From the NCBI RefSeq assembly GCF_021442325.1, contig NZ_CP087879.1, positions 62,001 through 126,000 on the forward strand: a stretch of 64,000 nt of DNA. The letters run 5' to 3'. The notes under the pieces were generated by a model that did not search any database, was not told where the DNA came from, and was given only the letters and a program-made list of their open reading frames with translations. Positions 1 to 64,000 of this stretch are shown here, piece by piece; the stretch's first letter is position 1, and each line of letters starts with the position of its first letter. The stretch is from Agromyces marinus. Lineage in GTDB: Bacteria; Actinomycetota; Actinomycetes; Actinomycetales; Microbacteriaceae. Both the position numbers and the translations under genes were made by a program.

Positions 1-1
1 C

Positions 2-385
2 GTCACACCACGCTGCACACAACCACCGTGGGAAGTACAACTAGTGCGCGCTCGACGGGGCGCTCAAACGATGGCACGGGTACTCCACTGGATTCGGGTA
101 TCGGGGCCCGCCCCCGGCTCCGCCGCGAAGATTAGCATGCCGTGCGACCGGTTTTGCAATGCGATCTGTATGACTCTCCGCGACACACCCGGTCCTTGGC
201 AGAACCGGCAGGAACGCCGGCTCGAGGTCGTCTCCTGGATCGTCGCGGTCTACCACCTCCGAGCCGGCAACGCGTGCATTGAGAAACAAACCGGTCTCCT
301 GGCGACGCTGCCGCTCGTGCTGCTCTTCCTGGTCTTCCAGCGCCAGTTCGTTGCCGGCCTGCTCGGCGGGGCGGTTAAGGGGTGA
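2..385 (+). pseudogene. Truncated sugar ABC permease (MalG-type) C-terminal remnant
   Basis: The last 29 codons (about 296-385) read as the C-terminus of a MalG-type carbohydrate ABC permease: a hydrophobic helix, then FQRQFV, AGLLGG and the family-typical ending AVKG before the stop. The intact permease at 60273-61190 ends the same way (LQKQFIQGIAFSGTKG). The reading frame stays open to the window edge, but upstream of about 294 the translation no longer resembles a permease: no EAA loop and no membrane helices. I read this as a tail left after a deletion or rearrangement. DNA around 130-200 is less GC-rich than the rest and looks intergenic. A sequencing or assembly join cannot be excluded. 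Confidence 0.6.
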
Positions 386-420
386 GTGCCGGTATCGCGG
401 CGGCGTTCGCCGATGAACGC

Positions 421-1077
421 TCAGGCGCTGAAGTACGGGCTCGAGGCGTTGTCGAGGATGCGGCGCATGCCGTTCATCCAGTTCGCCTTGAGGGCGACGG
501 ATGCCGCGTGCACGTCGCCGTCGGCGAGGTGGTGGGCGATCTCGGCGTGCTCGGCGGCGACGCGGTCGATCATGACGTCGTCGGGGACGAGGAGCGACTC
601 GTACCGGTGGAACGCGCCGCGGGTGCTCTCGATGGTGTCGAGCAGGCGGCGGTTGGGGCACGCGGAGAGCATGACCGCGTGCCACTCGTCGTCCTTCGTG
701 ATGACGAGCGCGTGCTCGACGACCTCCTGGTCGAACTCCGCCGAGAGGGCGGTGAGGCGCCGCCCGATCTCCCGGAGCTCGTCGAGCGGGCTGAGCTCGA
801 GCGCGAGCGACTCGAGGGCGGCCATGACGGGCGCGAGCTCCTCGAACTCGGTGGCGGAGAGCGGAACGAAGCGGAAGCCCTTGCCGTTCTCGCTGGTGAT
901 CTGGCCCTCGCTCTCGAGCGCGATGAGCGCCTCGCGCAGCGGGGTGCGGCTCACGCCGAGTTCGGAGGCGAGCTGGACCTCGTTGATGCCTTCCCCGGGG
1001 CGCACGCGCCCGGATCGCATGCGTGCGAGGAGTTCCTCGCGGACCTGGGAGCGCAGGTTCCTGCGTTCGATCGCCAT
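421..1077 (-). CDS. GntR-family regulator, FCD (FadR-type) subfamily
   Basis: A 218-residue repressor or activator with an N-terminal winged helix (recognition helix near VSRTPLREALIALE, about residues 43-56) followed by an all-helical FCD effector domain typical of regulators that sense small organic acids or sugar acids. The ATG at 1077 was chosen because GGAGG lies just upstream; an overlapping ATG out of frame is ignored. The gene is divergent from the GH42/gcvPA-like operon, and a perfect inverted repeat lies between them at 1152-1168, so it very probably controls that operon. The effector is unknown; a catabolic intermediate of the operon is the natural guess. Confidence 0.9.
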   Translation of the reverse strand: MAIERRNLRSQVREELLARMRSGRVRPGEGINEVQLASELGVSRTPLREALIALESEGQITSENGKGFRFVPLSATEFEELAPVMAALESLALELSPLDELREIGRRLTALSAEFDQEVVEHALVITKDDEWHAVMLSACPNRRLLDTIESTRGAFHRYESLLVPDDVMIDRVAAEHAEIAHHLADGDVHAASVALKANWMNGMRRILDNASSPYFSA

Positions 1078-1120
1078 CCATCCTCCAGCCGGTCGGTGCC
1101 GACGCCGCAAGCCTATGGGG

Positions 1121-1149
1121 TTGACCCGGGCGTGCCTGCGGCCTAACGT
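1121..1149 (+). promoter_or_regulatory. Predicted promoter of the GH42-gcvPA-like operon
   Basis: TTGACC at 1121-1126 and TAACGT at 1144-1149 are separated by 17 bp, a good sigma-70-type arrangement. The GntR operator begins three bases after the -10 box, so a bound regulator would block transcription start. Prediction from sequence only. Confidence 0.55.
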
Positions 1150-1151
1150 TG

Positions 1152-1168
1152 CTGTATACAAAATACAG
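1152..1168. promoter_or_regulatory. GntR-type operator
   Basis: CTGTAT-N5-ATACAG is a perfect 6-5-6 inverted repeat that also contains the palindrome TGTATACA at 1153-1160, like sites bound by FCD-type GntR proteins. It is AT-rich in a very GC-rich background, lies between the divergent regulator and operon, and directly follows the predicted -10 box. The most likely ligand is the product of the gene at 421-1077. Confidence 0.7.
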
Positions 1169-1212
1169 TGCGCAACGACGCAAGTACAGATCCCCGACGG
1201 AGAGGACCACGT

Positions 1213-3291
1213 GTGACCCACGCGACGCGGCAGATCCGCCTCGACGCGCTCGCCTATGGCGGCGACTACAACCCCGACCAATGGCCCGAGCACGTGTGGC
1301 ATGAGGACGTGCGCCTCATGCAGGAGGCCGGCGTCAACCTCGTGAGCCTGCCCGTGTTCTCCTGGCCGCAGCTCGAGACCTCGCCCGGCGTCTACGACTG
1401 GGCCTGGCTCGACCGCGTCATCGAGGTGCTCTGGGCCGGCGGCATCCGCATCGACCTCGCGACCGCGACCGCGACCCCGCCCGCCTGGCTCGTCCGCAGC
1501 CACCCCGAGATGCTCCCGTGGGACTCCGACGGCCGGCGCCTCGAGTTCGGCTCGCGGCAGGCCTACTGCCCGAGTTCGCCCGTGTGGCGCGAGCACGTCG
1601 CACGCATGGCGCGCGCGATGGCCGAACGCTACGGCGAGCACCCCGCCGTCGTCATGTGGCACATCTCGAACGAGTACGGCGACCATGTCTCGCGGTGCTG
1701 GTGCCCCGAATCGGCGCGGCACTTCCGCCGCTGGCTCGAGGCGCGCCACGGCGACCTCGACGGTCTCAACGAGGCGTGGGGCGTCAACGTCTGGGGCCAG
1801 CGCTACACCGCGTGGGAGCAGATCGAGCCGCCGCGCCGTGCCACCGGCCCGATCAATCCGACCCAACTGCTCGACTTCGAGCGGTTCTCGTCGAATGCGC
1901 TCCTCGAGCTGTTCCGCATCGAGGTCGACGTGCTGCGCGAGATCACGCCCGACCTGCCGGTCACGACGAACTTCATGAGCCTCCTGCGCGACCTCGACTA
2001 CTGGAAGTTCGCCGAGCACGAAGACCTCGTCACGGACGACGCCTACCCGGACCCGGCCGACCCGAACGCCCACATCCCGGCAGCGCTCAACTACGGGCTC
2101 ATGCGCTCCCTCAAGGGCGGTCAGCCGTGGCTGCTGCTCGAACAGGCCGCGAGCGCCGTGAGCTGGCGCGACGTCAACGTGCCCAAGGCACCCGGCCGGA
2201 TGCGCCTGGACAGCCTGCAGGCGATCGCGCACGGCTCCGACGGCGCGATGTTCTTCCAGTGGCGGCAGGCGCAGTACGGGCAGGAGAAGTTCCACTCGGC
2301 GATGCTCGGTCACCGCGGCGAGGCGTCACGGACCTTCCGCGAGACCGCCGCCTTCGGGCGAGAGCTCCAGCGACTGGCTCCCGTGAAGGGCACCCGCGTC
2401 CGCAGCCGGGTCGCACTCGTCGTCGACTGGGACTCCTGGTGGGGATCGAGCGCCGCCGAATCCCTGCCCTCGCAGCGCCTCGGCTGGCTCGGCCAGGCGC
2501 GGGCGTGGCACGCTGCGCTGCACGCACTCGGCCACGCGGTCGACACGGTGCGCGCGACCGGCCCCTTCGACCAGTACGACCTCGTCGTCGTCCCGAACCT
2601 CTACATCGCGGATGCCACGCAGGCCGCCGCGCTCGACGCCTACGCCGCCGCAGGCGGCACCGTCGTCGTCGGCCCGTTCTCGGGCGTCGTCGACGCGACC
2701 GAGAAGGTGCACCCCGGCGGTGCGCCCGGGCCGCTGCGTGAACTCCTCGGCATCGAGATCGACGAGCCGTGGCCCGTGCCCGACGGCGCGGCCGAACAGA
2801 TCGAGCTCGACGGGGAGCGGCACGCCGCACCCGTGTGGACCGAGTGGGTCGAGGCGTCGGCCGAGGCATCCGTCATCGCGACCTATGCGACCGGCGTCCT
2901 CGCCGGCCGCCCCGCCGTCACGCGGCGCGCCCACGGCGCCGGGGCGGCCTGGTACGTGAGCGCGGCGCTCGATGCCGACGGGCTCGTCGCGGTCATGCGC
3001 CACGCACTCGCCGACGCCGACCTGCCCGCACGCGACCGCATCGACCCGCACCTCGAGGCGGTCACCCGTTCCGGCGACGGCACCGACTACACCTTCGTGC
3101 TCAACCACGGCAGCGCCGACGCCACCGTCGACGTGCCCGCCGGGGCGATCGACCTGCTCGGCGGCGCCGAACCCGAGCCCACGACCACGGGCCGTGCCCG
3201 GCTCGTCGTCCCCACCGCCGGGGTCGCCGTCCTGGCGACGCCGACCGCGGCCGAACCGCCCTTCATCACCCTGTCCGAGACCACCGAGTGA
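1213..3291 (+). CDS. Glycoside hydrolase family 42 beta-galactosidase
   Basis: A 692-residue GH42 enzyme predicted to remove terminal beta-galactosyl residues from short, imported galactosides. No signal peptide is seen, so it should be cytoplasmic. The N-terminal TIM barrel begins at GGDYNPDQWPE (16-26). The acid/base is Glu154 in WHISNEYG and the nucleophile is Glu310 in WLLLEQ. The remainder fits the trimerisation and C-terminal beta domains, and the length is normal for the family. GTG at 1213 is preferred over an upstream ATG at 1168 because GGAGAGGA precedes it and the family N-terminus starts there. It stops 8 bases before the next gene and is probably first in a GntR-controlled operon. 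Why a galactosidase sits with GcvP-like genes is unclear. Confidence 0.93.
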   Translation: MTHATRQIRLDALAYGGDYNPDQWPEHVWHEDVRLMQEAGVNLVSLPVFSWPQLETSPGVYDWAWLDRVIEVLWAGGIRIDLATATATPPAWLVRSHPEMLPWDSDGRRLEFGSRQAYCPSSPVWREHVARMARAMAERYGEHPAVVMWHISNEYGDHVSRCWCPESARHFRRWLEARHGDLDGLNEAWGVNVWGQRYTAWEQIEPPRRATGPINPTQLLDFERFSSNALLELFRIEVDVLREITPDLPVTTNFMSLLRDLDYWKFAEHEDLVTDDAYPDPADPNAHIPAALNYGLMRSLKGGQPWLLLEQAASAVSWRDVNVPKAPGRMRLDSLQAIAHGSDGAMFFQWRQAQYGQEKFHSAMLGHRGEASRTFRETAAFGRELQRLAPVKGTRVRSRVALVVDWDSWWGSSAAESLPSQRLGWLGQARAWHAALHALGHAVDTVRATGPFDQYDLVVVPNLYIADATQAAALDAYAAAGGTVVVGPFSGVVDATEKVHPGGAPGPLRELLGIEIDEPWPVPDGAAEQIELDGERHAAPVWTEWVEASAEASVIATYATGVLAGRPAVTRRAHGAGAAWYVSAALDADGLVAVMRHALADADLPARDRIDPHLEAVTRSGDGTDYTFVLNHGSADATVDVPAGAIDLLGGAEPEPTTTGRARLVVPTAGVAVLATPTAAEPPFITLSETTE

Positions 3292-3299
3292 GACGCGCC

Positions 3300-4727
3300 A
3301 TGACCGAACCCTTCGTCCATCCGTACATCCCGAACACCGCGCCCGACGTCCGCGCCGAGATGCTCGCCGCCGTCGGCGCGGCATCCGTCGACGAGTTCTA
3401 CGCCGACGTTCCCGCAGACCTCCGCCTCGGGCGCGCCCTCGACCTGCCCGAGCCGCTCGTCGCCGAGCAGGACCTCGCCCGGCACGTCTCCGGCCTGCTC
3501 GCCAAGAACACCACGACGACCGAGCGCCTGAGCTTCCTCGGCCAGGGCACCTACGCGCACCACGTGCCGGCGGTCGTCGACGAGGTCATCGGCCGCAGCG
3601 AGTTCCTCACCGCGTACGCGGGGGAGCCCTACGAAGACCACGGGCGCTTCCAGGCGCTCTGGCAGTACCAGTCGCTCATGGGTGAACTGCTGTCGATGGA
3701 CGTCGTGAACGTGCCCACCTACGACGGGTTCCAGGCGACCGCGACGGCCCTCGCGATGGCCGGGCGCCTGACCGGCCGACGCCGGGTGCTCGTCGCGAGC
3801 GACGTGCTGCCCGCCAAGCTCTCGAAGGTGCGCGACTTCGTGCGCGTGCACCTCGACCTCGAGTTCGTCGCGCCCGTCGACGGCACAGCGGATGCCGCGG
3901 GCGTCGCCGACCGCCTCGGCGACGACGTCGCGGCCGTCTGGGTCGAGACGCCCAGCCGGACCGGGGCGATCGAGCACCGGCTGCAGCAGCTCGCCGATGC
4001 CGCCCACGAGGTCGGCGCGGTCCTCGTCGTCGGCACCGACCCCGTGGGGTACGGCGTGCTGACCCCGCCCGCCGAGCAGGGCGCCGACATCGTGTGCGGC
4101 GACATCCAGTCGCTCGGGCTGCACCAGTGGTTCGGCGGCGCGCACGCGGGCTTCATCGCGGTGCACGACGACCCGCGCTTCGTGATGGAGATGCCCTCGC
4201 GGCTGTTCGGCCTGGCCACGACCGACGTGCCCGGCGAGGTCGGATTCGGTGACGTCGCCTACGACCGCACCTCGTTCGCCCACCGCGAGGAGGGCAAGGA
4301 ATGGGTCGGTACCGCAGCCGCCCTCTGGGGCATCGCCGCGGGCGTGCACCTCGCGCTCATGGGCCCGCAGGGCATGCGCGAGCTCGGCGAGGTGCTGCTC
4401 GCCCGCACCGCCTACGCGCAGCGCGCGCTCGCCGCCATCCCCGGCATCCGCCTCGCCGACGGCGCCGTGCACCTGCGCGAGTTCGCCGTCGACGTCTCCG
4501 GGGCCGGTCTGACCGCGCCCGGCATCGTCGACCGACTCCGCGCCGACGGCATCGAACCGGGCGTCGCCGCGAGCGAGCACGAACTCGTCGTGTGCGTGAC
4601 CGAGATCACCTCGCAGCACGACATCGATCGACTCGCCACCGCGATCACCACCCTCGTCGCGGCATCCGCCGCCGAGGCCGCAGCCACCCTCGACACCGCA
4701 GCGACCCATGAGGAGCACCGCGCATGA
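3300..4727 (+). CDS. gcvPA: GcvPA-like PLP-fold protein (glycine dehydrogenase subunit 1 homologue), diverged
   Basis: A 475-residue homologue of the N-terminal half of glycine decarboxylase (P-protein), fold-type I. Family features are present: YIPNT (9-13), an FLGQGTYAHHVP segment near residue 80 and MDVVNVPTYDG near 133. Two signature regions differ from what I know of true GcvPA. The usual TPYQPE(I/V)SQG stretch is replaced by YAGEPYEDHG (106-115), and the GEGQ-LG-P segment reads GDIQSLGLHQWFGG (268-281). It overlaps the partner gene by ATGA at 4724-4727, so the two are probably translated together. With no GcvT, GcvH or Lpd nearby, and because actinobacteria usually carry a fused GcvP, this is more likely a paralogous PLP decarboxylase or lyase of unknown substrate than housekeeping glycine cleavage. 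Confidence 0.85.
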   Translation: MTEPFVHPYIPNTAPDVRAEMLAAVGAASVDEFYADVPADLRLGRALDLPEPLVAEQDLARHVSGLLAKNTTTTERLSFLGQGTYAHHVPAVVDEVIGRSEFLTAYAGEPYEDHGRFQALWQYQSLMGELLSMDVVNVPTYDGFQATATALAMAGRLTGRRRVLVASDVLPAKLSKVRDFVRVHLDLEFVAPVDGTADAAGVADRLGDDVAAVWVETPSRTGAIEHRLQQLADAAHEVGAVLVVGTDPVGYGVLTPPAEQGADIVCGDIQSLGLHQWFGGAHAGFIAVHDDPRFVMEMPSRLFGLATTDVPGEVGFGDVAYDRTSFAHREEGKEWVGTAAALWGIAAGVHLALMGPQGMRELGEVLLARTAYAQRALAAIPGIRLADGAVHLREFAVDVSGAGLTAPGIVDRLRADGIEPGVAASEHELVVCVTEITSQHDIDRLATAITTLVAASAAEAAATLDTAATHEEHRA

Positions 4728-6298
4728 GCCTGCCCATCGCCCCCAAGCCCGCACACCGCCGCTTCCACCAGGCCCGCTGGGACGAACCGGTCATCTTCGA
4801 ACTGTCGACGCCGGGCGAGCGCGGGGTGCTCGTCACCCGCGTCGAGCCCGGGGTCCGCGACGCCGTCGGCGACGTCGTCGCCGCGCTGCCCGAGGGCCTC
4901 GCCCGGAGCACCCCGCCCGCACTGCCCGAGATGGCGCAGATGCGCGTGCTCAAGCACTACCTGCGCCTCTCGCAGGAGAACCTCGGCGCCGACCTCAACG
5001 TCGACGTCGGCCAGGGCACGTGCACCATGAAGTACGCCCCCAAGGTCAACGAGCAGCTCATCGCCACCCCGAAGCTGTCGGCCATGCACCCGCTGCAGGA
5101 CGACGCCGACGCGCAGGGCGTGCTCGAGATCATCTGGCGCACCGAACGCATGCTCGCCGAGGTCTCCGGCATGGACGAGGTGTCGCTGCACACCCAGGGC
5201 GGGTCGGCCGCGATCTGGGCGAACATCGCGATGATCCGGGCCTTCCACGAGGCGAACGACGAGGGCGACCAGCGCCGCGAGGTCATCACGACGATCTTCA
5301 GCCACCCGTCGAACGCCGCCGCCGCGAAGGCCGCCGGCTACGACGTCATCACGCTCCACCCGGACGCCGACGGCTACCCCGACCTCGAGGCGCTCAAGCG
5401 CGCACTGTCGCCGCGCACCGCGGCGATCATGGTCACCAACCCCGAGGACACCGGCATCTACAACCCGGCGATCAAGGAGTGGGTGGATGCCGCGCACGGC
5501 GTCGGCGCCCTCGCCTCGTACGACCAGGCCAACGCCAACGGCATCCTCGGCATCACCCGGGCCCGCGACGCGGGCTTCGACGTGTGCCACTTCAACGTGC
5601 ACAAGACCTTCGGCACGCCGCACGGTTCGGGCGGACCGGGCACGGGTGCGAATGCGGTCAGCGCCGCGCTCGCGCCGTTCCTGCCCGGGCCGCGCGTCGT
5701 GCGCGACGGCGTCCGGTACGACGTCGTCGAGGCCGGGCCGCAGTCGATCGGCGCGATCGGGCCGTTCCACGGCGTCGTGCCGAACATCGTGCGCGCCTAC
5801 GCGTGGATCATGGCGCTCGGCGCCGATGGCCTGCGCGCCGTCGCCGAGACCGCGGTGCTCAACAACAACTACCTCATGAAGCGCATCCTCGAGATCCCCG
5901 GCGCGTCCGCTCCATACGCGACCGGCCGCCGCCGCATCGAACAGGTGCGGTACTCGTGGCAGGAGCTGTTCGAGGAGACCGGCATCAGCTCGGAGGAGAT
6001 CGGCATCCGTGCGAGCGACTTCGGCATGCACTACTGGACGAGCCACCACCCCTACGTCGTGCCGCAGCCGTTCACGCTCGAGCCGACCGAGTCGTACTCG
6101 AAGAGCGAACTCGACGAGTACGCCGACGTCCTCGCCGAGGTCGCCCGCGAAGCCCGCGAGACGCCCGAGGTCGTCCGCACGGCGCCGCACAACCAGACCG
6201 TGCACCACACCCACCACGACGACCTCGACGACCCCGAGCGCTGGGCGGTCACGTGGCGCGCGTACCGCCGCAAGTACCCGGACGCCGTCGGGGCCTGA
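4724..6298 (+). CDS. gcvPB: GcvPB-like PLP-binding subunit, diverged
   Basis: A 524-residue homologue of the C-terminal, PLP-carrying half of glycine decarboxylase. The Schiff-base lysine is Lys294 in HFNVHKTFGTPHGSGGPG, which is well conserved. Other signature regions are altered: the SGAQGE-type segment reads TQGGSAAIWAN (157-167), the GTNPAS-type segment reads HPSNAAAA (194-201), and the cofactor-contacting DGANLNA reads DQANANG (267-273). The C-terminus is rich in His (HHTHHDD). It is coupled to GcvPA by a 4-base overlap and followed one base later by the NAD-kinase-like gene. The heterodimer should bind PLP, but the changed substrate pocket argues against free glycine plus lipoyl-GcvH as the reaction. 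The reaction is unknown. Confidence 0.85.
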   Translation: MSLPIAPKPAHRRFHQARWDEPVIFELSTPGERGVLVTRVEPGVRDAVGDVVAALPEGLARSTPPALPEMAQMRVLKHYLRLSQENLGADLNVDVGQGTCTMKYAPKVNEQLIATPKLSAMHPLQDDADAQGVLEIIWRTERMLAEVSGMDEVSLHTQGGSAAIWANIAMIRAFHEANDEGDQRREVITTIFSHPSNAAAAKAAGYDVITLHPDADGYPDLEALKRALSPRTAAIMVTNPEDTGIYNPAIKEWVDAAHGVGALASYDQANANGILGITRARDAGFDVCHFNVHKTFGTPHGSGGPGTGANAVSAALAPFLPGPRVVRDGVRYDVVEAGPQSIGAIGPFHGVVPNIVRAYAWIMALGADGLRAVAETAVLNNNYLMKRILEIPGASAPYATGRRRIEQVRYSWQELFEETGISSEEIGIRASDFGMHYWTSHHPYVVPQPFTLEPTESYSKSELDEYADVLAEVAREARETPEVVRTAPHNQTVHHTHHDDLDDPERWAVTWRAYRRKYPDAVGA

Positions 6299-6299
6299 G

Positions 6300-7436
6300 G
6301 TGATCGGGCTCGTCGTCAACCCCGTCGCCGGTGTCGGCGGACCCGCGGGGCTCGCCGGGAGCGACGGCGAGGAGGTGCAGCGCCGCGCGGGCGAGCGCGG
6401 CGCGCACCCCCGTGCCGGCGAGCGGGCCGCCGCGGCCCTCTCGGTTCTCGCCGCCGCGAGACCGGAGGAACTCGTCGTCACCGTCGCCGGTCCGATGGGT
6501 GAGGACGCGGTCCGCGACGCGGGGCTCCGCCCCGTCGTCGTGTGGCATCCGCCCGCCGCGACGACGGCGACCGACACGACGGACGCCGCACGGGCCCTCG
6601 TCGACGCCGGCGCCGACCTCCTGCTGTTCGCGGGCGGCGACGGCACCGCGCGCGACGTGGCATCCGGTCTGCCGGAGGGCGTCGCCGCGCTCGGCATCCC
6701 GGCGGGCGTGAAGATGTACTCGCCGGTGTTCGCCGTCGGGCCCCGCGCCGCGGGATCGCTCGCGGCGGCGTGGCGGGGCGAAGGGAGCCTCCCCGTGGTC
6801 GATCGCGAGGTGCTCGACGTCGACGAGTCGCAGCTGCGTCGCGCGCGCGTCGAACCCCGCCTGTACGGAACCCTCCGCGTGCCCTATCGTGCCGGCCGCA
6901 CGCAGGCGCGCAAGGCGGCCACGCCGGCCGACGAACGCGCGGCCGTGCGGCTCGCGGCCAGGGGAGCGGCGGCGCGCCTGCGGCCCGGTATCCGCTACCT
7001 GCTCGGACCCGGCGGCACGATGGCGGAGCTCGCTCGCGAACTCGGCGTGCCGAAGACGCCGCTCGGCGTCGACGTCGTGCTCGACGGGCGCGTCGTCGCG
7101 GCCGCCGCGTCGGAGCGCGACCTGCTCGAGCAGGTCGCGCAGGGGCCCTCGCAGGCCGTCGTCTCCATCATCGGAGGCCAGGGATTCCTGCTCGGCCGAG
7201 GCAACCAGCAGCTCTCCGCGCGCGTCATCGACGCGCTCGGCGACGAGCCCGTCATGGTCGTCGCGCCCGAGCAGAAGCTCATCGACCTCGGCGGGCGGCC
7301 GCTGCTCGTCGACACCGGCGACCCTGTCGTCGACACCCGGCTCGCCGGATTCGCCAGGGTCGTCACCGGCCCCGGCACCACCAGCATCTACCCGGTCCAC
7401 GCACCGGAGAACGAAGGAGCGCTCCATGCGACTTGA
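6300..7436 (+). CDS. ATP-NAD kinase family protein (AcoX-like)
   Basis: A 378-residue member of the AcoX-type branch of the NAD kinase/diacylglycerol kinase superfamily. The N-terminus reads IGLVVNPVAGVGG, typical of this branch, and the nucleotide-binding motif GGDGTARD is at about residue 112. GTG at 6300 is chosen because it matches the family start exactly and lies one base after the gcvPB stop. A phosphorylated cofactor or a phosphorylated pathway intermediate are both possible products. It is longer than housekeeping NAD kinases, and this branch is often found in catabolic operons. The 3' end overlaps the next gene by 11 bases. Confidence 0.85.
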   Translation: MIGLVVNPVAGVGGPAGLAGSDGEEVQRRAGERGAHPRAGERAAAALSVLAAARPEELVVTVAGPMGEDAVRDAGLRPVVVWHPPAATTATDTTDAARALVDAGADLLLFAGGDGTARDVASGLPEGVAALGIPAGVKMYSPVFAVGPRAAGSLAAAWRGEGSLPVVDREVLDVDESQLRRARVEPRLYGTLRVPYRAGRTQARKAATPADERAAVRLAARGAAARLRPGIRYLLGPGGTMAELARELGVPKTPLGVDVVLDGRVVAAAASERDLLEQVAQGPSQAVVSIIGGQGFLLGRGNQQLSARVIDALGDEPVMVVAPEQKLIDLGGRPLLVDTGDPVVDTRLAGFARVVTGPGTTSIYPVHAPENEGALHAT

Positions 7437-8184
7437 GAACAAGCAGGCCATCGTGACCGGCGGCGCGGGCGGCATCGGCCGCGCGACCGCGAAGGCGCTC
7501 GCCGAGCAGGGCGCCGCAGTGGCCGTCGTCGACCTCGACGGCGACGCGGCCGAGGCGGTCGCGGCCGAGATCCGCGACGCCGGCGGCACCGCCATCGCGA
7601 TCCGAGCGGATGTCTCGAGCGAAGCCGACATCGAACGCGTCGTCCGCACGACCGTCGCCGAGTTCGGCGGCGTGAACGTCGTCTTCAACAACGCCGGCAT
7701 CATCCGCCGCACGACCGTGCTCGAGACGAGCGTCGAGGAGTGGGACCGCGTGTTCGGCGTGAACGTGCGCTCGATCTTCCTCATGTGCAAGCACGTCGTG
7801 CCGATCATGGCCGCCGCGGGCGGCGGGTCGATCGTGAACACCGGTTCCGGGTGGGGCCTCAAGGGCGGCGGGCAGGCGATCTCGTACTGCGCGTCGAAGG
7901 GCGCCGTCGTCAACATGACGCGCGCGCTCGCGATCGACCACGGCCCGCAGGGCATCCGGGTCAACTCGGTCAACCCCGGCGACGTGAACACCGGCATGCT
8001 GCGCGACGAGGCGAGCCAGCTCGGCCAGGACGCGAACGCCTTCCTCGCCGAGGCCGCCGACCGCCCGCTGCGGCGCATGGGCGAACCGCGCGAGATCGCC
8101 TCGGCGGTGGTGTGGCTCGCGAGCGACGAGTCGAGCTACGTGACCGGATCGGCGCTCGTCGTGGACGGCGGCGGGATCGCGTAG
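7426..8184 (+). CDS. Short-chain dehydrogenase/reductase, NAD-type
   Basis: A 252-residue classical SDR. The Rossmann motif is TGGAGGIG (11-18). Asp36 at the end of beta-2 (VVDLD) predicts NAD rather than NADP. NNAG follows, and the catalytic Tyr-Lys pair is in SYCASK. The start at 7426 has GGAG nine bases upstream and overlaps the kinase-like gene by 11 bases. It is the last gene of the operon, before a strong hairpin at 8191-8227. It probably oxidises an alcohol formed from the GcvPA/B-like reaction product, or a sugar hydroxyl. Since it looks NAD-dependent, the neighbouring NAD-kinase-like protein is unlikely to be there to supply its cofactor. Confidence 0.9.
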   Translation: MRLENKQAIVTGGAGGIGRATAKALAEQGAAVAVVDLDGDAAEAVAAEIRDAGGTAIAIRADVSSEADIERVVRTTVAEFGGVNVVFNNAGIIRRTTVLETSVEEWDRVFGVNVRSIFLMCKHVVPIMAAAGGGSIVNTGSGWGLKGGGQAISYCASKGAVVNMTRALAIDHGPQGIRVNSVNPGDVNTGMLRDEASQLGQDANAFLAEAADRPLRRMGEPREIASAVVWLASDESSYVTGSALVVDGGGIA

Positions 8185-8190
8185 TACGGG

Positions 8191-8227
8191 GCGCGCGCCC
8201 GGCCGGTCGGCCCGGCCGGGCGCGCGC
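8191..8227. terminator. Strong hairpin ending the GcvPA/B-like operon
   Basis: A perfect 16-bp GC stem (8191-8206 with 8212-8227) and a 5-base loop, 6 bases after the SDR stop. No T-run follows, as is common for GC-rich actinobacterial terminators. It separates convergent genes, so it may work in both directions. Confidence 0.7.
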
Positions 8228-8257
8228 GGGCCCCGCGTGGCGCGGGCGGGCCGACGC

Positions 8258-8428
8258 TCAGCGCCCCCCGAACTCCTCGTCGTCGTCCTCGGGGTCTGCG
8301 ACCTCCTCCATGACGAACTCGACGTCGTCGTCGCCGACGCCCTCCGCTTCGAGCTCTTCCTCGTACTCGATCTCGGCGTCGCGGCCGCGACTGAAATGAC
8401 CCCCGAGCGGGTCGATGAAGCTGGTCAT
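8258..8428 (-). CDS. Small, highly acidic hypothetical protein (56 aa)
   Basis: An ORF of 57 codons with an ATG at 8428 preceded by GGAGGGGGGAAGGG, a strong ribosome-binding site. The translation begins MTSFIDPLGGHFSRGRD and continues as a Glu/Asp-rich chain (EYEEELEAEG, then PEDDDEEF); roughly 40% of residues are acidic. No membrane segment or known motif is seen. A possible -10 (TAGCCT on the minus strand, about 8480-8485) lies inside the hairpin at 8470-8500. Strong ribosome-binding site, clean start and biased composition make it a likely real gene. Its function is unknown. Confidence 0.6.
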   Translation of the reverse strand: MTSFIDPLGGHFSRGRDAEIEYEEELEAEGVGDDDVEFVMEEVADPEDDDEEFGGR

Positions 8429-8469
8429 GCCCTTCCCCCCTCCGACCCGTTCCGCCGGTCGGACGGATC

Positions 8470-8500
8470 GCGTGCCCTCAGGCTAGTCCCGAGGGCACGC
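8470..8500 (-). terminator. Hairpin downstream of SDR gene
   Basis: GCGTGCCCTC at 8470-8479 pairs perfectly with GAGGGCACGC at 8491-8500 across an 11-base loop, 20 bases after the stop of the SDR at 8521. The loop holds a possible minus-strand -10 for the small acidic gene, so the element may both end one transcript and start the next. Confidence 0.5.
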
Positions 8501-8520
8501 ACGGGGAACCGTCGCGTGGC

Positions 8521-9630
8521 TCAGGCGGCCGACCAGCCGCCGTCGGACGCCAGCACGACGCCGTTGATGTTCACGCCGTCGTCCGAGAGCAGGAAGGTGA
8601 TCGACGCGGCGAGGGCCTCGGCCTCGGCGGCATCCGGCAGCACGGCCATCGCCTGGCGCACGCGCTGCGCGCCGAGCGGCGACGCGAAGGTCGCCTCGAT
8701 GTTCGTGATGGTCGGGCCGGGGGCCACGGCGTTCACCCGGAGCCCGCTCGGGCCGTACATGAACGCGGTGGACTTGGTCAGGCCCACGACGGCGTGCTTC
8801 GAGGTGGTGTAGGCCACGCCCGCGGCCGATCCGCGGAGGGCGGCCTCGGAGGCGGTGTTCACGATCGAGCCGAAACCCTGGGCGAGCATGCCGGGCACGA
8901 CGGCGCGCATGAGCTTCATGGTGCCGTCGACGTTCACGCGCATCACGCGTTCCCAGACGGCGTCGGCGAGCTCCCCGATCGGGGTCATGTCGTCCATGAT
9001 CCCGGCGATGTTGGCCAGGCCGTCGATCCGGCCGCCCGCGGCGGCCACGATCTCGGCGACCCTGGCGTCGTCGGTGATGTCGGCGACGAGCGTCACGACC
9101 TCGGCGTCGCCGGCACGGAGCTCCTCGGCGAGATCGTCCAGCCGTTCCTGCGAGACGTCGACCGCGACGACGCGGCCGCCCTCGCGTGCGATGCGCGAGG
9201 CGGTGGCCCGCCCGATGCCAGAGCCTGCGCCGGTGACGACGACCGTCTTGCCGGTGAAGCGCCCTCGATCGATGCGCTCGACCCACTCGGGGCTCTCGAC
9301 GGCGTCGGCCGAGGCATCCGCTTCGAGGTCGCCCGGGCCGGCGGCCGGTTCCGCGGTCGGTTCCGCGGTGGGGGCAGCGGATGCCGCGCTCGCGCCGGCC
9401 GGGACGTCGCCGGCTGCGGCGCGCGCGACCAGTTCGTCGACCATCGTCTGCGGGAACCGGCCCTTGCTGAGCTTGACCAGGCGCTTGAGGGCGAGCCGTT
9501 GGACGGGGCGCAGGACGTCCGGGTCCTGGCCGGACTGCGCGAGGAGGTCGCGGATGATCGGTGCGCCGACGGGGTCTTCGAGCCAGGTCTTGATCGAGGA
9601 GTCGCCGGTGAGGGGCTTGGTGCTGCTCAT
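8521..9630 (-). CDS. SDR oxidoreductase with extra N-terminal helical domain
   Basis: A 369-residue protein. Residues about 125-369 are a classical SDR: TGAGSGIG, Asp at the end of beta-2 (VAVDVS, so NAD-type), the active-site Tyr-Lys in YTTSK, and a C-terminus ending DGGWSA. The first ~65 residues form a separate helical segment (TWLEDPVGAPIIRDLLAQ) that I cannot assign with certainty but which resembles small C-terminal modules seen in some actinobacterial glycosidases. A low-complexity Ala/Pro/Glu linker (about 75-100) joins the two. It is divergent from a TetR regulator with a shared palindrome at 9675-9694, so it is probably TetR-repressed. GAAGGA precedes the ATG. Substrate unknown. Confidence 0.88.
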   Translation of the reverse strand: MSSTKPLTGDSSIKTWLEDPVGAPIIRDLLAQSGQDPDVLRPVQRLALKRLVKLSKGRFPQTMVDELVARAAAGDVPAGASAASAAPTAEPTAEPAAGPGDLEADASADAVESPEWVERIDRGRFTGKTVVVTGAGSGIGRATASRIAREGGRVVAVDVSQERLDDLAEELRAGDAEVVTLVADITDDARVAEIVAAAGGRIDGLANIAGIMDDMTPIGELADAVWERVMRVNVDGTMKLMRAVVPGMLAQGFGSIVNTASEAALRGSAAGVAYTTSKHAVVGLTKSTAFMYGPSGLRVNAVAPGPTITNIEATFASPLGAQRVRQAMAVLPDAAEAEALAASITFLLSDDGVNINGVVLASDGGWSAA

Positions 9631-9674
9631 TGGGGGATGTCCTTCTTCTCAGCAGTGTCCGCGAAGTCGCGAAC

Positions 9675-9694
9675 ACCGGACAACGGTGTCCGGT
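9675..9694. promoter_or_regulatory. TetR-type operator between divergent SDR and TetR genes
   Basis: ACCGGACA-N4-TGTCCGGT is a perfect 8-4-8 inverted repeat in the 79-base gap between the SDR (9630) and tetR (9710) starts. A candidate -10 for the regulator (TAGCCT/TAGCAT) follows at about 9697-9706, so the TetR gene may have a very short or absent leader and be autoregulated. Confidence 0.65.
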
Positions 9695-9709
9695 AGTAGC
9701 CTAGCATCC

Positions 9710-10294
9710 GTGTCCGAAGCATCGCCGGGAGCGGCCCCCGGAGCCCGCAAGCCCAACCGGGGCCCGAGCGCGGGGCCGGGCAACCGGCTCGCGCTCATCG
9801 CCGCCGCACGCGAGATCTTCGCGACCGACGGCCTCGGCGCACCCTTCAGTGCGATCGCCAAACGGGCGGGCGTCGGCCAGGGCAGCCTCTACCGGCACTT
9901 CCCGGATCGGCTCTCGCTCGCCGTCGCCGTGTTCGACGAGAACATCGACGAACTCGAGGCCGCCGTCGCCCCGGAGGACGCCGGGCTCGACGCGCTGCTC
10001 GAGGGAGTGATCCGCCAGGCCGTCGTCTCGACCGCGCTCATCGATCTGATCACCGCGAACCCCGACGATCCGCGCGTCGTCGAGCTCGGAGCGCGCGTGC
10101 GCGCGATCGCCTCGCAGGCCGTCGCGCACGAACGCGCCGCCGGCCGGTTCGGCGAGCACGCCGACGTCGACGACGTGCTGCTCGCGATCTCGATGGTCGC
10201 AGGGGTGCTCACCCGCACCGAACCCGACGCCCGCGCGGTCACCGCCCGCCGCGCATGGGACCTGCTCCACACCGCGTTCGTTCCGCGTCCCTGA
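9710..10294 (+). CDS. TetR/AcrR-family regulator
   Basis: A 194-residue TetR protein starting with GTG, close behind its likely operator. After a basic, Gly/Pro-rich tail the helix-turn-helix reads FSAIAKRAGVGQGSLYRHFPDRLSL (split here: FSAIAKRAGVGQG then SLYRHF), about residues 48-75. The remainder is the helical ligand domain. It is divergent from the SDR at 8521-9630, which is its most likely target. The 3' end is convergent with the LigD-type gene and a tandem repeat fills the 40-base gap. Confidence 0.88.
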   Translation: MSEASPGAAPGARKPNRGPSAGPGNRLALIAAAREIFATDGLGAPFSAIAKRAGVGQGSLYRHFPDRLSLAVAVFDENIDELEAAVAPEDAGLDALLEGVIRQAVVSTALIDLITANPDDPRVVELGARVRAIASQAVAHERAAGRFGEHADVDDVLLAISMVAGVLTRTEPDARAVTARRAWDLLHTAFVPRP

Positions 10295-10305
10295 CCCCCA
10301 GCAGA

Positions 10306-10341
10306 GGCGAGCTCCCCAGGCGCGGCGAGCCCCTCAGGCGC
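10306..10341. repeat. Two tandem copies of an 18-bp unit between convergent genes
   Basis: GGCGAGCTCCCCAGGCGC (10306-10323) is followed directly by GGCGAGCCCCTCAGGCGC (10324-10341), differing at two positions. The second copy contains the stop codon of the LigD-type gene, so the last codons of that gene lie in the duplication. Confidence 0.7.
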
Positions 10342-11572
10342 GGCCGGCCCACGGGTCGTAGTCGACCAGGAGCGGTTCCTGGGCCGGGCGCGATGCCTCG
10401 GGCACGTGCTGGAGGTTCACGCGCACCCGGTACCAGAGCGAACTCGAGCCGCGCATGCCGTCGATGAGCACGTCAGCGGGCGTGAGGTGGGCGAGGACCT
10501 CCGGGTGCGCGAGCTTCCACCGCTCGAGCGCGTCGAGCGCCTCGGGCCTGGTCTCGGTACGGGCGACTTCGATGAGCGGCATCCGCGACACCCGCCGGCC
10601 CGCTCCGGAGCCGCCGGAGCCTCCCGCGCCGCCGCGCGGCGCCTTCTCGGCGGGCCCGAGCTCGTCGGCGAGGCGGAGCAGCCCGTCGAGCGAGCCGGCT
10701 GCGTCGTCGATGCCGGCGTGCGCGTCACCGCGCTCGCCGAAGCGGTCGAGCACCGTCGCGACGGTGAACTCCGCCGGCCGCCGGGTGCGCACCTCGTCCC
10801 ACGACAGCGGGGTCGACACGCGCGCGTCCGGTAGGGCGCGCACCGAATAGGCGGATGCCACGGTGCGGTCCTTCGCGTTCTGGTTGAAGTCGACGAAGAC
10901 GCTCTCGCCCCGTTCCTCCTTCCACCATCGGGCCGACGCGAGTCCCGGCGCCCGTCGCTCGACCTCGCGCGCGAGCGCCTCGGCGGCCAGACGCACCTGC
11001 GGGTACTCCCATCGCGGCTCGATGCGGACGAGCAGGTGGATGCCGCGCGAGCCCGACGTCTTCGGCCAGCCGGTGAGCCCGTGGTCCCCGAGCACGTCGC
11101 GTGCGACCATCGCGACGTCGACGATCTGCGACCAGTCGACGCCGGGCATCGGGTCGAGGTCGACTCGGAGCTCGTCGGGGTGGTCGAGGTCCTCGGCGCG
11201 CACGGGGTGCGGGTTGAGGTCGAGGCATCCGAGGTTCGCCACCCAGGCCAGGCCCGCGGCGTTGCGCACCACGGCCTCCTCGGCGGACGTGCCTCGCGCG
11301 TAATGCAGGGTCGCGGTGTCGACGAATGCGGGCCGGTTCTCCGGGACCCGCTTCTGGAAGAACGGCTCGGCGTCGATGCCCTTGACGAAGCGCTTGAGCA
11401 CCATGGGCCGCCCTCCGGCGCCGCGCAGGGCACCGTCGGCGACGGCGACGTAGTACCGCACGAGGTCGAGCTTGGTCAGCCCGGGTTCGGGGAACACCAC
11501 CCGATCGGGGTGGCTGACGCGGACGTCGTGCCCTTCGATGTCGAGGACCACCGCGTCGTCGGAGCGAGCCAT
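10334..11572 (-). CDS. Stand-alone LigD polymerase (primase-type) domain protein
   Basis: A 412-residue archaeo-eukaryotic-primase-type polymerase of the LigD family used in non-homologous end joining for gap filling and primer-independent nucleotide addition. Metal-binding Asp residues are in the DLDP motif (about 138-141) after NPHPVRAEDLDHPDEL, with a further conserved GIHLLVRI strand (about 177-184) and VFVDFNQNAKDRT. There is no ligase or phosphoesterase domain, and no ku gene in the window, so it is either a component of a multi-gene NHEJ set encoded elsewhere or an independent repair polymerase. A Gly/Ser-rich linker around residues 320-335 precedes a C-terminal helical extension. It forms a short leftward run with the membrane-protein gene upstream (10-base gap). 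Confidence 0.9.
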   Translation of the reverse strand: MARSDDAVVLDIEGHDVRVSHPDRVVFPEPGLTKLDLVRYYVAVADGALRGAGGRPMVLKRFVKGIDAEPFFQKRVPENRPAFVDTATLHYARGTSAEEAVVRNAAGLAWVANLGCLDLNPHPVRAEDLDHPDELRVDLDPMPGVDWSQIVDVAMVARDVLGDHGLTGWPKTSGSRGIHLLVRIEPRWEYPQVRLAAEALAREVERRAPGLASARWWKEERGESVFVDFNQNAKDRTVASAYSVRALPDARVSTPLSWDEVRTRRPAEFTVATVLDRFGERGDAHAGIDDAAGSLDGLLRLADELGPAEKAPRGGAGGSGGSGAGRRVSRMPLIEVARTETRPEALDALERWKLAHPEVLAHLTPADVLIDGMRGSSSLWYRVRVNLQHVPEASRPAQEPLLVDYDPWAGRA

Positions 11573-11581
11573 GACACCACG

Positions 11582-12523
11582 CTACGGAGTCACCCGGGTC
11601 GACGGCGTCGACTCGGCCGTGCCCGGCTCGTCGGTACTGGGTTCGGCCGATCCGCCGAGACCTGCGCCGGGGATCTGCATGAGGATCGCGACCGCGAGGC
11701 AGACCGCCCCCGCGAGGGCCAGCAGCGCGCCCGCCGGCGAGGCGTCGTAGCCGGTGGTCGCGAACGAGTCGGCGATCGTCATGCCGAGGCCGAAGCCCGC
11801 CCACCACAGGAAGAACGTCGTCGCATGCACGAGCAGCAGGCCGCCCGTGGCGATGTCGTGCGCATCGACGAGCCCGGCGCGGACGCCGCGGACGGCGAAG
11901 ACCGTCGCGACGACGGTGACGAGCACCGACCCGATCGCCCAACCGGACGGACCCGGGTCGCGCGTGCCGATCACGTCGTAGATCTGCGCGAGGTCGAGGT
12001 CGGGGATCTTCGCGACCGGGTTCCAGACCAGCAGGTGCATGAGCCCGATCGCGACCACCGCCACTTCGACGAGCACCGAGACGATGATCGCCGCGATCGC
12101 CGCACGCCTGCTGCCGGTTCGCGCGCCGCGCCCGCCGATGCCCGCCGCGATCAGCGCGTACCCGCCGACGGCGGCGACGAGCGCGACGAGGATGAGGAAC
12201 GCGGAATGCGCGAGCCCCGACCACCACACGAGCACGGGGGCGGCGACGGCCGCCGCCAGCGCCGACCAGCTGCGCCAGGGCGACGGGTGGCCGGCCGTCA
12301 GGAGCAGGAGCAGGCCGAGCGGCAGCGCACCCCACACGGCCACGCCCCCGATGAGCGACGAGGCGATCGCGACCGTCTCACGCCACTCGGGTGCGGCGAT
12401 GCCGCTGATGGCGAGGTCGACCGAGACGCTGGTCGCCGCGAGGATCACCGAGACCGCGAGGAACGCGGCGCCCGCGCGGGCGCGTCGCCCCGCGAGCAGT
12501 GCGTTCCGCGGCTTCAGGGTCAT
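11582..12523 (-). CDS. Multi-pass membrane protein of unknown function
   Basis: A 313-residue protein with about eight hydrophobic segments (for example SVILAATSVSVDLAISGIAA, VWGALPLGLLLLL, AFLILVALVAAVGGYALIAAG, AAIIVSVLVEVAVVAIGLM, and further ones after residue 195). A Ser/Thr/Pro-rich C-terminal tail is probably cytoplasmic or disordered. I do not recognise the family. It starts at an ATG without a strong ribosome-binding site. The 123 bases upstream hold no convincing gene. It ends 10 bases before the LigD-type gene start, so the two may be cotranscribed, but no functional link is evident. Confidence 0.75.
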   Translation of the reverse strand: MTLKPRNALLAGRRARAGAAFLAVSVILAATSVSVDLAISGIAAPEWRETVAIASSLIGGVAVWGALPLGLLLLLTAGHPSPWRSWSALAAAVAAPVLVWWSGLAHSAFLILVALVAAVGGYALIAAGIGGRGARTGSRRAAIAAIIVSVLVEVAVVAIGLMHLLVWNPVAKIPDLDLAQIYDVIGTRDPGPSGWAIGSVLVTVVATVFAVRGVRAGLVDAHDIATGGLLLVHATTFFLWWAGFGLGMTIADSFATTGYDASPAGALLALAGAVCLAVAILMQIPGAGLGGSAEPSTDEPGTAESTPSTRVTP

Positions 12524-12646
12524 CTCGACCTCGTCTCGTCTCGGGCGCGGGTCCCGTCGATCCCCACCATGGCAGAGATCGAGGCGGTGCGGAACCCGCT
12601 TCCGCGCCCGGTGACGTAGAGCGGATGCCGCGGCTCGCGGCCGACC

Positions 12647-13795
12647 TCAGACCCCGTTCGACGCGGACCGCGGGGTCATGGGCGCGGTCGCGTCATCCGC
12701 TGCCGTGAGGGCCTGCTCGAGGTCGCGGGCGAGGTCGTCGACATGCTCGAGGCCGACCGAGAGGCGCACGAGTCCGTCGGGGATCGTGTCGGCCTCGGCG
12801 GACCAGCGGCGACGCCGTTCGAGCTGGGACTCGACGCCGCCGAGGCTCGTCGAGTGGACCCACACGCGGGTCGCGGCCGCGACCCGCTCGGCGGCATCCG
12901 CTCCTCCGGCGACGACGATCGAGACGACCGACCCGAAGCCCGGGTAGCGGACCTCGTCGAGGGCGGGATGGCCGGTGAGTCGCGCGACGAGGTCCCGAGC
13001 GTTCCGCTGGGCGCGCTCGAGTCGGACTGGCAGGGTCCGCAGGCCGCGCAGCGCGAGGAAGGTCTCGAGCGGTCCGGGGATCGCGCCGTGGAGGCTGCGA
13101 CGGGCGACGATCCGGTCGCGGAGTCGGTCGTCTCGGGCGATGACCGCACCCATGATGACGTCGCTGTGCCCCGAGATCGCCTTCGTCGCGGAGTGCACGA
13201 CGAGGTCGGCGCCGACGGCGAGCGGCTGCTGGAGGACCGGTGTCGCGAAGGTGTTGTCGACCGCGAGGAGCGCACCCGCCTCTCGCGCGATGCGCGCGAT
13301 GGCGGTGAGGTCGCCGACCTCGAGCGCCGGGTTGGTGGGCGACTCGATCCAGACGAGGTCGGCACCGACCGCGGCGGCCTCGATGCCGGCGTCGTCCCGC
13401 ACGTCGATGTGACGCACCGTGACGGCGCGGGTCGCGACGAGGTCGTCGAGCAGCCCGATGGTGCCGGTGTACGAGTGGCGCGGAGCCACGACGACGCCGC
13501 CCGCGGGGACGAGGTCGAGGACGGCCGAGATCGCGGCCATGCCCGAGGCGAACGCGACGCACGGCCCGCCCTCGAGGGCACCGAGCGCCTCCTCGAACGC
13601 GGTCCACGACGGGTTGCCGTAGCGCCCGTACGCGTCCGGGCCGCCGGCGTGGAAGGTCGAGGCGAGGTGCACGGGCGTGTTCAGCGGGCCGTCGGCCTCG
13701 CGTGCGGGGCGGCCGACGTGCACGGCGAGCGTCTCGGGGTGCAGTTCGGCGTGGCCGTCGACGGGCGGTGCGGATGCCGTGGGCTGGTCGGTCAT
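12647..13795 (-). CDS. Cystathionine gamma-synthase/gamma-lyase-type PLP enzyme
   Basis: A 382-residue Cys/Met-metabolism PLP-dependent enzyme. Key elements are PVHLASTF, YGRYGNPSW, the cofactor-binding DNTFATPVLQQPLAVGADLVVHS, and the Schiff-base lysine in SATKAISGHSD. The ATG at 13795 has GAGGAG seven bases upstream and gives a family-typical N-terminus (AVHVGRP). Sequence alone does not separate gamma-synthase (methionine synthesis from O-acylhomoserine) from gamma-lyase (reverse trans-sulfuration to cysteine). The neighbouring arsenate reductases use thiols, but that link is speculative. Confidence 0.9.
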   Translation of the reverse strand: MTDQPTASAPPVDGHAELHPETLAVHVGRPAREADGPLNTPVHLASTFHAGGPDAYGRYGNPSWTAFEEALGALEGGPCVAFASGMAAISAVLDLVPAGGVVVAPRHSYTGTIGLLDDLVATRAVTVRHIDVRDDAGIEAAAVGADLVWIESPTNPALEVGDLTAIARIAREAGALLAVDNTFATPVLQQPLAVGADLVVHSATKAISGHSDVIMGAVIARDDRLRDRIVARRSLHGAIPGPLETFLALRGLRTLPVRLERAQRNARDLVARLTGHPALDEVRYPGFGSVVSIVVAGGADAAERVAAATRVWVHSTSLGGVESQLERRRRWSAEADTIPDGLVRLSVGLEHVDDLARDLEQALTAADDATAPMTPRSASNGV

Positions 13796-13859
13796 GGGGC
13801 TCCTCGGTTCGGGGGTCGCCCCTCGATCCTCGCGCATCGCGCGGGCACCTTCCCGATGG

Positions 13860-14513
13860 TCACGCACCTGCCCCCGGCGGCGCCGGGAGGATCTCGTCGA
13901 GCAACTGCTCGAGATGCGCCCGGATCTCGTCGCGGACGCGGCGGATGCCGTCGAGGTCGAGTTCGGCCGGGTCGTCGAGGTGCCAGTCGAGGTATCGCAT
14001 GCCGGGGTAGATCGGGCAGGCCTCCCCGCAGCCCATCGTGATCACCGCGTCGGCGGCGCGGACGACGTCATCCGTGAGGGGCTTCGGGAACTCCTCCGTC
14101 AGGTCGATCCCGTCCGCGGCCATGACCTGCACGACCTCGGGGTGGATCGAGTCTCCCGGCTCGGAGCCGGCCGAGCGGACGTGCACCCGGTCGCCGGCGA
14201 GCTTCCGCAGCATGCCGGCGGCCATCTGCGAGCGGCCGGAGTTCTGCACGCACACGAACAGCACCTCGGGGACGGCCTTCGGGATCGCCCCCTTGGACTG
14301 GGCCAGTGCGAGCAGCCGGTCCTGTGCGAACCGGTAGGCGAGGCTCGGCACGTGTGCGGGCACCTTCGCCGTGCGCATCAGGGCGGTGTACGACTCGAAC
14401 ACCACGCGTTCGACCGTCTCCTCGTTCACGATGCCCTCGTACCGGGTCGCGAGGCGCTCGGCGCTGCGGTGGAGCACCGCGCGCGCGTCGTTCAGCCCGA
14501 GTGCGCGGGTCAT
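13860..14513 (-). CDS. Arsenate reductase/LMW-phosphatase family with N-terminal three-helix domain
   Basis: A 217-residue protein. Residues 1-~75 form the helical bundle seen in some actinobacterial arsenate reductases (RYEGIVNEETVERVVFESYTAL, given here in parts: VNEETVERV, FESYTALM). Residues 83-217 are the low-molecular-weight phosphatase-like ArsC fold, with the P-loop CVQNSGRS (Cys88, Arg94) and a second cysteine cluster GCGEACPIYPG. It overlaps the upstream arsC by ATGA at 14510-14513 and so is translationally coupled to it. It lacks the ArsR domain of its paralogue at 15017-15901. Function: reduction of arsenate to arsenite, using thioredoxin or mycothiol/mycoredoxin; which donor cannot be read from sequence. 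Confidence 0.85.
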   Translation of the reverse strand: MTRALGLNDARAVLHRSAERLATRYEGIVNEETVERVVFESYTALMRTAKVPAHVPSLAYRFAQDRLLALAQSKGAIPKAVPEVLFVCVQNSGRSQMAAGMLRKLAGDRVHVRSAGSEPGDSIHPEVVQVMAADGIDLTEEFPKPLTDDVVRAADAVITMGCGEACPIYPGMRYLDWHLDDPAELDLDGIRRVRDEIRAHLEQLLDEILPAPPGAGA

Positions 14514-14926
14514 GCGCTCGTGTCCTGCGGGAGCAGTTCGGCGAGCAGCGTCTCGACACGACCGCGGATCTCGTCGCGGATCGGGCGGACCGCTTCGATG
14601 CCCTGGCCCGCCGGGTCGTCGAGCTTCCAGTCCTCGTAGCGCTTGCCGGGGAAGATCGGGCAGGCGTCGCCGCAGCCCATCGTGATCACGACGTCGGACT
14701 CGCGGACCGCCTCGGTCGTCAGCACCTTCGGCACGTTGTCGGCGATGTCGATGCCCTGCTCGGCCATCGCCTCGACCGCGACCGGGTTGATCTCGTCCTT
14801 CGGCGCGGAGCCCGCGGAGAGCACCTCGATGCGGTCGCGCCCGAGTTCGCGGAGGAAGCCGGCGGCCATCTGCGAGCGGCCGGCGTTGTGCACGCACACG
14901 AACAGGACGGTGGGCTTCTCGGGCAT
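14510..14926 (-). CDS. arsC: Arsenate reductase (LMW-PTP-like ArsC)
   Basis: A 138-residue minimal ArsC with P-loop CVHNAGRS (Cys11, Arg17) and a downstream GCGDACPIFPG cluster carrying two further cysteines, as in disulfide-cascade arsenate reductases of this fold. It has a good ribosome-binding site (AAAGGAACC) and is the first gene behind an ArsR-type operator at 14962-14979. No arsenite exporter (acr3/arsB) is found in the window, although reduction without efflux would not confer resistance, so a pump is expected elsewhere. Confidence 0.92.
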   Translation of the reverse strand: MPEKPTVLFVCVHNAGRSQMAAGFLRELGRDRIEVLSAGSAPKDEINPVAVEAMAEQGIDIADNVPKVLTTEAVRESDVVITMGCGDACPIFPGKRYEDWKLDDPAGQGIEAVRPIRDEIRGRVETLLAELLPQDTSA

Positions 14927-14959
14927 CGGCGGTTCCTTTCCTCGGGATGGAGCACTGCA

Positions 14960-14979
14960 ATCATAGATCGTGGTCTATG
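14960..14979 (-). promoter_or_regulatory. ArsR operator and -10 box of arsC operon
   Basis: CATAGA-N6-TCTATG (14962-14979) is a perfect inverted repeat whose left arm overlaps a minus-strand -10 (TATGAT, 14960-14965). The same repeat occurs at the ArsR-ArsC fusion gene start (15899-15916). The match in sequence, spacing and part of the centre (TCG) shows that both belong to one regulator. Confidence 0.8.
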
Positions 14980-15016
14980 CATCAAGCGAGCCGAGGCGGG
15001 CGGGTTCAGCTGAAGT

Positions 15017-15901
15017 TCACCTGATCCCGGCCAGGCTCGGGATCAGCTCGCGGACGCGCCCGTCGATGTCGTCGCGGATGCGGCGCACCTCCTCGAGCGG
15101 CAGGCCCACGGGGTCGTCGAGCTCCCAGTCGAGGTAGCGGGTGCCCGGATGGATCGGGCAGGCGTCCCCGCAGCCCATCGTGACGACCACGTCGGCCGCA
15201 CGGACCACGTCGTCGGTCAACGGCTTCGGGAACTCGCCGCCGAGGGACACCCCGATCTCCTCCAGGGCGGCCGCGATCGCCGGCGCCACCGAGGCCGCCG
15301 GCTCGGAGCCGGCCGTTCGCACGCGCACCCGGTCGCCGACGAGGCGCCGCAGCAGTGCAGCGGCCATCTGCGATCGACCGGCGTTCTGCACGCACACGAA
15401 CAGCACTTCCGGCGCTCCAGCGCGGTCCTGCTCGCGCGCGGCGACCGCGGCGAGGCGCTGCGCCGAGAACTCCGCCGTCCGCGAGGCCAACCGCGTGCCG
15501 CCACTTGCGCGGGCGAGCATCTCCCGGCTCTCGTCCACGAAACGCTCGACGGTCTCGCGGCCGAAGGTGCCCGCGAACCGGAGGGCGAGGTCGTCGACCA
15601 CGCGCGCGAACACGGCGGGCCCCGGCTCCGAGGCGCCGGGCGCGCCGAGGATCTCGAGCACGCGATCCGTCTGCTCCGGGGCGACCGAGTACCAGACCCG
15701 CCGGCCTTCGGGTCGACGTTCGAGGACCCCCGCGTCGACGAGCACGCGCGCATGATGCGTGACGGTCGGCTGCCGCAGCCCGAGCTGGCCGGCCAGCCGG
15801 GTCACCGTCGACCGGCCCTCGGGCTCGCGGAGGATCAGCCCGAGGATCCGGGCGCGGGTCGGCTCGGAGACCGTGGCCGAGAACTGCTGCGCCGAACCCA
15901 T
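15017..15901 (-). CDS. ArsR repressor fused to arsenate reductase (ArsR-ArsC)
   Basis: A 294-residue three-part protein. Residues 1-~85 are an ArsR-type winged helix (LAGQLGLRQPTVTHHARVLVD, recognition helix about 43-54). Residues ~95-160 are the same helical bundle as in the paralogue at 13860. Residues 164-294 are the ArsC fold with P-loop CVQNAGRS (Cys170, Arg176) and GCGDACPIHPG. Sensing or repression and arsenate reduction are thus in one chain. The ATG (complement of 15899-15901) lies inside the operator at 15899-15916, and a -10-like TAGACT ends 7 bases before it, so the mRNA is probably leaderless and autoregulated. A classical As(III) cysteine pair (CxC) is not visible in the recognition helix, so metal sensing may differ or use other residues. 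Confidence 0.85.
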   Translation of the reverse strand: MGSAQQFSATVSEPTRARILGLILREPEGRSTVTRLAGQLGLRQPTVTHHARVLVDAGVLERRPEGRRVWYSVAPEQTDRVLEILGAPGASEPGPAVFARVVDDLALRFAGTFGRETVERFVDESREMLARASGGTRLASRTAEFSAQRLAAVAAREQDRAGAPEVLFVCVQNAGRSQMAAALLRRLVGDRVRVRTAGSEPAASVAPAIAAALEEIGVSLGGEFPKPLTDDVVRAADVVVTMGCGDACPIHPGTRYLDWELDDPVGLPLEEVRRIRDDIDGRVRELIPSLAGIR

Positions 15902-15916
15902 AGATCGAAGTCTATG
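15899..15916 (-). promoter_or_regulatory. ArsR operator overlapping the ArsR-ArsC start codon
   Basis: CATAGA-N6-TCTATG, the same repeat as at 14962-14979. It covers the ATG of the fusion gene and a -10-like TAGACT (15909-15914, minus strand), consistent with leaderless, autorepressed transcription. Confidence 0.78.
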
Positions 15917-15982
15917 CTCTGAGACCGCGCACGGCGGCCGGTTCCTCGCGGCGGTGACGGCGGGAGGGCGCAGACTGGTGGG

Positions 15983-16900
15983 GTGGGAGCCGACCTCGCG
16001 ATCGACTGGCGGGCGCCGCATGAGACGGACGTCGCGCAGACGCTGGGCGTGCTCGCCCGGGGTCCCGGCGATCCCGCGTTCGCGCGTTCCGCCGACGGCG
16101 CGATCTGGCGGGCGACGCTGACGGATGCCGGTGCCGCGACGGTGCGGATCGTGCAGCGTTCCCACGACCTCGTCCGGCTCGAGGCGTGGGGGCCGGGCGC
16201 CGAGGCGGCGCTGGCCCTGGCACCCTCGATGCTCGGCGAGCGCGACGACACGACCGGGTTCCGCACGGGCATCGAGTCGCTCGATGCCGCGCACCGGCGC
16301 AATCCGGGCCTGCGCGTGACCCGCACCGCGCGCGTCATGGAGTCGCTCGTGCCGGCGATCCTCGAGCAGAAGGTCATCTCCGTGCAGGCGCACGCGTCGT
16401 GGCGCCGGCTGCTGCACGCGTTCGGCGCACCCGCGCCCGGGCCCGTGCCGCGCCCGATGCGCGTCCCGCCGTCAGCCGACGCGTGGCGCGGCATCCCGTC
16501 GTGGGAATGGCATCGTGCCGGGGTCGATCCGCGCCGCGCGGCCGTGATCCAGCGCGTCGCGGTGCGCGCCACGCGCATCGAGGAGGCGGCCGAGCTCGCG
16601 CCGGCGGAGGCCGCGGCGAGGCTCACGCTGTTCCCCGGTGTCGGGCCGTGGACCGCCGCCGAGGTCGCGCAGCGCGCGTTCGGCGACCCCGACGCGGTCT
16701 CCGTCGGCGACTACCACCTCGCGAACTACGTCGGGCACGTGCTGCACGGCCGCGACATGACCGACGACGAGATGCTCGACGCACTCGAGCCGTGGGCGGG
16801 GCAGCGGTACCGCGTCATCCGCCTCATGATGGCCGCGGGCCTGCGGGGGCGGCCCCGACGGGGTCCGCGCATGGAATTCGTCGACCATCGCGGCAGGTGA
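15983..16900 (+). CDS. DNA-3-methyladenine glycosylase family protein (AlkA-type HhH-GPD)
   Basis: A 305-residue base-excision glycosylase. The helix-hairpin-helix reads LFPGVGPWTAAEVAQRAFGD, followed by SVGDYHL, whose Asp is the expected catalytic residue. The N-terminal part (residues ~1-110) fits the AlkA-type beta domain, and ILEQKVISVQAHASWRRL is a typical conserved helix. GTG at 15983 was chosen because GGAG-like bases precede it and the family N-terminus follows. It is divergent from the ArsR-ArsC fusion, with 81 bases between starts. Expected role: excision of alkylated purines. Confidence 0.85.
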   Translation: MGADLAIDWRAPHETDVAQTLGVLARGPGDPAFARSADGAIWRATLTDAGAATVRIVQRSHDLVRLEAWGPGAEAALALAPSMLGERDDTTGFRTGIESLDAAHRRNPGLRVTRTARVMESLVPAILEQKVISVQAHASWRRLLHAFGAPAPGPVPRPMRVPPSADAWRGIPSWEWHRAGVDPRRAAVIQRVAVRATRIEEAAELAPAEAAARLTLFPGVGPWTAAEVAQRAFGDPDAVSVGDYHLANYVGHVLHGRDMTDDEMLDALEPWAGQRYRVIRLMMAAGLRGRPRRGPRMEFVDHRGR

Positions 16901-16936
16901 CCGGCCTACGATCGGACCAGAGGGAGAGGAGACACG

Positions 16937-17362
16937 ATGAGCGAGCAGGACGTCGAACGGGTTCCGGCACGTGAACTGACGGCGGAGGAGTGCTGGACGC
17001 GACTCGAGGAGGCGCCGTTCGGGCGGATCGCCGCCTTCGCAGCGGGCGAGGTCGACATCTTCCCGGTGAACCACGTGGTCGACCGCGGCGGCGTGGACGG
17101 CCCGTCGATCGTCTTCCGGACGACCGCGGGGACGAAGCTGCTCGAGCTCACGATCCACTCGCACGTCGCGTTCGAGGTCGACGGCTACACCGACTCCGAT
17201 GCGTTCAGCGTCGTCGTCAAGGGCGAGGCCCACGAGATCGAACGCCGGAGCGAGGTCGAGTACGCCGAGACGCTCGGGGTGCGCCCCTGGGCGCCCGGCG
17301 AGAAGGACCACTGGATCCGGATCCGGCCCGTCGACGTGCGCGGGCGCGCGTTCCAGCGCTGA
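16937..17362 (+). CDS. Pyridoxamine 5'-phosphate oxidase-like FMN-binding protein
   Basis: A 141-residue split-barrel flavoprotein. Characteristic stretches are APFGRIAAF, IFPVNHVVD, IVFRTTAGTKL and VVVKGEAHEIE, which match the small PPOX-type family often fused to or found with stress regulators. It has a strong ribosome-binding site (GGGAGAGGAGA). It follows the glycosylase by 36 bases and may be cotranscribed. Substrate unknown: F420- or FMN-dependent reductases and haem-binding members exist. Confidence 0.8.
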   Translation: MSEQDVERVPARELTAEECWTRLEEAPFGRIAAFAAGEVDIFPVNHVVDRGGVDGPSIVFRTTAGTKLLELTIHSHVAFEVDGYTDSDAFSVVVKGEAHEIERRSEVEYAETLGVRPWAPGEKDHWIRIRPVDVRGRAFQR

Positions 17363-17380
17363 CGACCCCTGCCCGGGTCC

Positions 17381-18256
17381 TCAGACGAGCGGCTCGAGCG
17401 TGGGGTGCAGATGCGCCGTGCCGAGAGCGGATGCCGCGTGCTGGGCGCCGACCTCGAGGGCGGCGTCGACGCCCGCACCGTCGAGCACGGCGTGCAGCAC
17501 ACCGGCGAGGAACGCGTCGCCCGCCCCGTTCGCATCGACCACGTCGACCGGCACGGCGTCGACCCGGTGCTCGCTCGCGCGCCCGGCGCCCTCGGGTGCG
17601 GCGACCGCGACGGCACCCGCGGGGCCGAGCGTGCACACCGCGAGGCGTGCTCCGTCGTCGACCACGCGCCTGAGGAACGCGACGGGCTCGGGGCCGATGC
17701 GGTCGCCGTTCATGAAGACCACGTCGGCGGCGTCGAGGAACGGGCGGTGGAACTCGCCCTTCCCGTCGTAGTCCTGCAGGTCGGTCCAGATCGGCCGGCC
17801 CGAGGCGCGCGCGTCGGGGATGACGCGTCGCGAGCGTTCGGACAGGTCGAGCACGATCGCAGCGGCATCCTCCATCGCCGCGGTGAGCCGGTGGTCGTCC
17901 GGACGGTCCGCATCATCGGGCGTCGACAGGTAGATCGACACGCGCTCCCCGTGCGGGGTCATCAGGTTCAGGTGGCGTTCGGTGCGCGCACCGTCGACCA
18001 GGTCGAGCTCGAGACCGTCGACGCGGCCGAGGATCTCGCGCAGGCGATCGCCGTCGGGGTCGCTCCCGATCAGCGTGAAGAGCTCCACCGGGCGGCCGAG
18101 CGCGGCGAGCCCGATCGCCTTCCCGGCCGAGGTGCCGCCGACCGTCTCGTGGTCGCCGAGGGCGAACTGCATGTGCGGCACGGGTTCGGGCAGGTGCTCG
18201 ACCCGCACGATGCGGTTCCACGATGCCGGCCCGGAAACGACCACCCCGGTTGTCAT
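17381..18256 (-). CDS. PfkB-family carbohydrate kinase
   Basis: A 291-residue ribokinase-fold kinase. The N-terminal di-glycine region is GGTSAGKAIGLAALG (about 40-54) and the C-terminal ATP/catalytic signature is DVVDANGAGDAFLAG, with the catalytic Asp in GAGD. WTDLQDYDG in the middle is unusual and may define the substrate. No sugar operon is adjacent, so the substrate could be a sugar, nucleoside or 2-keto-3-deoxy acid. The ATG at 18256 has GGGAG upstream. Confidence 0.85.
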   Translation of the reverse strand: MTTGVVVSGPASWNRIVRVEHLPEPVPHMQFALGDHETVGGTSAGKAIGLAALGRPVELFTLIGSDPDGDRLREILGRVDGLELDLVDGARTERHLNLMTPHGERVSIYLSTPDDADRPDDHRLTAAMEDAAAIVLDLSERSRRVIPDARASGRPIWTDLQDYDGKGEFHRPFLDAADVVFMNGDRIGPEPVAFLRRVVDDGARLAVCTLGPAGAVAVAAPEGAGRASEHRVDAVPVDVVDANGAGDAFLAGVLHAVLDGAGVDAALEVGAQHAASALGTAHLHPTLEPLV

Positions 18257-18342
18257 GCGACGCTCCCGTCCGGCCGCGTGCGCCGCGGCATCCGTTCCCA
18301 TCCTGCCGGGAGCGGGGCCGCCGCGGAACCGCGGACGCGCGC

Positions 18343-19224
18343 TCAGTCGGAGTCCACCGGCTCCCACGCCGCGCGCTCGCGCCGCACGAACTCGCGGAAC
18401 GTCGTCGCGGGGCAACCGGTCAGGCGACGGATCTTCCGGTTCGGGAACGCGGAGACGTTGAAGCGCACGAGCCGGTAGATCATGCGCTGCACATCGACGT
18501 AGTCCGCCGGTGCGCCGGCGGCGCGCAGTGCGTCGAGGTACGTCGCCTCGGACGGACGACCGTACCGGATGGGGCGGCCCAGCTCTTCGGTCATGATCTT
18601 CGCGACGTTCGCGTACGACAGCGACTGCTCGCCCGAGAGCGTGTAGGCCTTGCCGACGTGGCGCGGGTCGGTGAACACGGCTGCGGCGACGCGGCCGATG
18701 TCGTCGGCGTCGATGAAGGCGGTGCGACTCCGACCGGCGGGAACGAAGATCTCGCCGCGCTCGCGGATCTCGCTCGCGTGCGTCGTCGAGAGGTTCTGCA
18801 TGAAGAAGTTCGGGCGAAGCGAGGTGGTCGGCGCGCCGACCTGCTTCAGGTACGCCTCGACCGCGTGGTGCGGCGTGCCCCGATTGAACTGCACCCCCTG
18901 CAGCGACAGGAACACGATCTGCCGGATGCCGAGCTCCATGGAGAGGTCGATCGTCGGGAAGAGGTAGGTCTGCACGTCCTCGATCGCGGGCGGGCGCATC
19001 AGGAAGAGCCGGTCGACGCCGGCGAGCGCCGATCGCTGCTGCGCACTGCTCGCCGGCGACGCCGGGGCGAAGGCGAATGGCCGAGGCTCGACCGCGTCGG
19101 GCAACCGCCCGGCGTCGCGGTCGTCGCGCACCGCCCCGGCAACCTGTTCGCCGCGTTCGAGCAGGTGCCTGGCCACCGCCGAACCGACGATCCCCGTCGC
19201 ACCGGTCACGAGTACGCGCGTCAT
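18343..19224 (-). CDS. NmrA-like NAD(P)-binding protein
   Basis: A 293-residue atypical SDR (NmrA/HSCARG type). The Rossmann motif is TGATGIVGSAVARHL (8-22). RPNFFMQNL and FIDADDIGRVAAAVF are typical of quinone-reductase-like or redox-sensing NmrA proteins. The classical Tyr-x-x-x-Lys is absent. It overlaps the marR gene by 4 bases and is the third gene of the operon starting at 20372. Confidence 0.85.
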   Translation of the reverse strand: MTRVLVTGATGIVGSAVARHLLERGEQVAGAVRDDRDAGRLPDAVEPRPFAFAPASPASSAQQRSALAGVDRLFLMRPPAIEDVQTYLFPTIDLSMELGIRQIVFLSLQGVQFNRGTPHHAVEAYLKQVGAPTTSLRPNFFMQNLSTTHASEIRERGEIFVPAGRSRTAFIDADDIGRVAAAVFTDPRHVGKAYTLSGEQSLSYANVAKIMTEELGRPIRYGRPSEATYLDALRAAGAPADYVDVQRMIYRLVRFNVSAFPNRKIRRLTGCPATTFREFVRRERAAWEPVDSD

Positions 19225-19706
19225 CCGTCGTTCCCTTCGATCGGCTCGGGCGAGGCGGGTCGCCTGGTCTTCTCGAGCAGGTCTGCCAGTACTCCGAGTT
19301 CGCCGTCGCCGAGCGCGCCGAAGCGATCCTCGAGGGTCGTCGCGACCGATGCCTCGTAGCGCGCGACCTCCGCCGCCGCCGCCCTGCTGAGCCGGAGCGT
19401 CTTGGACCGGGCGTCGGTCGGGTGCGGTGCGCGCTCGACCAGGCCCTCGGCGTCGAGCCGGTCCGCGACCTGGGTCACGGCACCCGGCGTCACCCCGAGC
19501 TCGTCGGCGAGTTCGCCCGGGGTGAGCGGGCCGCCGGCGTGGGCGAGCACGAACAGCGCCTCGAGCTGAGCCGCAGTCCGGACCCGGCCGGCGAACGGCG
19601 CGGAGCGAGCTCGACGCATCTCACGCCCGAGGACGGCGATGTGCTCGACGACCTGCCCGATGCGCAGGCCCCGGGAGGGCACGTGCGCCTCACTGCTGTC
19701 GCTCAC
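19221..19706 (-). CDS. MarR-family regulator
   Basis: A 161-residue MarR protein. The winged helix contains LTPGELADELGVTPGAVTQVADRL (in parts: GELADELGVTPG, AVTQVADRL), and the wing reads ERAPHPTDARSKTLRLS, both typical. It sits between two NAD(P)-binding protein genes in one operon whose promoter carries a palindrome at 20382-20394, its likely binding site. The arrangement resembles oxidative or electrophile stress sensing. Confidence 0.9.
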   Translation of the reverse strand: MSDSSEAHVPSRGLRIGQVVEHIAVLGREMRRARSAPFAGRVRTAAQLEALFVLAHAGGPLTPGELADELGVTPGAVTQVADRLDAEGLVERAPHPTDARSKTLRLSRAAAAEVARYEASVATTLEDRFGALGDGELGVLADLLEKTRRPASPEPIEGNDG

Positions 19707-19718
19707 GCGCTCACGCGC

Positions 19719-20372
19719 TCACGCGGTCACGAACGGCATGGCGCCGACGTGCTCACGGTCGTCGACGAGCGTGACGATGAAGTCGGCGAGGTCCTCGCGG
19801 CTGATCTTCGTCGAGGCGTTCACACCGACATGGCCGACGCGGTACGCGCCTTCCCTGGGGTCCTCGGTCAGGCGAGGGCCGCGGACGACGGTCCAGTCGA
19901 GTCCGCTCGACTTCAGCACCTCGAGGTGCCCTTCGGCGTCGGCGAGGACGTGCCCGGCCATCATCTTCATGAGGCCCTTGATGATCCGGTCGGGCACACC
20001 GGGGCGATCGTTCTGCGGGTCGGCGAGGCTGCCGCCGGACAGGCTCACGATGCGGCGCACGCCGTGCTCCTGCATCGCGGTGACGATGTTGCGCGTGCCG
20101 TCGGTCTGGAGGGTGTGCGGCGACCCCTTGACCTGGCCGAACAGCGAGAACACGACGTCGGAGCCGGCGACCGTGCGCGCGACCGCGGCTGCGTCGAGCA
20201 CGTCGCCCTGGATGAGCTCGAGGTGCTCGGAGGCGGCGGCAGGCAGTGGGTTCGCCCGCAACTTCTGCGGGTCGCGGACGAGTGCCCGGACGTCGTGCCC
20301 GGCGTCGAGCAGGCGGGTGAGGACGCGGCGGCCGGTCTTGCCGGTACCGCCGAAGAGGGCGATGGTGGTCAT
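19719..20372 (-). CDS. NAD(P)H-binding SDR-like protein (NmrA/BVR-B type)
   Basis: A 217-residue atypical SDR. The N-terminus is FGGTGKTGRRVLTRL (8-22). The mid-region reads SGSDVVF-like segments and VSLSGGSLADP, and WTVVRGPRLTEDP is typical of the biliverdin-reductase-B/NAD(P)H-binding family. A predicted -10 (TAAAAT on the minus strand, 20380-20385) lies only 8 bases before the ATG, so the transcript is probably leaderless. It is first in a three-gene operon with marR and an NmrA-like gene. Confidence 0.87.
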   Translation of the reverse strand: MTTIALFGGTGKTGRRVLTRLLDAGHDVRALVRDPQKLRANPLPAAASEHLELIQGDVLDAAAVARTVAGSDVVFSLFGQVKGSPHTLQTDGTRNIVTAMQEHGVRRIVSLSGGSLADPQNDRPGVPDRIIKGLMKMMAGHVLADAEGHLEVLKSSGLDWTVVRGPRLTEDPREGAYRVGHVGVNASTKISREDLADFIVTLVDDREHVGAMPFVTA

Positions 20373-20379
20373 GACATCT

Positions 20380-20394
20380 ATTTTAGACACTAAA
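20380..20394 (-). promoter_or_regulatory. Predicted MarR operator and -10 box
   Basis: TTTAG-N3-CTAAA (20382-20394) is a perfect AT-rich palindrome overlapping the minus-strand -10 TAAAAT (20380-20385). It is the only AT-rich patch for several kb and sits upstream of the operon that encodes MarR. Confidence 0.62.
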
Positions 20395-20480
20395 TGATCT
20401 GAGGTTCCTGAGTGCGGGCCGGACGCGGATACGCTGTCGGGCAGCACCGCATCGGCGGTCCGCCCCCGACGAGGAGTCCC

Positions 20481-21476
20481 ATGCCGTTCTTCGACCTGCC
20501 CGCCGACGAACTCCGCTCGTTCCGCCCGACCGTCACCGAACCGGCCGACTTCGACGCGTTCTGGGAGGAGACCCTCGCCGAGTCGCGCGCACTCGCGCGC
20601 GCGCCGCGCCTCGAGCGGGTGCCCTCGCCCCTGACCGCGGTCGAGGTGTACGACGTCGAGTTCTCGGGTTTCGGCGGCGAGCCGGTGCGCGGCTGGTTCC
20701 TCCAGCCCGCCGGAGCCGCGACGCCGCTCCCCGCGGTGGTCGAGTACCTCGGCTACGGCGGCGGCCGGGGGCTTCCGCACGAACGCCTCCACTGGGCGGC
20801 ATCCGGGTACGCCTACTTCCTGATGGACACCCGCGGGCAGGGGTCGGTCTCCGGCACCGGCGGCGCGACCCCCGACCCGCACGGGACGGGCCCGTCGGCG
20901 CCCGGGTTCCTGACCCGCGGCATCCACGACCCGGCCGAGTACTACTACCGACGCGTCTTCACCGACGCCGCGCTCGCCGTCGACGCCGTGCGATCGCTCG
21001 ACGCCGTCGACGCCGCGCGGGTCGCGGTGACCGGAACCTCGCAGGGCGGCGGGATCGCACTCGCCGCAGCGGGCCTCGTCGACGGCCTCGTCGGCGCGAT
21101 GCCCGACGTGCCCTTCCTGTGCGCGTTCGAGCGCGCCGTCGGCCTGACCGATCACGACCCGTACGGCGAGATCGTGCGCTACCTCGCCGTGCACCACGAC
21201 GCGGCAGACACGGTGTTCCGGACCCTGTCGTACTTCGACGCCGTCAACTTCGCTCGCCGCGCGAGCGCGCCGGCACTCGTCTCGGTCGCGCTCATGGACC
21301 CGATCTGCCCGCCCTCGACGGTGTTCGCGGCCGCGAACCACCATGCGGTCGGCGCAGAGGTGGTCGAGTACGCGTTCAACCAGCACGAGGGCGGGAAGGG
21401 CGCGCAATGGCTGCGCCAGGTCGCCTGGCTCGCGCAGCGGATGCCGGAGGCATCCGCTGCCGCGATGGCCGGCTAA
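20481..21476 (+). CDS. Acetylxylan esterase / cephalosporin-C deacetylase (CE7)
   Basis: A 331-residue alpha/beta hydrolase of carbohydrate esterase family 7. It has MDTRGQGS (115-122), the nucleophile elbow GTSQGGG (Ser187), ALMDPICPPST with the acidic residue, and NQHEGG with the catalytic His. It is cytoplasmic (no signal peptide), as usual for CE7 enzymes that deacetylate imported xylo-oligosaccharides or antibiotics. The ATG at 20481 has GAGGAGT 6 bases upstream. The stop overlaps that of the convergent ridA gene, leaving no room for a terminator. Confidence 0.92.
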   Translation: MPFFDLPADELRSFRPTVTEPADFDAFWEETLAESRALARAPRLERVPSPLTAVEVYDVEFSGFGGEPVRGWFLQPAGAATPLPAVVEYLGYGGGRGLPHERLHWAASGYAYFLMDTRGQGSVSGTGGATPDPHGTGPSAPGFLTRGIHDPAEYYYRRVFTDAALAVDAVRSLDAVDAARVAVTGTSQGGGIALAAAGLVDGLVGAMPDVPFLCAFERAVGLTDHDPYGEIVRYLAVHHDAADTVFRTLSYFDAVNFARRASAPALVSVALMDPICPPSTVFAAANHHAVGAEVVEYAFNQHEGGKGAQWLRQVAWLAQRMPEASAAAMAG

Positions 21477-21856
21477 CCCTGCGGGATCGCCGCGACGACG
21501 TCGATCTCGACGAGGATGTCCGCCAGGCGCGAGCCGACCGTGGTGCGCACCGGGTAGGGCTCGGTGAAGAACTCGGCGTACGCCTCGTTGTACTCGGCGA
21601 AGTCGGCGAGGTCCTCGAGGTGCGCGGTGACCTTGACGACGTCGTCGAAGCCGAGGCCGTACTCGGCGAGCACCGCCCCGATGTTGCGCAGCACCTGGCG
21701 GGTCTGCTCCTTCACGCCGCCCTCGACGACGAGGCCCGTCGCCGGGTCCTGCGGGCCGAACCCAGCCGTGTACAGGAACCCGTTCGCGACGACGCCGTGG
21801 CTGTACGGCCCGGCGGGCTTCGGCGCGTTCGAGAGGGTGACGGCGGTCTTGGACAT
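21473..21856 (-). CDS. RidA-family enamine/imine deaminase
   Basis: A 127-residue YjgF/YER057c/UK114-type protein with PAGPYSHGV and the C-terminal VEIDVVAAIP. The usual catalytic Arg is probably the one in RTTVGSRL. It has an excellent ribosome-binding site (AGGAGG). It follows the D-aminoacylase and PLP enzyme genes, whose product could release reactive enamine/imine intermediates, so hydrolysis of these is a sensible role. The convergent CE7 gene overlaps its stop codon. Confidence 0.9.
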   Translation of the reverse strand: MSKTAVTLSNAPKPAGPYSHGVVANGFLYTAGFGPQDPATGLVVEGGVKEQTRQVLRNIGAVLAEYGLGFDDVVKVTAHLEDLADFAEYNEAYAEFFTEPYPVRTTVGSRLADILVEIDVVAAIPQG

Positions 21857-21894
21857 GGTTCCTCCTGTAGGGGTGGTGGTCGAGTTGAAGGATG

Positions 21895-23496
21895 TCACGA
21901 TCCGGCCGGGCTCCGCCGCAGCCCGCGGCCCGGCGTCGCACCGGTGAGCTCACCGCCCGCGAGCACGCGGACCCCGGCGACGAACACGTCGTCGACGCCC
22001 TCGGCGAGCTCGAGCGGCGAGGCGTACGACGCGCGGGGACGCACCCGGTCCGGATCGACGAGCACGAGGTCGGCGATCGCCCCCTCGGCGACGACGCCGC
22101 GCTCGCCGAGCCCGAACCTGCGGGCCGCCCGCCCCGACGTGAGCGCCGCGACCCCGGCCCACCCGGCCGCGGCCTGCTCGCGAACGAGCAGCTCGGGGTA
22201 CCTGGCGAACGTTCCGCGCGCTCGCGGGTGCGGGTGCCGGCCGACGAAGATGCCGTCCGACCCGCCGATCGCACCGGGGAGCGCGAGGATCTCGGCGAGC
22301 TCGGCATCGGTGCGCTCGTGCTGCACGGCCATGACGACGTTGACCTCGAGCCGCGAGGCGACGAGCACGTCGAGCGCGAGGTCGATCGCATCGGTCGGCA
22401 CGCCCGACCGGGTGCTCGCGAGCGCGGAGGCCTCCGCGAGCGTGAGCCCGTGAGCCCAGTCGAACTCCGGCGCCGCCACGTGCGCGAGCGTGAGCATCGA
22501 GGGCCAGTCCGGTCCGAGGCTCGCGTAGCCGGCGATGGCGGGGAACCACTCGGCGCGCAGGCGCGCCCGCGCCGCGGGATCCGCGAGCACGCGGACCACC
22601 TCGTCGGGTGGGCGGACGGTCAGCTCCGACGGCAGGATCGGCATCGCGAGGATCGAGCAGCCGCGCGTGTAGGGATACGCGTCGAAGCTCGCATCGGCGC
22701 CGGACCGCGCCATCCGGGCGAGTTCGCCGCGCACGACGGCCGGCTCCGCATGGAAGTGCGAGACGTGCACGCGAACGCCGGTCGCGGCCGCGATCTCGAG
22801 GACCTCGTCGACCCCCGCCGCCGAGTTCGCCTCGTACCCGCCGCGCATGTGCGTGACGTACACGCCGCCGGCATCCGCGACCGGACGGCACAGTTCGGCG
22901 AGTTCGGCCGCGTCGGCGAACACCCCCGGAACGTAGTCGAGTCCGGTCGACAGGCCCACGGCACCCTCGGCGAGGGCGGATGCCACGAGCCCGCGCATCC
23001 CGGCGAGCTCGGCCGTCGTCGGGGCGGCGGTCGAACGCCCCATGACCTCGAAGCGCACCGTGCCCGCCGGCACGAGCGTCGCGACGTTCAGTGCGGTCGC
23101 ACCGTCGTACCCGGCGAGCAGGCCGGCGACCCCGCCGCCCGCGTAGGTCGGGTGCCGCCCGTTGATCGCGGCGAAGTACTCCCTGCCGTACTCGCCGTCG
23201 CCGGGCGCGAAGCCGACGCCGTCCTGTCCTCCGATGATCGTCGTCACGCCCTGGCGCAGCAGCGCGAGCTGCACGTCGGGCCGGAACACGGCCCCGTCGG
23301 CGTGCGAGTGCGCGTCGATGAAGCCGGGCATCAGCAGCCGCCCCGCGGCATCCACCGTCTGCTCGGGTCGGCCGGTGAAAGCTCCGCGCGTTCCTCGACC
23401 GACGACCGACACGATCCGGCCGCCGTCGACCAGTACGTCGTGCCGGCCCGGTCGTTCGCCGCGCTCGTCGACGACGCGGGCGTCCTTGATCAGCAT
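21895..23496 (-). CDS. N-acyl-D-amino-acid deacylase (D-aminoacylase) family amidohydrolase
   Basis: A 533-residue amidohydrolase. The metal-binding HSHADG (residues ~63-68) follows GFIDAHS; HMRGG, SHFH and the late SDG (IGGSDGIFVG) are conserved, as in N-acyl-D-amino-acid deacylases. It hydrolyses an N-acyl group from a D-amino acid; deacetylation of an amino sugar is a conceivable alternative, because no separate deacetylase is found in this amino-sugar operon. ATG at 23496 lies 5 bases before the upstream stop; there is no strong ribosome-binding site, so coupling to the upstream gene is likely. Confidence 0.85.
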   Translation of the reverse strand: MLIKDARVVDERGERPGRHDVLVDGGRIVSVVGRGTRGAFTGRPEQTVDAAGRLLMPGFIDAHSHADGAVFRPDVQLALLRQGVTTIIGGQDGVGFAPGDGEYGREYFAAINGRHPTYAGGGVAGLLAGYDGATALNVATLVPAGTVRFEVMGRSTAAPTTAELAGMRGLVASALAEGAVGLSTGLDYVPGVFADAAELAELCRPVADAGGVYVTHMRGGYEANSAAGVDEVLEIAAATGVRVHVSHFHAEPAVVRGELARMARSGADASFDAYPYTRGCSILAMPILPSELTVRPPDEVVRVLADPAARARLRAEWFPAIAGYASLGPDWPSMLTLAHVAAPEFDWAHGLTLAEASALASTRSGVPTDAIDLALDVLVASRLEVNVVMAVQHERTDAELAEILALPGAIGGSDGIFVGRHPHPRARGTFARYPELLVREQAAAGWAGVAALTSGRAARRFGLGERGVVAEGAIADLVLVDPDRVRPRASYASPLELAEGVDDVFVAGVRVLAGGELTGATPGRGLRRSPAGS

Positions 23497-23501
23497 CGGG
23501 C

Positions 23502-24803
23502 TCAGAACCACGTGCGCACGAGGTCGACGACGACGTCGCTGCCGGCGCGTTCCACCACCGGGATCCACCGCCACTTGTCGAACGCCGTGCACGGGTGCGA
23601 GAGGCCGAGTGCGACGACGTCGCCGACGGCGACGGGCAGCGCGGCATCCGTCGCTGATCTCAGGTACGCGTGCTGGTCGTTGAGTGCGGTGACGGATGCC
23701 GCAGGCAGGGGGCGCAGGTCGCCCCCGACCCGCTCGGCGACGCCGAGCGGCACCGGGAGCCCCTCGTCGTAGGGGAAGTCGCGCTTGCCGCCGTCGAGGA
23801 GCGCCAGCCCGGGTTCGGGGTGCGACACGACCCGGGCGTAGCCGCGCATCGCGGCCGCGAGGTCGCCGTCGATCGGCGAGATGCCGCGGTAAAAGCCGTC
23901 GTCGTGGATGAGCGAGGCGCCCGAGCGCAGCACCCACCGCGTCGTGCCGGCGCCAGCGGCGATGCCCGCATCCGCGGCGATCGCCGGCGCGAACACGTCG
24001 GCGACGAGGTCGAGGTACGCGCTGCCGCCGGCGGTCACGACGAGCGGGCCGTCGGCCGGGTCGGCCAGCGCGTGGATCCTCGCGTGCAGCGCCAGCATGC
24101 CGGACAGGTACTCGCGCACGGCGGCGACGGCCGCGGCCGAACGGTCATGGCCGAGGCTGCCCTCGTACCCGGCGGTTCCCGCGAGCCGGAGCAGTGGGGA
24201 ATCGGCGATCCGGCGCGCGACGGCGAGCGCCTCGTCGAGGCCGCGTGCGCCCGTGCGCCCGCCCGCACCGCCGAGCTCGACGAGCACCGCGATGGGCCGC
24301 GGGCTCGGCACGGGCGCGTCGGCGAGTCCGCGCTCCATCGCCTCGACGGTCGCGACCGAGTCCGCCCACGACCAGAACTCGAAGCCCGGGTCGGCATGCT
24401 CGGCGGCGACCCAGGCGAGGGCGTCGGGCGCGACGAGCGCGTTCGCGAGCATGATCGACCGCACGCCGAAGGCCCGCGCCGCGCGCACCTGCCCGGGCGT
24501 CGCGAGCGTCAGCCCGGTCGCGCCGGCCTCGAGCTGGAGTCGCCAGAGCGCCGGTGCCATCGTCGTCTTGCCGTGCGGCATGAGTTCGAGGCCGCGGTCG
24601 GAGCACCACCCCTGGATGGCGGCGGCGTTGCCCTCGAGCGCCGCCGCGTCGAGTGCGAGCAGCGGCGTCCAGAACTGCGACAGCCGAGGGCGGGTCGCGA
24701 GGAACTCGCGCACCGTGAGTCCGGCCGCGGCCGCGGGCACGCCCTTGTCGGTCGGGGCGAGGACGGTCTCGGCGGTTTCGGCGAGGGGGGCGAGGCTCGG
24801 CAT
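23502..24803 (-). CDS. PLP enzyme of the D-serine dehydratase / D-threonine aldolase family
   Basis: A 433-residue protein with an alanine-racemase-like N-terminal barrel and a D-serine dehydratase-like C-terminal domain. Residues LMPHGKTTMAP (~74-84) hold the PLP lysine, and SHPCTAFDKW near the C-terminus has the His and Cys expected to bind zinc. The enzyme should act on a D-amino acid (dehydration or retro-aldol). ATG at 24803 is 12 bases from AAGGAG, an unusually long spacing; a GTG at 24854 is an alternative start. Together with D-aminoacylase and RidA this makes a plausible route from N-acyl-D-amino acid to keto acid. Confidence 0.85.
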   Translation of the reverse strand: MPSLAPLAETAETVLAPTDKGVPAAAAGLTVREFLATRPRLSQFWTPLLALDAAALEGNAAAIQGWCSDRGLELMPHGKTTMAPALWRLQLEAGATGLTLATPGQVRAARAFGVRSIMLANALVAPDALAWVAAEHADPGFEFWSWADSVATVEAMERGLADAPVPSPRPIAVLVELGGAGGRTGARGLDEALAVARRIADSPLLRLAGTAGYEGSLGHDRSAAAVAAVREYLSGMLALHARIHALADPADGPLVVTAGGSAYLDLVADVFAPAIAADAGIAAGAGTTRWVLRSGASLIHDDGFYRGISPIDGDLAAAMRGYARVVSHPEPGLALLDGGKRDFPYDEGLPVPLGVAERVGGDLRPLPAASVTALNDQHAYLRSATDAALPVAVGDVVALGLSHPCTAFDKWRWIPVVERAGSDVVVDLVRTWF

Positions 24804-24866
24804 CCGCTGCTCGGTCTCCTTCCGGCGGGCGCTTCGCGGCGGATCCGGGCGCACCCTCGGCCAAGG

Positions 24867-25658
24867 CTAGACGTCGGCGACGACGACCTCGAGCCCGGCC
24901 GTCTCGAACTGCGCGCGCTGCTCGTCGGTGATCCCCGAATCGGTGACCAGCATCCCGAACAGCGACGGCCCGCCGACGGTCGCGAAGGCGCGCCGGCCGA
25001 TCTTGCTCGAGTCGGCCACGACCACGGCGCGCTCCGCCCGCGCGGCGATCGCGGCGTTGACCGCCGCCTCGCGCTCGTCGTGCACGGTCGGGCCGAGGGC
25101 CGGGTCGATCGCGTTCACGCCGATGAACGCGAGGTCGAGCGTGAATCCGCGCAGGACGGCGTCGGCGTGGGCGCCGACGAGCTCGTACGAGCGCGCGTGC
25201 ACGACGCCGCCGGTCACGACCGTCTTGATGCGCGGTCGCGCCGCGAGCTCCATGGCGATGTTGACCGCATTGGTCACGACCGTCAGCCCGGGGTCGTCGC
25301 CCGGCTCCATGAGATCCGGGCGCGCCAGCAGCTCGGTCGCGATGCCGGTCGTGGTCGTCCCGCCCGAGAGCCCGATGATCGCCCCGGGGCTCACGAGCCC
25401 GCTCGCCGCCCGCGCGATCGCGGTCTTCGCGTCGGGGCGCTGCAGGTTCTTGTACCGCAGCGGCAGGTCGTAGGCGACCGAGAACGCCCGGGCGCCGCCG
25501 CGGGTGCGCGTCAGGAGCTGCTCGCGCGCGAGCGCATCGAGGTCGCGGCGCGCGGTCGCGGGTGAGACCTCGAGGCGCTCCACGATCTCGTCCACCTCGA
25601 GCTGGCCGGCCTCGGCGAGGAGCTCGAGCAGGGCGCTGAGACGTTCGGAACGGTTCAT
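24867..25658 (-). CDS. DeoR-family repressor
   Basis: A 263-residue DeoR protein. The N-terminal helix-turn-helix has VDEIVERLEVSPATARRDLDAL (in parts: EIVERLEVSPATA, RRDLDAL). The C-terminal isomerase-like sensor shows IIGLSGGTTTTGIA and VVVADSSKIGRRAF. It is encoded inside the operon (overlapping the aldolase gene by ATGA at 25655-25658), a common autoregulatory layout for AgaR/GatR/FruR-type repressors sensing a sugar phosphate. The direct repeats at 29354-29393 upstream of the first gene are the likely operator. Confidence 0.92.
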   Translation of the reverse strand: MNRSERLSALLELLAEAGQLEVDEIVERLEVSPATARRDLDALAREQLLTRTRGGARAFSVAYDLPLRYKNLQRPDAKTAIARAASGLVSPGAIIGLSGGTTTTGIATELLARPDLMEPGDDPGLTVVTNAVNIAMELAARPRIKTVVTGGVVHARSYELVGAHADAVLRGFTLDLAFIGVNAIDPALGPTVHDEREAAVNAAIAARAERAVVVADSSKIGRRAFATVGGPSLFGMLVTDSGITDEQRAQFETAGLEVVVADV

Positions 25659-26509
25659 CCGGCGTATTCTCGCGCAGGCTCGGCGAAGAGGCGGAGCAGC
25701 CGCGCGGCCTCCGCCGCGACCGCGGCCCGGCCTGCGGCGACGTACTTGCGCGAGTCGACCGCGGTCGGGTTCGCGTCGAGGAAGCTGCGCACCGCGCCGG
25801 TGAAGCCCGCGTTCAGGTGCGTCGAGACGTTGATCTTGGTCAGGCCGGCGCGGATCCCCGCGACGATCGTCTCGTCCGGCACCCCCGACGAGCCGTGCAG
25901 CACCAACGGGACCCGCACCGCGGCTCGAATGCGCTCGATCCGTTCGAGGTCGAGCGACGCCGACCGTTCGAGCATCGCGTGGGAGGAACCGACGGCGACC
26001 GCGAGGGCGTCGACGCCGGTGTCGGCGGTGAACCGGGCGGCCTCGTCGGGGTCGGTGCGCACGCCGGGCGCGTGCGCGCCGTCCTTGCCGCCGATCTCGC
26101 CGAGCTCCGCTTCGACCGAGATGCCCGCGGCGTGGGCCGCGGCCACGACGCGCCGGGTCTGCGCGACGTTCTCGGCGAAGGGCAGCTTCGCGCCGTCGTA
26201 CATGACCGAACCGAACCCGAGGTCGATCGCGCGGAACGCGAGGTCGGGGTCCTCCGCGTGGTCGAGGTGCACGGCGACCTCGGCCCTCGACGCGCGTGCG
26301 ACGGCGAGCGTGGCGGCCGCGATCGGTTCGAGGGCGCCGTGGTAGCGCACGCAGTTCTCGGAGACCTGCAGGATGACGGGCAGGCCCGCCTCCTCGGCGG
26401 CGGCGACGAGCGCCTCGGCGGTCTCGAGGTGCAGCACGTTGAACGCACCGACCGCGTGGCCGGCCGCGCGTGCGCGCTCGAGGAGGGGAAGCGTGGGAGC
26501 GAGCGTCAT
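25655..26509 (-). CDS. Class II (zinc) ketose-bisphosphate aldolase, tagatose/fructose type
   Basis: A 284-residue class II aldolase. Zinc ligands are in VHLDHAEDP and LVLHGSSG, and GAFNVLHLE is typical near the N-terminus. The size and the partners (SIS isomerase and PfkB kinase) match aldolases of galactosamine/tagatose or fructose-1,6-bisphosphate breakdown (GatY/KbaY-like). It is translationally coupled to both neighbours by 4-base overlaps. Confidence 0.9.
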   Translation of the reverse strand: MTLAPTLPLLERARAAGHAVGAFNVLHLETAEALVAAAEEAGLPVILQVSENCVRYHGALEPIAAATLAVARASRAEVAVHLDHAEDPDLAFRAIDLGFGSVMYDGAKLPFAENVAQTRRVVAAAHAAGISVEAELGEIGGKDGAHAPGVRTDPDEAARFTADTGVDALAVAVGSSHAMLERSASLDLERIERIRAAVRVPLVLHGSSGVPDETIVAGIRAGLTKINVSTHLNAGFTGAVRSFLDANPTAVDSRKYVAAGRAAVAAEAARLLRLFAEPAREYAG

Positions 26510-27456
26510 CGTGGGGACTCCAGGGTGTCGTCGGTGTCGTCGGTGACCTCGACCCGGGCCGCCAGGTCGTCGCGGTCGGGTGAGAGCTCGCCGGCGAACG
26601 GCATGAGCACGGCCGACGCCGACCAGGCCGTCGCACGTCGTGCGAGACGGGCGAGGTCGAGCGGTTCGTCGGCGACGAGCTCGGCGAGGACGGCCGCGAC
26701 GGCCGCGTCGCCGGCGCCGGTGGCGTTGCCGCGGAGCGCGGGCGGCCGGGCACGGACGATCCGGTCGCGGTGATCGCGATCGAGCACGAGCAGTCCGTCG
26801 GCCCCGAGGGACACGACCGCGATGCGTGCGCCGGCGTCGAGCAGCGCGTGCGCGCCCTCGACGGGGTCGGCGAGTCCGGTCGTCTCGGCGAGCTCGTCGC
26901 GGTTGGGCTTGACGACGGTCGCGCCCGCGCGCGCCGCGGCGAGGAGGGTGCCGCCGCTCGTGTCGACCACCGTCGGGACGCCCGCGGAGACCAGCCGCGC
27001 GACCGCGTCGACGAGCGGCTCCGGGGCGAGTCCGCGGGGGAGGCTTCCGCAGAACGCGACGGCATCGGCATCCGCTCCGAGCGCGATCGCCGCGTCGAAG
27101 AGGTCGCGTGCTTCGTCGGACTCGGGCGCATCGCCGTGCTCGTTGAAGATCGTGGCCTCGCCCGCGGAGTCGTCGACGATCGCGACGCAGCGGCGCGTGG
27201 GTGCCGCGACGGGCACGAGACGGTGGGGGATGCCGCTGCGCTCGAGTTCGCTCCGGAACTCGGCGCCGCTCGAGCCGCCCGCCGTCGTGACGGCGAGCAC
27301 CTCGTGACCCGTCTGGTGCAGCACGCGCGCGACGTTCAGGCCCTTGCCCCCGGCGCGACCGTGCCCCGCCTCGACGCGGTGCGTGGCGCCGGGATCGAGG
27401 CGCGCGGCGTGCCAGGTGAGGTCGAGCGCGGGGTTGGGGGTGACGGTCAGGATCAT
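26506..27456 (-). CDS. 1-phosphofructokinase/tagatose-6-phosphate kinase-type PfkB kinase
   Basis: A 316-residue PfkB kinase of the hexose-phosphate branch. It starts MILTVTPNPALDLTW, has GRAGGKGLNVARVL (33-46) and GNATGAGDAAVAAV with the catalytic Asp. N-termini like this are typical of LacC/FruK/PfkB enzymes that phosphorylate tagatose-6-P or fructose-1-P. Overlaps with the ROK kinase (27453-27456) and aldolase (26506-26509) genes support one polycistron. Confidence 0.9.
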   Translation of the reverse strand: MILTVTPNPALDLTWHAARLDPGATHRVEAGHGRAGGKGLNVARVLHQTGHEVLAVTTAGGSSGAEFRSELERSGIPHRLVPVAAPTRRCVAIVDDSAGEATIFNEHGDAPESDEARDLFDAAIALGADADAVAFCGSLPRGLAPEPLVDAVARLVSAGVPTVVDTSGGTLLAAARAGATVVKPNRDELAETTGLADPVEGAHALLDAGARIAVVSLGADGLLVLDRDHRDRIVRARPPALRGNATGAGDAAVAAVLAELVADEPLDLARLARRATAWSASAVLMPFAGELSPDRDDLAARVEVTDDTDDTLESPR

Positions 27457-28421
27457 CGAGTGCCCGCTTCGACGAGGTCGCGTGCGGCCAGGGCGGTGCC
27501 GATGAGGCCGGCGTCGGAGCCGAGGCGGGCCTTCTCGAGCCGGGGGAGGCGGTGGAACGACAGCAGCGAGCCGAGGCGTGCGCCGAGCGGCTCGAACAGG
27601 TCGGCGTCGGCGTCGGCCAGCCCGCCGCCGATCACGATCACCTCGGGGGAGAGGATCGCCACGATGCGTGCGAGCTGCTCGGCGAGGGCTTCGACCGCCT
27701 CGTCCCAGACGCGCCGGGCCTCCGGGTCGCCCTGCTTCGCGGCGACCAGGACTGCGCGCGCACCGTCGACGGGGCGACCGGTGGCACGGGTGTAGCGCCG
27801 CGCGATCGCGCCCGCCGAGGCGATGGTCTCGAGGCATCCGTTCGCGCCGCACGGGCAGCGCTCGCCCCCGGGAACGCTCAGGGTGTGACCCAGTTCTCCG
27901 GCCAGGCCCGCTCCGACGATCGCGCGCCCGCCGACCCGGATCGACCCGGCGATCCCGGTTCCGATGGCGACGGTCACGACCTCGCGGCATCCGCGCGCCG
28001 CGCCCAGGCGCGCCTCGGCCTCGCCCGCGGCGCGGACGTCGTGACCGAACGCGACGGGCAGGCCGAGCGCCTGTTCGGCGAGGGCGCGGACGGGGGCGTC
28101 GCGCCAGCCGAGGTTGGAGGAGAGCACGCCGATGCCGGTCGCTTCGTCGACGATGCCGGGAACGCTGAGCCCGACGGCGACCGGCGCGAGCCCGGGGTGG
28201 GCGTCGCGCAGCTCGCGGGCGATCCCGGCGACCGCTTCGACGACGGCACCCGCGGGATCGGCGTCGTCGCGGGGGGTGGCCGTGCGACGGATGTCGAGCA
28301 GGCGCCCGGTCGCGTCGACGACGCCCGACTTGATGTCGGTCCCGCCGACATCGAAGGCGAGCACCGCCGGGCCGGCTCCGAGTTCGGTCGGAGCAGTCGT
28401 CACCGGGGCTCGATCGGTCAT
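27453..28421 (-). CDS. ROK-family sugar kinase
   Basis: A 322-residue ROK kinase. ATP-binding FDVGGTDIKSG (23-33), FGHDVRAAGEAEARLG, GTGIAGSI, the ROK signature with GELGHTLS and zinc cluster CPCGANGCLE are all present. Members phosphorylate glucose, N-acetylglucosamine, N-acetylmannosamine or similar. With a SIS isomerase next to it, an amino sugar (GalNAc/GlcNAc-like) is favoured. ATGA overlaps on both sides. Confidence 0.92.
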   Translation of the reverse strand: MTDRAPVTTAPTELGAGPAVLAFDVGGTDIKSGVVDATGRLLDIRRTATPRDDADPAGAVVEAVAGIARELRDAHPGLAPVAVGLSVPGIVDEATGIGVLSSNLGWRDAPVRALAEQALGLPVAFGHDVRAAGEAEARLGAARGCREVVTVAIGTGIAGSIRVGGRAIVGAGLAGELGHTLSVPGGERCPCGANGCLETIASAGAIARRYTRATGRPVDGARAVLVAAKQGDPEARRVWDEAVEALAEQLARIVAILSPEVIVIGGGLADADADLFEPLGARLGSLLSFHRLPRLEKARLGSDAGLIGTALAARDLVEAGTR

Positions 28422-29329
28422 GCGTCCAGAATGACGGATCGGCTGAGGTTGCGGGGGCGGTCGGGGTCGAGCCCCTTGGCGCGGGCGCGCTCGAGCGCGA
28501 CGCGCTGGGCGCGGACGAGATCGGCCATCGGGTCGAGCGCTGCCGTCTCGAACCGGGCCCCGGTCGCGGCCACATCGCCCGCGAGGCCGTCGGGGGCCTG
28601 GCCGAACATCCAGGTGGTGCGGCCCGGGCTCGCGATCGAGATCGGGCCGTGGCGGTACTCCATCGCGGGGTACGACTCGGTCCACGACTGCGATGCCTCG
28701 CGCATCTTCAGAGCTGCTTCGTGCGCGAGGCCGACGGTCCAGCCGCGGCCGAGGAAGGTGAACTGCTCGGATGCCACGAGGTCGGGGTCGAGCTCCTCGG
28801 CGACGGCGGCCGCGGCATCCGCCACGGCCTGTTCGAGCGACTCGCCGAGCGAGGCCCGGAACAGCGCGAGCGCGGTGGTGGCGAACCGGGTCTGCACGAC
28901 CGACTGCTCGTCGGCGAAGGGCAGCGTGATCGCGTCGTCGACGAGGTCGGCGAGCGGGGAGGCCTCGTCGCCGATGACGCCGATGGTGCGGACGCGGCCG
29001 CGGAGCTGCTCGGTCAGCTGGAGCACCTCGGTGGTCGTGCCCGATCGGGTGAGGGCGACGACCGCGTCGTAGCCGCGGTCGACGAAGGCCTCGGATGCCG
29101 CGAACGCGTCGGTCTGCCCCTGCCCGGTGCTCTCGCGCAGGAACGCGTAGGACTGCGCCATGAACCACGAGGTGCCGCAGCCGACGACCGCGATGCGGGC
29201 GCCGCGCTCGGGGAGGCGAGCGTGCGCATCGGTGAGCGACGCGGCGCGTGCCCAGAGTTCGGGCTGAGAGGCGAGCTCGGCCGCCATGTGCGTGCCGGCA
29301 GCGGCGGTATCGGTCGTGGCGTCGGTCAC
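28418..29329 (-). CDS. SIS-domain sugar-phosphate isomerase/deaminase (AgaS/GlmS-like)
   Basis: A 303-residue double SIS-domain protein. GCGTSWFMAQ (~50-59), LTRSGTTTEVLQL and the second SIS domain with EALKM-like ALKMREASQ and EYRHGPIS are as in AgaS and the isomerase part of GlmS. Expected reaction: isomerisation/deamination of an amino-sugar phosphate. GTG at 29329 is preferred because GGAG is 6 bases upstream; the ATG at 29383 would start inside the operator. First gene of the seven-gene operon running to about 21895. Confidence 0.9.
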   Translation of the reverse strand: MTDATTDTAAAGTHMAAELASQPELWARAASLTDAHARLPERGARIAVVGCGTSWFMAQSYAFLRESTGQGQTDAFAASEAFVDRGYDAVVALTRSGTTTEVLQLTEQLRGRVRTIGVIGDEASPLADLVDDAITLPFADEQSVVQTRFATTALALFRASLGESLEQAVADAAAAVAEELDPDLVASEQFTFLGRGWTVGLAHEAALKMREASQSWTESYPAMEYRHGPISIASPGRTTWMFGQAPDGLAGDVAATGARFETAALDPMADLVRAQRVALERARAKGLDPDRPRNLSRSVILDA

Positions 29330-29353
29330 GGAGGCTCCATTCCTGGGGCAGCT

Positions 29354-29393
29354 GATTGATCGGAACTGATCATAACATCGCAAAACTGATCAT
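29354..29393. promoter_or_regulatory. Predicted DeoR operator: helically phased TGATC repeats
   Basis: TGATC occurs at 29357, 29367 and 29387, i.e. offsets of 10 and 20 bp, and AACTGATCAT occurs twice (29364-29373 and 29384-29393) exactly 20 bp apart. Such phased direct repeats suit DeoR-family oligomers. The site lies between the divergent SIS gene (29329) and the Fic gene, whose ATG (29392) is within the second repeat. Confidence 0.6.
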
Positions 29394-30591
29394 GTCAGCG
29401 CAGCACACCGCTAGTCGGTTCGGCGGAACGGCATGCGGTCGGCAGACGGGACTGTACCGCTCAGTGGTCGCGCCGGAGATCGCAGACCAGCGCGTCGGGC
29501 TGGGCGCAGCCGACGCCCGAGACCTCGAGGAGGCCACCGCGGCACTCGTGGCGTTCGACAGCCACGCGCAGAAGACTCTCGGCGTGGAGAACCCCGCGCT
29601 CGGGCCGATGTCGGCGATCCTGCTGCGCACGGAGAGCGCCTCGAGCTCGCAGATCGAGCAGTTGACCACCTCGGCGGAGCAGCTCGCTCTCGCCGAGATC
29701 GAAGATTCCGGTGCGCGTGGAAGTGCCGGGGCGAACGCGCGCATCGTGATCGGGAACGTCCGCGCCATGGAAGCCGCGCTCGAGCTCTCCGAGCGCGTCA
29801 GCACCGCGACGATCCTCGCGATGCACGCAGCGCTGCTTCGCCACCAGTTCGGCTTCGAGGACGAGGCCGGGCGGTTCCGCACGGAGCAAGTCTGGATCGG
29901 CGGCGACAACGCCGGCCCCATCGGCGCTGAGTTCATCGCGCCGCACCATGACCGTGTGCCCGCGGCTATCGAGGATCTGATCGCCTTCATCGACCGCGAG
30001 GACATCCCCGTGCTCGCGCAGGTGGCCATCTCGCACGCCCAGTTCGAGACGGTCCACCCGTTCGTCGACGGCAACGGGCGGACCGGTCGCGCGCTCGCGC
30101 AGTCGGTCATCCGCAACAAGGGTCTCGTCACCAGCACCACGGTGCCGATCTCTGCTGGGCTGCTGGTCGACACCGAGCGCTACTTCGACGCGTTGGAGGC
30201 ATACCGCGAAGGCGACGCCGGCGAGATCATCCGTGCGTTCGCGGACGCCTCGCGCCTGGCGGCGTTCACCGGCACGAAGCTCGTCGACGATCTCGCCGAG
30301 CAGCTCGAACTTGCCCGGGAGCAGCTGCACGGCGTGCGCGCGGACGCTGCGGCCTGGAAGCTCCTGCCTTCGCTCGTCGGTCAGCCGATCGTGAACACCC
30401 GGCATCTGCAGCACCGCCTCGGCATGACGGAGGCCTCGGCGCTGCGCGCGCTGGACACCCTCGTCCAACGCAGCGTGCTCGTCGAGCGCACCGGCTACGG
30501 CCGCAACCGCGTGTGGCAGCACATGGGCATCATCGCTGTACTGGATGAGTACGCCGCGAGCATCAAGCGCCGCGCTCGGCACCGCGGCTGA
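29392..30591 (+). CDS. Fic-domain protein (AMPylase type, self-inhibited) with C-terminal winged helix
   Basis: A 399-residue Fic protein. The active loop HPFVDGNGRTGRAL carries the catalytic His, the metal-binding acid and the Arg. An N-terminal inhibitory helix is probably SSSQIEQLTT (S-x-x-x-E), although the residue after Glu is Gln where Gly or Asn is usual, which may alter autoinhibition. The C-terminus has a winged-helix segment (TRHLQHRLGMTEASALRALDTL, in parts: LQHRLGMTEASA, LRALDTL). It should transfer AMP (or another nucleotide) to a target hydroxyl; target unknown. The ATG lies in the DeoR-like operator with no ribosome-binding site, suggesting leaderless translation. Codon use is slightly less GC-biased than neighbours, so transfer is possible. 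Confidence 0.88.
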   Translation: MSAQHTASRFGGTACGRQTGLYRSVVAPEIADQRVGLGAADARDLEEATAALVAFDSHAQKTLGVENPALGPMSAILLRTESASSSQIEQLTTSAEQLALAEIEDSGARGSAGANARIVIGNVRAMEAALELSERVSTATILAMHAALLRHQFGFEDEAGRFRTEQVWIGGDNAGPIGAEFIAPHHDRVPAAIEDLIAFIDREDIPVLAQVAISHAQFETVHPFVDGNGRTGRALAQSVIRNKGLVTSTTVPISAGLLVDTERYFDALEAYREGDAGEIIRAFADASRLAAFTGTKLVDDLAEQLELAREQLHGVRADAAAWKLLPSLVGQPIVNTRHLQHRLGMTEASALRALDTLVQRSVLVERTGYGRNRVWQHMGIIAVLDEYAASIKRRARHRG

Positions 30592-30713
30592 GAGCAAGCT
30601 CCAAGAATCCCTGTCGCCCACCTCCCTCGCCTGTAGGTCCTCCGGCTGCTTCTCCTCGTGTTCGGGTCGGTGATCAGCGCCGAATCGTCGGCGGTCCGTG
30701 CTTGGCTGGTCGC

Positions 30714-31535
30714 ATGGCGTTCGATCCGCAGTTCCTCGGTGTCGAGGCCCCGATGCCCGCGCCGTCCGAGGCGGGCGCCGCGACATCCGTCGAACTCGAC
30801 TACCTGCACTTCGCCGTGGTGCTCGACACCGGCCGCCGATTCGCGCGCATCACGGGCGTGAATATCGACGGCGACCTGCTCGTCGACGTTCCGCGCGGCG
30901 ACGCCTGGCGGTTCGACGATCGCATTCCCGAGGCGTGGCAGGCGGGGCCCGAGGTCTACGCCCGCAACGACCTCGACCGCGGCCACCTCGTGCGGCGCCG
31001 CGACCCGGTCTGGGGCCCGCCCGAGGTCGCCCGGCGCGCGAACGACGACACCTTCCGCTACCCGAACGCGGCGCCCCAGCAGGCCGAGTTCAACCAGTCC
31101 CTCGAACTCTGGAACGGCCTCGAAGACCACGTGCTCGAGTACGCCGAAGTGCACCGCCACCGGCTCAGCGTCTTCACGGCGCCCGTGCTCGACCCCGACG
31201 ACCCGCCGTACCGCGGCATCCGCATCCCGCTCCGGTTCGTGAAGGTCGTCGCGTGGCGCTCGGGCGACGACCTCGCGACCGCCGGGTTCCTGCTCGACCA
31301 GTCGCCCCTCGTCGACGTCGAGGCGCGTGAACGCGCCCGCATCGCCGCGGGCGCGACGGCCGTGCCCGACCTCGGCCCGTTCCGCACCTTCCAGGTGCCG
31401 GTCGCCGAGATCGCGGCCGCGACCGGTCTCGAGATGCCGCTGCTCGTCGCCGCCGACCGGATGCCGCGCACCCTCGCCGTCGAGGGCCCGCGCCCGATCC
31501 TCCACCCGGGCGACCTCATGCTCGGGGGGCGGTGA
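30714..31535 (+). CDS. DNA/RNA non-specific endonuclease (beta-beta-alpha metal)
   Basis: A 273-residue NUC1-type nuclease. The active-site motif DRGHLVRR (~89-96) holds the general-base His, and FNQSLELWNGLEDHVL carries the Asn that binds magnesium. There is no signal peptide, in contrast to secreted relatives, so the enzyme appears cytoplasmic or exported by an unrecognised route. The ATG at 30714 has only a weak ribosome-binding site. The 122 bases upstream, less GC-rich, hold nothing I recognise. Confidence 0.85.
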   Translation: MAFDPQFLGVEAPMPAPSEAGAATSVELDYLHFAVVLDTGRRFARITGVNIDGDLLVDVPRGDAWRFDDRIPEAWQAGPEVYARNDLDRGHLVRRRDPVWGPPEVARRANDDTFRYPNAAPQQAEFNQSLELWNGLEDHVLEYAEVHRHRLSVFTAPVLDPDDPPYRGIRIPLRFVKVVAWRSGDDLATAGFLLDQSPLVDVEARERARIAAGATAVPDLGPFRTFQVPVAEIAAATGLEMPLLVAADRMPRTLAVEGPRPILHPGDLMLGGR

Positions 31536-31557
31536 GCGGAGCCGTCCGCGTCCCGGC

Positions 31558-31890
31558 TCAGGCCGTCGAGGCGGGCGCGGGAACCGGCGCGACGCGCGCC
31601 GACCACGTCGAGGCGTCGCGGGCCATCGTCCACGGCTCGGTGCGACGCAGGCCGTGGCATCCGAGCACGACCTTGGCGACCCCGTCGGCGAGGTCCCGCG
31701 ACGACGGCGGGTTGACGCGCCGCAACTCGTCGAGGCTGAACGCGTCGACCGCGATCGGTTCGAGGCCGCCGGCGGCGTAGAGCAGCAGGTCCCAGGACTC
31801 GACGTCGTCGGTGACCACCACGCGCCGCAGCTCGACCCGCCCCGCGTGCTGCACCTCGTCGTCCGTCAGGCTTCCGAATGGCTTGGTCAT
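31558..31890 (-). CDS. Hypothetical protein, 110 aa
   Basis: A small soluble protein starting MTKPFGSLTDDEVQHAG, with no signal peptide or membrane segment and no motif I recognise. A ribosome-binding site (AGGGG) precedes the ATG at 31890. It lies between a convergent nuclease gene and a divergent DMT transporter gene. The reading frame shows normal actinobacterial codon use, so it is likely real. Confidence 0.6.
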   Translation of the reverse strand: MTKPFGSLTDDEVQHAGRVELRRVVVTDDVESWDLLLYAAGGLEPIAVDAFSLDELRRVNPPSSRDLADGVAKVVLGCHGLRRTEPWTMARDASTWSARVAPVPAPASTA

Positions 31891-31977
31891 CGCGCACCCC
31901 TGATCACAGCAAACCCCAGCCGGAGGCCGGTCGGCGACAGGTCCGGGGGCGAGTCGCACAGCGCGTATCGTCGTCTC

Positions 31978-32940
31978 GTGATCGACGAGACCGACCCGGG
32001 CCGGGCCGACGCCGCCCTCGGCCGACGCCGGTTCGCCGGCGCGGCGACCCAGCTCGGCACCGAGGTGTCGATCAACTTCGGCTCCTCGCTGGCCGGCCTC
32101 GTGATCCCGGTCGTCGGGTCGTTCGTCGTCGTCGCCGTCCGGCAGCTCGTGATGGCGGCCGCGGTGCTGCCGTTCTACCGACCGAAGCGCGCCGAGATGA
32201 CCTGGCGGCGCCTGCGCCCCGCGATCGCGCTCGGCGTCGTCCTCGCGGTCATGAACGTGGCCTTCTACGAATCCGTCGACCGGCTCGGGCTCGGCGTCGC
32301 GGCGACGATCGAGTTCCTCGGCCCGCTCTCGATCGCGCTGTTCACGTCGCGCCGTGTGCTCGACGCGGCCTGCGCGGTCGCGGCGGGCGGGGGCGTGTTC
32401 CTGCTCATCGGTCCGGGACTCGGGTCGGGGCACGGCGGGGTGGATGCCGCAGGCGCGGCATCCACGGGCGTGGACCCCATCGGCCTGCTGCTCGCCCTGA
32501 CCGCGGCCGCCGCGTGGGCCGCGTACATCCTGCTGACCCGCCGGGTCGCGACGAGGCTTCCCGGGCTCGAGGGGCTCACGGTCGCGAGCCTCGTGAGCCT
32601 GGCGCTGCTGCTGCCCGCCGCGATCTGGACGTTCGACGCGTCCGTCGTCGACTGGCGCGTGCTCGGGCTCATCCTCGGGGTCGGCGTGCTGAGCTCGGCG
32701 CTGCCGTACAGCCTCGACACGTACATCCTCCGACGCATCACTCCGCGCCTCTACGCGATCATCACGAGCTTCGGGCCGGTCATCGCGGCAGTGTTCGGCG
32801 TGCTCGTGCTCGGCGAGTCGTTCACCCCGCTCGAAGCGGTCGCGATCGTGGTCGTGTGCGGGGCCGCGGCGCTCGCCCTCGCCACCCAGCGCGACCGCCC
32901 GGTGAGCGATCTCGAGGCGACCGCCCGCACCATCCCCTGA
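31978..32940 (+). CDS. DMT-superfamily EamA/RhtA-type exporter
   Basis: A 320-residue inner-membrane protein with about ten hydrophobic helices in two EamA repeats (second repeat from about residue 160). LGPLSIALFTSRR and SSALPYSLDTYILRRITPRLYAI are typical of RhtA-like threonine/homoserine exporters. The start is a GTG overlapping no promoter element I can define. Function: amino acid or metabolite efflux; substrate unknown. The downstream gap carries a tandem repeat and palindromic repeat element. Confidence 0.87.
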   Translation: MIDETDPGRADAALGRRRFAGAATQLGTEVSINFGSSLAGLVIPVVGSFVVVAVRQLVMAAAVLPFYRPKRAEMTWRRLRPAIALGVVLAVMNVAFYESVDRLGLGVAATIEFLGPLSIALFTSRRVLDAACAVAAGGGVFLLIGPGLGSGHGGVDAAGAASTGVDPIGLLLALTAAAAWAAYILLTRRVATRLPGLEGLTVASLVSLALLLPAAIWTFDASVVDWRVLGLILGVGVLSSALPYSLDTYILRRITPRLYAIITSFGPVIAAVFGVLVLGESFTPLEAVAIVVVCGAAALALATQRDRPVSDLEATARTIP

Positions 32941-32989
32941 CCCGCGACCCGCGACCCGCACCCGCGACCCGCACCCGCGACCCGCACCT
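32940..32989. repeat. Short tandem repeat (CCCGCGACCCGCA-type)
   Basis: Directly after the DMT gene stop, units such as CCCGCGACCCGCA recur about 4 times over 50 bases, then the palindromic element at 32993 begins. A replication-slippage repeat; no coding potential. Confidence 0.75.
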
Positions 32990-32992
32990 TCC

Positions 32993-33099
32993 GTCGAGTG
33001 ATACCCCTCCCGCCGAGAGATGTCGTTGCAGCGGTATCTCTCGGCGAGACGGGTATCTCTCGCGGGGGCCACTCGACGGGAGGGGTATCTCTCGGCGGG
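32993..33099. repeat. Intergenic palindromic repeat element, copy A
   Basis: Six units of a CGAG(T/A)GATACC-type word in both orientations: CGAGTGATACCC (32995), GCCGAGAGAT (33012), then inverted GGTATCTCTCGGC (33033), GGGTATCTCTCG (33051), CACTCGACGG (33070) and GGGTATCTCTCGGCGGG (33083). They can fold as a nested hairpin: GATACCCCTCCCG (33000-33012) with CGGGAGGGGTATC (33077-33089), enclosing a 10-bp stem of 33012-33021 with 33036-33045. It is the same family as 52059-52134. It lies between two co-oriented genes. Confidence 0.85.
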
Positions 33100-33189
33100 G
33101 TGTCGGCCGGCGGGGTGGGGTCGTAGCGTGGAGGGTGCGCGGAGGGGCGCGCGGCGACGGGGCCGCGCGCGGCGCGCGAGGAGGACGCG

Positions 33190-34113
33190 ATGGCCGTGAT
33201 CGGGTGGATCGGACTCGGGCACATGGGTGCTCCCATGGCGGCGCACCTGGTTGCAGCAGGTCACGAGGTCGTGGGCTTCGACGTCGATGCCGGGATGGCC
33301 GAGCGAGCGGCGGAGTCCGGCGTGCAGATCGTGGCGGATGCCGCGGCCGCGGCCCGCGACGCCGACGCCGTGTTCACGTCCCTCCCGCGGTCGGAGCATT
33401 CGCGCGAGGTGCTGATCGGCAGCGCGGACGAGGGCGTGTTCGACGTCGCGCACGCCGACGCGCTCGTGCTCGACACGTCGACGGTCGACGTCGCCACGTC
33501 GCGCGCGTGCCATGATGCCGCGGCGGCCCGCGGCATCCGCTTCGTCGACGCCCCGGTGTCGGGCGGCATCGCCGGCGCGCACGCGGGTTCGCTCACCTTC
33601 ATGCTCGGCGGCGAGGCCGACGCGACCGCGGATGCCGCGGCGCTCGTCCGGCCGATGGCGGGGCACGTCTTCGAGGTCGGGGGCCCGACCGCCGGGATCG
33701 CGGCGAAGCTCGCGAACAACCTCATGCTCTTCATCACGTTGCAGGCCGCGTCCGAGGGCGCGCGTCTCGCGGATGCGCTCGGGCTCGACCCGGTCGTGTT
33801 CCACGACCTCGCGACGGTGTCGTCGGGCGACTCGTGGCCCCTGCGCACGTGGTATCCCGTTCCGGGCGTGGTCGAGACGAGCCCGGCGAACCGGAACTTC
33901 GAGGCGACGTTCACCACGCGCCTGGCCGAGAAGGACCTCTCGTACGCGCTCGCCGCGGGCGAGGAGGCGGGACTCGACCTCGCGGTGGGCCGGCTCGCGA
34001 TGGAGCGGTTCGCCCGCCTCATCGACGACGGGTACGGCGATCGCGACTGCAGCCTGGTGGTGAGGTACGTCGGGCGCGACGGGTCGACGCCAGGCTTCGA
34101 CCCGGGGGCCTGA
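33190..34113 (+). CDS. 3-hydroxyisobutyrate dehydrogenase-like beta-hydroxyacid dehydrogenase
   Basis: A 307-residue NAD(P)-dependent dehydrogenase. The Rossmann motif is GLGHMGAPMA (8-17), the substrate motif is DAPVSGGIAGAHAGSL, and the catalytic Lys is in GIAAKLANNL. The length is normal. Possible substrates are 3-hydroxyisobutyrate, tartronate semialdehyde, or gamma-hydroxybutyrate-type acids; neighbouring genes give no hint. A strong ribosome-binding site (GAGGAGG) precedes the ATG. The upstream region holds the palindromic repeat, and a promoter is not obvious. Confidence 0.88.
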   Translation: MAVIGWIGLGHMGAPMAAHLVAAGHEVVGFDVDAGMAERAAESGVQIVADAAAAARDADAVFTSLPRSEHSREVLIGSADEGVFDVAHADALVLDTSTVDVATSRACHDAAAARGIRFVDAPVSGGIAGAHAGSLTFMLGGEADATADAAALVRPMAGHVFEVGGPTAGIAAKLANNLMLFITLQAASEGARLADALGLDPVVFHDLATVSSGDSWPLRTWYPVPGVVETSPANRNFEATFTTRLAEKDLSYALAAGEEAGLDLAVGRLAMERFARLIDDGYGDRDCSLVVRYVGRDGSTPGFDPGA

Positions 34114-34180
34114 GCGCCGGCGGGGGGCCCTCGAAGGCCGGTTCCGGATACGCTCGGAGAGTCGACGCGAGGAGGTGCGG

Positions 34181-34831
34181 ATGCGTGGATTCCGGTGGCC
34201 GTGGCAGCGCCCGCGCACGCGCGTCAAGATGGCACCCTTCGACAGCGCCCGCCTGCCGCGGACGCGCGAGGTCTCGTTCGACGAGATGCTCGAGGAAGGC
34301 CTGCTCATGGCCGAATCGGCCGGGCGGATGGCGCTGAAGAACCGGCTCATCGTCCGCGCGCTCCGCGGCGACGAACCGCTCGCCGACGAGGCCGCAGCGG
34401 CGGCCGCGCGCGACGTCCTGTACGAGCTCGTGCAGGAGGCCGACGAGGTCGCGGAGCACGTCGCCGAGGAGCGCGAGGCCGCGCGCAAGCGCGAGGGTCG
34501 CTCGGAGCACCAGCACGACTACCACCGCGACGACCTGTTGAACCTGCGCCGACGGGAGAAGGTGCACGCGGCGGTCGCGAAGGAGCTGTGGACGCGCCGT
34601 TCCGACGACGCCTACATCGCGCGGATGGTCGATCGGGCGCGAGAGGATGCGTGGGGCGAGCTCGGCGCCGCGATCGAGCAGGCCCTCGACCGCACCTGGG
34701 CACGCTACGACGAGGAGCCGGACTACGCGGTGCGCCGTGGCGACCGCATGGCGTTCGTGGGCGAGGACCTCAGGCGCGACCTCGCCCGCATCGAGGCGCA
34801 GCGCGCCGTCGAGGCGATCCCGGAGTACTGA
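34181..34831 (+). CDS. Hypothetical helical protein, 216 aa
   Basis: A charged, mostly alpha-helical protein: Lys/Arg-rich N-terminus (RGFRWPWQRPRTRVK), long Glu/Ala/Arg-rich stretch (~60-110, coiled-coil-like), then a Trp-containing C-terminal half. No membrane segment or known motif. ATG at 34181 is 5 bases from AGGAGG; a GTG at 34175 would overlap the ribosome-binding site and is rejected. Function unknown. Confidence 0.7.
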   Translation: MRGFRWPWQRPRTRVKMAPFDSARLPRTREVSFDEMLEEGLLMAESAGRMALKNRLIVRALRGDEPLADEAAAAAARDVLYELVQEADEVAEHVAEEREAARKREGRSEHQHDYHRDDLLNLRRREKVHAAVAKELWTRRSDDAYIARMVDRAREDAWGELGAAIEQALDRTWARYDEEPDYAVRRGDRMAFVGEDLRRDLARIEAQRAVEAIPEY

Positions 34832-34890
34832 AGCGCGTCGCGCGCGGTCGGCGAGCCCCGTCACGCGGCCCGCCCGCCCCGGCCCGCCGC

Positions 34891-36234
34891 CTACGGCGTG
34901 ATGTGGTGGCTCGCCCGGAACACGTCGTGCGGGTCGACCTCGCGCTTGATGGCGCGCAGCCGCGCGAGCGTGACGGGCGGGAAGATCTCGGTGACGACGT
35001 CGTCGCCGAACTCCGGGGTGAAGTTCGCGTAGCGCCCGGTCGTGAACGCGACCGCTTCGTCGATGCCCACGGCCGCCGCGGCGCGCAGCTCGGGCCCCGC
35101 ATCGAGCGGCACGAGGCGGTTCACGGCGACGAGCGCCTGCCCGTCGCGCTGCGCGATGGCCGTGGCATCCGCCGGGACCCGCGAGAAGGCCCCGCCGAGC
35201 GCCCGCAGCAGCAGCATCGTCGGCACCTCGCTCTCGAGGGTGGCCGCGAACGCGTCGAGCGCGGCCTCCGACAGGTCGGGTGCGAAGCCGTTGCCGCCCA
35301 CGAAGTCGAACGGCGGCTTGCCGGGCGGGGCGTCTTCGAGGAGGTCGCCGTAGGCGACCGGGCCGAGTGAGACGTCGGCGACCGACGGCAGCGAGAGCAG
35401 CGGCTCGAGCAGGCGCCGCAGCTCGGCTTCCGCCCCCTGCAACGCGACCGAGAGCTGCGGACCGGCGGGCACCTCGGGCATGAGCGCCGGCATCACGAGC
35501 AGCGTCGAGTTGAGCCCATCCGGTGCGTCGCGCATGACGTCGCGCCATGCACCGAGCACCGTGCGCTCGTCGGACTGGTCGAACCGGACGTGCCCGCCGA
35601 CGAGTCCGCTCACGTCGGCGGCCTGCAGCGTGAACCGGGTGGCGATGCCGAAGTTGCCGCCGCCGCCGCGGAGCGCCCAGAACAGGTCGGGATGCGAGTG
35701 CGCGTTCACGGTCAGGACCTCGCCGGTCGCGGTGACGAGTTCGACCTCGCGAAGGGCGTCGACGGTCAGGCCGTGGGTGCGCACGAGCCAGCCGATGCCG
35801 CCGCCGAGCACGAGCCCGCCGACCCCCACGTCGCGCGTGTCGCCCGAGGTGATGCCGAGCCCGTGCGGTGCGAGCGCCGCCGCGACGTCGCCCCAGTGCG
35901 CGCCCGCCCCGACGTGGACGACGCCGTCGGCGCCGACCTCGATCGCGGCGAGGTCGGACAGGTCGACGACGACGCCCCCCGTGACCGGATCGGATCCGTG
36001 CCCGCCCGAACGGACGGTGAACGCGACGCCCGCCGCGACGGCGGACCGCACGGCCAGGCCGACCTCGGAGGCCGACCCCGGCCGCACGACCGCATCCGGC
36101 GTGCCCTGGCCCGCGAAGACGTGCGCGCCGGCCTCGTACTCGGTGGAGCCGGGTGCGTGCACGCGCCCCGGCATCCGCTCACTCAGTTCGCTGACGAACG
36201 ACATGGGGGTCAGTCTGGCGGCGGCCTCCGACAT
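34891..36234 (-). CDS. FAD-linked oxidase (berberine-bridge/PCMH type)
   Basis: A 447-residue flavoprotein with the PCMH-type FAD-binding domain: VRSGGHGSDP contains the His that would attach FAD covalently, GGLVLGGGIGW contacts the cofactor, and RGGGGNFGIAT is typical. The C-terminal berberine-bridge-type segment ends YANFTPEFG and DVFRASHHI. Such enzymes oxidise sugars or secondary metabolites with oxygen, releasing peroxide. No signal peptide is seen. Start choice between ATG 36234 and 36204 is uncertain because neither has a good ribosome-binding site. Confidence 0.87.
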   Translation of the reverse strand: MSEAAARLTPMSFVSELSERMPGRVHAPGSTEYEAGAHVFAGQGTPDAVVRPGSASEVGLAVRSAVAAGVAFTVRSGGHGSDPVTGGVVVDLSDLAAIEVGADGVVHVGAGAHWGDVAAALAPHGLGITSGDTRDVGVGGLVLGGGIGWLVRTHGLTVDALREVELVTATGEVLTVNAHSHPDLFWALRGGGGNFGIATRFTLQAADVSGLVGGHVRFDQSDERTVLGAWRDVMRDAPDGLNSTLLVMPALMPEVPAGPQLSVALQGAEAELRRLLEPLLSLPSVADVSLGPVAYGDLLEDAPPGKPPFDFVGGNGFAPDLSEAALDAFAATLESEVPTMLLLRALGGAFSRVPADATAIAQRDGQALVAVNRLVPLDAGPELRAAAAVGIDEAVAFTTGRYANFTPEFGDDVVTEIFPPVTLARLRAIKREVDPHDVFRASHHITP

Positions 36235-36278
36235 CCGCCACCCCGCCGGCGTTGCCGGCCGCGGCCCGGCAGCGTCGC

Positions 36279-38432
36279 CTACTCGCCGCTCGGGTGGGCC
36301 CCGGCGGCGTCGATGATCCACGCGTTGGCGAACGCCCGCTCGCGCCACGCCGCATACCGGCCCGAGACGCCGCCGTGGCCGGCCGCCATCTCGACCTTCA
36401 GCAGCGGGTCGGCGCCGACCTCGCGCAGCTTCGCGACCCACTTCGCCGGCTCGACGTAGAGCACGCGGGTGTCGTTGAGCGAGGTGATCGCGAGGATCCG
36501 CGGGTAGGTCACGGGGTGCACGTTCTCGTACGGCGAGTACGACTTCATGTACGCGTACACCTCGGGGTCGTCGAGCGGGTTGCCCCACTCGTCCCACTCG
36601 ATGACCGTGAGCGGCAGCGACGGGTCGAGGATCGAGGTCAGCGGGTCGACGAACGGCACCTCGGCGACGATGCCCGCGAACAGCCTCGGCGCGAGGTTCG
36701 CGACCGCGCCCATGAGCAGCCCGCCCGCCGAGCCGCCCTGGGCGACGAGGTGATCCGGCGTCGTGACGTCGCGGTCGATGAGGTGCTCGGCCGCTGCGAT
36801 GAAGTCGGTGAACGTGTGCTTCTTGTGCAGCTGCTTGCCGTTGTCGTACCAGCGGCGACCCATCTCGCCGCCGCCGCGCACGTGCGCGACCGCGAAGACC
36901 ATGCCCCGGTCGAGCAGCGAGAGCCGGGGGATGCCGAAGCCCGGGTCGATCGCGTGCTCGTACGAGCCGTAGCCGTACAGCAGGGTCGGGGCGGGCTCGC
37001 CGAGGGTCACCAGGTCGTGGCGGTACACGAGCGAGATCGGCACCTTGGTGCCGTCGGGCGCCGTCGCCCACTCGCGCTTCTGCGCGTAGCGCTCCGGGTG
37101 GTAGTCGCCCAGCACCGGCTGCTGCTTGCGTACGGTGCGCTCGCCGGATGCCACGTCGATGTCGATCACGGTCGACGGCGTGACGAAGCTGCCGTAGCCG
37201 ATCCGCAGGCTCGGCTGCGCCCAGTCGGGGTTCGCTCCGACGCCGACCGAGCAGAGCTCCTCGTCGAAGGCGAGCTCGTGCAGGGTGTCGTCGGGCGTGG
37301 CATCCGCCGGCAGGCCCTGCGGGGGCACCTTCGCGATCGCGACCCGCGGAAGCCCGTCGCGCCGGTACTCGAGCGCGACGAAGTCGCGGAAGGCGTGCAC
37401 CCCCTCGATGCGCATGCGCGGGTCGTGGGGCAGGAGCATCCGCCGGGCACCCTGCGGGTCGTCGGCGGCGACGCTCACGAGCTCGAAGTCGACCGCGTCG
37501 CCCTCGTTGTGCACGATGAGCAGGCGGTCCTTGCCGCCCGCGACGACGTGCTCGACGTCGTACTCCACGCCGTCGCGCCGCGGCCACACGACGCGGAACT
37601 CGCCGGTCGGGTCGTCGGCGCGAAGGAGCCGGGTCTCGGTGGTCACGTGCGAGCCGGCCTCGATCGCGAGGAACGAGCGGCTGCGGGTGAGCCCGACCCC
37701 GAGCCAGAACCGCTCGTCGGGCTCGTGGAACACCTTCACGTCGTCGGATGCCGGGGTGCCGATCTCGTGCCGCCACACGGTGTCGGGCCGCCAGGCGTCG
37801 TCGACGGTCGTGTAGAAGACGTAGCGCCCGCTCGGGTCGAACAGCGCGCCCGCCGCGGTGCCGGGGATCTCGTCGTCGAGCTCGATGCCGGTCGAGGAGC
37901 GTTCGGCGTCGCCGAGGTCGCGGAACCGGATGGTGTACCGCTCGTCGCCCTCGACGTCGACGCCGAACAGCAGCGTCGAGCCGTCGCTCGACACATCGAA
38001 GCTGCCGAGCGCGAAGAACTCGTGGCCGGTCGCCTCGACGTTGTCGTCGAGCAGGATCTGCTCACCGGGCAGCGGCGAGCCGTCCTCCGGGATCGCGGGC
38101 GGGTCCCAGTCGTCGGCGGAGCGCACCGCCACCCGGCAGTGGATCGCGTACTGCAGCCCCTCGACCGTGCGGGCGTAGTACCACCAGTCGCCCTCGCGCG
38201 TGGGGACGCTGAGGTCGGTCTCCTTCGTGCGGTGCTTGACCTCCTCGAAGAGCTGCTCCTGGAGCAGCGAGAGATGCTTGGTCTTCGCCTTGGTGTAGGC
38301 GTTCTCCTGCTCGAGCAGTGCGATGACCGCCGGGTCGTCCTTGTCGCGCAACCACTCGTAGTGGTCGATCACCACGTCGCCGTGGTGGCTGCGTTCGGTC
38401 GGTCGTTTCTCGGTCACCGGAGGAGTCAGCAC
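36279..38432 (-). CDS. Oligopeptidase B-type S9 serine peptidase
   Basis: A 717-residue prolyl-oligopeptidase-family enzyme: an N-terminal seven-bladed propeller and a C-terminal alpha/beta hydrolase domain. The nucleophile is in GGSAGGLLMG, the acidic residue is near NDTRVLY, and the His is in AGHGGVSGRY. The YGYGSYEHAIDPGF and GGGEMGRRWYDNGK stretches are oligopeptidase-B-like, which cuts small peptides after basic residues in the cytoplasm. The start is set at GTG 38432; another GTG near 38414 cannot be excluded. Confidence 0.92.
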   Translation of the reverse strand: MLTPPVTEKRPTERSHHGDVVIDHYEWLRDKDDPAVIALLEQENAYTKAKTKHLSLLQEQLFEEVKHRTKETDLSVPTREGDWWYYARTVEGLQYAIHCRVAVRSADDWDPPAIPEDGSPLPGEQILLDDNVEATGHEFFALGSFDVSSDGSTLLFGVDVEGDERYTIRFRDLGDAERSSTGIELDDEIPGTAAGALFDPSGRYVFYTTVDDAWRPDTVWRHEIGTPASDDVKVFHEPDERFWLGVGLTRSRSFLAIEAGSHVTTETRLLRADDPTGEFRVVWPRRDGVEYDVEHVVAGGKDRLLIVHNEGDAVDFELVSVAADDPQGARRMLLPHDPRMRIEGVHAFRDFVALEYRRDGLPRVAIAKVPPQGLPADATPDDTLHELAFDEELCSVGVGANPDWAQPSLRIGYGSFVTPSTVIDIDVASGERTVRKQQPVLGDYHPERYAQKREWATAPDGTKVPISLVYRHDLVTLGEPAPTLLYGYGSYEHAIDPGFGIPRLSLLDRGMVFAVAHVRGGGEMGRRWYDNGKQLHKKHTFTDFIAAAEHLIDRDVTTPDHLVAQGGSAGGLLMGAVANLAPRLFAGIVAEVPFVDPLTSILDPSLPLTVIEWDEWGNPLDDPEVYAYMKSYSPYENVHPVTYPRILAITSLNDTRVLYVEPAKWVAKLREVGADPLLKVEMAAGHGGVSGRYAAWRERAFANAWIIDAAGAHPSGE

Positions 38433-38441
38433 GGGTCAACG

Positions 38442-39869
38442 CTACGCCGCCGCCTCGACCGCTGCACGCAGTCGGGGGAGTGCGCCTGCCAGTTGCGAGT
38501 CGGTCGGCGAGCCGTAGCCGAAGACGATGCCGTGCGGGCCGTCGCCGCCGACGGCCGCGTAGTCGGCGAGCGACGCGACCGCGATGCCCTCGCCGGCGAG
38601 CCGCTCGACCACGGCCGTCGCCGCACGCTCGGAGGTGAGCCGGATCACCGCGTGCAGACCGCCGTCGAGTCCTGAGAGCGGGGCGTGGCGGATGCCGCCG
38701 AGCGCCGCCTGCACGAGCCGGCGCCGGTGCGCGTAGTCGCGTCGCACGGCGGCGATGTGGCGGCGGAGTGCGCCCGACGCGAGCAGTTCGGCGACGGCCT
38801 CCTGTGCGATTCCGGGCACGGGAGTCGTCTCGTCGTCGCGCACGGCGGCGATGGCTTCGCGCAAGCGCGGGTTCGGCGGCAGCACGAGGTAGCCGAGCCG
38901 CAGCGACGGCGTGAGCACCTTCGACAGGCTGCCGATGAGGATCGCGCGCCCCGACCGGTCGAGCGAGGCGAGTGCGGGAAGCGGCGGACCGACGTGGCGG
39001 AACTCGCTGTCGTAGTCGTCCTCCAGCACGAGGGCATCGACGTGCTCCGCCCAGTCGAGCAGCGCCAGCCGGGAGGCGACCGGCAGGCGGCCGCCGAGGG
39101 GGTACTGGTGGCTCGGCGTGACCATGACGGCGTGCGGGGGCGGGCGGATGCCGCGCAGCGCGCCGAGGTCGATGCCGTCCTCGTCGACCGGCACGGCCGC
39201 GGTCGTGCCGCGCCGCTCGAGGATCCGACGCGCGGACGGGTAGCCCGGGTGTTCGACGGCGACGCGCGGGGCGGCATCCGTCATGATCTGCAGAGCGGAT
39301 GCCACGAGCGCGACCGCATCGCTGGTTCCCGCGGTGACGACCACGTCGTCCGGTTCGCACGCGAGGCCGCGCGCGTGCCGCAGGTGGTCGGCGAGTTCGG
39401 CGCGGAGCCGCGGCGCGCCGAATCCTGCGGGGATGTCGCCCGGCACGGGCGTCGCGGCGGCTCGCCGCCAGGCCGCCCGCCACGCGCGTTCGTCGATGCG
39501 TGCGGTCGACGGCAGCCCCGGCCGCAGGTCGAGCAGTCGAGCCCCCGTGACGACAGACGCTGCGGGTTGCGGCGCCCGGGGACCCGCAACGACTGTCGTC
39601 ACGGGGCTCTGGGCGTGGGCCAGACGCTGGGCGACGCGCGGGGCGGCGCCCTGGCGGAGCTCGAGGTAGCCCTCGCCGGCGAGCTGGTCGTATGCGGCGG
39701 TCACGGTGCTGCGCGAGACCCCGAGTTCGGAGGCGAGCCCGCGGGTGGACGGGACCGGGTCGCCGGAGCGCAGGCGACCGTCGAGGATGCCGTGGCGCAG
39801 GCCCTCCACGATCTGCACGCCGATCGGCCGGCGATCGTGTCGATCGATCGCGAGCAGTGGTCCGTCCAT
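38442..39869 (-). CDS. MocR-type regulator (GntR helix-turn-helix fused to aminotransferase domain)
   Basis: A 475-residue MocR/PdxR-family protein. Residues 1-~75 are a GntR winged helix (VPSTRGLASELGVSRSTVTAAYDQL, in parts: STRGLASELGVSRS, TVTAAYDQL). Residues ~110-475 are a fold-type I aminotransferase domain with PLP Lys in GSLSKVLTPSLRLGY and LEDDYDSEF. It uses PLP or an aldimine as effector. It is divergent from an FMN/pyridoxamine oxidase-like gene, a classic PdxR context, suggesting vitamin B6 or a related flavoenzyme as target. Ribosome-binding site GGAGG. Confidence 0.93.
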   Translation of the reverse strand: MDGPLLAIDRHDRRPIGVQIVEGLRHGILDGRLRSGDPVPSTRGLASELGVSRSTVTAAYDQLAGEGYLELRQGAAPRVAQRLAHAQSPVTTVVAGPRAPQPAASVVTGARLLDLRPGLPSTARIDERAWRAAWRRAAATPVPGDIPAGFGAPRLRAELADHLRHARGLACEPDDVVVTAGTSDAVALVASALQIMTDAAPRVAVEHPGYPSARRILERRGTTAAVPVDEDGIDLGALRGIRPPPHAVMVTPSHQYPLGGRLPVASRLALLDWAEHVDALVLEDDYDSEFRHVGPPLPALASLDRSGRAILIGSLSKVLTPSLRLGYLVLPPNPRLREAIAAVRDDETTPVPGIAQEAVAELLASGALRRHIAAVRRDYAHRRRLVQAALGGIRHAPLSGLDGGLHAVIRLTSERAATAVVERLAGEGIAVASLADYAAVGGDGPHGIVFGYGSPTDSQLAGALPRLRAAVEAAA

Positions 39870-39914
39870 CCCGCCTCCCGGGAGCACCCTAGTGGACTGC
39901 CTGATTGAGCGGAA

Positions 39915-39937
39915 ACTGGACCAGGCATCAGTCCAGT
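39915..39937. promoter_or_regulatory. Operator between divergent MocR and PPOX genes
   Basis: ACTGGAC-N9-GTCCAGT is a perfect 7-9-7 inverted repeat (39915-39937) in the 88-base gap between the two divergent starts. A MocR-type site that would control both genes is the simplest reading. Confidence 0.65.
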
Positions 39938-39957
39938 ACCGACTCCATGATGGCCTC

Positions 39958-40611
39958 ATGAACACCGCAGCAGTCGCGCCCCCGCGCCGCCTCCGCCGCC
40001 TGCCCGACCGGGAGACGAGCGACCGCCTCGCCCTGGACGACCTCCTCGACGCCGAACTCGTCGGCCACCTCGCCGTGGCCGTCGACGGCGTGCCCGTCGT
40101 CGTCCCGATGGGGTACGCGCGCGTCGACCGCCACCTCGTCCTGCACGGCTCGACCGGGGGTGGATTCGCGCTGCGGGCGGCATCCGCTCGCACGCCCGTC
40201 GCCTTCGCCGTCACGGCACTCGACGGACTCGTCTACGCGCGGTCCCTCTTCGACAGCTCCATGAACTACCGCAGCGTCACCGTGAAGGGGGTGCTCGAGG
40301 CCGTCCCGGCCGATGAGGAGGAGGCCGCCCTGCTCGCGCTCTCCGAGCGGCTCATGCCCGGCCGCCCGGCCGAGGTCCGCGACACCCGGCGGAAGGAGGT
40401 CGCGGCGACGCGGGTGCTGCGGCTGGCGCTCGACGACGTCGTCATGAAGCAGCGCGCCGGCGGGCCCTCCGAGGAGCCGGACGACGGCGAGGACCACACG
40501 CAGTGGGCGGGCGTGCTGCCGCTCGAGCGGCGATGGGGTGCGCCGATCCCGTCGGCCCTCACGCCGGCGGGCACCGCCGTGCCCGCCTCGGTCGCCGCGC
40601 TCGCGCGCTGA
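39958..40611 (+). CDS. Pyridoxamine 5'-phosphate oxidase-like FMN-binding flavoprotein
   Basis: A 217-residue PPOX-type split-barrel protein (VGHLAVAVDGVPVVVPMGY, RSLFDSSMNYRSVTVKG, in parts: LAVAVDGVPVVVPMGY, SMNYRSVTVKG). It is divergent from the MocR regulator, which fits a B6-related or detoxifying role. No ribosome-binding site is obvious at the ATG; a short or absent leader is possible. Longer than the gene at 16937 and from a different subgroup. Confidence 0.85.
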   Translation: MNTAAVAPPRRLRRLPDRETSDRLALDDLLDAELVGHLAVAVDGVPVVVPMGYARVDRHLVLHGSTGGGFALRAASARTPVAFAVTALDGLVYARSLFDSSMNYRSVTVKGVLEAVPADEEEAALLALSERLMPGRPAEVRDTRRKEVAATRVLRLALDDVVMKQRAGGPSEEPDDGEDHTQWAGVLPLERRWGAPIPSALTPAGTAVPASVAALAR

Positions 40612-40711
40612 ATCGGGCCGTCGCCCGGGTCCGAACCTGAACGCGCGCTCGGCATCGGCCGCGCCGTCGCGGGTAGGCTGGTCGGCACGACCCGAAGGAG
40701 CGCTGACGCGA

Positions 40712-41206
40712 ATGACCCGGCTCGAAGAGATCCCGTTCCAGACCATGACGGGCGAGACCCGCACCCTCGCCGACTGGGCCGGCCAGGTCCGGCTCGTCGT
40801 CAACGTCGCGTCCCGCTGCGGGCTGTCGCCCCAGTACGAGCAGCTCGAGCAGCTCCAGCGCACCTACGGCGACCGCGGGTTCACCGTGCTGGGCTTCCCG
40901 AGCAACCAGTTCCTGCAGGAACTGGCCAGCAACGAGGCGGTCAGCGAGTACTGCTCGACCACGTGGGGCGTGACCTTCCCGATCTTCGATCGCGTCCGGG
41001 TGAACGGCCGCAAGGAGCATCCGCTCTACGCCGAGCTCAAGCAGGCGACGGATGCCGACGGCAAGGCCGGCCGGGTCACCTGGAACTTCGAGAAGTTCCT
41101 CGTGCTGCCCTCGGGGGAGGTGCGCCGGTTCCGGCCGCAGACCGTGCCCGACGCTCCCGAGGTCGTCGACGCGATCGAGGCCGCACTGCCGATCCGCAAG
41201 GACTGA
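40712..41206 (+). CDS. Glutathione peroxidase-family thiol peroxidase
   Basis: A 164-residue GPx-like peroxidase. The peroxidatic Cys is in NVASRCGLSPQY (~31-42), Gln in FPSNQFLQ and Trp in TWNFEKFL complete the catalytic triad. Actinobacteria lack glutathione as a rule, so electrons probably come from thioredoxin, mycoredoxin or another thiol. Start ATG is 9 bases after GAAGGAG. Confidence 0.93.
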   Translation: MTRLEEIPFQTMTGETRTLADWAGQVRLVVNVASRCGLSPQYEQLEQLQRTYGDRGFTVLGFPSNQFLQELASNEAVSEYCSTTWGVTFPIFDRVRVNGRKEHPLYAELKQATDADGKAGRVTWNFEKFLVLPSGEVRRFRPQTVPDAPEVVDAIEAALPIRKD

Positions 41207-41299
41207 CACCGACTCGGCCGGGCGCTCGGAGGGGGTCGAACGCGGTATGCCGCGACCTGCCCGCGCCGACGCCCGGATCCCGTTCGCTCAGCGCGGCGC

Positions 41300-42820
41300 T
41301 CACCCGACCGGCGCGAACCCCCGTGCCAGATCGAGCAGCAGGCGCGCCCCGTACCCGGTGGCACCCTTCGACCGCCACGAGTCGTCGCCCTCCGACGCCA
41401 TCGTGCCGGCGATGTCGAGATGGGCCCACGGCGTCTCGCCGACGAACTCGGCCAGGAACAGTGCCGCGGTCGTCGCCCCGGCGTTCGGGCCGCCGATGTT
41501 GGCGATGTCTGCGACATCCGAGTCCAACTGCTTGCGGTACTTCTTCACGAGCGGGAACTGCCAGGTGAGTTCGTCGGTGGCCTGGCCCGACGCGACGAGG
41601 CGGTCGATGAGCGCCTGGCTCGTGCCGAGCACGACCGAGTGCGATTCGCCGAGCGCGCGCATGGCGGTTCCGGTGAGGGTCGCGATGTCGACGATGGCGT
41701 CGACGCCGGCTTCCGTGGCGAGCACGAGTCCGTCCATGAGCACGAGTCGCCCCTCGGCGTCGGTGTTCTTGACCTCGACGGTCCTGCCGCCCCGTGCGGT
41801 GAGCACGTCGCCGAGCTTGTAGGCCGAGCCCGACGGCATGTTGTCGGTGCACATGAGCCAGGCGGAGACCTTCGACCTCGCGCCGAGGTCGCGGAGCGCC
41901 GTGAGCGCGCCCAGGACGGCGGCGGCGCCGCCCATGTCCATCTTCATGAGCAGGTGGGACGGATCGCTCGGCTTCAGGCTGATGCCGCCCGAGTCGTACA
42001 TGATGCCCTTGCCGACCAGGCCCAGGTGCCCGGTCGCATCGCCGTCCGGGGCGTAGCGCAGCACGAGCATCCGCGGCTCTTCCGCGCTGGCGGCGTTGAC
42101 GCCGAGGATCCCGCCGCACCCGAGTTCGACGAGCCGTTCCCGGTCGAACACCTCGACCTCGAATCCGAACCTGCCCCCGAGGGTCTCCGCGACGTCGGCG
42201 AGGTCGGTCGCGGTCAGGTGACTCGGCGGCGTGTTGGCCAGGTCGCGTGCGATCGCGGTCGCGCGGGCGGAGACGACGCCCTCGGCGGCGCCGGCGGATG
42301 CCGCGGCGCGATCGGCGCCGTCGATGCGCAGCTCCACGCGCTCGAGCCGGGGCTCTCGGGCCTCGGCCTTGAGGGCGTCGTAGCGGTACCGGCCGAGCAG
42401 CACGCCCTCCACGAGCGCGCGGCCGGCGGCCGCGGCATCCGCTTCGCCCGTCGACGGCACCTGGAACCCGACCGCTGCCGCCTTCGGCGCCGCACGCACG
42501 AACGTCGCCGCGGCGTCTCGCAGCGCGGCATCCGTCGTCTCGTCGGCGTCCCCGCCGCCGACGAGGACCGTGAGCGACCCACCGGGCTGCGGCAGGGCCA
42601 GGGTCTGGCCGGGCTTCGCCTCGAAGCCGAGGCGCGCGAGTCCGTCGCGGTCGAACCCGACTCCGTCGGGAAGCGGACCGGCATCGTGCACGAGCACCCC
42701 GACGGCATCGAGCCCTGCGCCGAACTCGCCGACGACGGATGCCACGACGCCGTCGTGCGCCTCGAGCGAGGGGATGGGGGAGAACCCCTCGGGAATGACC
42801 TTGACCGGATTGCGAACCAT
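41300..42820 (-). CDS. pepA: Leucyl aminopeptidase (M17, PepA)
   Basis: A 506-residue M17 aminopeptidase. Metal ligands and catalytic residues are in GKGIMYDSGG, KMDMGGAAAV and NTDAEGRLVLMDGL; the bicarbonate-site Arg is in the last. The N-terminal ~170 residues form the usual regulatory domain. Cytoplasmic hexamer, two zinc or manganese ions, cleaves N-terminal residues from peptides. Start ATG has AGGCAGG upstream. Confidence 0.95.
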   Translation of the reverse strand: MVRNPVKVIPEGFSPIPSLEAHDGVVASVVGEFGAGLDAVGVLVHDAGPLPDGVGFDRDGLARLGFEAKPGQTLALPQPGGSLTVLVGGGDADETTDAALRDAAATFVRAAPKAAAVGFQVPSTGEADAAAAGRALVEGVLLGRYRYDALKAEAREPRLERVELRIDGADRAAASAGAAEGVVSARATAIARDLANTPPSHLTATDLADVAETLGGRFGFEVEVFDRERLVELGCGGILGVNAASAEEPRMLVLRYAPDGDATGHLGLVGKGIMYDSGGISLKPSDPSHLLMKMDMGGAAAVLGALTALRDLGARSKVSAWLMCTDNMPSGSAYKLGDVLTARGGRTVEVKNTDAEGRLVLMDGLVLATEAGVDAIVDIATLTGTAMRALGESHSVVLGTSQALIDRLVASGQATDELTWQFPLVKKYRKQLDSDVADIANIGGPNAGATTAALFLAEFVGETPWAHLDIAGTMASEGDDSWRSKGATGYGARLLLDLARGFAPVG

Positions 42821-42980
42821 GACCTGCCTCCACGTCGTCCGGTTCCGACCGTATCCCGATTCGCCCTCACGGGGGTGACGAATCGGTCCCGGGCCCGCGC
42901 TGCGGCGGTGGCCGACTAGAATCGGAGGGACCCACGACCGCGACGTCCGGGCGGTCGGCCGCCCGCTGCGGTCGGCGACA

Positions 42981-43523
42981 GTGACTGGTGATGCGGTGGA
43001 GATCTTCGAAGGCTGGCCCCTCCCGGCGGCGATCGGCACCCTGTTCGTGATCGTGCTCCTCCGCGCCGGCGGGACGTACGCGCTCGGGCGAGGATCGCGC
43101 GCGGGCGTGAAGCGGTTGCTCGAACGTCGCGGCCGCATGGGCCCGGCGCTCGCCCGGGCGGAGGCCGTCGTCGACCGGTACGGCGCACCCGTCGTCGCGC
43201 TCTCCTTCCTCACGGTCGGCTTCCAGACCGCGGTGAACCTCGCGGCGGGCGTCATGCGGATGCCCCTCATCAGGTACCTCCCCGCGCTCGTGATCGGCGG
43301 GGCCGCCTGGGCGACGATGTACGGCGTGCTCGGACTCGCGACGATCAACGCGATCATCCAGGCGGCCCAGCGCGACCCGGTCGCCGCGATCGTCAGCGTG
43401 CTCGCCGTGATCGCGCTGTTCGTGCTCATCGACGTCGCGACGCGCAAGGCCCGGGCGATCTCCGCACGGCATGCGGCGGCGGTCGAGCCCGTGCTGCCGG
43501 AGGAGCCCGGAGCGGCGGAGTAG
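42981..43523 (+). CDS. DedA/SNARE-associated-type membrane protein
   Basis: A 180-residue membrane protein with four or five hydrophobic helices and the DedA-like stretch TVGFQTAVNLAAGVMRMP, followed by RYLPALVIGGAAWATMYG. Members of the DedA family are linked to membrane homeostasis and lipid-carrier flipping. GTG at 42981 is used because it starts just before the first helix; an alternative GTG lies 15 bases on. Confidence 0.8.
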   Translation: MTGDAVEIFEGWPLPAAIGTLFVIVLLRAGGTYALGRGSRAGVKRLLERRGRMGPALARAEAVVDRYGAPVVALSFLTVGFQTAVNLAAGVMRMPLIRYLPALVIGGAAWATMYGVLGLATINAIIQAAQRDPVAAIVSVLAVIALFVLIDVATRKARAISARHAAAVEPVLPEEPGAAE

Positions 43524-43574
43524 CCGAGCCCGACGGAGGAGCCGGGCCCGACCGCGGAGCCGAGCCCGACCGCG
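43524..43574. repeat. Tandem repeat between convergent genes
   Basis: Three imperfect copies of GGAGCCGRGCCCGACC follow the DedA stop and fill nearly the whole gap to the convergent sigma-fusion gene. Confidence 0.7.
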
Positions 43575-43575
43575 A

Positions 43576-45363
43576 TCAGTCGCGGGGCGCTGCCTCTCGC
43601 CGCACGTTCCGCGTCTGCGAAGCGTCGAGGGCGTCGGCCCGGGACCGCGCGAGGCCGCCGTCGGGTTCGCCCGCGGCGAGCAGGCTCGAGGTCGCGACGA
43701 CCGAGAGGTGGTTGATCGATCCGCGGACGGTGAAGTTCGCCGTGCCGTCCTCGCCGATCACGCCCTCGATCAGCGGTGACGTGCGGTCGAAGATCGTGAA
43801 CCCGGTGCCGGGCGGGCCCGTGACGACGAGCGTGCGCCATCCGTTCGCCCCGGGCTCGCCGGCATCGAAGGCCAGACCGGGTGCGCCCGGTTCCGCAGGC
43901 TCGACGACCGGGTCCGCCGGCCCGCTGCCCTCGCCGCGATCGGGCTCCGGCACCGAGGGGGTCGAGGTGGGTGCTTCGGTCTGCGCATCCTCGGCGCCCC
44001 CGCCCGTCTGCCCGTCGTCCGAATCCGGCGTGGTCACCGGCCCGTCCGGTGTCGCCGGCGGCGCCGGCGCTTCGGCATCGGGGCTCGGCGCCGGGTCGGG
44101 GGTGCCGGGAACCTCGGTGGTCCGCACCTCCGGCAGGGACGAACCGGGCGCAGCGGCCATGACGTCGGTCGAGGCCGATCCCGCCGCGTCCCGGGCATCG
44201 AGGCCGCTCGGCCCGCCGGCGACCACGGCGACGACGAGCGCGGCCGCGGCCGATGCGGCGAGCGTCGACAGGCCGGTGATGAGGAACCCGCGCGGCACGC
44301 GCCGCGCCCCGCCCGAGAGGGCGGCGGCGGGAAGAGGCGCCGGGGCTCGGCCCGCGGCAGCCGGGGCCGCTCCGGCGGATGCCGCGGCTGCCGGAGCCAC
44401 GGGAACCGGCGCTGCCGGCAAACCCGGGAAGGCCGGGGAGCCCGAGGTCGGGCCGCCGTCGGCGCCGATCACCGTGGCCGCGCCGATGGCGGGGATCGCA
44501 GCGGACAACGGGATCGCAGCCAGGGGCGGCCGCGAGGCACCGGTCCGCGTGGCCTCGAGGAACGCGATGCCCGACGCCCCGCCGAGCACGAGCAGCGGGA
44601 GCAGGCCGACCAGTCGGTGAGCGAGGTCCGGGACCGGGAGCGCCGCCGCGCGGCATCCGGCGCAGGCATCGACATGCGTGCGGATGCGACGGGCGATCGG
44701 ACGCCCCGCGGTCGGCGCCGCCCGCAGGGACGACAGCACCTCGGCGCAGTCCGAACCCGGAGGCGATGCGGCCAGACGCTGACGCACCCATGCGTCCCGG
44801 AGGCCCGAACGCGCGCCGCCCGCGAGGCGGTCGGCCTCGTCGGTCGTGCACCCGAACGCGGCGCCGAGCTCGGTCGGGGGGAGCCCGTCGATCTCGGCCA
44901 TCCAGAGCGCCTCCTGGGAGGAGACCGGCAGCGAGGCGTACGCCGTCGCGATCGCGCCGCCGTCGCGAAGCCCGTTCGGCAGGTCGTCGCGGTACCAGTC
45001 CTCCGGCGCGAGCAGCGGCGGCCGTGCACCCGGGTTCGCGCCGCCCCGGCCGTCGGCGGCGGCCGCCGCCTCGCGCACGGCTGCGAGCACGTGCGGGCGG
45101 AGCGCGCCGACCCGCGCGTTCGGTTCGTGCACCCACGACATGAGCATCGTCTCGGCCGCCCGGACGACGACCTCGACCTCTGCGGAGCCCGGAGTCGCGC
45201 CCGCCGCGGCGACCGCGGCCGATTCGTGCCGGTGCCACAGCCTCGCTGCGGCGAAGCCGTCGCCCGCCCGCGCGGAGACGATGAGGGCGGCGTCGCTGGG
45301 GGTCTCGACGACGGGCAGTGCGAGCGGCGAGGTGGCCGGATGGCCGCCGTGCGCGTCGGGCAC
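43576..45363 (-). CDS. Membrane-anchored sigma factor/anti-sigma (zinc finger) fusion
   Basis: A 595-residue protein. Residues ~20-110 resemble a degenerate ECF sigma region 2. Residues ~140-200 resemble region 4 (LPVSSQEALWMAEIDGLPPTELGAAFG). A ZAS-type zinc finger follows with Cys206, His230, Cys234 and Cys237 (HVDACAGC). A membrane segment (~251-270) and a second (RGFLITGLSTLAASAAAALVVAV, in parts: FLITGLSTLAASA, AALVVAVVAGG) follow, then a long Pro/Ala/Asp/Thr linker and a folded C-terminal domain. Sigma and anti-sigma in one chain on the membrane is unusual. Start GTG 45363 is favoured (GAGGAG 5 bases upstream). It could be a membrane-tethered sigma released by proteolysis. Confidence 0.75.
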   Translation of the reverse strand: MPDAHGGHPATSPLALPVVETPSDAALIVSARAGDGFAAARLWHRHESAAVAAAGATPGSAEVEVVVRAAETMLMSWVHEPNARVGALRPHVLAAVREAAAAADGRGGANPGARPPLLAPEDWYRDDLPNGLRDGGAIATAYASLPVSSQEALWMAEIDGLPPTELGAAFGCTTDEADRLAGGARSGLRDAWVRQRLAASPPGSDCAEVLSSLRAAPTAGRPIARRIRTHVDACAGCRAAALPVPDLAHRLVGLLPLLVLGGASGIAFLEATRTGASRPPLAAIPLSAAIPAIGAATVIGADGGPTSGSPAFPGLPAAPVPVAPAAAASAGAAPAAAGRAPAPLPAAALSGGARRVPRGFLITGLSTLAASAAAALVVAVVAGGPSGLDARDAAGSASTDVMAAAPGSSLPEVRTTEVPGTPDPAPSPDAEAPAPPATPDGPVTTPDSDDGQTGGGAEDAQTEAPTSTPSVPEPDRGEGSGPADPVVEPAEPGAPGLAFDAGEPGANGWRTLVVTGPPGTGFTIFDRTSPLIEGVIGEDGTANFTVRGSINHLSVVATSSLLAAGEPDGGLARSRADALDASQTRNVRREAAPRD

Positions 45364-45581
45364 GTGCACTCCTCTCGTCGCGCCGGCGTCTCGGTGCGCG
45401 CGGCCTGCGGCGCGGCGCGCCGGGGAACTCGGGTCGCCTGGGCGGCGGGCGGATGCCCGGACCGGTCGTCCGTCTGGGGAGGGCGCCGATCGGGGGTGGG
45501 CACCTCGCCGATGTCGCCATCAGCGGTCGGCCCGAGTCTACGACCTGGACGGGGTCCCGGCGCAAGGGGCCCGACGGTCCT

Positions 45582-46499
45582 TCAACTGCCGGGGTGGCCG
45601 GGTTCCCGCGGGGTTCGCAGCAGGGCGCCTTCCTGCCGGATGGTCGCCGCGGCGATCCCCATGGCCTCCGCGAGGACGCTCGCCCAGGTCTCGGCCGTGG
45701 CCGGCATGCCCCCGGCGGCGATGCGGTGCACGACTCCCGCGAGGGTCGCGTCGCCCGCGCCCATCGTGTCGACGATCGGCCCGGGCAACTCCACGACGCC
45801 GGAGTGCACCTCGAGTGCGGCCGTGTGCACGCTCGCACCGTGCCGTCCCGCGGTGGCGAGGACGGCGGGGCAGCCGCGCTGCCCGAGCACCCGCACGAAC
45901 TGCTCGAGCGATGTGCCGGCGAGCAGGTCGGCGTCGTCGTCTCCGACCTTGACGAGCACGGACGTCGCGGCGGCGCGCAGCAGGTTCGCCAGGAAGCGGT
46001 CGCGATCGTGCAGCATGCCCGCGCGCGGGTTCGCATCGATCACGAGCCGACGTCGCGGATCGCGCACCGCCCCGAGGAGCGCCTCGACCTGTTCGTCGTC
46101 GTCGAACGGGTAGCAGCTCACGACCACGAGGTCTGCGGCGTCGAGTGCGTCGCGGGTGGTCCCGTCGAAGGCCAGGCGGCGCGCCCGTGCGGCTGCGTTG
46201 AACTCGTACCGGGGCTCTCCGCCCGAGGTGCGGATCGAGACGGCTCGCGAGGAGCCGAGCTCGGACGGACTCGCCACGAGCGCGACGTCGTAGTCGATGA
46301 GGAACGATCGGATGCGTCGCCCCGGCTCGTCGTCGCCGATCATGGCAACGAGCGTCGCGTCGGTGCCGAGCAGCGCGAGCCCGGTCGCCACGTTCAGCGC
46401 GGCGCCGCCGACGAATTCGCGCGTGCCGCGCGGGTCCCGGAGTTCGTCGATGAGGGCGTCGCCGACGACGGCGACCCGAGGAACGTGTGGTCGCGTCAT
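45582..46499 (-). CDS. PfkB-family carbohydrate kinase
   Basis: A 305-residue ribokinase-fold kinase with GGAALNVATGLALLG (~31-45) and VDTMGAGDATLAGVV holding the catalytic Asp. The N-terminus VAVVGDALIDELRD resembles ribokinase/fructokinase rather than the hexose-phosphate branch. The 218 bases upstream of the sigma-fusion start hold no gene; its own start ATG overlaps no promoter I can define. Substrate unknown. Confidence 0.87.
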   Translation of the reverse strand: MTRPHVPRVAVVGDALIDELRDPRGTREFVGGAALNVATGLALLGTDATLVAMIGDDEPGRRIRSFLIDYDVALVASPSELGSSRAVSIRTSGGEPRYEFNAAARARRLAFDGTTRDALDAADLVVVSCYPFDDDEQVEALLGAVRDPRRRLVIDANPRAGMLHDRDRFLANLLRAAATSVLVKVGDDDADLLAGTSLEQFVRVLGQRGCPAVLATAGRHGASVHTAALEVHSGVVELPGPIVDTMGAGDATLAGVVHRIAAGGMPATAETWASVLAEAMGIAAATIRQEGALLRTPREPGHPGS

Positions 46500-46633
46500 C
46501 CGCTCGGTTCTCCCAGCTTCCGGGCTGCAGCGGCCCGGAGCCAGCGTGGCACGGGGGCGGGCCGGGCGTCCAGCGGCGCGGGGGCGCCGCCGGAACGCTG
46601 TACGGTGTGTCGAGTCCCCGAACGGAAGGCCCC

Positions 46634-47353
46634 ATGAGACCCGGACCCCGCCGCAGCCTGTCGCACGCCGAGATCCTCGCCGCAGCCTTCGAACTGCTCG
46701 AGACCAAGGGCTTCGACGCCGTGTCCGTCCGCGGCGTCGCCGGCGCGCTGGGCCTCACCCCGACGGCGATGTACACCTACTACCCGAACAAGGACGCGCT
46801 CCTGAGCGGCATGGTCGAGCAGGTGCTCGGCCGCCTCGAGGACCAGGCGACGGATGCCGCGGCGCGCCCGGCCACGACCACGGCAGTGCCTGCGCCCGAG
46901 GGCCGGCGGGAGCGGGTCACGGCGCTCGCGGGTGCGCTGCGTTCCCAGCTCGTCGACCGCCCCGGTGCCGTCGGCCTGCTGCTCGCGACCCCGCTCGACG
47001 GACCGAACGCGCGCAGGTTCGAGGAGCGCCTCCTCGAGGCGTTCGCCGACGCCGGACTCGACGCGCTCGCCGCCGGGCGCGCAGCGCACGCGGTTCGCGT
47101 CCACGTGCTCGGGGCCGTCGCCTTCGACGCGGCCGAGACCGCCCGGACCGCCGATGGCTCGCAGGCCGCCGACCCCGCATCGACGGTGCAGCGCGAGCCC
47201 GCGGCATCCGCCACCGCGACGCTCTGGGACGAGCTCGAGGCCTTCCCGCTCGGCGACCGCAGCCGAGGATTCGCCGACGACGCGACCGCCCGTTTCGAGT
47301 GGGGCCTCGATCGCCTCCTCGACGGCCTGTTCGCGTCGTCCGGCGCGGACTGA
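46634..47353 (+). CDS. TetR-family regulator
   Basis: A 239-residue TetR protein with VSVRGVAGALGLTPTAMYTYYPNKDAL (in parts: VRGVAGALGLTP, TAMYTYYPNKDAL). The ligand domain is long and Ala-rich. It is divergent from the PfkB gene (134-base gap) and convergent with the M6 protease, separated from the latter by the hairpin at 47395-47426. Ribosome-binding site GGAAGG. Confidence 0.88.
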   Translation: MRPGPRRSLSHAEILAAAFELLETKGFDAVSVRGVAGALGLTPTAMYTYYPNKDALLSGMVEQVLGRLEDQATDAAARPATTTAVPAPEGRRERVTALAGALRSQLVDRPGAVGLLLATPLDGPNARRFEERLLEAFADAGLDALAAGRAAHAVRVHVLGAVAFDAAETARTADGSQAADPASTVQREPAASATATLWDELEAFPLGDRSRGFADDATARFEWGLDRLLDGLFASSGAD

Positions 47354-47394
47354 CCGAGACGGCGGGCGCCGAGGCGCGCACCGCCCGGAGACGA

Positions 47395-47426
47395 CGAGGC
47401 GCCGACCCCGAAGGGCCGGCGCCTCG
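47395..47426. terminator. Bidirectional hairpin between tetR and the M6 protease gene
   Basis: CGAGGCGCCG (47395-47404) pairs perfectly with CGGCGCCTCG (47417-47426) across a 12-base loop, midway between the stops of two convergent genes. Confidence 0.65.
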
Positions 47427-47444
47427 CCGCTGCGGCAGGTCGGG

Positions 47445-50273
47445 TCAGCCCACCGTGGGCGGGGTGACCTCGATCAGCGCTGCCGTGTTGCCCTGGAGCG
47501 CCTTCTTGACCGTGATGACGGTGCCGAAGCCCACGCCGTCGTCAGCCGGGGCTCCCGAGCCGAACGGCCCGAGCCCGATGTCGACGCCGTAGTACTCCGT
47601 CGCCGGCGTGCCGTCCATGTGGTACAGCGGCACCGAGTACGGCGCGTTGCCCACCGACGGCACGACGACCGATGCGTCGCGGTCGCGGTAGAAGAGCGCC
47701 CCGTCCGTGTCGCGGATCGCGAAGCCGGGCACCCAGCTCTGGTCGTCGGTGAAGGTGCTCACCGCCGGCAGCGCCGGGATGTCGGTGCAGTACTCGTTCA
47801 GCTCCGCGTCCGAGATGCACTCGCGGAACGGGATGGTCGGCGTCAGGCCGAACGCCGCGTTCGACGACTGGGCGCGCGAGGCCATCACGTTGAGCGTCGA
47901 CGGGTCGAGGTCCGCCGCCGCACCCGTGCGCTGCAGCGGGTCGAAGTGGCTGTCCACGATGAGCAGCCCGCCCTTGGCGCCGTAGCTCGGCAGCGCGGTC
48001 TCGTTCGAGATGATCTGGTTCGCGTTGCCGTACGTGGTGTCGCGGTACCAGACCAGCGCGCCGGGGGCGTTGTAGGCGACCTTCTCGACCTTCCAGGCGC
48101 CGTCCTCGGCGCTGTAGGTCGTGTTGTAGCCGTACTTCAGGCCCTCGTCGAAGCCGTCGAAGTTGCGCCACTCGACCAGGTAGTACTGCGCCTGGACCGC
48201 GGTGCCCGTGTCGATGCGCCAACCGGGACCGGTGGTGTCGACGAACGTGCCGCCCTCGGTCGTCCAGCCGTTGTCGCCGCTCTCGACGTCGTCGCTCCAC
48301 GTGGTGGCGCCGCCGCCGGTCACCGAGAAGTCGTCGGCGAACCAGCCGCGGTCCTGGTAGGCCGCGTCGGTCGTGAGGCGGAGGCGGATGTCGACCGTCG
48401 TGCCCGCGAACGCGGACAGGTCGACGTACTGGTGGGTCCAGCCGTGCGAGTCGCCCGTCAGGCCGTACTTCTTGCCGCCGAAGGTGGCCATGTTGCCGTT
48501 CGGGTCGCCGTAGCCGTCATCGGTCGAGGCGAGCGTGCCGTCCTCGGCGAAGACCTTCTGCTCGGCCCAGGTGGTGCCGCCGTCGGTCGAGACCTCGACG
48601 AAGCCGTAGTCCCAGTCCGCCTCGATGACGTAGTCGTTCCACATCCAGAACTTCGCGTCCGCCGCGTCGGGGACGTCGATCGAGCGCTCGATCTTGATGT
48701 CGCCCCAGTCCTGGTCGGCACCGGTGTACCACATGTTCTCGCCGCTGTGCGGGTCGGTCAGGGTGGTGACCTTGTCGGGCAGGTTGACCTTGATGCCGTC
48801 CTCGGTGCCCTTCTTGGGGCGCGAGGTCTGGCCGACCTTGATGGTCTGCTTGTCGTCGCCTGGCTCGACGACCTCGGGGTCGGCCCAGCCGAGCACCCAC
48901 TTGTCCCAGAGGCCCATGTGGGTCGGCATCGACTGGAAGATCGGGCCCGAGTGCGAACCCGACGACATGAGGTCCCAGAAGTCGACGTCGGAGCTGCCGG
49001 CGCCGGAGACGTCGTAGAGGTCCGGCAGGCCGAGGTCGTGGCCGTACTCGTGGGCGAACACGCCGACGCCCGAGTCCTCGGGCTGCACGATGTAGTTCGA
49101 CAGCTTGAGGTCGGTGCCGGGGATGTCCGCACCGCCCGCGACCGCGGAGGAGTGCGCCCAGAGCGCGTAGGTGCCCTCGGCACCGCCGCCGCCCGACTTG
49201 TCCTCGCCGGCGTGCACGAGCACGACGTGGTCGATCACGCCGTCGGGCTCGAGGAAGTTCCCGTCGCCGTCGCGGTCGCCCTGGTCCTCGATGTCGTAGT
49301 CGGACCACGGGAAGTCGGGCTGCAGCTCGGCGAGTGCCTCGACCGCGTGGATCGGGAGCGCGCTCGCGCCGAGCGGGTTGTCGGGGTGCCCCTGCATGCC
49401 CTGGTAGGCGCCGGCCTCCCATTCGCCCTCGTCGTTGAGGGAACACCGCGTGGCGCCGTACCAGCCCTCGGAGTGCGGGAGGGTGACCCACTGCGTCGCC
49501 TCACCGGTCACGGTGTAGGCGCCGCGCGACATCTCCTCGTACATCGACTTCATCGTGTAGCCCGAGATGTCGAAGCCGGGCTTCCCGTCGGGACCCGTGA
49601 GGTCGGTGCGCACCCGCTCGGTGATGCCCTCGTCGGTGAACAGCATCTTGTTGAAGTGCTCGGGCGAGAAGTCCTCGACCCACATCGAGTTGTTGTCCTC
49701 GTGGGGCGAGTCGGCCGGGTTCGGGATGTTGTTGTGCAGCGGGCCGTTGACGACCTCGCCGGGCTTGCAGGTCGATGCGCCCCAGTACTCGGGAACCCAG
49801 CTGTCGGTGAAGTCGTCGTTCGCCTGGTCGTTGAAGTCGACCAGGATCGTGAGGAGCTTCGCCTCCTGCGTCGATTTCGCCTGCTTCAGGTTCTTCGACT
49901 TGAGCGCCTTCGGGCTCTTGCCGGTCTCGATCGACTTCGCCTCGAGCTTCGCGAGGCCGCGAGCGGCCACGGGGTTGCCCTGCGTGTACTTCTTGTCGAT
50001 CGCGGCCGAGGCGTCGGCCACGGATCCGGCGACGGGGCCCGCGCTCCGGCGCGCGGTTCCGTCGATCGTGACCCCGGCAGACTCATCGGTCTGGAACGCC
50101 GCCTCCGCGTGGGGGGCGGCGTAGTTCATGTAGTGCTCGTCTGCTCCGATGACCGGGGCTGGTGCTGCGCTCGCCGTGGTCGTGCCCACGGTCGCCAATC
50201 CGGCGGCCGCGAGTGCGAGCACGGGGATCGCAGCGACCGCGCGGCGACGCGCGCGGTTCGTCTTCCCTGACAT
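47445..50273 (-). CDS. Secreted M6-family (immune inhibitor A-like) metalloprotease
   Basis: A 942-residue secreted zinc protease. The signal peptide has RARRR, a hydrophobic core and cleavage near TASA-AP (about 37/38). The catalytic HEYGH is at 408-412, followed by LPDLYD, as in immune inhibitor A. A large C-terminal region (600-942) has beta-sandwich domains (GWTHQYVDLS, GWFADDFSV). The N-terminal ~100 residues after the signal resemble a propeptide. Strong ribosome-binding site (GGAGGGAGAAG). Expected role: extracellular degradation of proteins. The gene has normal codon use; the paralogue content cannot be judged from this window. Confidence 0.94.
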   Translation of the reverse strand: MSGKTNRARRRAVAAIPVLALAAAGLATVGTTTASAAPAPVIGADEHYMNYAAPHAEAAFQTDESAGVTIDGTARRSAGPVAGSVADASAAIDKKYTQGNPVAARGLAKLEAKSIETGKSPKALKSKNLKQAKSTQEAKLLTILVDFNDQANDDFTDSWVPEYWGASTCKPGEVVNGPLHNNIPNPADSPHEDNNSMWVEDFSPEHFNKMLFTDEGITERVRTDLTGPDGKPGFDISGYTMKSMYEEMSRGAYTVTGEATQWVTLPHSEGWYGATRCSLNDEGEWEAGAYQGMQGHPDNPLGASALPIHAVEALAELQPDFPWSDYDIEDQGDRDGDGNFLEPDGVIDHVVLVHAGEDKSGGGGAEGTYALWAHSSAVAGGADIPGTDLKLSNYIVQPEDSGVGVFAHEYGHDLGLPDLYDVSGAGSSDVDFWDLMSSGSHSGPIFQSMPTHMGLWDKWVLGWADPEVVEPGDDKQTIKVGQTSRPKKGTEDGIKVNLPDKVTTLTDPHSGENMWYTGADQDWGDIKIERSIDVPDAADAKFWMWNDYVIEADWDYGFVEVSTDGGTTWAEQKVFAEDGTLASTDDGYGDPNGNMATFGGKKYGLTGDSHGWTHQYVDLSAFAGTTVDIRLRLTTDAAYQDRGWFADDFSVTGGGATTWSDDVESGDNGWTTEGGTFVDTTGPGWRIDTGTAVQAQYYLVEWRNFDGFDEGLKYGYNTTYSAEDGAWKVEKVAYNAPGALVWYRDTTYGNANQIISNETALPSYGAKGGLLIVDSHFDPLQRTGAAADLDPSTLNVMASRAQSSNAAFGLTPTIPFRECISDAELNEYCTDIPALPAVSTFTDDQSWVPGFAIRDTDGALFYRDRDASVVVPSVGNAPYSVPLYHMDGTPATEYYGVDIGLGPFGSGAPADDGVGFGTVITVKKALQGNTAALIEVTPPTVG

Positions 50274-50452
50274 GCTTCTCCCTCCGAGTGCCCGCGACGC
50301 GTCATCGCGGGACACGAACGTCGTCCGCCGGTGGGCGGACGTATGCGGCATCCTGCCCCCGTTCGGGGGTCGGAGGGAACCCTCGGGAATCGATGTGGCC
50401 CCGAATCGTTGCTATCGAGACAACCTCACTTTGCGCACGCCGCCGCACGCGG

Positions 50453-50488
50453 GATGCTTCGATTCGAGGCGCGTGCGATCGAAGCATC
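50453..50488. promoter_or_regulatory. Inverted repeat upstream of the M6 protease gene
   Basis: GATGCTTCGAT (50453-50463) and ATCGAAGCATC (50478-50488) are perfect 11-bp arms with a 14-base loop, about 180 bases upstream of the protease start and 82 bases downstream of the HAD gene stop. It could be a regulator site for the protease or the terminator of the HAD gene. The surrounding 296-base gap shows no gene. Confidence 0.5.
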
Positions 50489-50569
50489 ATCGATGCATGG
50501 CCGTGGAGGCAGCGGATGGCACGGGCCTGCGTCGTGCCCCGTGCCCGAGTCCGCGCCCGCGCCCGCGCC

Positions 50570-51250
50570 TCAGGGCAGCAGTGCGCTGCGCAGCTGGTCC
50601 GCCGAGTGAACGACCGCGAACGCGTCGCCCGCTTCCGCGGGCGAGCCGTAGCCCCATTCGACGAGGATCGTCGGGACGTCGTGGGCCGCGGCCCCGAGCG
50701 TGTCGTACCCGCGGTCGCCGACCATCACGGGATCCGACACGTCGACGCCGTGCGCCCGGAGCCGCCGGAGCGCCTCGGCCACGACATCGGCCTTCGTGCT
50801 GCGCTCCTCGTCCTCGCTCGCGCCGGCGATCACGGTGAAGTACCCGTCGAGGCCGACGTGCTCGAGCACGCGACGCGCCATCGACTCGGGCTTGCTCGTC
50901 GCGAGGGCGATCGGCATGCCCGCCGCGTGCAGCGAGCGGATGACGCCCTCGACCCCGGGGAACACGGGCGAGTGCAGCAGGTGCTCGGCGTAGTGGTCGC
51001 GGTAGACACCGAGGGCCGCCCATGCGTCGGCGTCCGAGAACCCGGGGGTCATCCGGAGGCTGTCCAGCAGCGGCGGGCCCACGAAGGTGCGCAGCGTCTC
51101 CGCGTCGGGCACGGGCACGCCCATCTTCGCGAACATGTGGGCCAGGGAGTCCATGATCTCGGTCGCCGAGTCGACGATCGTGCCGTCGAGATCGAAGAGC
51201 ACGGCCGTCCACGCGGGGGCGAGGGTCGGAGTGGGCAGGGGAGAGGTCAC
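50570..51250 (-). CDS. HAD-superfamily phosphatase (phosphoglycolate phosphatase-like)
   Basis: A 226-residue HAD hydrolase. Motif I is FDLDGTIVDS (19-28), motif II is ATSKPES, motif III/IV is MVGDRGYD. A helical cap domain (about 30-100) is as in Gph/PPase-type enzymes. The nucleophile is Asp in DLD. Substrate: a small phosphate ester (phosphoglycolate or nucleotide), not decidable here. Confidence 0.88.
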   Translation of the reverse strand: MTSPLPTPTLAPAWTAVLFDLDGTIVDSATEIMDSLAHMFAKMGVPVPDAETLRTFVGPPLLDSLRMTPGFSDADAWAALGVYRDHYAEHLLHSPVFPGVEGVIRSLHAAGMPIALATSKPESMARRVLEHVGLDGYFTVIAGASEDEERSTKADVVAEALRRLRAHGVDVSDPVMVGDRGYDTLGAAAHDVPTILVEWGYGSPAEAGDAFAVVHSADQLRSALLP

Positions 51251-51317
51251 CGCGTCATCCTAGGGCGCAGGAATCCGAGGAATGCTCGTGAATGCTGGAT
51301 GCCGCCTGTGTGCGCCG

Positions 51318-52013
51318 TCAGAACAGGCGCGCATGCCCGCTCTCGATTCCGCGCATCGCGTCGTAGTCGAGCACGACGCAGCGGATGCCGCGGTCCTCTG
51401 CGAGGGTGCGCGCCTGCGGCTTGATCTCCTGCGCCGCGAAGACGCCCGCGACCGGCGCGAGCAGCGGATCGCGGTTCATGAGCTCGAGGTACCGGGTCAA
51501 CTGCTCGACGCCGTCGATGTCGCCCCGGCGCTTCAGCTCGACCGCGACCGACGCCCCCGTGGCATCCGCCGCCAGGATGTCGACCGGGCCGATCGCCGTC
51601 ATGTACTCGCGACGCACCAGACGGTAGCCGTCGCCGAGCAGTTCGATCTGCTCAGCGAGGAGCCGCTGCAGATGCGACTCGACGCCGTCCTTGACCAGGC
51701 CCGGGTCGACGCCGAGGTCGTGCGCGGAGTCGTGCAGCACCTCGTGGATCGAGACGACGAGCTGGTCGGCGGTCTTGGCGTGCGTGACCTTCCACAGTTC
51801 GACGACGCCGGCCTCGCGCTGGTCGTCGTCGGGCTCGCCGATCGCGAGCGTGCACGGCGGGCTCATCCAGTTCAGCGGCTTGTAGCTGCCGCCGTCGGAG
51901 TGCACGAGCAGGCTCCCGTCGCCCTTGACCATGAGCAGGCGGGTCGCGAGCGGCAGGTGCGCGGACAATCGCCCCGCGTAGTCGACGGAGCAGCGGGCGA
52001 TGACGAGACGCAC
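51318..52013 (-). CDS. nucS: Mismatch-specific endonuclease NucS (EndoMS)
   Basis: A 231-residue NucS with N-terminus [15 protein letters not shown] as in actinobacterial and archaeal NucS. The nuclease active site is in GPVDILAAD and VAVELKRRG (the E-x-K). In actinobacteria this enzyme replaces MutS/MutL mismatch repair by cutting both strands at mismatches. The C-terminus ([10 protein letters not shown]) resembles a sliding-clamp binding tail. GTG start with a weak leader. Confidence 0.95.
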
Positions 52014-52058
52014 CCGAGCAGTCTACGTACCCCCGCCCCCGTCCCCTCCCCGTCCCAG

Positions 52059-52134
52059 CCGCCGAGTGATACCCCCCTCGCCGAGTGATAGCGCTGCACG
52101 GGCGACACTCGGCGAGGCGGGTATCACTCGGCGG
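52059..52134. repeat. Intergenic palindromic repeat element, copy B
   Basis: A 29-bp hairpin stem (52059-52087 with 52106-52134, one mismatch) and an 18-base loop. Each arm has two units of the word: GCCGAGTGATACCC (52061) and TCGCCGAGTG (52078) on the left, CACTCGGCGA (52106) and GGGTATCACTCGGC (52119) on the right. Same family as 32993-33099. The right arm provides the last codons and stop (CCGAGTGA) of the MFS gene, so insertion probably occurred at its 3' end. Confidence 0.87.
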
Positions 52135-53422
52135 GAGGGCGGGCGCGGGCCCGCTCGCGCGCGGCGGGCGCGGCGATGCCCGCCACGACCATGAGGCCGA
52201 GCAGCACCAGGAGCGCGTTCAGGATCCCGAACCGCTCGCCGAGGAAGCCCAGCAGCGGCGGGCCGACCAGGAAGGCGCAGTAGCCGATCATCGCGACCGC
52301 CGAGACGCGCGCTGCGGCATCCGCTCGATCGGGCACGTCGGCCGCGGCCGACATGCCGACCGGGAACGCGAGCGAACAGCCGACGCCCCACATGAGCGTG
52401 CCGACGACGAGCATCCACGGCTCGGTTCCGAAGATGAACAGCGCGAGGCCCGCGATGCCGATGCCGGCCATGACGCGGAGCATGGCGACGCGGCCGAACC
52501 GGTCGATGAACGGGCCGCCGAGCACGCGCGCGGTCGTGATCGCGATCGTGAAGACCGTGAAGACGGCCGCGCCGGTCGTCTCGTCGAGGCCGTGCCCGTC
52601 CACCACCGCGAGGGCGATCCAGTCGTTGGCGCTGCCCTCGGCGAACGACATGCCGAGCATGACCACGCCGATCAGCAGGAGCCGCACGTCGGCCCAGACC
52701 GCGAGGCTCCGGCGCAGGCGGACCCCGATGGGGTCGCGCGGGGCATCGGGGGCGAGGTCGCCGAGCTCGGGGCGGAGCGGGACGAACCGCACGGCGACGA
52801 CGACGCCGGCCGCGATGAGCGCGGCGATCAGCGACAGGTGCACCGAGATCGGCACCCCGAGAGCGGATGCCGCGGCCGCGAGCGCCGCGCCCGCGACGGT
52901 TCCGAAGCTGAAGAACGCGTGCATGAGCGGCATGACCGTGCGCCCGAGTTCGCGTTCGGCTTCAGCGCCCTCGACGTTCATCATGACGTCGACCGCGCCG
53001 TTGCCGAAGCCGAAGCAGGCGAGGCCGACGACGATGAGCGCGATGCTCGGCAGGAGCGAGCCGCCGAGCCCGACGGCGACGAGGCCGATCGACGCGGTCG
53101 CGAGGGTTCCGATCATCCCGGCTCGGGCGCCGAAGCGCGCCATGAGCCAGGGGGCCGCGACGAGCCCGACGACCGAGGCGATCGAGCCGCCGAGGATCAC
53201 GAATCCGACGCCCTGGGTGCTGAGCCCGACCGCGTCGCGGATCGCGGGGATGCGGGCGACCCAGCTGGCCAGGCCGAAGCCGGAGAGGAAGAAGACCGCG
53301 AAGACGGCGTTGCGCCACGCGACCAGCTCGCGGCGAGGGCGGGCGGATGCCTCGGCGGCATCGTCGCCCGCAGGTGCGCGGGGCGCATCGCGCCCGGGCG
53401 CGGGGTCTCGGTCGTTCGACAT
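52124..53422 (-). CDS. MFS transporter
   Basis: A 432-residue major-facilitator protein with about 12 hydrophobic helices, preceded by a charged N-terminal tail. Motifs GFGNGAVDVMMNVEGAEAERE and DRFGRVAMLRVMAG fit the FucP/YbjJ-like branch found in actinobacteria. The start ATG at 53422 has no strong ribosome-binding site. The 5' gap has the palindromes at 53483-53512. The stop codon is inside the repeat element at 52059-52134. Substrate unknown. Confidence 0.85.
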   Translation of the reverse strand: MSNDRDPAPGRDAPRAPAGDDAAEASARPRRELVAWRNAVFAVFFLSGFGLASWVARIPAIRDAVGLSTQGVGFVILGGSIASVVGLVAAPWLMARFGARAGMIGTLATASIGLVAVGLGGSLLPSIALIVVGLACFGFGNGAVDVMMNVEGAEAERELGRTVMPLMHAFFSFGTVAGAALAAAASALGVPISVHLSLIAALIAAGVVVAVRFVPLRPELGDLAPDAPRDPIGVRLRRSLAVWADVRLLLIGVVMLGMSFAEGSANDWIALAVVDGHGLDETTGAAVFTVFTIAITTARVLGGPFIDRFGRVAMLRVMAGIGIAGLALFIFGTEPWMLVVGTLMWGVGCSLAFPVGMSAAADVPDRADAAARVSAVAMIGYCAFLVGPPLLGFLGERFGILNALLVLLGLMVVAGIAAPAARERARARPPAE

Positions 53423-53482
53423 CACTGCCTCGTCGGGGGTTCGGCGACGGTCTCGCGGGTGGGTCACCCTCACGGTGCCGCG

Positions 53483-53512
53483 TCGATTCGAGTCGGAGTC
53501 GAATCGATTCGA
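53483..53512. promoter_or_regulatory. Overlapping palindromes in the MFS/sulfatase divergent promoter region
   Basis: TCGAATCGATTCGA (53499-53512) is a perfect 14-bp palindrome. A further half, TCGATTCGA (53483-53491), makes a 9-7-9 inverted repeat with TCGAATCGA (53499-53507). Three half-sites in 30 bp suggest a dimer or tetramer-binding regulator. A -10-like TAGTGT for the MFS gene lies just beyond. Confidence 0.6.
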
Positions 53513-53604
53513 CACTAGCGATCGACCCACGGCGACGCAAGGGACCCGACCGCGCCGATCGATAGGCTGGCGCCGTCCGTCGTCACCTTGGGGGAGAGGT
53601 TCGC

Positions 53605-55950
53605 ATGACCGCCGACCGCATCGATCGAAGCCGCCTGCCGATCCCGAAGCCGAGGAGGGTCTCCGACACGCCCCTCGACGCGCGTCAGGCGGCGAGCCCG
53701 CCGGTCTCGTCGCCCCTGCGGCCGCCCGAGGGCGCACCGAACGTCCTGGTCATCCTCATCGACGACATGGGGTTCGGCGCCTCGAGCGCGTTCGGCGGGC
53801 CGTGCCGGATGCCGCGCGCCGAGCGGATGGCCGAGGAGGGCACCCGGTTCACGCGCTTCCACACCACCGCGCTCTGCTCGCCCACACGTCAGGCGCTCCT
53901 GACGGGTCGCAACCACCACTCGGTCGAGATGGGCGCGCTCGCCGAGGTCGCGACCTCGTTCCCGGGCTACACGGGCGTGCGCCCCGACGACTGCGCGACG
54001 CTCGCGCAGACGCTGCGGATGAACGGCTACTCGACCGGCATGTTCGGCAAGCACCACCAGACCCCGCCGTGGGAGACGAGCCCGTCCGGCCCGTTCGACC
54101 GGTGGCCGACCGGGGAGGGCTTCGAGAGGTTCTACGGCTTCATCGGCGGCGACACCCACCAGTACATGCCAGCGCTCGTCGACGGCACCAAGCCCATCGA
54201 GCCGCCGCGCACCGCCGAGGAGGGGTACCACCTCACCGAGGACCTCGTCGACCAGGCGATCTCGTGGATCAGCGGGCTCACCGCACTGACGCCGGACAAG
54301 CCGTGGTTCACCTATCTCGCGTTCGGGGCGACGCATGCGCCGCACCACGTGCCCCAGCCGTACCTCGACGAGGTCCGTGGCGCATTCGACCACGGCTACG
54401 ACGAGCAGCGCGAGCGCACGTTCGCGCGGCAGAAGGAGCTCGGCATCGTGCCGGCCGACGCCGAACTCACCGCGCCCAACGCGCAGATCCCGCTGTGGGA
54501 CGAGCTCGGCGACGACGACCGGCTCGTCGGCACGCGCCTCTTCGAGGCGTACGCGGCCATGGCCAGGCACACCGACGACCACGTGGGCCGCCTGCTCGAC
54601 TCGCTCGACGAGCAGGGGATCCTCGACGACACGCTCGTGTTCTACATCCTGGGCGACAACGGCGCCTCGGCGGAGGCCGGCGCGTACGGCACCTTCAACG
54701 AGATGGCGTACCAGAACAACGTGCTCATGACCACCGAGGACATCACGCCGCACCTCGACGAGATCGGCGGCCCGAAGGCGTTCAACCACATCCCGGCCGG
54801 GTGGGCGCACGCGCTCAACACGCCCTACCAGTGGAGCAAGATCGTCGCGTCGCACTGGGGCGGAACACGCACCGGCATGGTCGTGCGCTACCCGGGGCGG
54901 ATCCCCGCGGGCGAGCAGCGCGACCACTTCACGCACGTCATCGACGTCGTGCCGACCATCCTCGAGTACGCGGGCCTGCCGCAGCCCGACCAGGTCAACG
55001 GCATCCCGCAGCGGCCCATCGAGGGCGTGAGCTTCAAGTACGCGCTCGACGACGACACGGCCGAGGACCGGCACCGCACGCAGTACTTCGAGATCGCGGG
55101 CAATCGCGGCATCTACCACGACGGATGGACCGCCGTCACGCAGCACCTGCTGCCCTGGCCCGACCCGAACGACCGGATCCCGCCGCTCGACCAGGACGAC
55201 TGGGAGCTCTACGGCCCGGACGACTGGACCCAGGCGCACGACCTCGCAGCCGAGATGCCCGAGAAGCTCCGCGAACTGCAGGACCGGTTCCTCATCGAGG
55301 GCGCGAAGTACAACGTGCTGCCCATCGACGATCGGCAGCGCGAGCGATTCGACGCGACCATCGCCAACCGACCCGACCTCATGGGTGCGCGTACGTCGCT
55401 GACGCTCCGGCCAGGGATGACGCGCCTCAACGAGAACACCGTGCTCAACGTGAAGAACCGGTCGTTCACGGTCACGGGCTTCGTGACCCTGCCGGAGGGC
55501 GAGCCCGCCCGCGGCGCGATCGTGGCGCAGGGCGGCAGCTTCGGGGGCTGGTCGTTCTACTTCCACGACGGGCGTGCGAGCTACGCGCACAACTTCGTGG
55601 GCATGGAGACCGCGACCGTGCGCAGCGACGAACCGATCGACGCGGGCGAGCACGTCGTCGAGGTGCGCTTCGACTACGACGGCGGCGGAGCGGGCAGGGG
55701 CGGCGACATCACGATCTCGTCCGACGGCGAGCGGGTCGGCGGCGGGCGCATCGAGCGCACGGTGCCCGCGCTGTTCTCGTTCGACGAGGGTCTCGACGTC
55801 GGCTTCGACAGCCTCGACCCGGTGGTCGAGGACTACGGCACGCCCCGCGGTGCGTTCACCGGATCCATCGATCGCGTGGTGATCGACATCGCTCCCGACG
55901 CCGAGCACGACGCGGACCTGACGCTGCGGGCGAGGTTCCGGCGGCAGTAG
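53605..55950 (+). CDS. Arylsulfatase (formylglycine sulfatase), 781 aa
   Basis: A long type I sulfatase. The N-terminal metal-binding site is in ILIDDMGFG (~50-58) and the catalytic CSPTR (Cys91) is the signature for conversion to formylglycine. GKHHQT and LGDNGAS are also typical. No signal peptide is seen. Residues beyond ~590 form a beta-rich C-terminal domain not needed for catalysis. The start lies 17 bases after GGGGGAG. It acts on a sulfate ester, probably of a sugar. The activating enzyme (formylglycine-generating enzyme) is not in the window. Confidence 0.93.
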   Translation: MTADRIDRSRLPIPKPRRVSDTPLDARQAASPPVSSPLRPPEGAPNVLVILIDDMGFGASSAFGGPCRMPRAERMAEEGTRFTRFHTTALCSPTRQALLTGRNHHSVEMGALAEVATSFPGYTGVRPDDCATLAQTLRMNGYSTGMFGKHHQTPPWETSPSGPFDRWPTGEGFERFYGFIGGDTHQYMPALVDGTKPIEPPRTAEEGYHLTEDLVDQAISWISGLTALTPDKPWFTYLAFGATHAPHHVPQPYLDEVRGAFDHGYDEQRERTFARQKELGIVPADAELTAPNAQIPLWDELGDDDRLVGTRLFEAYAAMARHTDDHVGRLLDSLDEQGILDDTLVFYILGDNGASAEAGAYGTFNEMAYQNNVLMTTEDITPHLDEIGGPKAFNHIPAGWAHALNTPYQWSKIVASHWGGTRTGMVVRYPGRIPAGEQRDHFTHVIDVVPTILEYAGLPQPDQVNGIPQRPIEGVSFKYALDDDTAEDRHRTQYFEIAGNRGIYHDGWTAVTQHLLPWPDPNDRIPPLDQDDWELYGPDDWTQAHDLAAEMPEKLRELQDRFLIEGAKYNVLPIDDRQRERFDATIANRPDLMGARTSLTLRPGMTRLNENTVLNVKNRSFTVTGFVTLPEGEPARGAIVAQGGSFGGWSFYFHDGRASYAHNFVGMETATVRSDEPIDAGEHVVEVRFDYDGGGAGRGGDITISSDGERVGGGRIERTVPALFSFDEGLDVGFDSLDPVVEDYGTPRGAFTGSIDRVVIDIAPDAEHDADLTLRARFRRQ

Positions 55951-55966
55951 TCGGTCGACGGGGCAC

Positions 55967-55985
55967 GCCCGGGCCTGGGCCGGGC
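55967..55985 (+). terminator. Weak hairpin after sulfatase 1
   Basis: GCCCGG (55967-55972) and CCGGGC (55980-55985) form a short stem just after the stop; weak evidence for a terminator. Confidence 0.35.
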
Positions 55986-56008
55986 GGGTCGTCGGGCGGG
56001 CGGCATCC

Positions 56009-56037
56009 TTGTCGGCTGCCTCGTCTGCGGCTAGGCT
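56009..56037 (+). promoter_or_regulatory. Predicted promoter of sulfatase 2
   Basis: TTGTCG (56009-56014) and TAGGCT (56032-56037) are 17 bp apart. The LacI-type operator starts 8 bases after the -10 box, so repression by blocking elongation/initiation is plausible. Confidence 0.6.
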
Positions 56038-56044
56038 CACGGTG

Positions 56045-56058
56045 CTAAACGATTAACA
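56045..56058 (+). promoter_or_regulatory. LacI-type operator (single) upstream of sulfatase 2
   Basis: CTAAACGATTAACA is identical to one arm of the 28-bp palindrome at 57953-57980. It contains AAACGATT, matching the LacI-family pattern AANCGNTT. Both sites lie directly downstream of predicted -10 boxes. Confidence 0.8.
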
Positions 56059-56076
56059 ACCGGGAGGAAGCGCGCG

Positions 56077-57504
56077 ATGGCACCGGCGGACCAGGCGACG
56101 AACGAGCGGCGAGCGGACCGGATGCCGAACATCCTGGTCATCGTCTCCGACGACCACGGCTACGCCGACCGATCCGCGACGGGCATCGATCCCGCGGTGC
56201 GCACGCCCGGGCTCGATCGACTCGCGGCCGAGGGCGTGACGTGCCGAGAGGCGTACGTCACGGCACCCGTGTGCTCGCCGTCGCGCGCGGGCCTGATCGC
56301 CGGCGCGTACCAGCAGCGATGGGGCGCGCACTGGTTCGACGACTCGGCGATCCCCGGTCCCGGGCACCCCACGGTCGCCGAGCGACTGCGCGACCACGGC
56401 TACCGCACCGGGTACTACGGCAAGGTGCACTACGGGCGCGAGCGCGAGGGCGATCGCGGCACCCCGCCGGAACACGGATTCGACGACAGCTTCTACGGGC
56501 TCGCGGGCCAGTCGATGGGGCGGCTGAACTACCTGCGCCACTCCGAGCAGGCCGTGCAGGAGTACGGCGAGGCCGCGAGGGCCATGGCGGTGCAGCCCAT
56601 GTCGGCCAACGGCAGCCCGGTCGACGTCGAGCGCTTCCTGACCGACGAGATCGCCGACCGGGCGGCCGGGTTCATCGCGGCCGACGACGAGCGGCCGTTC
56701 TTCGCGATGGTCGCGTTCAACGCCGTGCACAACTTCTGCTGGCAGCTTCCGGAGGACGAGCTCGAGACGCGTGGCCTGCCGGCCTTCGAGGACTGGTATC
56801 CGGGCGCCTCGGAGTACCTCGACTGGTACGACGGTGCCATCAGCCCCAACCTGCCCAACGGCCGGGAGTACTACCTCGCACAGCTCGAACTCATGGATCG
56901 TCAGGTCGCCCGCCTGCTCGACCTGCTCGACGAGCTCGGTCTCGCCGAGGACACGATCGTCGTCTACACGACCGACAACGGCGGGTCGAACTGCAACTAC
57001 GGCGTGAACACTCCGCTGCGGGGGTCGAAGTACACCGTGTACGAGGGCGGCATCCGCGTGCCGTTCCTCGTCCGCTGGAGCGGCGAGCTGCCCGCCGGCG
57101 TCGAGCGCGACGGGCTCGTGAGCTCGATGGACATCGCCGCGACCGCGCTTGCGGCCGCCGGTGCACCGGTCGACGGTCTCGACGGCCGCGACCTCCGCGG
57201 GTTCCTCGCGGGAGCGGATGGCCCGGTGCGCGACGAGCTGCACTGGGACACGCGCTGGCAGTGGTCGGTGCGCCGCGACCGGTGGAAGCTCAGTTGGGTC
57301 GAACCGGGTTCACCCCACGCCGACGAGATCCGCAGGGTCGAGCACACCGAGCCGGGCGACGGGTACCGGTTGGCCGACCTCGTCGCCGACCCCGAGGAGC
57401 GCGAGGACGCGAGCGCGGCGAACCCCGAGGTCGTCGAGGCGCTCCTCGAGGCGCGCAAGCGGTGGCGCGACGCGATGGATCGCGCCGCGGCATCCGTTCG
57501 CTGA
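56077..57504 (+). CDS. Sulfatase (formylglycine type), 475 aa
   Basis: A type I sulfatase with ILVIVSDDHGY (19-29), the modification motif CSPSR (Cys66), GYYGKVHYGRE and TTDNGGSNCNY. Its size is that of extracellular glycosaminoglycan-type sulfatases, but no signal peptide is seen. It is preceded by a LacI operator identical to that of the ABC operon, so it is probably co-induced with uptake of a sulfated sugar. Ribosome-binding site GGGAGGAAG. Paralogous to, but not closely similar to, the gene at 53605. Confidence 0.93.
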   Translation: MAPADQATNERRADRMPNILVIVSDDHGYADRSATGIDPAVRTPGLDRLAAEGVTCREAYVTAPVCSPSRAGLIAGAYQQRWGAHWFDDSAIPGPGHPTVAERLRDHGYRTGYYGKVHYGREREGDRGTPPEHGFDDSFYGLAGQSMGRLNYLRHSEQAVQEYGEAARAMAVQPMSANGSPVDVERFLTDEIADRAAGFIAADDERPFFAMVAFNAVHNFCWQLPEDELETRGLPAFEDWYPGASEYLDWYDGAISPNLPNGREYYLAQLELMDRQVARLLDLLDELGLAEDTIVVYTTDNGGSNCNYGVNTPLRGSKYTVYEGGIRVPFLVRWSGELPAGVERDGLVSSMDIAATALAAAGAPVDGLDGRDLRGFLAGADGPVRDELHWDTRWQWSVRRDRWKLSWVEPGSPHADEIRRVEHTEPGDGYRLADLVADPEEREDASAANPEVVEALLEARKRWRDAMDRAAASVR

Positions 57505-57596
57505 CCTGCCGGGCACGGCGGAGCCGGGCGCGCCGGCACCCCGCCTGCACGGAGTCACGGCCCCGGGCAGGCGGAGGCGGCGCAGTCGGGCGTGCG

Positions 57597-57827
57597 TCAG
57601 TCGCCGCAGATCGAGCGGGCGGTGGCGTTCTTGCCCTGGCCGCCGATGGCCTTGACGACGTCGCCGACGTTGGTGAAGCCGAGGGCGCCCTCGGTGTTGA
57701 TGGTCTTGTGGACCTGGCCGAAGCAGGCCGCGTCGGCGGGTGCTGCGTTCGCGGGGCCCGCGCCGACGGCCGCGACGCCGAGCGTCGCGAGGGCGGCGAT
57801 GAATCCGGTGGCGAGGATGCGCTTCAT
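57597..57827 (-). CDS. Small secreted protein with a conserved Cys pair
   Basis: A 76-residue protein with a clear signal peptide (basic start, hydrophobic core, AxA site near ANAAPA) leaving a mature chain of about 46 residues: CFGQVHK at the start and SICGD at the end, two cysteines that could form a disulfide. Ribosome-binding site AAAGGGA. I recall similar small secreted proteins in actinobacteria but know no function. It is divergent from the ABC-importer operon with 208 bases between starts. Confidence 0.7.
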   Translation of the reverse strand: MKRILATGFIAALATLGVAAVGAGPANAAPADAACFGQVHKTINTEGALGFTNVGDVVKAIGGQGKNATARSICGD

Positions 57828-57921
57828 TGGATATCCCTTTCGATCGCGGGTGCGATTTCACCCGATACCTGTACTTCCCCCTCGGGCGCCCGATCGGATG
57901 CACCCGGACTCGCATTCGATC

Positions 57922-57950
57922 TTGCGCCGGGCGGTTCCCGGGGGTACAGT
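57922..57950 (+). promoter_or_regulatory. Predicted promoter of the sugar ABC operon
   Basis: TTGCGC (57922-57927) and TACAGT (57945-57950) are 17 bp apart. The 28-bp palindrome starts 3 bases downstream. Confidence 0.65.
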
Positions 57951-57952
57951 CC

Positions 57953-57980
57953 TGTTAATCGTTTAGCTAAACGATTAACA
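57953..57980. promoter_or_regulatory. LacI-type double operator: 28-bp perfect palindrome
   Basis: The left half TGTTAATCGTTTAG and right half CTAAACGATTAACA are exact reverse complements. Each half contains AANCGNTT, so the site can be read as two head-to-head LacI operators 13 bp apart. It overlaps the expected transcription start of the ABC operon. The regulator is probably the LacI encoded at 61195-62292. Confidence 0.85.
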
Positions 57981-58035
57981 ACCTTCGGGGCCCCGCCCCG
58001 CTCCCCACGAACAGACGGATCCAAAGGAGGACCCG

Positions 58036-59307
58036 ATGCATCGACGCGCAGCATCTCGACGCATTGCCGCCATCGCCACCGCCGCGACCGCCCTGCTCGC
58101 ACTCAGCGCGTGCAGCAGCTCGGACGACACCGGGGCAGGCGGCGAAGCCGTCACCCTCGAGTACGGCGTCTGGGACCAGAAGCAGCAGGAGGCGATGGAG
58201 GACATCGCCGACGCCTTCACGGCCGAACACCCCAACGTCACCGTGAACCTGCAGATCGCTCCCTACAAGGAGTACTTCACCAAGCTCCAGACCTCCGTCT
58301 CGGGCGGCTCCGCCCCCGACGTGTTCTGGATGAACGGCCCCAACTTCCAGCTCTACGCCTCCAACGGCGTGCTCGAGCCGCTCGACGACGCCGGCATCGA
58401 CACCGCCGCCTACCCCGAGGGGCTCGTCGACCTGTACACGTACGACGGCTCGCTCTACGGCGCCCCCAAGGACTTCGACACCGTCGCCCTCTGGTACAAC
58501 ACCGAGCTCTTCGACGCCGCAGGCGTCGAGTACCCGGAAGCGGGCTGGACCTGGGACGACCTGAAGGAGAAGGCGGCGGCCCTCACCGACGCCTCGACCG
58601 GAACCTACGGGATCGTGGCCACGCAGTACGGCCAGGAGAACTACTACAACTCCATCGCCCAGGCCGGCGGCGAAGTCATCTCCGCCGACGGCACCACGAC
58701 CGGCTACGACACCCCCGAGGCCCTCGCCGGCATCGAGCTGTGGACCGACCTCATCGCCGCGGGTTCGTCGCCGACCGCGCAGCAGATGACCGACACCTCG
58801 GCCGAGGACTTCTTCCTCTCGGGCAAGGCCGCCATGTTCCAGAACGGATCCTGGGCGGCCGGCGCCTACGCCGGCAACCCCGACATCGCCGACAAGGTGG
58901 ATGTCGCACCGCTCGCCACCGGTGCCGAAGGCAACCAGTCCGTGATCCACGGCCTCGCGAACGTCGTCAACGCCAAGAGCGAGCACGTCGAGGTGGCCAA
59001 GGAGTTCGCGGCCTTCGCCAGCAGCGAGCAGGCCGCCGACATCATGGCCGAGACCGGAACCGTGATCCCCGCCTTCGAGGGCAAGCAGCAGATCTGGGTC
59101 GACGCGCTCCCGCAGTACGACCTCCAGGTGTACATCGACGCGCTCGAGACCGCCGTCGCCTACCCCGTTTCGAAGAACACCTCCGCGTGGACCTCGCTCG
59201 AGAGCGAGATCCTCTCACAGGTGTGGGCCGGAAACGTGTCTCCCGAGGACGGGCTCGCCCAGCTCGCCGAGGAGATGCAGGCGGCACTGGACGCGGAGTC
59301 GGAGTAG
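58036..59307 (+). CDS. Sugar ABC transporter substrate-binding lipoprotein
   Basis: A 423-residue MalE-type binding protein with a lipoprotein signal peptide (lipobox LSAC, Cys at ~26). The body has features of family 1 sugar-binding proteins (PYKEYFTKLQTSVSGG, DVFWMNGPN, ALWYNTELFD, GKAAMFQNGSW). It should be anchored in the membrane and deliver an oligosaccharide or sulfated sugar to the permeases that follow. Strong ribosome-binding site AAAGGAGG, 7 bases from ATG. Confidence 0.94.
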   Translation: MHRRAASRRIAAIATAATALLALSACSSSDDTGAGGEAVTLEYGVWDQKQQEAMEDIADAFTAEHPNVTVNLQIAPYKEYFTKLQTSVSGGSAPDVFWMNGPNFQLYASNGVLEPLDDAGIDTAAYPEGLVDLYTYDGSLYGAPKDFDTVALWYNTELFDAAGVEYPEAGWTWDDLKEKAAALTDASTGTYGIVATQYGQENYYNSIAQAGGEVISADGTTTGYDTPEALAGIELWTDLIAAGSSPTAQQMTDTSAEDFFLSGKAAMFQNGSWAAGAYAGNPDIADKVDVAPLATGAEGNQSVIHGLANVVNAKSEHVEVAKEFAAFASSEQAADIMAETGTVIPAFEGKQQIWVDALPQYDLQVYIDALETAVAYPVSKNTSAWTSLESEILSQVWAGNVSPEDGLAQLAEEMQAALDAESE

Positions 59308-59311
59308 TCCG

Positions 59312-60280
59312 ATGAGCAACCTGATCGCGCAGCGCACCGCGGCGCCGATCTCCGAACTCGACCGGGGGCGGCAGACCGCCGCCCCCGGCCGGGGCCGCCG
59401 CCGCGGGCCCGGCCAGTCGCCCTGGTGGGCCCTGCTGTTCATCGGCCCCACCGCAGTCGGACTCGCCGCGTTCTACCTCTGGCCGACCGTCCGCACCTTC
59501 ATCCTCTCGTTCACCGAGTCGGGGCCGTTCGGCGGCTCCGAGTTCGTCGGCATCGAGAACTACGTCCGGCTGTTCCAGGACCCGGAACTCATCGGCGCGC
59601 TCCGCAACACCGCCGTCTACACGCTCATCGCGCTCATCGGCATCCCCATCGCGGTCGCCGTCGCCGCGCTCCTGAACACCCAGGGCCTGCGCGGGCGCGG
59701 CGTCTACCGGACCCTCTACTTCATCCCCGTCGTCACCATGCCCGCCGCGATCGCACTCGTCTGGCGCATGATCTACAACGGCGACTTCGGCGTGCTCAAC
59801 TCGTTCCTGGCGATCTTCGGGATCGAGGGGCGCAGCTGGCTCACCGACCCGAACACCGCGCTCGTCGCCATCGCGCTCGTCGGCATCTGGGCCGGCCTCG
59901 GCACGAACATCGTCATCTTCCTCGCGGGCCTCCAGGGCATCCCCGACACCATCATGGAAGCCGCCGACCTCGACGGCGCCGGCCCCGTGCGCAAGTTCTT
60001 CTCGATCACCATCCCGCTGCTCAGCCCCAGCATCTTCTTCGTGAGCGTCATCAGCGTCATCGGCGCCCTGCAGGTCTTCGACCTCATCTACATGATGCTC
60101 GGCCAGAACAACCCCGCGATGCCCGACACCCGAACGGTCGTCTACCTGTTCTACGAGGCGGGCTTCCTCGACAACCAGCAGGGCTACGCGGCCGCGATCG
60201 CCTTCGTGCTGCTCGTGATCATCCTGCTGCTCACCGTCGTCCAGTTCCGCCTGCAGAAGAAGTGGGTGCACTATGAGTGA
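59312..60280 (+). CDS. Sugar ABC permease, MalF-type
   Basis: A 322-residue inner-membrane protein with six hydrophobic helices and the EAA loop (EAADLDGAGPVRKFFSITIPLL). The N-terminal ~35 residues are charged and cytoplasmic. It follows the binding protein by 4 bases and overlaps the next permease by 8, so a single operon. No ATPase is encoded in the operon, so a shared MsmK/MalK-type ATPase elsewhere is expected. Confidence 0.93.
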   Translation: MSNLIAQRTAAPISELDRGRQTAAPGRGRRRGPGQSPWWALLFIGPTAVGLAAFYLWPTVRTFILSFTESGPFGGSEFVGIENYVRLFQDPELIGALRNTAVYTLIALIGIPIAVAVAALLNTQGLRGRGVYRTLYFIPVVTMPAAIALVWRMIYNGDFGVLNSFLAIFGIEGRSWLTDPNTALVAIALVGIWAGLGTNIVIFLAGLQGIPDTIMEAADLDGAGPVRKFFSITIPLLSPSIFFVSVISVIGALQVFDLIYMMLGQNNPAMPDTRTVVYLFYEAGFLDNQQGYAAAIAFVLLVIILLLTVVQFRLQKKWVHYE

Positions 60281-61190
60281 CGTCTCGCTCGACACGCGCG
60301 CCATGACCGGCGCCCCCGACGCGGCATCCGCCCCACGCCCCGCACGGGGCGACGGCCGCCGCCCCGGCGCGGCCCGCACCCGCGGCCACTGGCCGGTGCA
60401 CCTCCTCCTCGGCCTCGGTGCCGTCGTGATGATCTTCCCGTTCATCTGGCAGACGCTCACGGCGTTCAAGACCTTCCAGGACTCGGTGCAGATCCCGCCC
60501 GTGATCATCCCCGACCCGTGGGTGTTCACGAACTTCGCCGAAGTGTTCGACACCATGCCGTTCGGGCAGATGTTCGCCAACTCCGTGCTGCTGACCGTCG
60601 GCCGGACCGTCGGCCAGGTCGTGCTGTGCACCATGGCCGGGTACGCGTTCGCGCGCATCCCGTTCCGGGGCCGCAACGCCGTGTTCGTCCTCTTCCTGTC
60701 GGTGCTCATGGTGCCCTCGCAGCTCTACCTGCTCCCGCAGTTCGAGATCATCCAGACCCTCGGCTGGCTGAACACGCTCCAGGCCCTCATCGTCCCCGGC
60801 ATCTTCAGCGCGTTCGGCACCTTCCTCATGCGGCAGTTCTTCATGTCGATGCCCGCCGAGCTCGAGGAGGCCGCGCGCATCGACGGGGCCAACCCGTGGC
60901 AGACCTTCTGGCGCGTCATGGTGCCCCTGGCCAAGCCCGGCATCGTCGCCCTGACGGTCTTCACGGTGCTCTGGTCGTGGAACGACCTGCTGTGGCCCCT
61001 GGTGGTCACCACCGACCCCACGAAGATGCCGCTCTCGGTCGGCCTGTCGCAGCTCGTCGGGCTGCACGGCACCGACTACCCTGTGCTGATGGCCGGAGCC
61101 CTGCTCGCGACCCTGCCCATGCTGATCACGTTCATGATCCTGCAGAAGCAGTTCATCCAGGGCATCGCCTTCTCAGGGACGAAGGGGTGA
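60273..61190 (+). CDS. Sugar ABC permease, MalG-type
   Basis: A 305-residue permease with EAA loop EEAARIDGANPWQTFWRVMVPL and a C-terminus typical of the family (QKQFIQGIAFSGTKG). It is the intact relative of the remnant at 2-385. The start overlaps the MalF-type gene by 8 bases. An Ala/Arg/Pro-rich N-terminal tail of about 30 residues is unusual but not unknown. Confidence 0.93.
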   Translation: MSDVSLDTRAMTGAPDAASAPRPARGDGRRPGAARTRGHWPVHLLLGLGAVVMIFPFIWQTLTAFKTFQDSVQIPPVIIPDPWVFTNFAEVFDTMPFGQMFANSVLLTVGRTVGQVVLCTMAGYAFARIPFRGRNAVFVLFLSVLMVPSQLYLLPQFEIIQTLGWLNTLQALIVPGIFSAFGTFLMRQFFMSMPAELEEAARIDGANPWQTFWRVMVPLAKPGIVALTVFTVLWSWNDLLWPLVVTTDPTKMPLSVGLSQLVGLHGTDYPVLMAGALLATLPMLITFMILQKQFIQGIAFSGTKG

Positions 61191-61194
61191 GCGC

Positions 61195-62292
61195 GTGAGC
61201 CTCGCAGAAGACGACGCGCTCGAGGTCCTCGACGCGCTCGCCGCGCGCGACGCCGGCGCACCCCGGCGACGGCCCACCCTGCGCATGGTCGCCGAACTGG
61301 CCGGCGTGTCGACCGCGACCGTCTCGTACGTGTTCTCCGGTCGTGCCGGAGGCAAGTCCGGCGTGGGCGTCTCCGAGACGACGACCAAGCGGGTGCTCGA
61401 GGCCGCCGAGCAGCTCAACTACCGCCCGAACCGGGCCGCGCGCGCCATCCGCACCGGACGCACCGGCATGGTGCAGCTCTCGCTGCACATGCTCAGCGAC
61501 CCGTGGTCGCTCGCCGTCGCCGGTGCCGTCAACGCCGAGGCGAACCGGCACGGCCTGACGACGCTCATCCTGGCCGACGGCGACTGGTACACCGCACTCG
61601 ACCGCGTCGAGAGCGACGTCGCCTACCTCGACGGCGCCGTCGACGACGAGGAGGGCCGCCGCAGGCTGGCCGACCTCGTCGAGCGGGGCCAGCGGCTCGT
61701 CGTGTTCTCGGAGACCCTCGAACCCGACGGGTACGACGTGATCCGGTCCGCCGCGCTGCCCGGCTGCGAGCTCGCGATGGACCACCTGCTCGAACAGCAC
61801 ACCGAGATCGGATGCCTCGTGGCCGAGGCCGCAGTCCGAGACGCCGCCCACTCGCGGACCAGGTACACGCCGTACCTCGAGCGCATGCGCGCGAACGGCC
61901 TCGAGCCAGACCCGGGGTTCACGTCGACGTTCGCCGACACGCAGGCCAGCGCGTTCTCGGCAGCGGTCGCGCTGCTCTCCGGCGAACGCCGCCCGACCGC
62001 CGTGTACGCCACCACGGACTTCGCCGCGATCGCCGCGATCAACGCCGCTCACATGCTCGGGCTCCGCGTGCCGCACGACGTCGCCGTGATCGGCGTGGGC
62101 AACACCCCGGACGCGCGTCTGGTGACCCCGACCCTGACCACGGTCGGTCCGACCGGGTTCTACGAACGGCAGGCCGAGATCATCATCGGCCGCGCCCTCG
62201 AGGAGGCCCCGGAACCCGCGCTGCACGAATTCCCCTGGGCACTCGTCCCGGGTGGTTCGACCGACCTCACCGCGCCGTCCGCCCGGACCTGA
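61195..62292 (+). CDS. LacI-family repressor
   Basis: A 365-residue LacI protein with an N-terminal extension of ~28 residues before the helix-turn-helix (LRMVAELAGVSTATVSYVFS; in LacI proteins the hinge NRAARAIRTGRTGMV follows). The periplasmic-binding-like domain is present. It lies 4 bases after the permease gene, i.e. in the operon, so autoregulation is likely through the site at 57953-57980. An SGRAGGKSGVGVSETTTKRVLEAAEQL region between helix 3 and hinge is longer than usual. Confidence 0.92.
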   Translation: MSLAEDDALEVLDALAARDAGAPRRRPTLRMVAELAGVSTATVSYVFSGRAGGKSGVGVSETTTKRVLEAAEQLNYRPNRAARAIRTGRTGMVQLSLHMLSDPWSLAVAGAVNAEANRHGLTTLILADGDWYTALDRVESDVAYLDGAVDDEEGRRRLADLVERGQRLVVFSETLEPDGYDVIRSAALPGCELAMDHLLEQHTEIGCLVAEAAVRDAAHSRTRYTPYLERMRANGLEPDPGFTSTFADTQASAFSAAVALLSGERRPTAVYATTDFAAIAAINAAHMLGLRVPHDVAVIGVGNTPDARLVTPTLTTVGPTGFYERQAEIIIGRALEEAPEPALHEFPWALVPGGSTDLTAPSART

Positions 62293-62369
62293 GCCGGCGC
62301 GCAACCCCTCATCCGGATCCCTCCACGCCGAGGCATCCGCGACCGAACGTTCCCACCGAAGGAGTACCT

Positions 62370-63560
62370 GTGGACCTCAAGATCGGCATCGCCGGCTACG
62401 GCGCGCGCGCCGCGAGCCTGCGGCACGAAACGCACCGGCCCGGCCGGGGCTCGGCCGTGACCGCCGTCTTCGACCCGACCGAACGAGCCCGGACGGATGC
62501 CGCGGCGGCCCTGCCCGACGCGCTCGTCACCGACGACCTCGACCGGTTCCTCGCGTCCGGTCTCGACGCCGTGCTCGTGCTGAGCCCGGACGACACGCAC
62601 GCCGAGCTCGCGGTTCCCGTGCTCGAAGCCGGGATCCCCGTCTTCTGCGAGAAGCCCCTCGCGACCGACCTCGCGGACGCCGACCGCATCCTCGAGGCCG
62701 CCCGCCGCACCGGGAGCCGACTCTACGTCGGCCACAACATGCGACACATGCCCGTCGTCGCGCTCATGCGCAGCCTCGTGCAGGAAGGGCGGATCGGCGA
62801 GGTCAAGGCGATCTGGTGCCGCCACTTCGTCGGCAACGGCGGCGACTACTACTTCAAGGACTGGCACGCCGACCGGCGGCGCACCACGGGGCTGCTGCTG
62901 CAGAAGGGCGCGCACGACCTCGACGTCATCCACTGGCTGGCCGGCGCCTACACCGAGCAGGTCGCGGCGATGGGTTCGCTCAGCGTCTACGGGGCCATCG
63001 ACGACCGGCGCGACCGGTCGGGCGAGCGGATGCCGGACTGGTTCAGCCTCGACAACTGGCCGCCGACCGCGCAGACCGGACTGCACCCCGTCGTCGACGT
63101 CGAGGACATCTCGATGGTGAACCTGCGGCTCTCCAACGGCGTGCTCGCGTCGTACCAGCAGTGCCACTTCACGCCCGACTACTGGCGCAACTACACGATC
63201 ATCGGCACCGAGGGGCGCATCGAGAACCTCGGCGACACGGCCGGCAGCGAGGTCGCGCTGTGGAACCGCCGGCACCACGGCGCCGCGGCGCCCGACGAGA
63301 CCTTCGTCGTGCCCGAGGTCGCCGATGCCGCGCACGAGGGCGCCGACGCGCTGCTCATCGCCGAGTTCCTGCGGTTCGTCCGCGACGGCGGCCTCACCGA
63401 GACCTCGCCGGTCGCGGCGCGCGAGGCGGTCGCCGCCGGGATCCGCGCGACCGAGTCGCTGCGCGGCGACGGCTCGGCGCTCGAGGTGCCCGCGCTCGAC
63501 GCGGACCTCGTCGACTACTTCGAGCGCGGCCAGGTCGAAGTCGCATCCGTGCGGGGCTGA
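62370..63560 (+). CDS. Gfo/Idh/MocA-family NAD(P)-dependent oxidoreductase
   Basis: A 396-residue dehydrogenase with Rossmann motif GIAGYGARAAS and the family hallmark CEKPLATDL (~93-101), catalytic Lys/His in the GHNMRHMP and QKGAHDLDVIH regions. The GTG start is 6 bases after GGAG. It probably oxidises or epimerises the sugar taken up by the adjacent ABC importer. A glucose/scyllo-inositol-type or N-acetylhexosamine-type substrate cannot be told apart here. Confidence 0.9.
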   Translation: MDLKIGIAGYGARAASLRHETHRPGRGSAVTAVFDPTERARTDAAAALPDALVTDDLDRFLASGLDAVLVLSPDDTHAELAVPVLEAGIPVFCEKPLATDLADADRILEAARRTGSRLYVGHNMRHMPVVALMRSLVQEGRIGEVKAIWCRHFVGNGGDYYFKDWHADRRRTTGLLLQKGAHDLDVIHWLAGAYTEQVAAMGSLSVYGAIDDRRDRSGERMPDWFSLDNWPPTAQTGLHPVVDVEDISMVNLRLSNGVLASYQQCHFTPDYWRNYTIIGTEGRIENLGDTAGSEVALWNRRHHGAAAPDETFVVPEVADAAHEGADALLIAEFLRFVRDGGLTETSPVAAREAVAAGIRATESLRGDGSALEVPALDADLVDYFERGQVEVASVRG

Positions 63561-63665
63561 CCGCCCCGCCGATACGATGGCCATGCCATCCGGCGCACCC
63601 ACCGGACCTCGCGGGCGCCGCCGCACCAAGCGGCATCCGCACCGAACACTGGAGTCACGACCCGC

Positions 63666-64000
63666 ATGAAGGCCCTGTACAAGAGCGCCCCAGGCGCAGG
63701 TTTCGAGTTCGTCGAACGCCCCGAGCCCGAGCCGGGCCCCGCAGACGTGAAGATCCGGGTGCTCCGCACCGGCATCTGCGGAACCGACCTCCACATCGAG
63801 AAGTGGGACGACTGGGCGGCATCCGAGATCCGCACCCCGCTCATCCCCGGGCACGAGTTCTACGGCGAGGTCGTCGAGGTCGGCGAACTCGTCCACGACG
63901 TCGCGGTCGGCGACCGCGTCTCCGGCGAGGGCCACATCGTGTGCGGCATGTGCCGCAACTGCCGTGCCGGCCGCCGCCAGATGTGCATCCGCACGCTCGG
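63666..64000 (+). CDS. tdh: Zinc-dependent L-threonine 3-dehydrogenase-like (5' part only)
   Basis: The first 111 codons of a medium-chain zinc alcohol dehydrogenase, cut off by the window end. [26 protein letters not shown] (catalytic zinc Cys), GHEFYGEV and the structural-zinc cluster [15 protein letters not shown] are very close to L-threonine 3-dehydrogenase. Ribosome-binding site GGAG is 13 bases upstream. In this operon a sorbitol/galactitol-type sugar dehydrogenase with the same motifs is also possible. The rest lies outside the window. Confidence 0.85.

What the first reader, a model, noticed from the sequence alone, without database searches (positions are those of the whole stretch)
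1075..8227. GntR-controlled operon built on diverged, split glycine-decarboxylase-like proteins
The operon is GH42 - GcvPA-like - GcvPB-like - AcoX/NAD-kinase-like - NAD-type SDR, with its own promoter, GntR operator and terminator. There is no gcvT, gcvH or lpd. GcvPB keeps the PLP-lysine motif HFNVHKTFGTPHG, but several motifs I know from true glycine decarboxylase are replaced: TPYQPE-SQG becomes YAGEPYEDHG, SGAQGE becomes TQGGSAAIWAN, GTNPAS becomes HPSNAAAA, DGANLNA becomes DQANANG. This suggests a paralogous PLP system acting on a different amino compound, perhaps one released from, or attached to, a galactoside. That last part is inference.
Basis: partly seen in the sequence, partly recalled or inferred. 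Interest (0 to 1): 0.75.

Follow-up and report, generated by a model that had tools for sequence, protein, structure and literature searches.

The report
Glycoside regulon with repurposed glycine-cleavage enzyme
An Agromyces-like bacterium and many relatives carry, likely under one gene switch, genes for a sugar importer, two sugar-cutting enzymes and a strongly altered relative of the glycine-splitting enzyme; the set is predicted to take up a galactose-bearing compound and likely breaks down its nitrogen-containing core rather than glycine.

Summary
The operon is real: GH42, GcvPA-like (PA), GcvPB-like (PB), an NAD/diacylglycerol-kinase-fold protein (KX) and an SDR, behind a divergent GntR/FCD gene. 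It is not the genome's glycine decarboxylase: a fused gcvP with gcvT and gcvH lies elsewhere. PB falls in a 100/100-supported branch outside nine canonical P-proteins; 28 PB and 27 PA columns invariant in those nine are mostly replaced, while the PLP lysine and core stay. PA-PB-KX-SDR recurs in Actinomycetota, Chloroflexota, Calditrichota and archaea. None of 87 loci shows gcvT, gcvH or lpd nearby (6 of 6 control loci do).

In actinomycetes the module usually travels with GH42, a sugar ABC importer and a YgjK-like GH63 glycosidase. One palindrome marks both operons: genome-wide it lies before this operon, before the importer-GH63 operon, and at one further degenerate place; in relatives 22 of 22 sites lie at these two promoters. 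I read this as a regulon for an alpha-glucosyl-beta-galactoside of an amino compound, with a kinase/PLP step on the aglycone. Collagen-type glucosyl-galactosyl-hydroxylysine is my best specific guess; inferred, untested.

Against: both proteins pass the NCBIfam GcvPA/GcvPB cut-offs, and gcvH exists in 37 of 39 carrier genomes, so H-protein independence is not shown.

The parts
421..1077 (-). GntR/FCD-family regulator, divergent from the operon
   Evidence: PF00392 60 bits and PF07729 46 bits, both over cut-off; a relative lies near PB in 55 of 80 loci by clustering, 50 of 80 by tblastn
1152..1168 (.). operator palindrome CTGTAT-N5-ATACAG between GntR and GH42
   Evidence: at 1 mismatch or fewer only 3 places in the 3.2 Mb genome: here, before the ABC/GH63 operon, and one degenerate third; reversed-pattern control 0; 22 of 22 sites in 19 carrier genomes searched lie at these two promoters
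1213..3291 (+). GH42-family beta-galactosidase
   Evidence: three GH42 Pfam domains over cut-off; closest solved chain 9ta3, E 4.7e-168
3300..4727 (+). PA: diverged GcvPA-like subunit
   Evidence: NF001696 441 bits, cut-off 364; 27 columns invariant in 9 of 9 canonical P-proteins are kept by under half of 31 clade members
4724..6298 (+). PB: diverged GcvPB-like PLP subunit, Schiff-base lysine K294 (by motif)
   Evidence: NF003346 555 bits, cut-off 441; own branch 100/100 in the tree; 28 canonical columns kept by under half of 32 clade members, H194, D267, H293 and K294 kept in all
6300..7436 (+). KX: kinase of the NAD-kinase/diacylglycerol-kinase fold
7426..8184 (+). SDR oxidoreductase
   Evidence: PF13561 226 bits; about 55-66% identical to the best SDR in most Chloroflexota and archaeal modules
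8187..8235 (+). G+C-rich hairpin after the SDR, possible transcript end, no T tract
   Evidence: -50.2 kcal/mol, z -1.65; no consensus terminator found there

Best explanation
Two operons that share one rare operator palindrome encode a sugar ABC importer, a GH63-family and a GH42-family glycosidase, a kinase-fold protein, an SDR and a strongly diverged GcvPA/GcvPB pair, and are predicted to import a disaccharide glycoside, cut off its sugars and likely break down the released amino compound with the P-protein-like PLP enzyme rather than cleave glycine. Shown: the shared operator is found almost nowhere else in the genome; the genes travel together across families; PA/PB form their own branch, keep the PLP lysine and core, and have lost the canonical pocket motifs. 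Inferred: the GntR protein would bind the palindrome; GH63 would first remove an alpha-linked sugar (glucose by analogy with YgjK) and GH42 the beta-galactose. KX would phosphorylate a hydroxyl next to the amino group, and PA/PB would bind that amine on PLP and eliminate phosphate or cleave the neighbouring bond, releasing ammonia and a carbonyl compound for the SDR. This copies the known kinase/phospho-lyase logic for hydroxylysine and ethanolamine (recalled). The best specific guess is Glc-alpha-1,2-Gal-beta-O-hydroxylysine, the disaccharide unit of collagen.
Confidence: 0.45

Rival explanations
1. PA/PB are a working glycine decarboxylase subunit pair that borrows GcvH, GcvT and Lpd from elsewhere in the genome, and the operon burns glycine released together with a galactoside.
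For: NCBIfam equivalog cut-offs passed; PLP lysine and core kept; gcvH present in 37 of 39 carrier genomes.
Against: Own branch; the TPYQPE, EKATSNICT, SAHGTNP and DGAN motifs replaced; gcvT, gcvH and fused gcvP already present together elsewhere; no gcvT/gcvH/lpd in 87 loci.
Confidence: 0.1
2. PA/PB still pass a carbanion to a lipoyl arm but act on another amino acid or amino ketone; KX plays the unexplained part that AcoX plays beside the lipoyl-dependent acetoin dehydrogenase, and the SDR makes the ketone.
For: An NAD-kinase-family protein beside a P-protein-like enzyme; gcvH in most carriers; the SDR scores 231 bits with meso-2,3-butanediol dehydrogenase, below that model's cut-off of 270.
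Against: A block invariant or nearly so in canonical PA (EKATSNICT type) is replaced as a whole; no gcvH in 87 loci; the acetoin parallel is recalled, not tested.
Confidence: 0.2
3. The pathway oxidises the sugar: the SDR oxidises galactose or the glycoside, KX makes NADP, and PA/PB act as an aminotransferase-like enzyme on the keto sugar.
For: The SDR passes a glucose-1-dehydrogenase subfamily cut-off, 260 against 215 bits; KX is in the NAD-kinase family.
Against: The module occurs without GH42 in 29 of 80 loci, Chloroflexota and archaea among them, and on Gemmobacter and Rhodococcus plasmids beside APC permeases, an amine oxidase and acyl-CoA or AMP-binding synthetases, which points to an amine rather than a sugar.
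Confidence: 0.1
4. Same regulon, different glycoside (this overlaps with the best explanation and differs only in the substrate): GH63 acts as a glycerate-type or other alpha-glycosidase and the aglycone is another amino alcohol, for example from glycolipids or an actinomycete metabolite.
For: GH63 barrel closest to mannosylglycerate hydrolase, with glucosylglycerate hydrolase near; wide host range with no evident animal link.
Against: GH42 beside GH63 in 45 of 80 loci implies a beta-galactoside core, which glycerate glycosides lack (recalled).
Confidence: 0.3

Closest known systems
Split P-protein GcvPA/GcvPB of the glycine cleavage system (Thermus 1wyt)
   Same: two overlapping subunit genes, PLP lysine motif and core, near full-length similarity
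   Different: own clade, replaced motifs, partners KX and SDR instead of T, H and L
Escherichia coli YgjK, GH63 alpha-glucosidase
   Same: same two-domain build over about 510 residues
   Different: about 22% identity; specificity not measured; the intracellular-type copies are mostly about 510-615 residues against about 760
Protein-glucosylgalactosylhydroxylysine glucosidase, EC 3.2.1.107
   Same: would act on the same sugar unit if the substrate guess is right
   Different: GH65, animal enzyme
Hydroxylysine kinase with phosphohydroxylysine phospho-lyase of animals
   Same: kinase plus PLP-enzyme logic on an amino alcohol (recalled)
   Different: other kinase and PLP families (recalled); no sequence relation tested
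AcoX of acetoin operons
   Different: not compared here

Membership tests
GcvPA/GcvPB glycine decarboxylase | family model score over the curated cut-off | tested here: met
   441 against 364 and 555 against 441 bits
GcvPA/GcvPB glycine decarboxylase | PLP lysine and PLP-binding core | tested here: met
   H194, D267, H293, K294 invariant in 32 clade and 9 canonical rows; their roles recalled from fold-type I enzymes
GcvPA/GcvPB glycine decarboxylase | conserved canonical motifs TPYQPE, EKATSNICT, SAHGTNP, DGAN | tested here: not met
   28 PB and 27 PA columns invariant in 9 of 9 canonical rows are kept by under half of the clade
GcvPA/GcvPB glycine decarboxylase | falls inside the canonical clade | tested here: not met
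   separate branch 100/100, 43 rows; the program warns of long canonical branches
GcvPA/GcvPB glycine decarboxylase | gcvT/gcvH/lpd in the same locus | tested here: not met
   no tblastn hit at 1e-5 in 87 loci with 7 queries; 6 of 6 control loci hit
GcvPA/GcvPB glycine decarboxylase | glycine decarboxylation with lipoyl-H | not testable with these tools
   needs enzyme assay; gcvH exists in 37 of 39 carrier genomes
GH42 | catalytic, trimerisation and C-terminal domains | tested here: met
   PF02449, PF08532 and PF08533 over cut-off
GH63 (partner outside the window) | MGH1-like (alpha/alpha)6 barrel | tested here: met
GH63 (partner outside the window) | cleaves Glc-alpha-1,2-Gal | not testable with these tools
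   only a PDB title for YgjK
NAD kinase family | PF01513/PF20143 with GGDG motif | tested here: met
NAD kinase family | phosphorylates NAD | tested here: inconclusive
AcoX | orthology to AcoX of acetoin operons | not tested
   no AcoX reference was compared
GntR/FCD regulators | winged helix plus FCD domain | tested here: met

The most novel reading that the evidence does not exclude
This is a dedicated bacterial pathway for the collagen sugar unit: Glc-alpha-1,2-Gal-beta-O-hydroxylysine is imported whole, stripped by GH63 and GH42, and the freed hydroxylysine is phosphorylated by KX and broken by a repurposed glycine-decarboxylase pair acting as a lipoyl-free amino-alcohol-phosphate lyase, a new reaction for the P-protein fold that in other phyla serves other amino alcohols.
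Probability: 0.18. Interest if true: 0.85.

Novelty: new variant of a known kind. Interest (0 to 1): 0.62.

Why it matters
Members of this clade are named glycine dehydrogenase in public records, so genome-scale models may count a glycine sink that is not there. If the clade has another reaction, the P-protein fold has a second chemistry with its own partners. The tight gene set (two promoters, nine shared genes) gives an unusually bounded search space for the substrate. If the collagen guess holds, it would answer how bacteria recycle glycosylated hydroxylysine.

Tried and rejected
Printed work on this gene set: ten paper searches listed nothing that I could recognise as it; two returned no paper. 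This covers only the held open-licence library. I saw search listings, and passages of four papers (PMC8537180, PMC7259800, PMC9990993, PMC7263609), no whole text.

Loss of H-protein from carrier genomes was tested as proof of H independence and rejected: 37 of 39 have gcvH (one of the 37, that of L060, only weakly at 22 bits); the two without are metagenome assemblies (L056, L072). A sphingosine-kinase/lyase reading of KX plus PA/PB was considered because KX hits DAGK_cat; I set it aside because a sugar importer and GH63 do not suit a lipid. Hydroxyproline glycosides of plants were considered; no arabinobiosidase is among the 17 PDB sequence hits of GH63, and I recognised no hydroxyproline genes. 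The neighbours in Chloroflexota, alphaproteobacteria, Rhodococcus and L157 (where used, 51, 52, 108, 109) gave amine and carboxylate catabolism of several kinds but no single substrate. The structure of PB was not predicted; both jobs went to GH63 and KX. My first gene caller missed PB in 22 loci that hold it; a seed-trained one replaced it but still missed KX in some loci, which tblastn corrected from 67 to 74 of 80. One search used a wrong, antisense fused GcvP frame and was discarded. For the residue comparison and tree I used 24 of the 80 genome loci and 7 plasmid loci, chosen for spread. The gcvT/gcvH/lpd search had no positive control; one search added one. The absence of any family from the fold lists is not taken as exclusion.

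Full report
WHAT IS THERE. The window lies at 62001-126000 of one 3.2 Mb contig; the named close protein relatives are mostly Agromyces and Microbacterium. The operon runs GH42 (1213-3291), PA (3300-4727), PB (4724-6298), KX (6300-7436), SDR (7426-8184), with a GntR/FCD gene (421-1077) on the other strand. PA and PB overlap by four bases, and by my gene calls the same overlap is seen in 71 of 80 related loci.

NOT THE GENOME'S GLYCINE DECARBOXYLASE. A PF02347 search of the own genome finds a fused GcvP in an open frame of 990 codons near 2.134 Mb besides PA/PB; gcvH and gcvT lie beside it at 2.136-2.138 Mb.

CLADE AND RESIDUES. I aligned 32 PB relatives that come from this type of locus (the window, 7 plasmid loci, 24 of the 80 genome loci), 9 canonical P-proteins and 2 orphan pairs. 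Of the nine, five have annotated gcvT and gcvH beside them, one a gcvT fragment, two lie in unannotated records and one is the own fused GcvP. The 32 form one side of a branch with 100/100 support and length 1.45; the program warns of long branches, above all the fused GcvP. In PB, 28 columns are invariant in the nine and kept by under half of the clade; in PA, 27 (31 clade rows). H194, D267, H293 and K294 of PB are invariant in clade and canonical rows; their roles in PLP binding are recalled. In the window TPYQPE loses one residue and reads AGEPYE; REQHIRREKATSNICT of the fused GcvP corresponds to RTSFAHREEGKEWVGT; SAHGTNP to FSHPSNA; DGAN to DQAN (Q in 26 of 32 clade rows, H in 4). Which of these touch glycine or the lipoyl arm I could not compute; a docking study predicts that the H-protein sits at a conserved surface around the tunnel mouth (PMC7259800, passages). 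Against this reading, NCBIfam's GcvPA and GcvPB equivalog models both accept the pair.

THE MODULE TRAVELS. They include Actinomycetota, Chloroflexota, Calditrichota and archaea (Bathyarchaeota, Brockarchaeota, Thermoplasmatota). PA is directly upstream in 80 of 80. KX is found in 74 of 80 by tblastn with 24 queries; three of the six misses have contigs ending within 1.1 kb of PB, while L078, L087 and L095 truly lack it within about 10 kb downstream. By clustering, an SDR is in 68, GntR in 55, GH42 in 51, GH63 in 48 and a solute-binding protein in 48 of 80; by tblastn GH42 52, GntR 50, SDR 70. GH42 and GH63 are together in 45; GH42 without GH63 in six, GH63 without GH42 in three. Contig ends make these lower bounds. 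I opened seven of the eight plasmid hits at 43-48% identity: all seven have PA-PB; six have KX directly before PA, and in Natronosalvus a KX relative lies elsewhere on the plasmid. Tblastn with T and H queries from three species and one lpd query found no gcvT, gcvH or lpd in 87 loci, while the same queries hit all six canonical control loci. The 80 are the best-scoring loci, not a random sample.

CO-OCCURRENCE WITHOUT SELECTION. Among 296 genomes drawn evenly from the class, 8 carry clade-type PB (E at most 1e-150) and 5 carry the GH63 of L024 type (E at most 1e-60). All 5 are among the 8, on the same contig in each case; none is among the other 288. The own genome is one of the five. Three PB carriers lack a GH63 hit: G316 and G385 (small genomes; the G385 contig ends inside PB) and G361, where a 30%-identical GH63 stretch follows GH42 but falls below the limit. 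An Agromyces survey shows patchy spread: 11 of 36 same-genus genomes have a clade-type PB.

ONE SWITCH, TWO OPERONS. The palindrome CTGTAT-N5-ATACAG sits between GntR and GH42. In the own genome at one mismatch or fewer it occurs at three places: here (63152), at 43893-43909 just before the importer gene (predicted start 43919, perhaps later), and at 437882 with a different core, probably chance; the reversed-pattern control gives none. That second operon encodes a solute-binding protein, two permeases and GH63 (43919-48891), then a second importer. In this genome a stretch with a transposase-like gene separates the two operons; in several other Agromyces loci they are adjacent. In 18 of 20 related loci checked a site with at most two mismatches lies near these genes (none in L079 and L098). 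In 19 carrier genomes a sharper pattern gives 22 sites in 16 genomes: 15 at GntR/GH42 and 7 at the importer, none elsewhere; three genomes have none. So the regulon appears complete with importer, GH63, GH42, PA, PB, KX and SDR. Binding of the GntR protein is inferred.

LIMITS. No function was measured. H-protein use is open because gcvH occurs in 37 of 39 carrier genomes tested. The substrate guess rests on family analogies. Gene calls in unannotated loci come from my own scripts, not from curated annotation.

Noticed in passing
own genome 48951-62400 (L118:6452-19901): Between the importer/GH63 operon and the GntR gene lie a second sugar importer directly after GH63 (for its binding protein), an ABC-type export set, several small secreted-looking proteins and a gene that looks like an IS-type transposase (read from sequence only): the gene set has been split in this genome.
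   Followed up: partly
window 13860-15901: Three open frames that look like low-molecular-weight phosphatase/arsenate-reductase proteins, one of them with an ArsR-like N-terminal part; read from sequence only.
   Followed up: no
window 10334-11572: Open frame that looks like a LigD-type polymerase domain protein; read from sequence only.
   Followed up: no
L126:2134-4961 and L120:3565-6458: GcvPA/GcvPB pairs without gcvT/gcvH annotated beside them in Natrinema and Deinococcus plasmids; they group with canonical rows, not with this clade.
   Followed up: partly
L078:11703-13646: A molybdopterin oxidoreductase stands between PB and the SDR in a locus where KX is missing.
   Followed up: no
L129:7818-9894: In Peptoclostridium acidaminophilum a KX-family kinase gene overlaps an aminotransferase class I/II gene, another kinase-PLP pairing.
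   Followed up: no
L156: A 1.4 Mb genome of the class carries PA-PB at 62-66% identity on a contig that ends inside PB, so the module may persist in a reduced genome.
   Followed up: no
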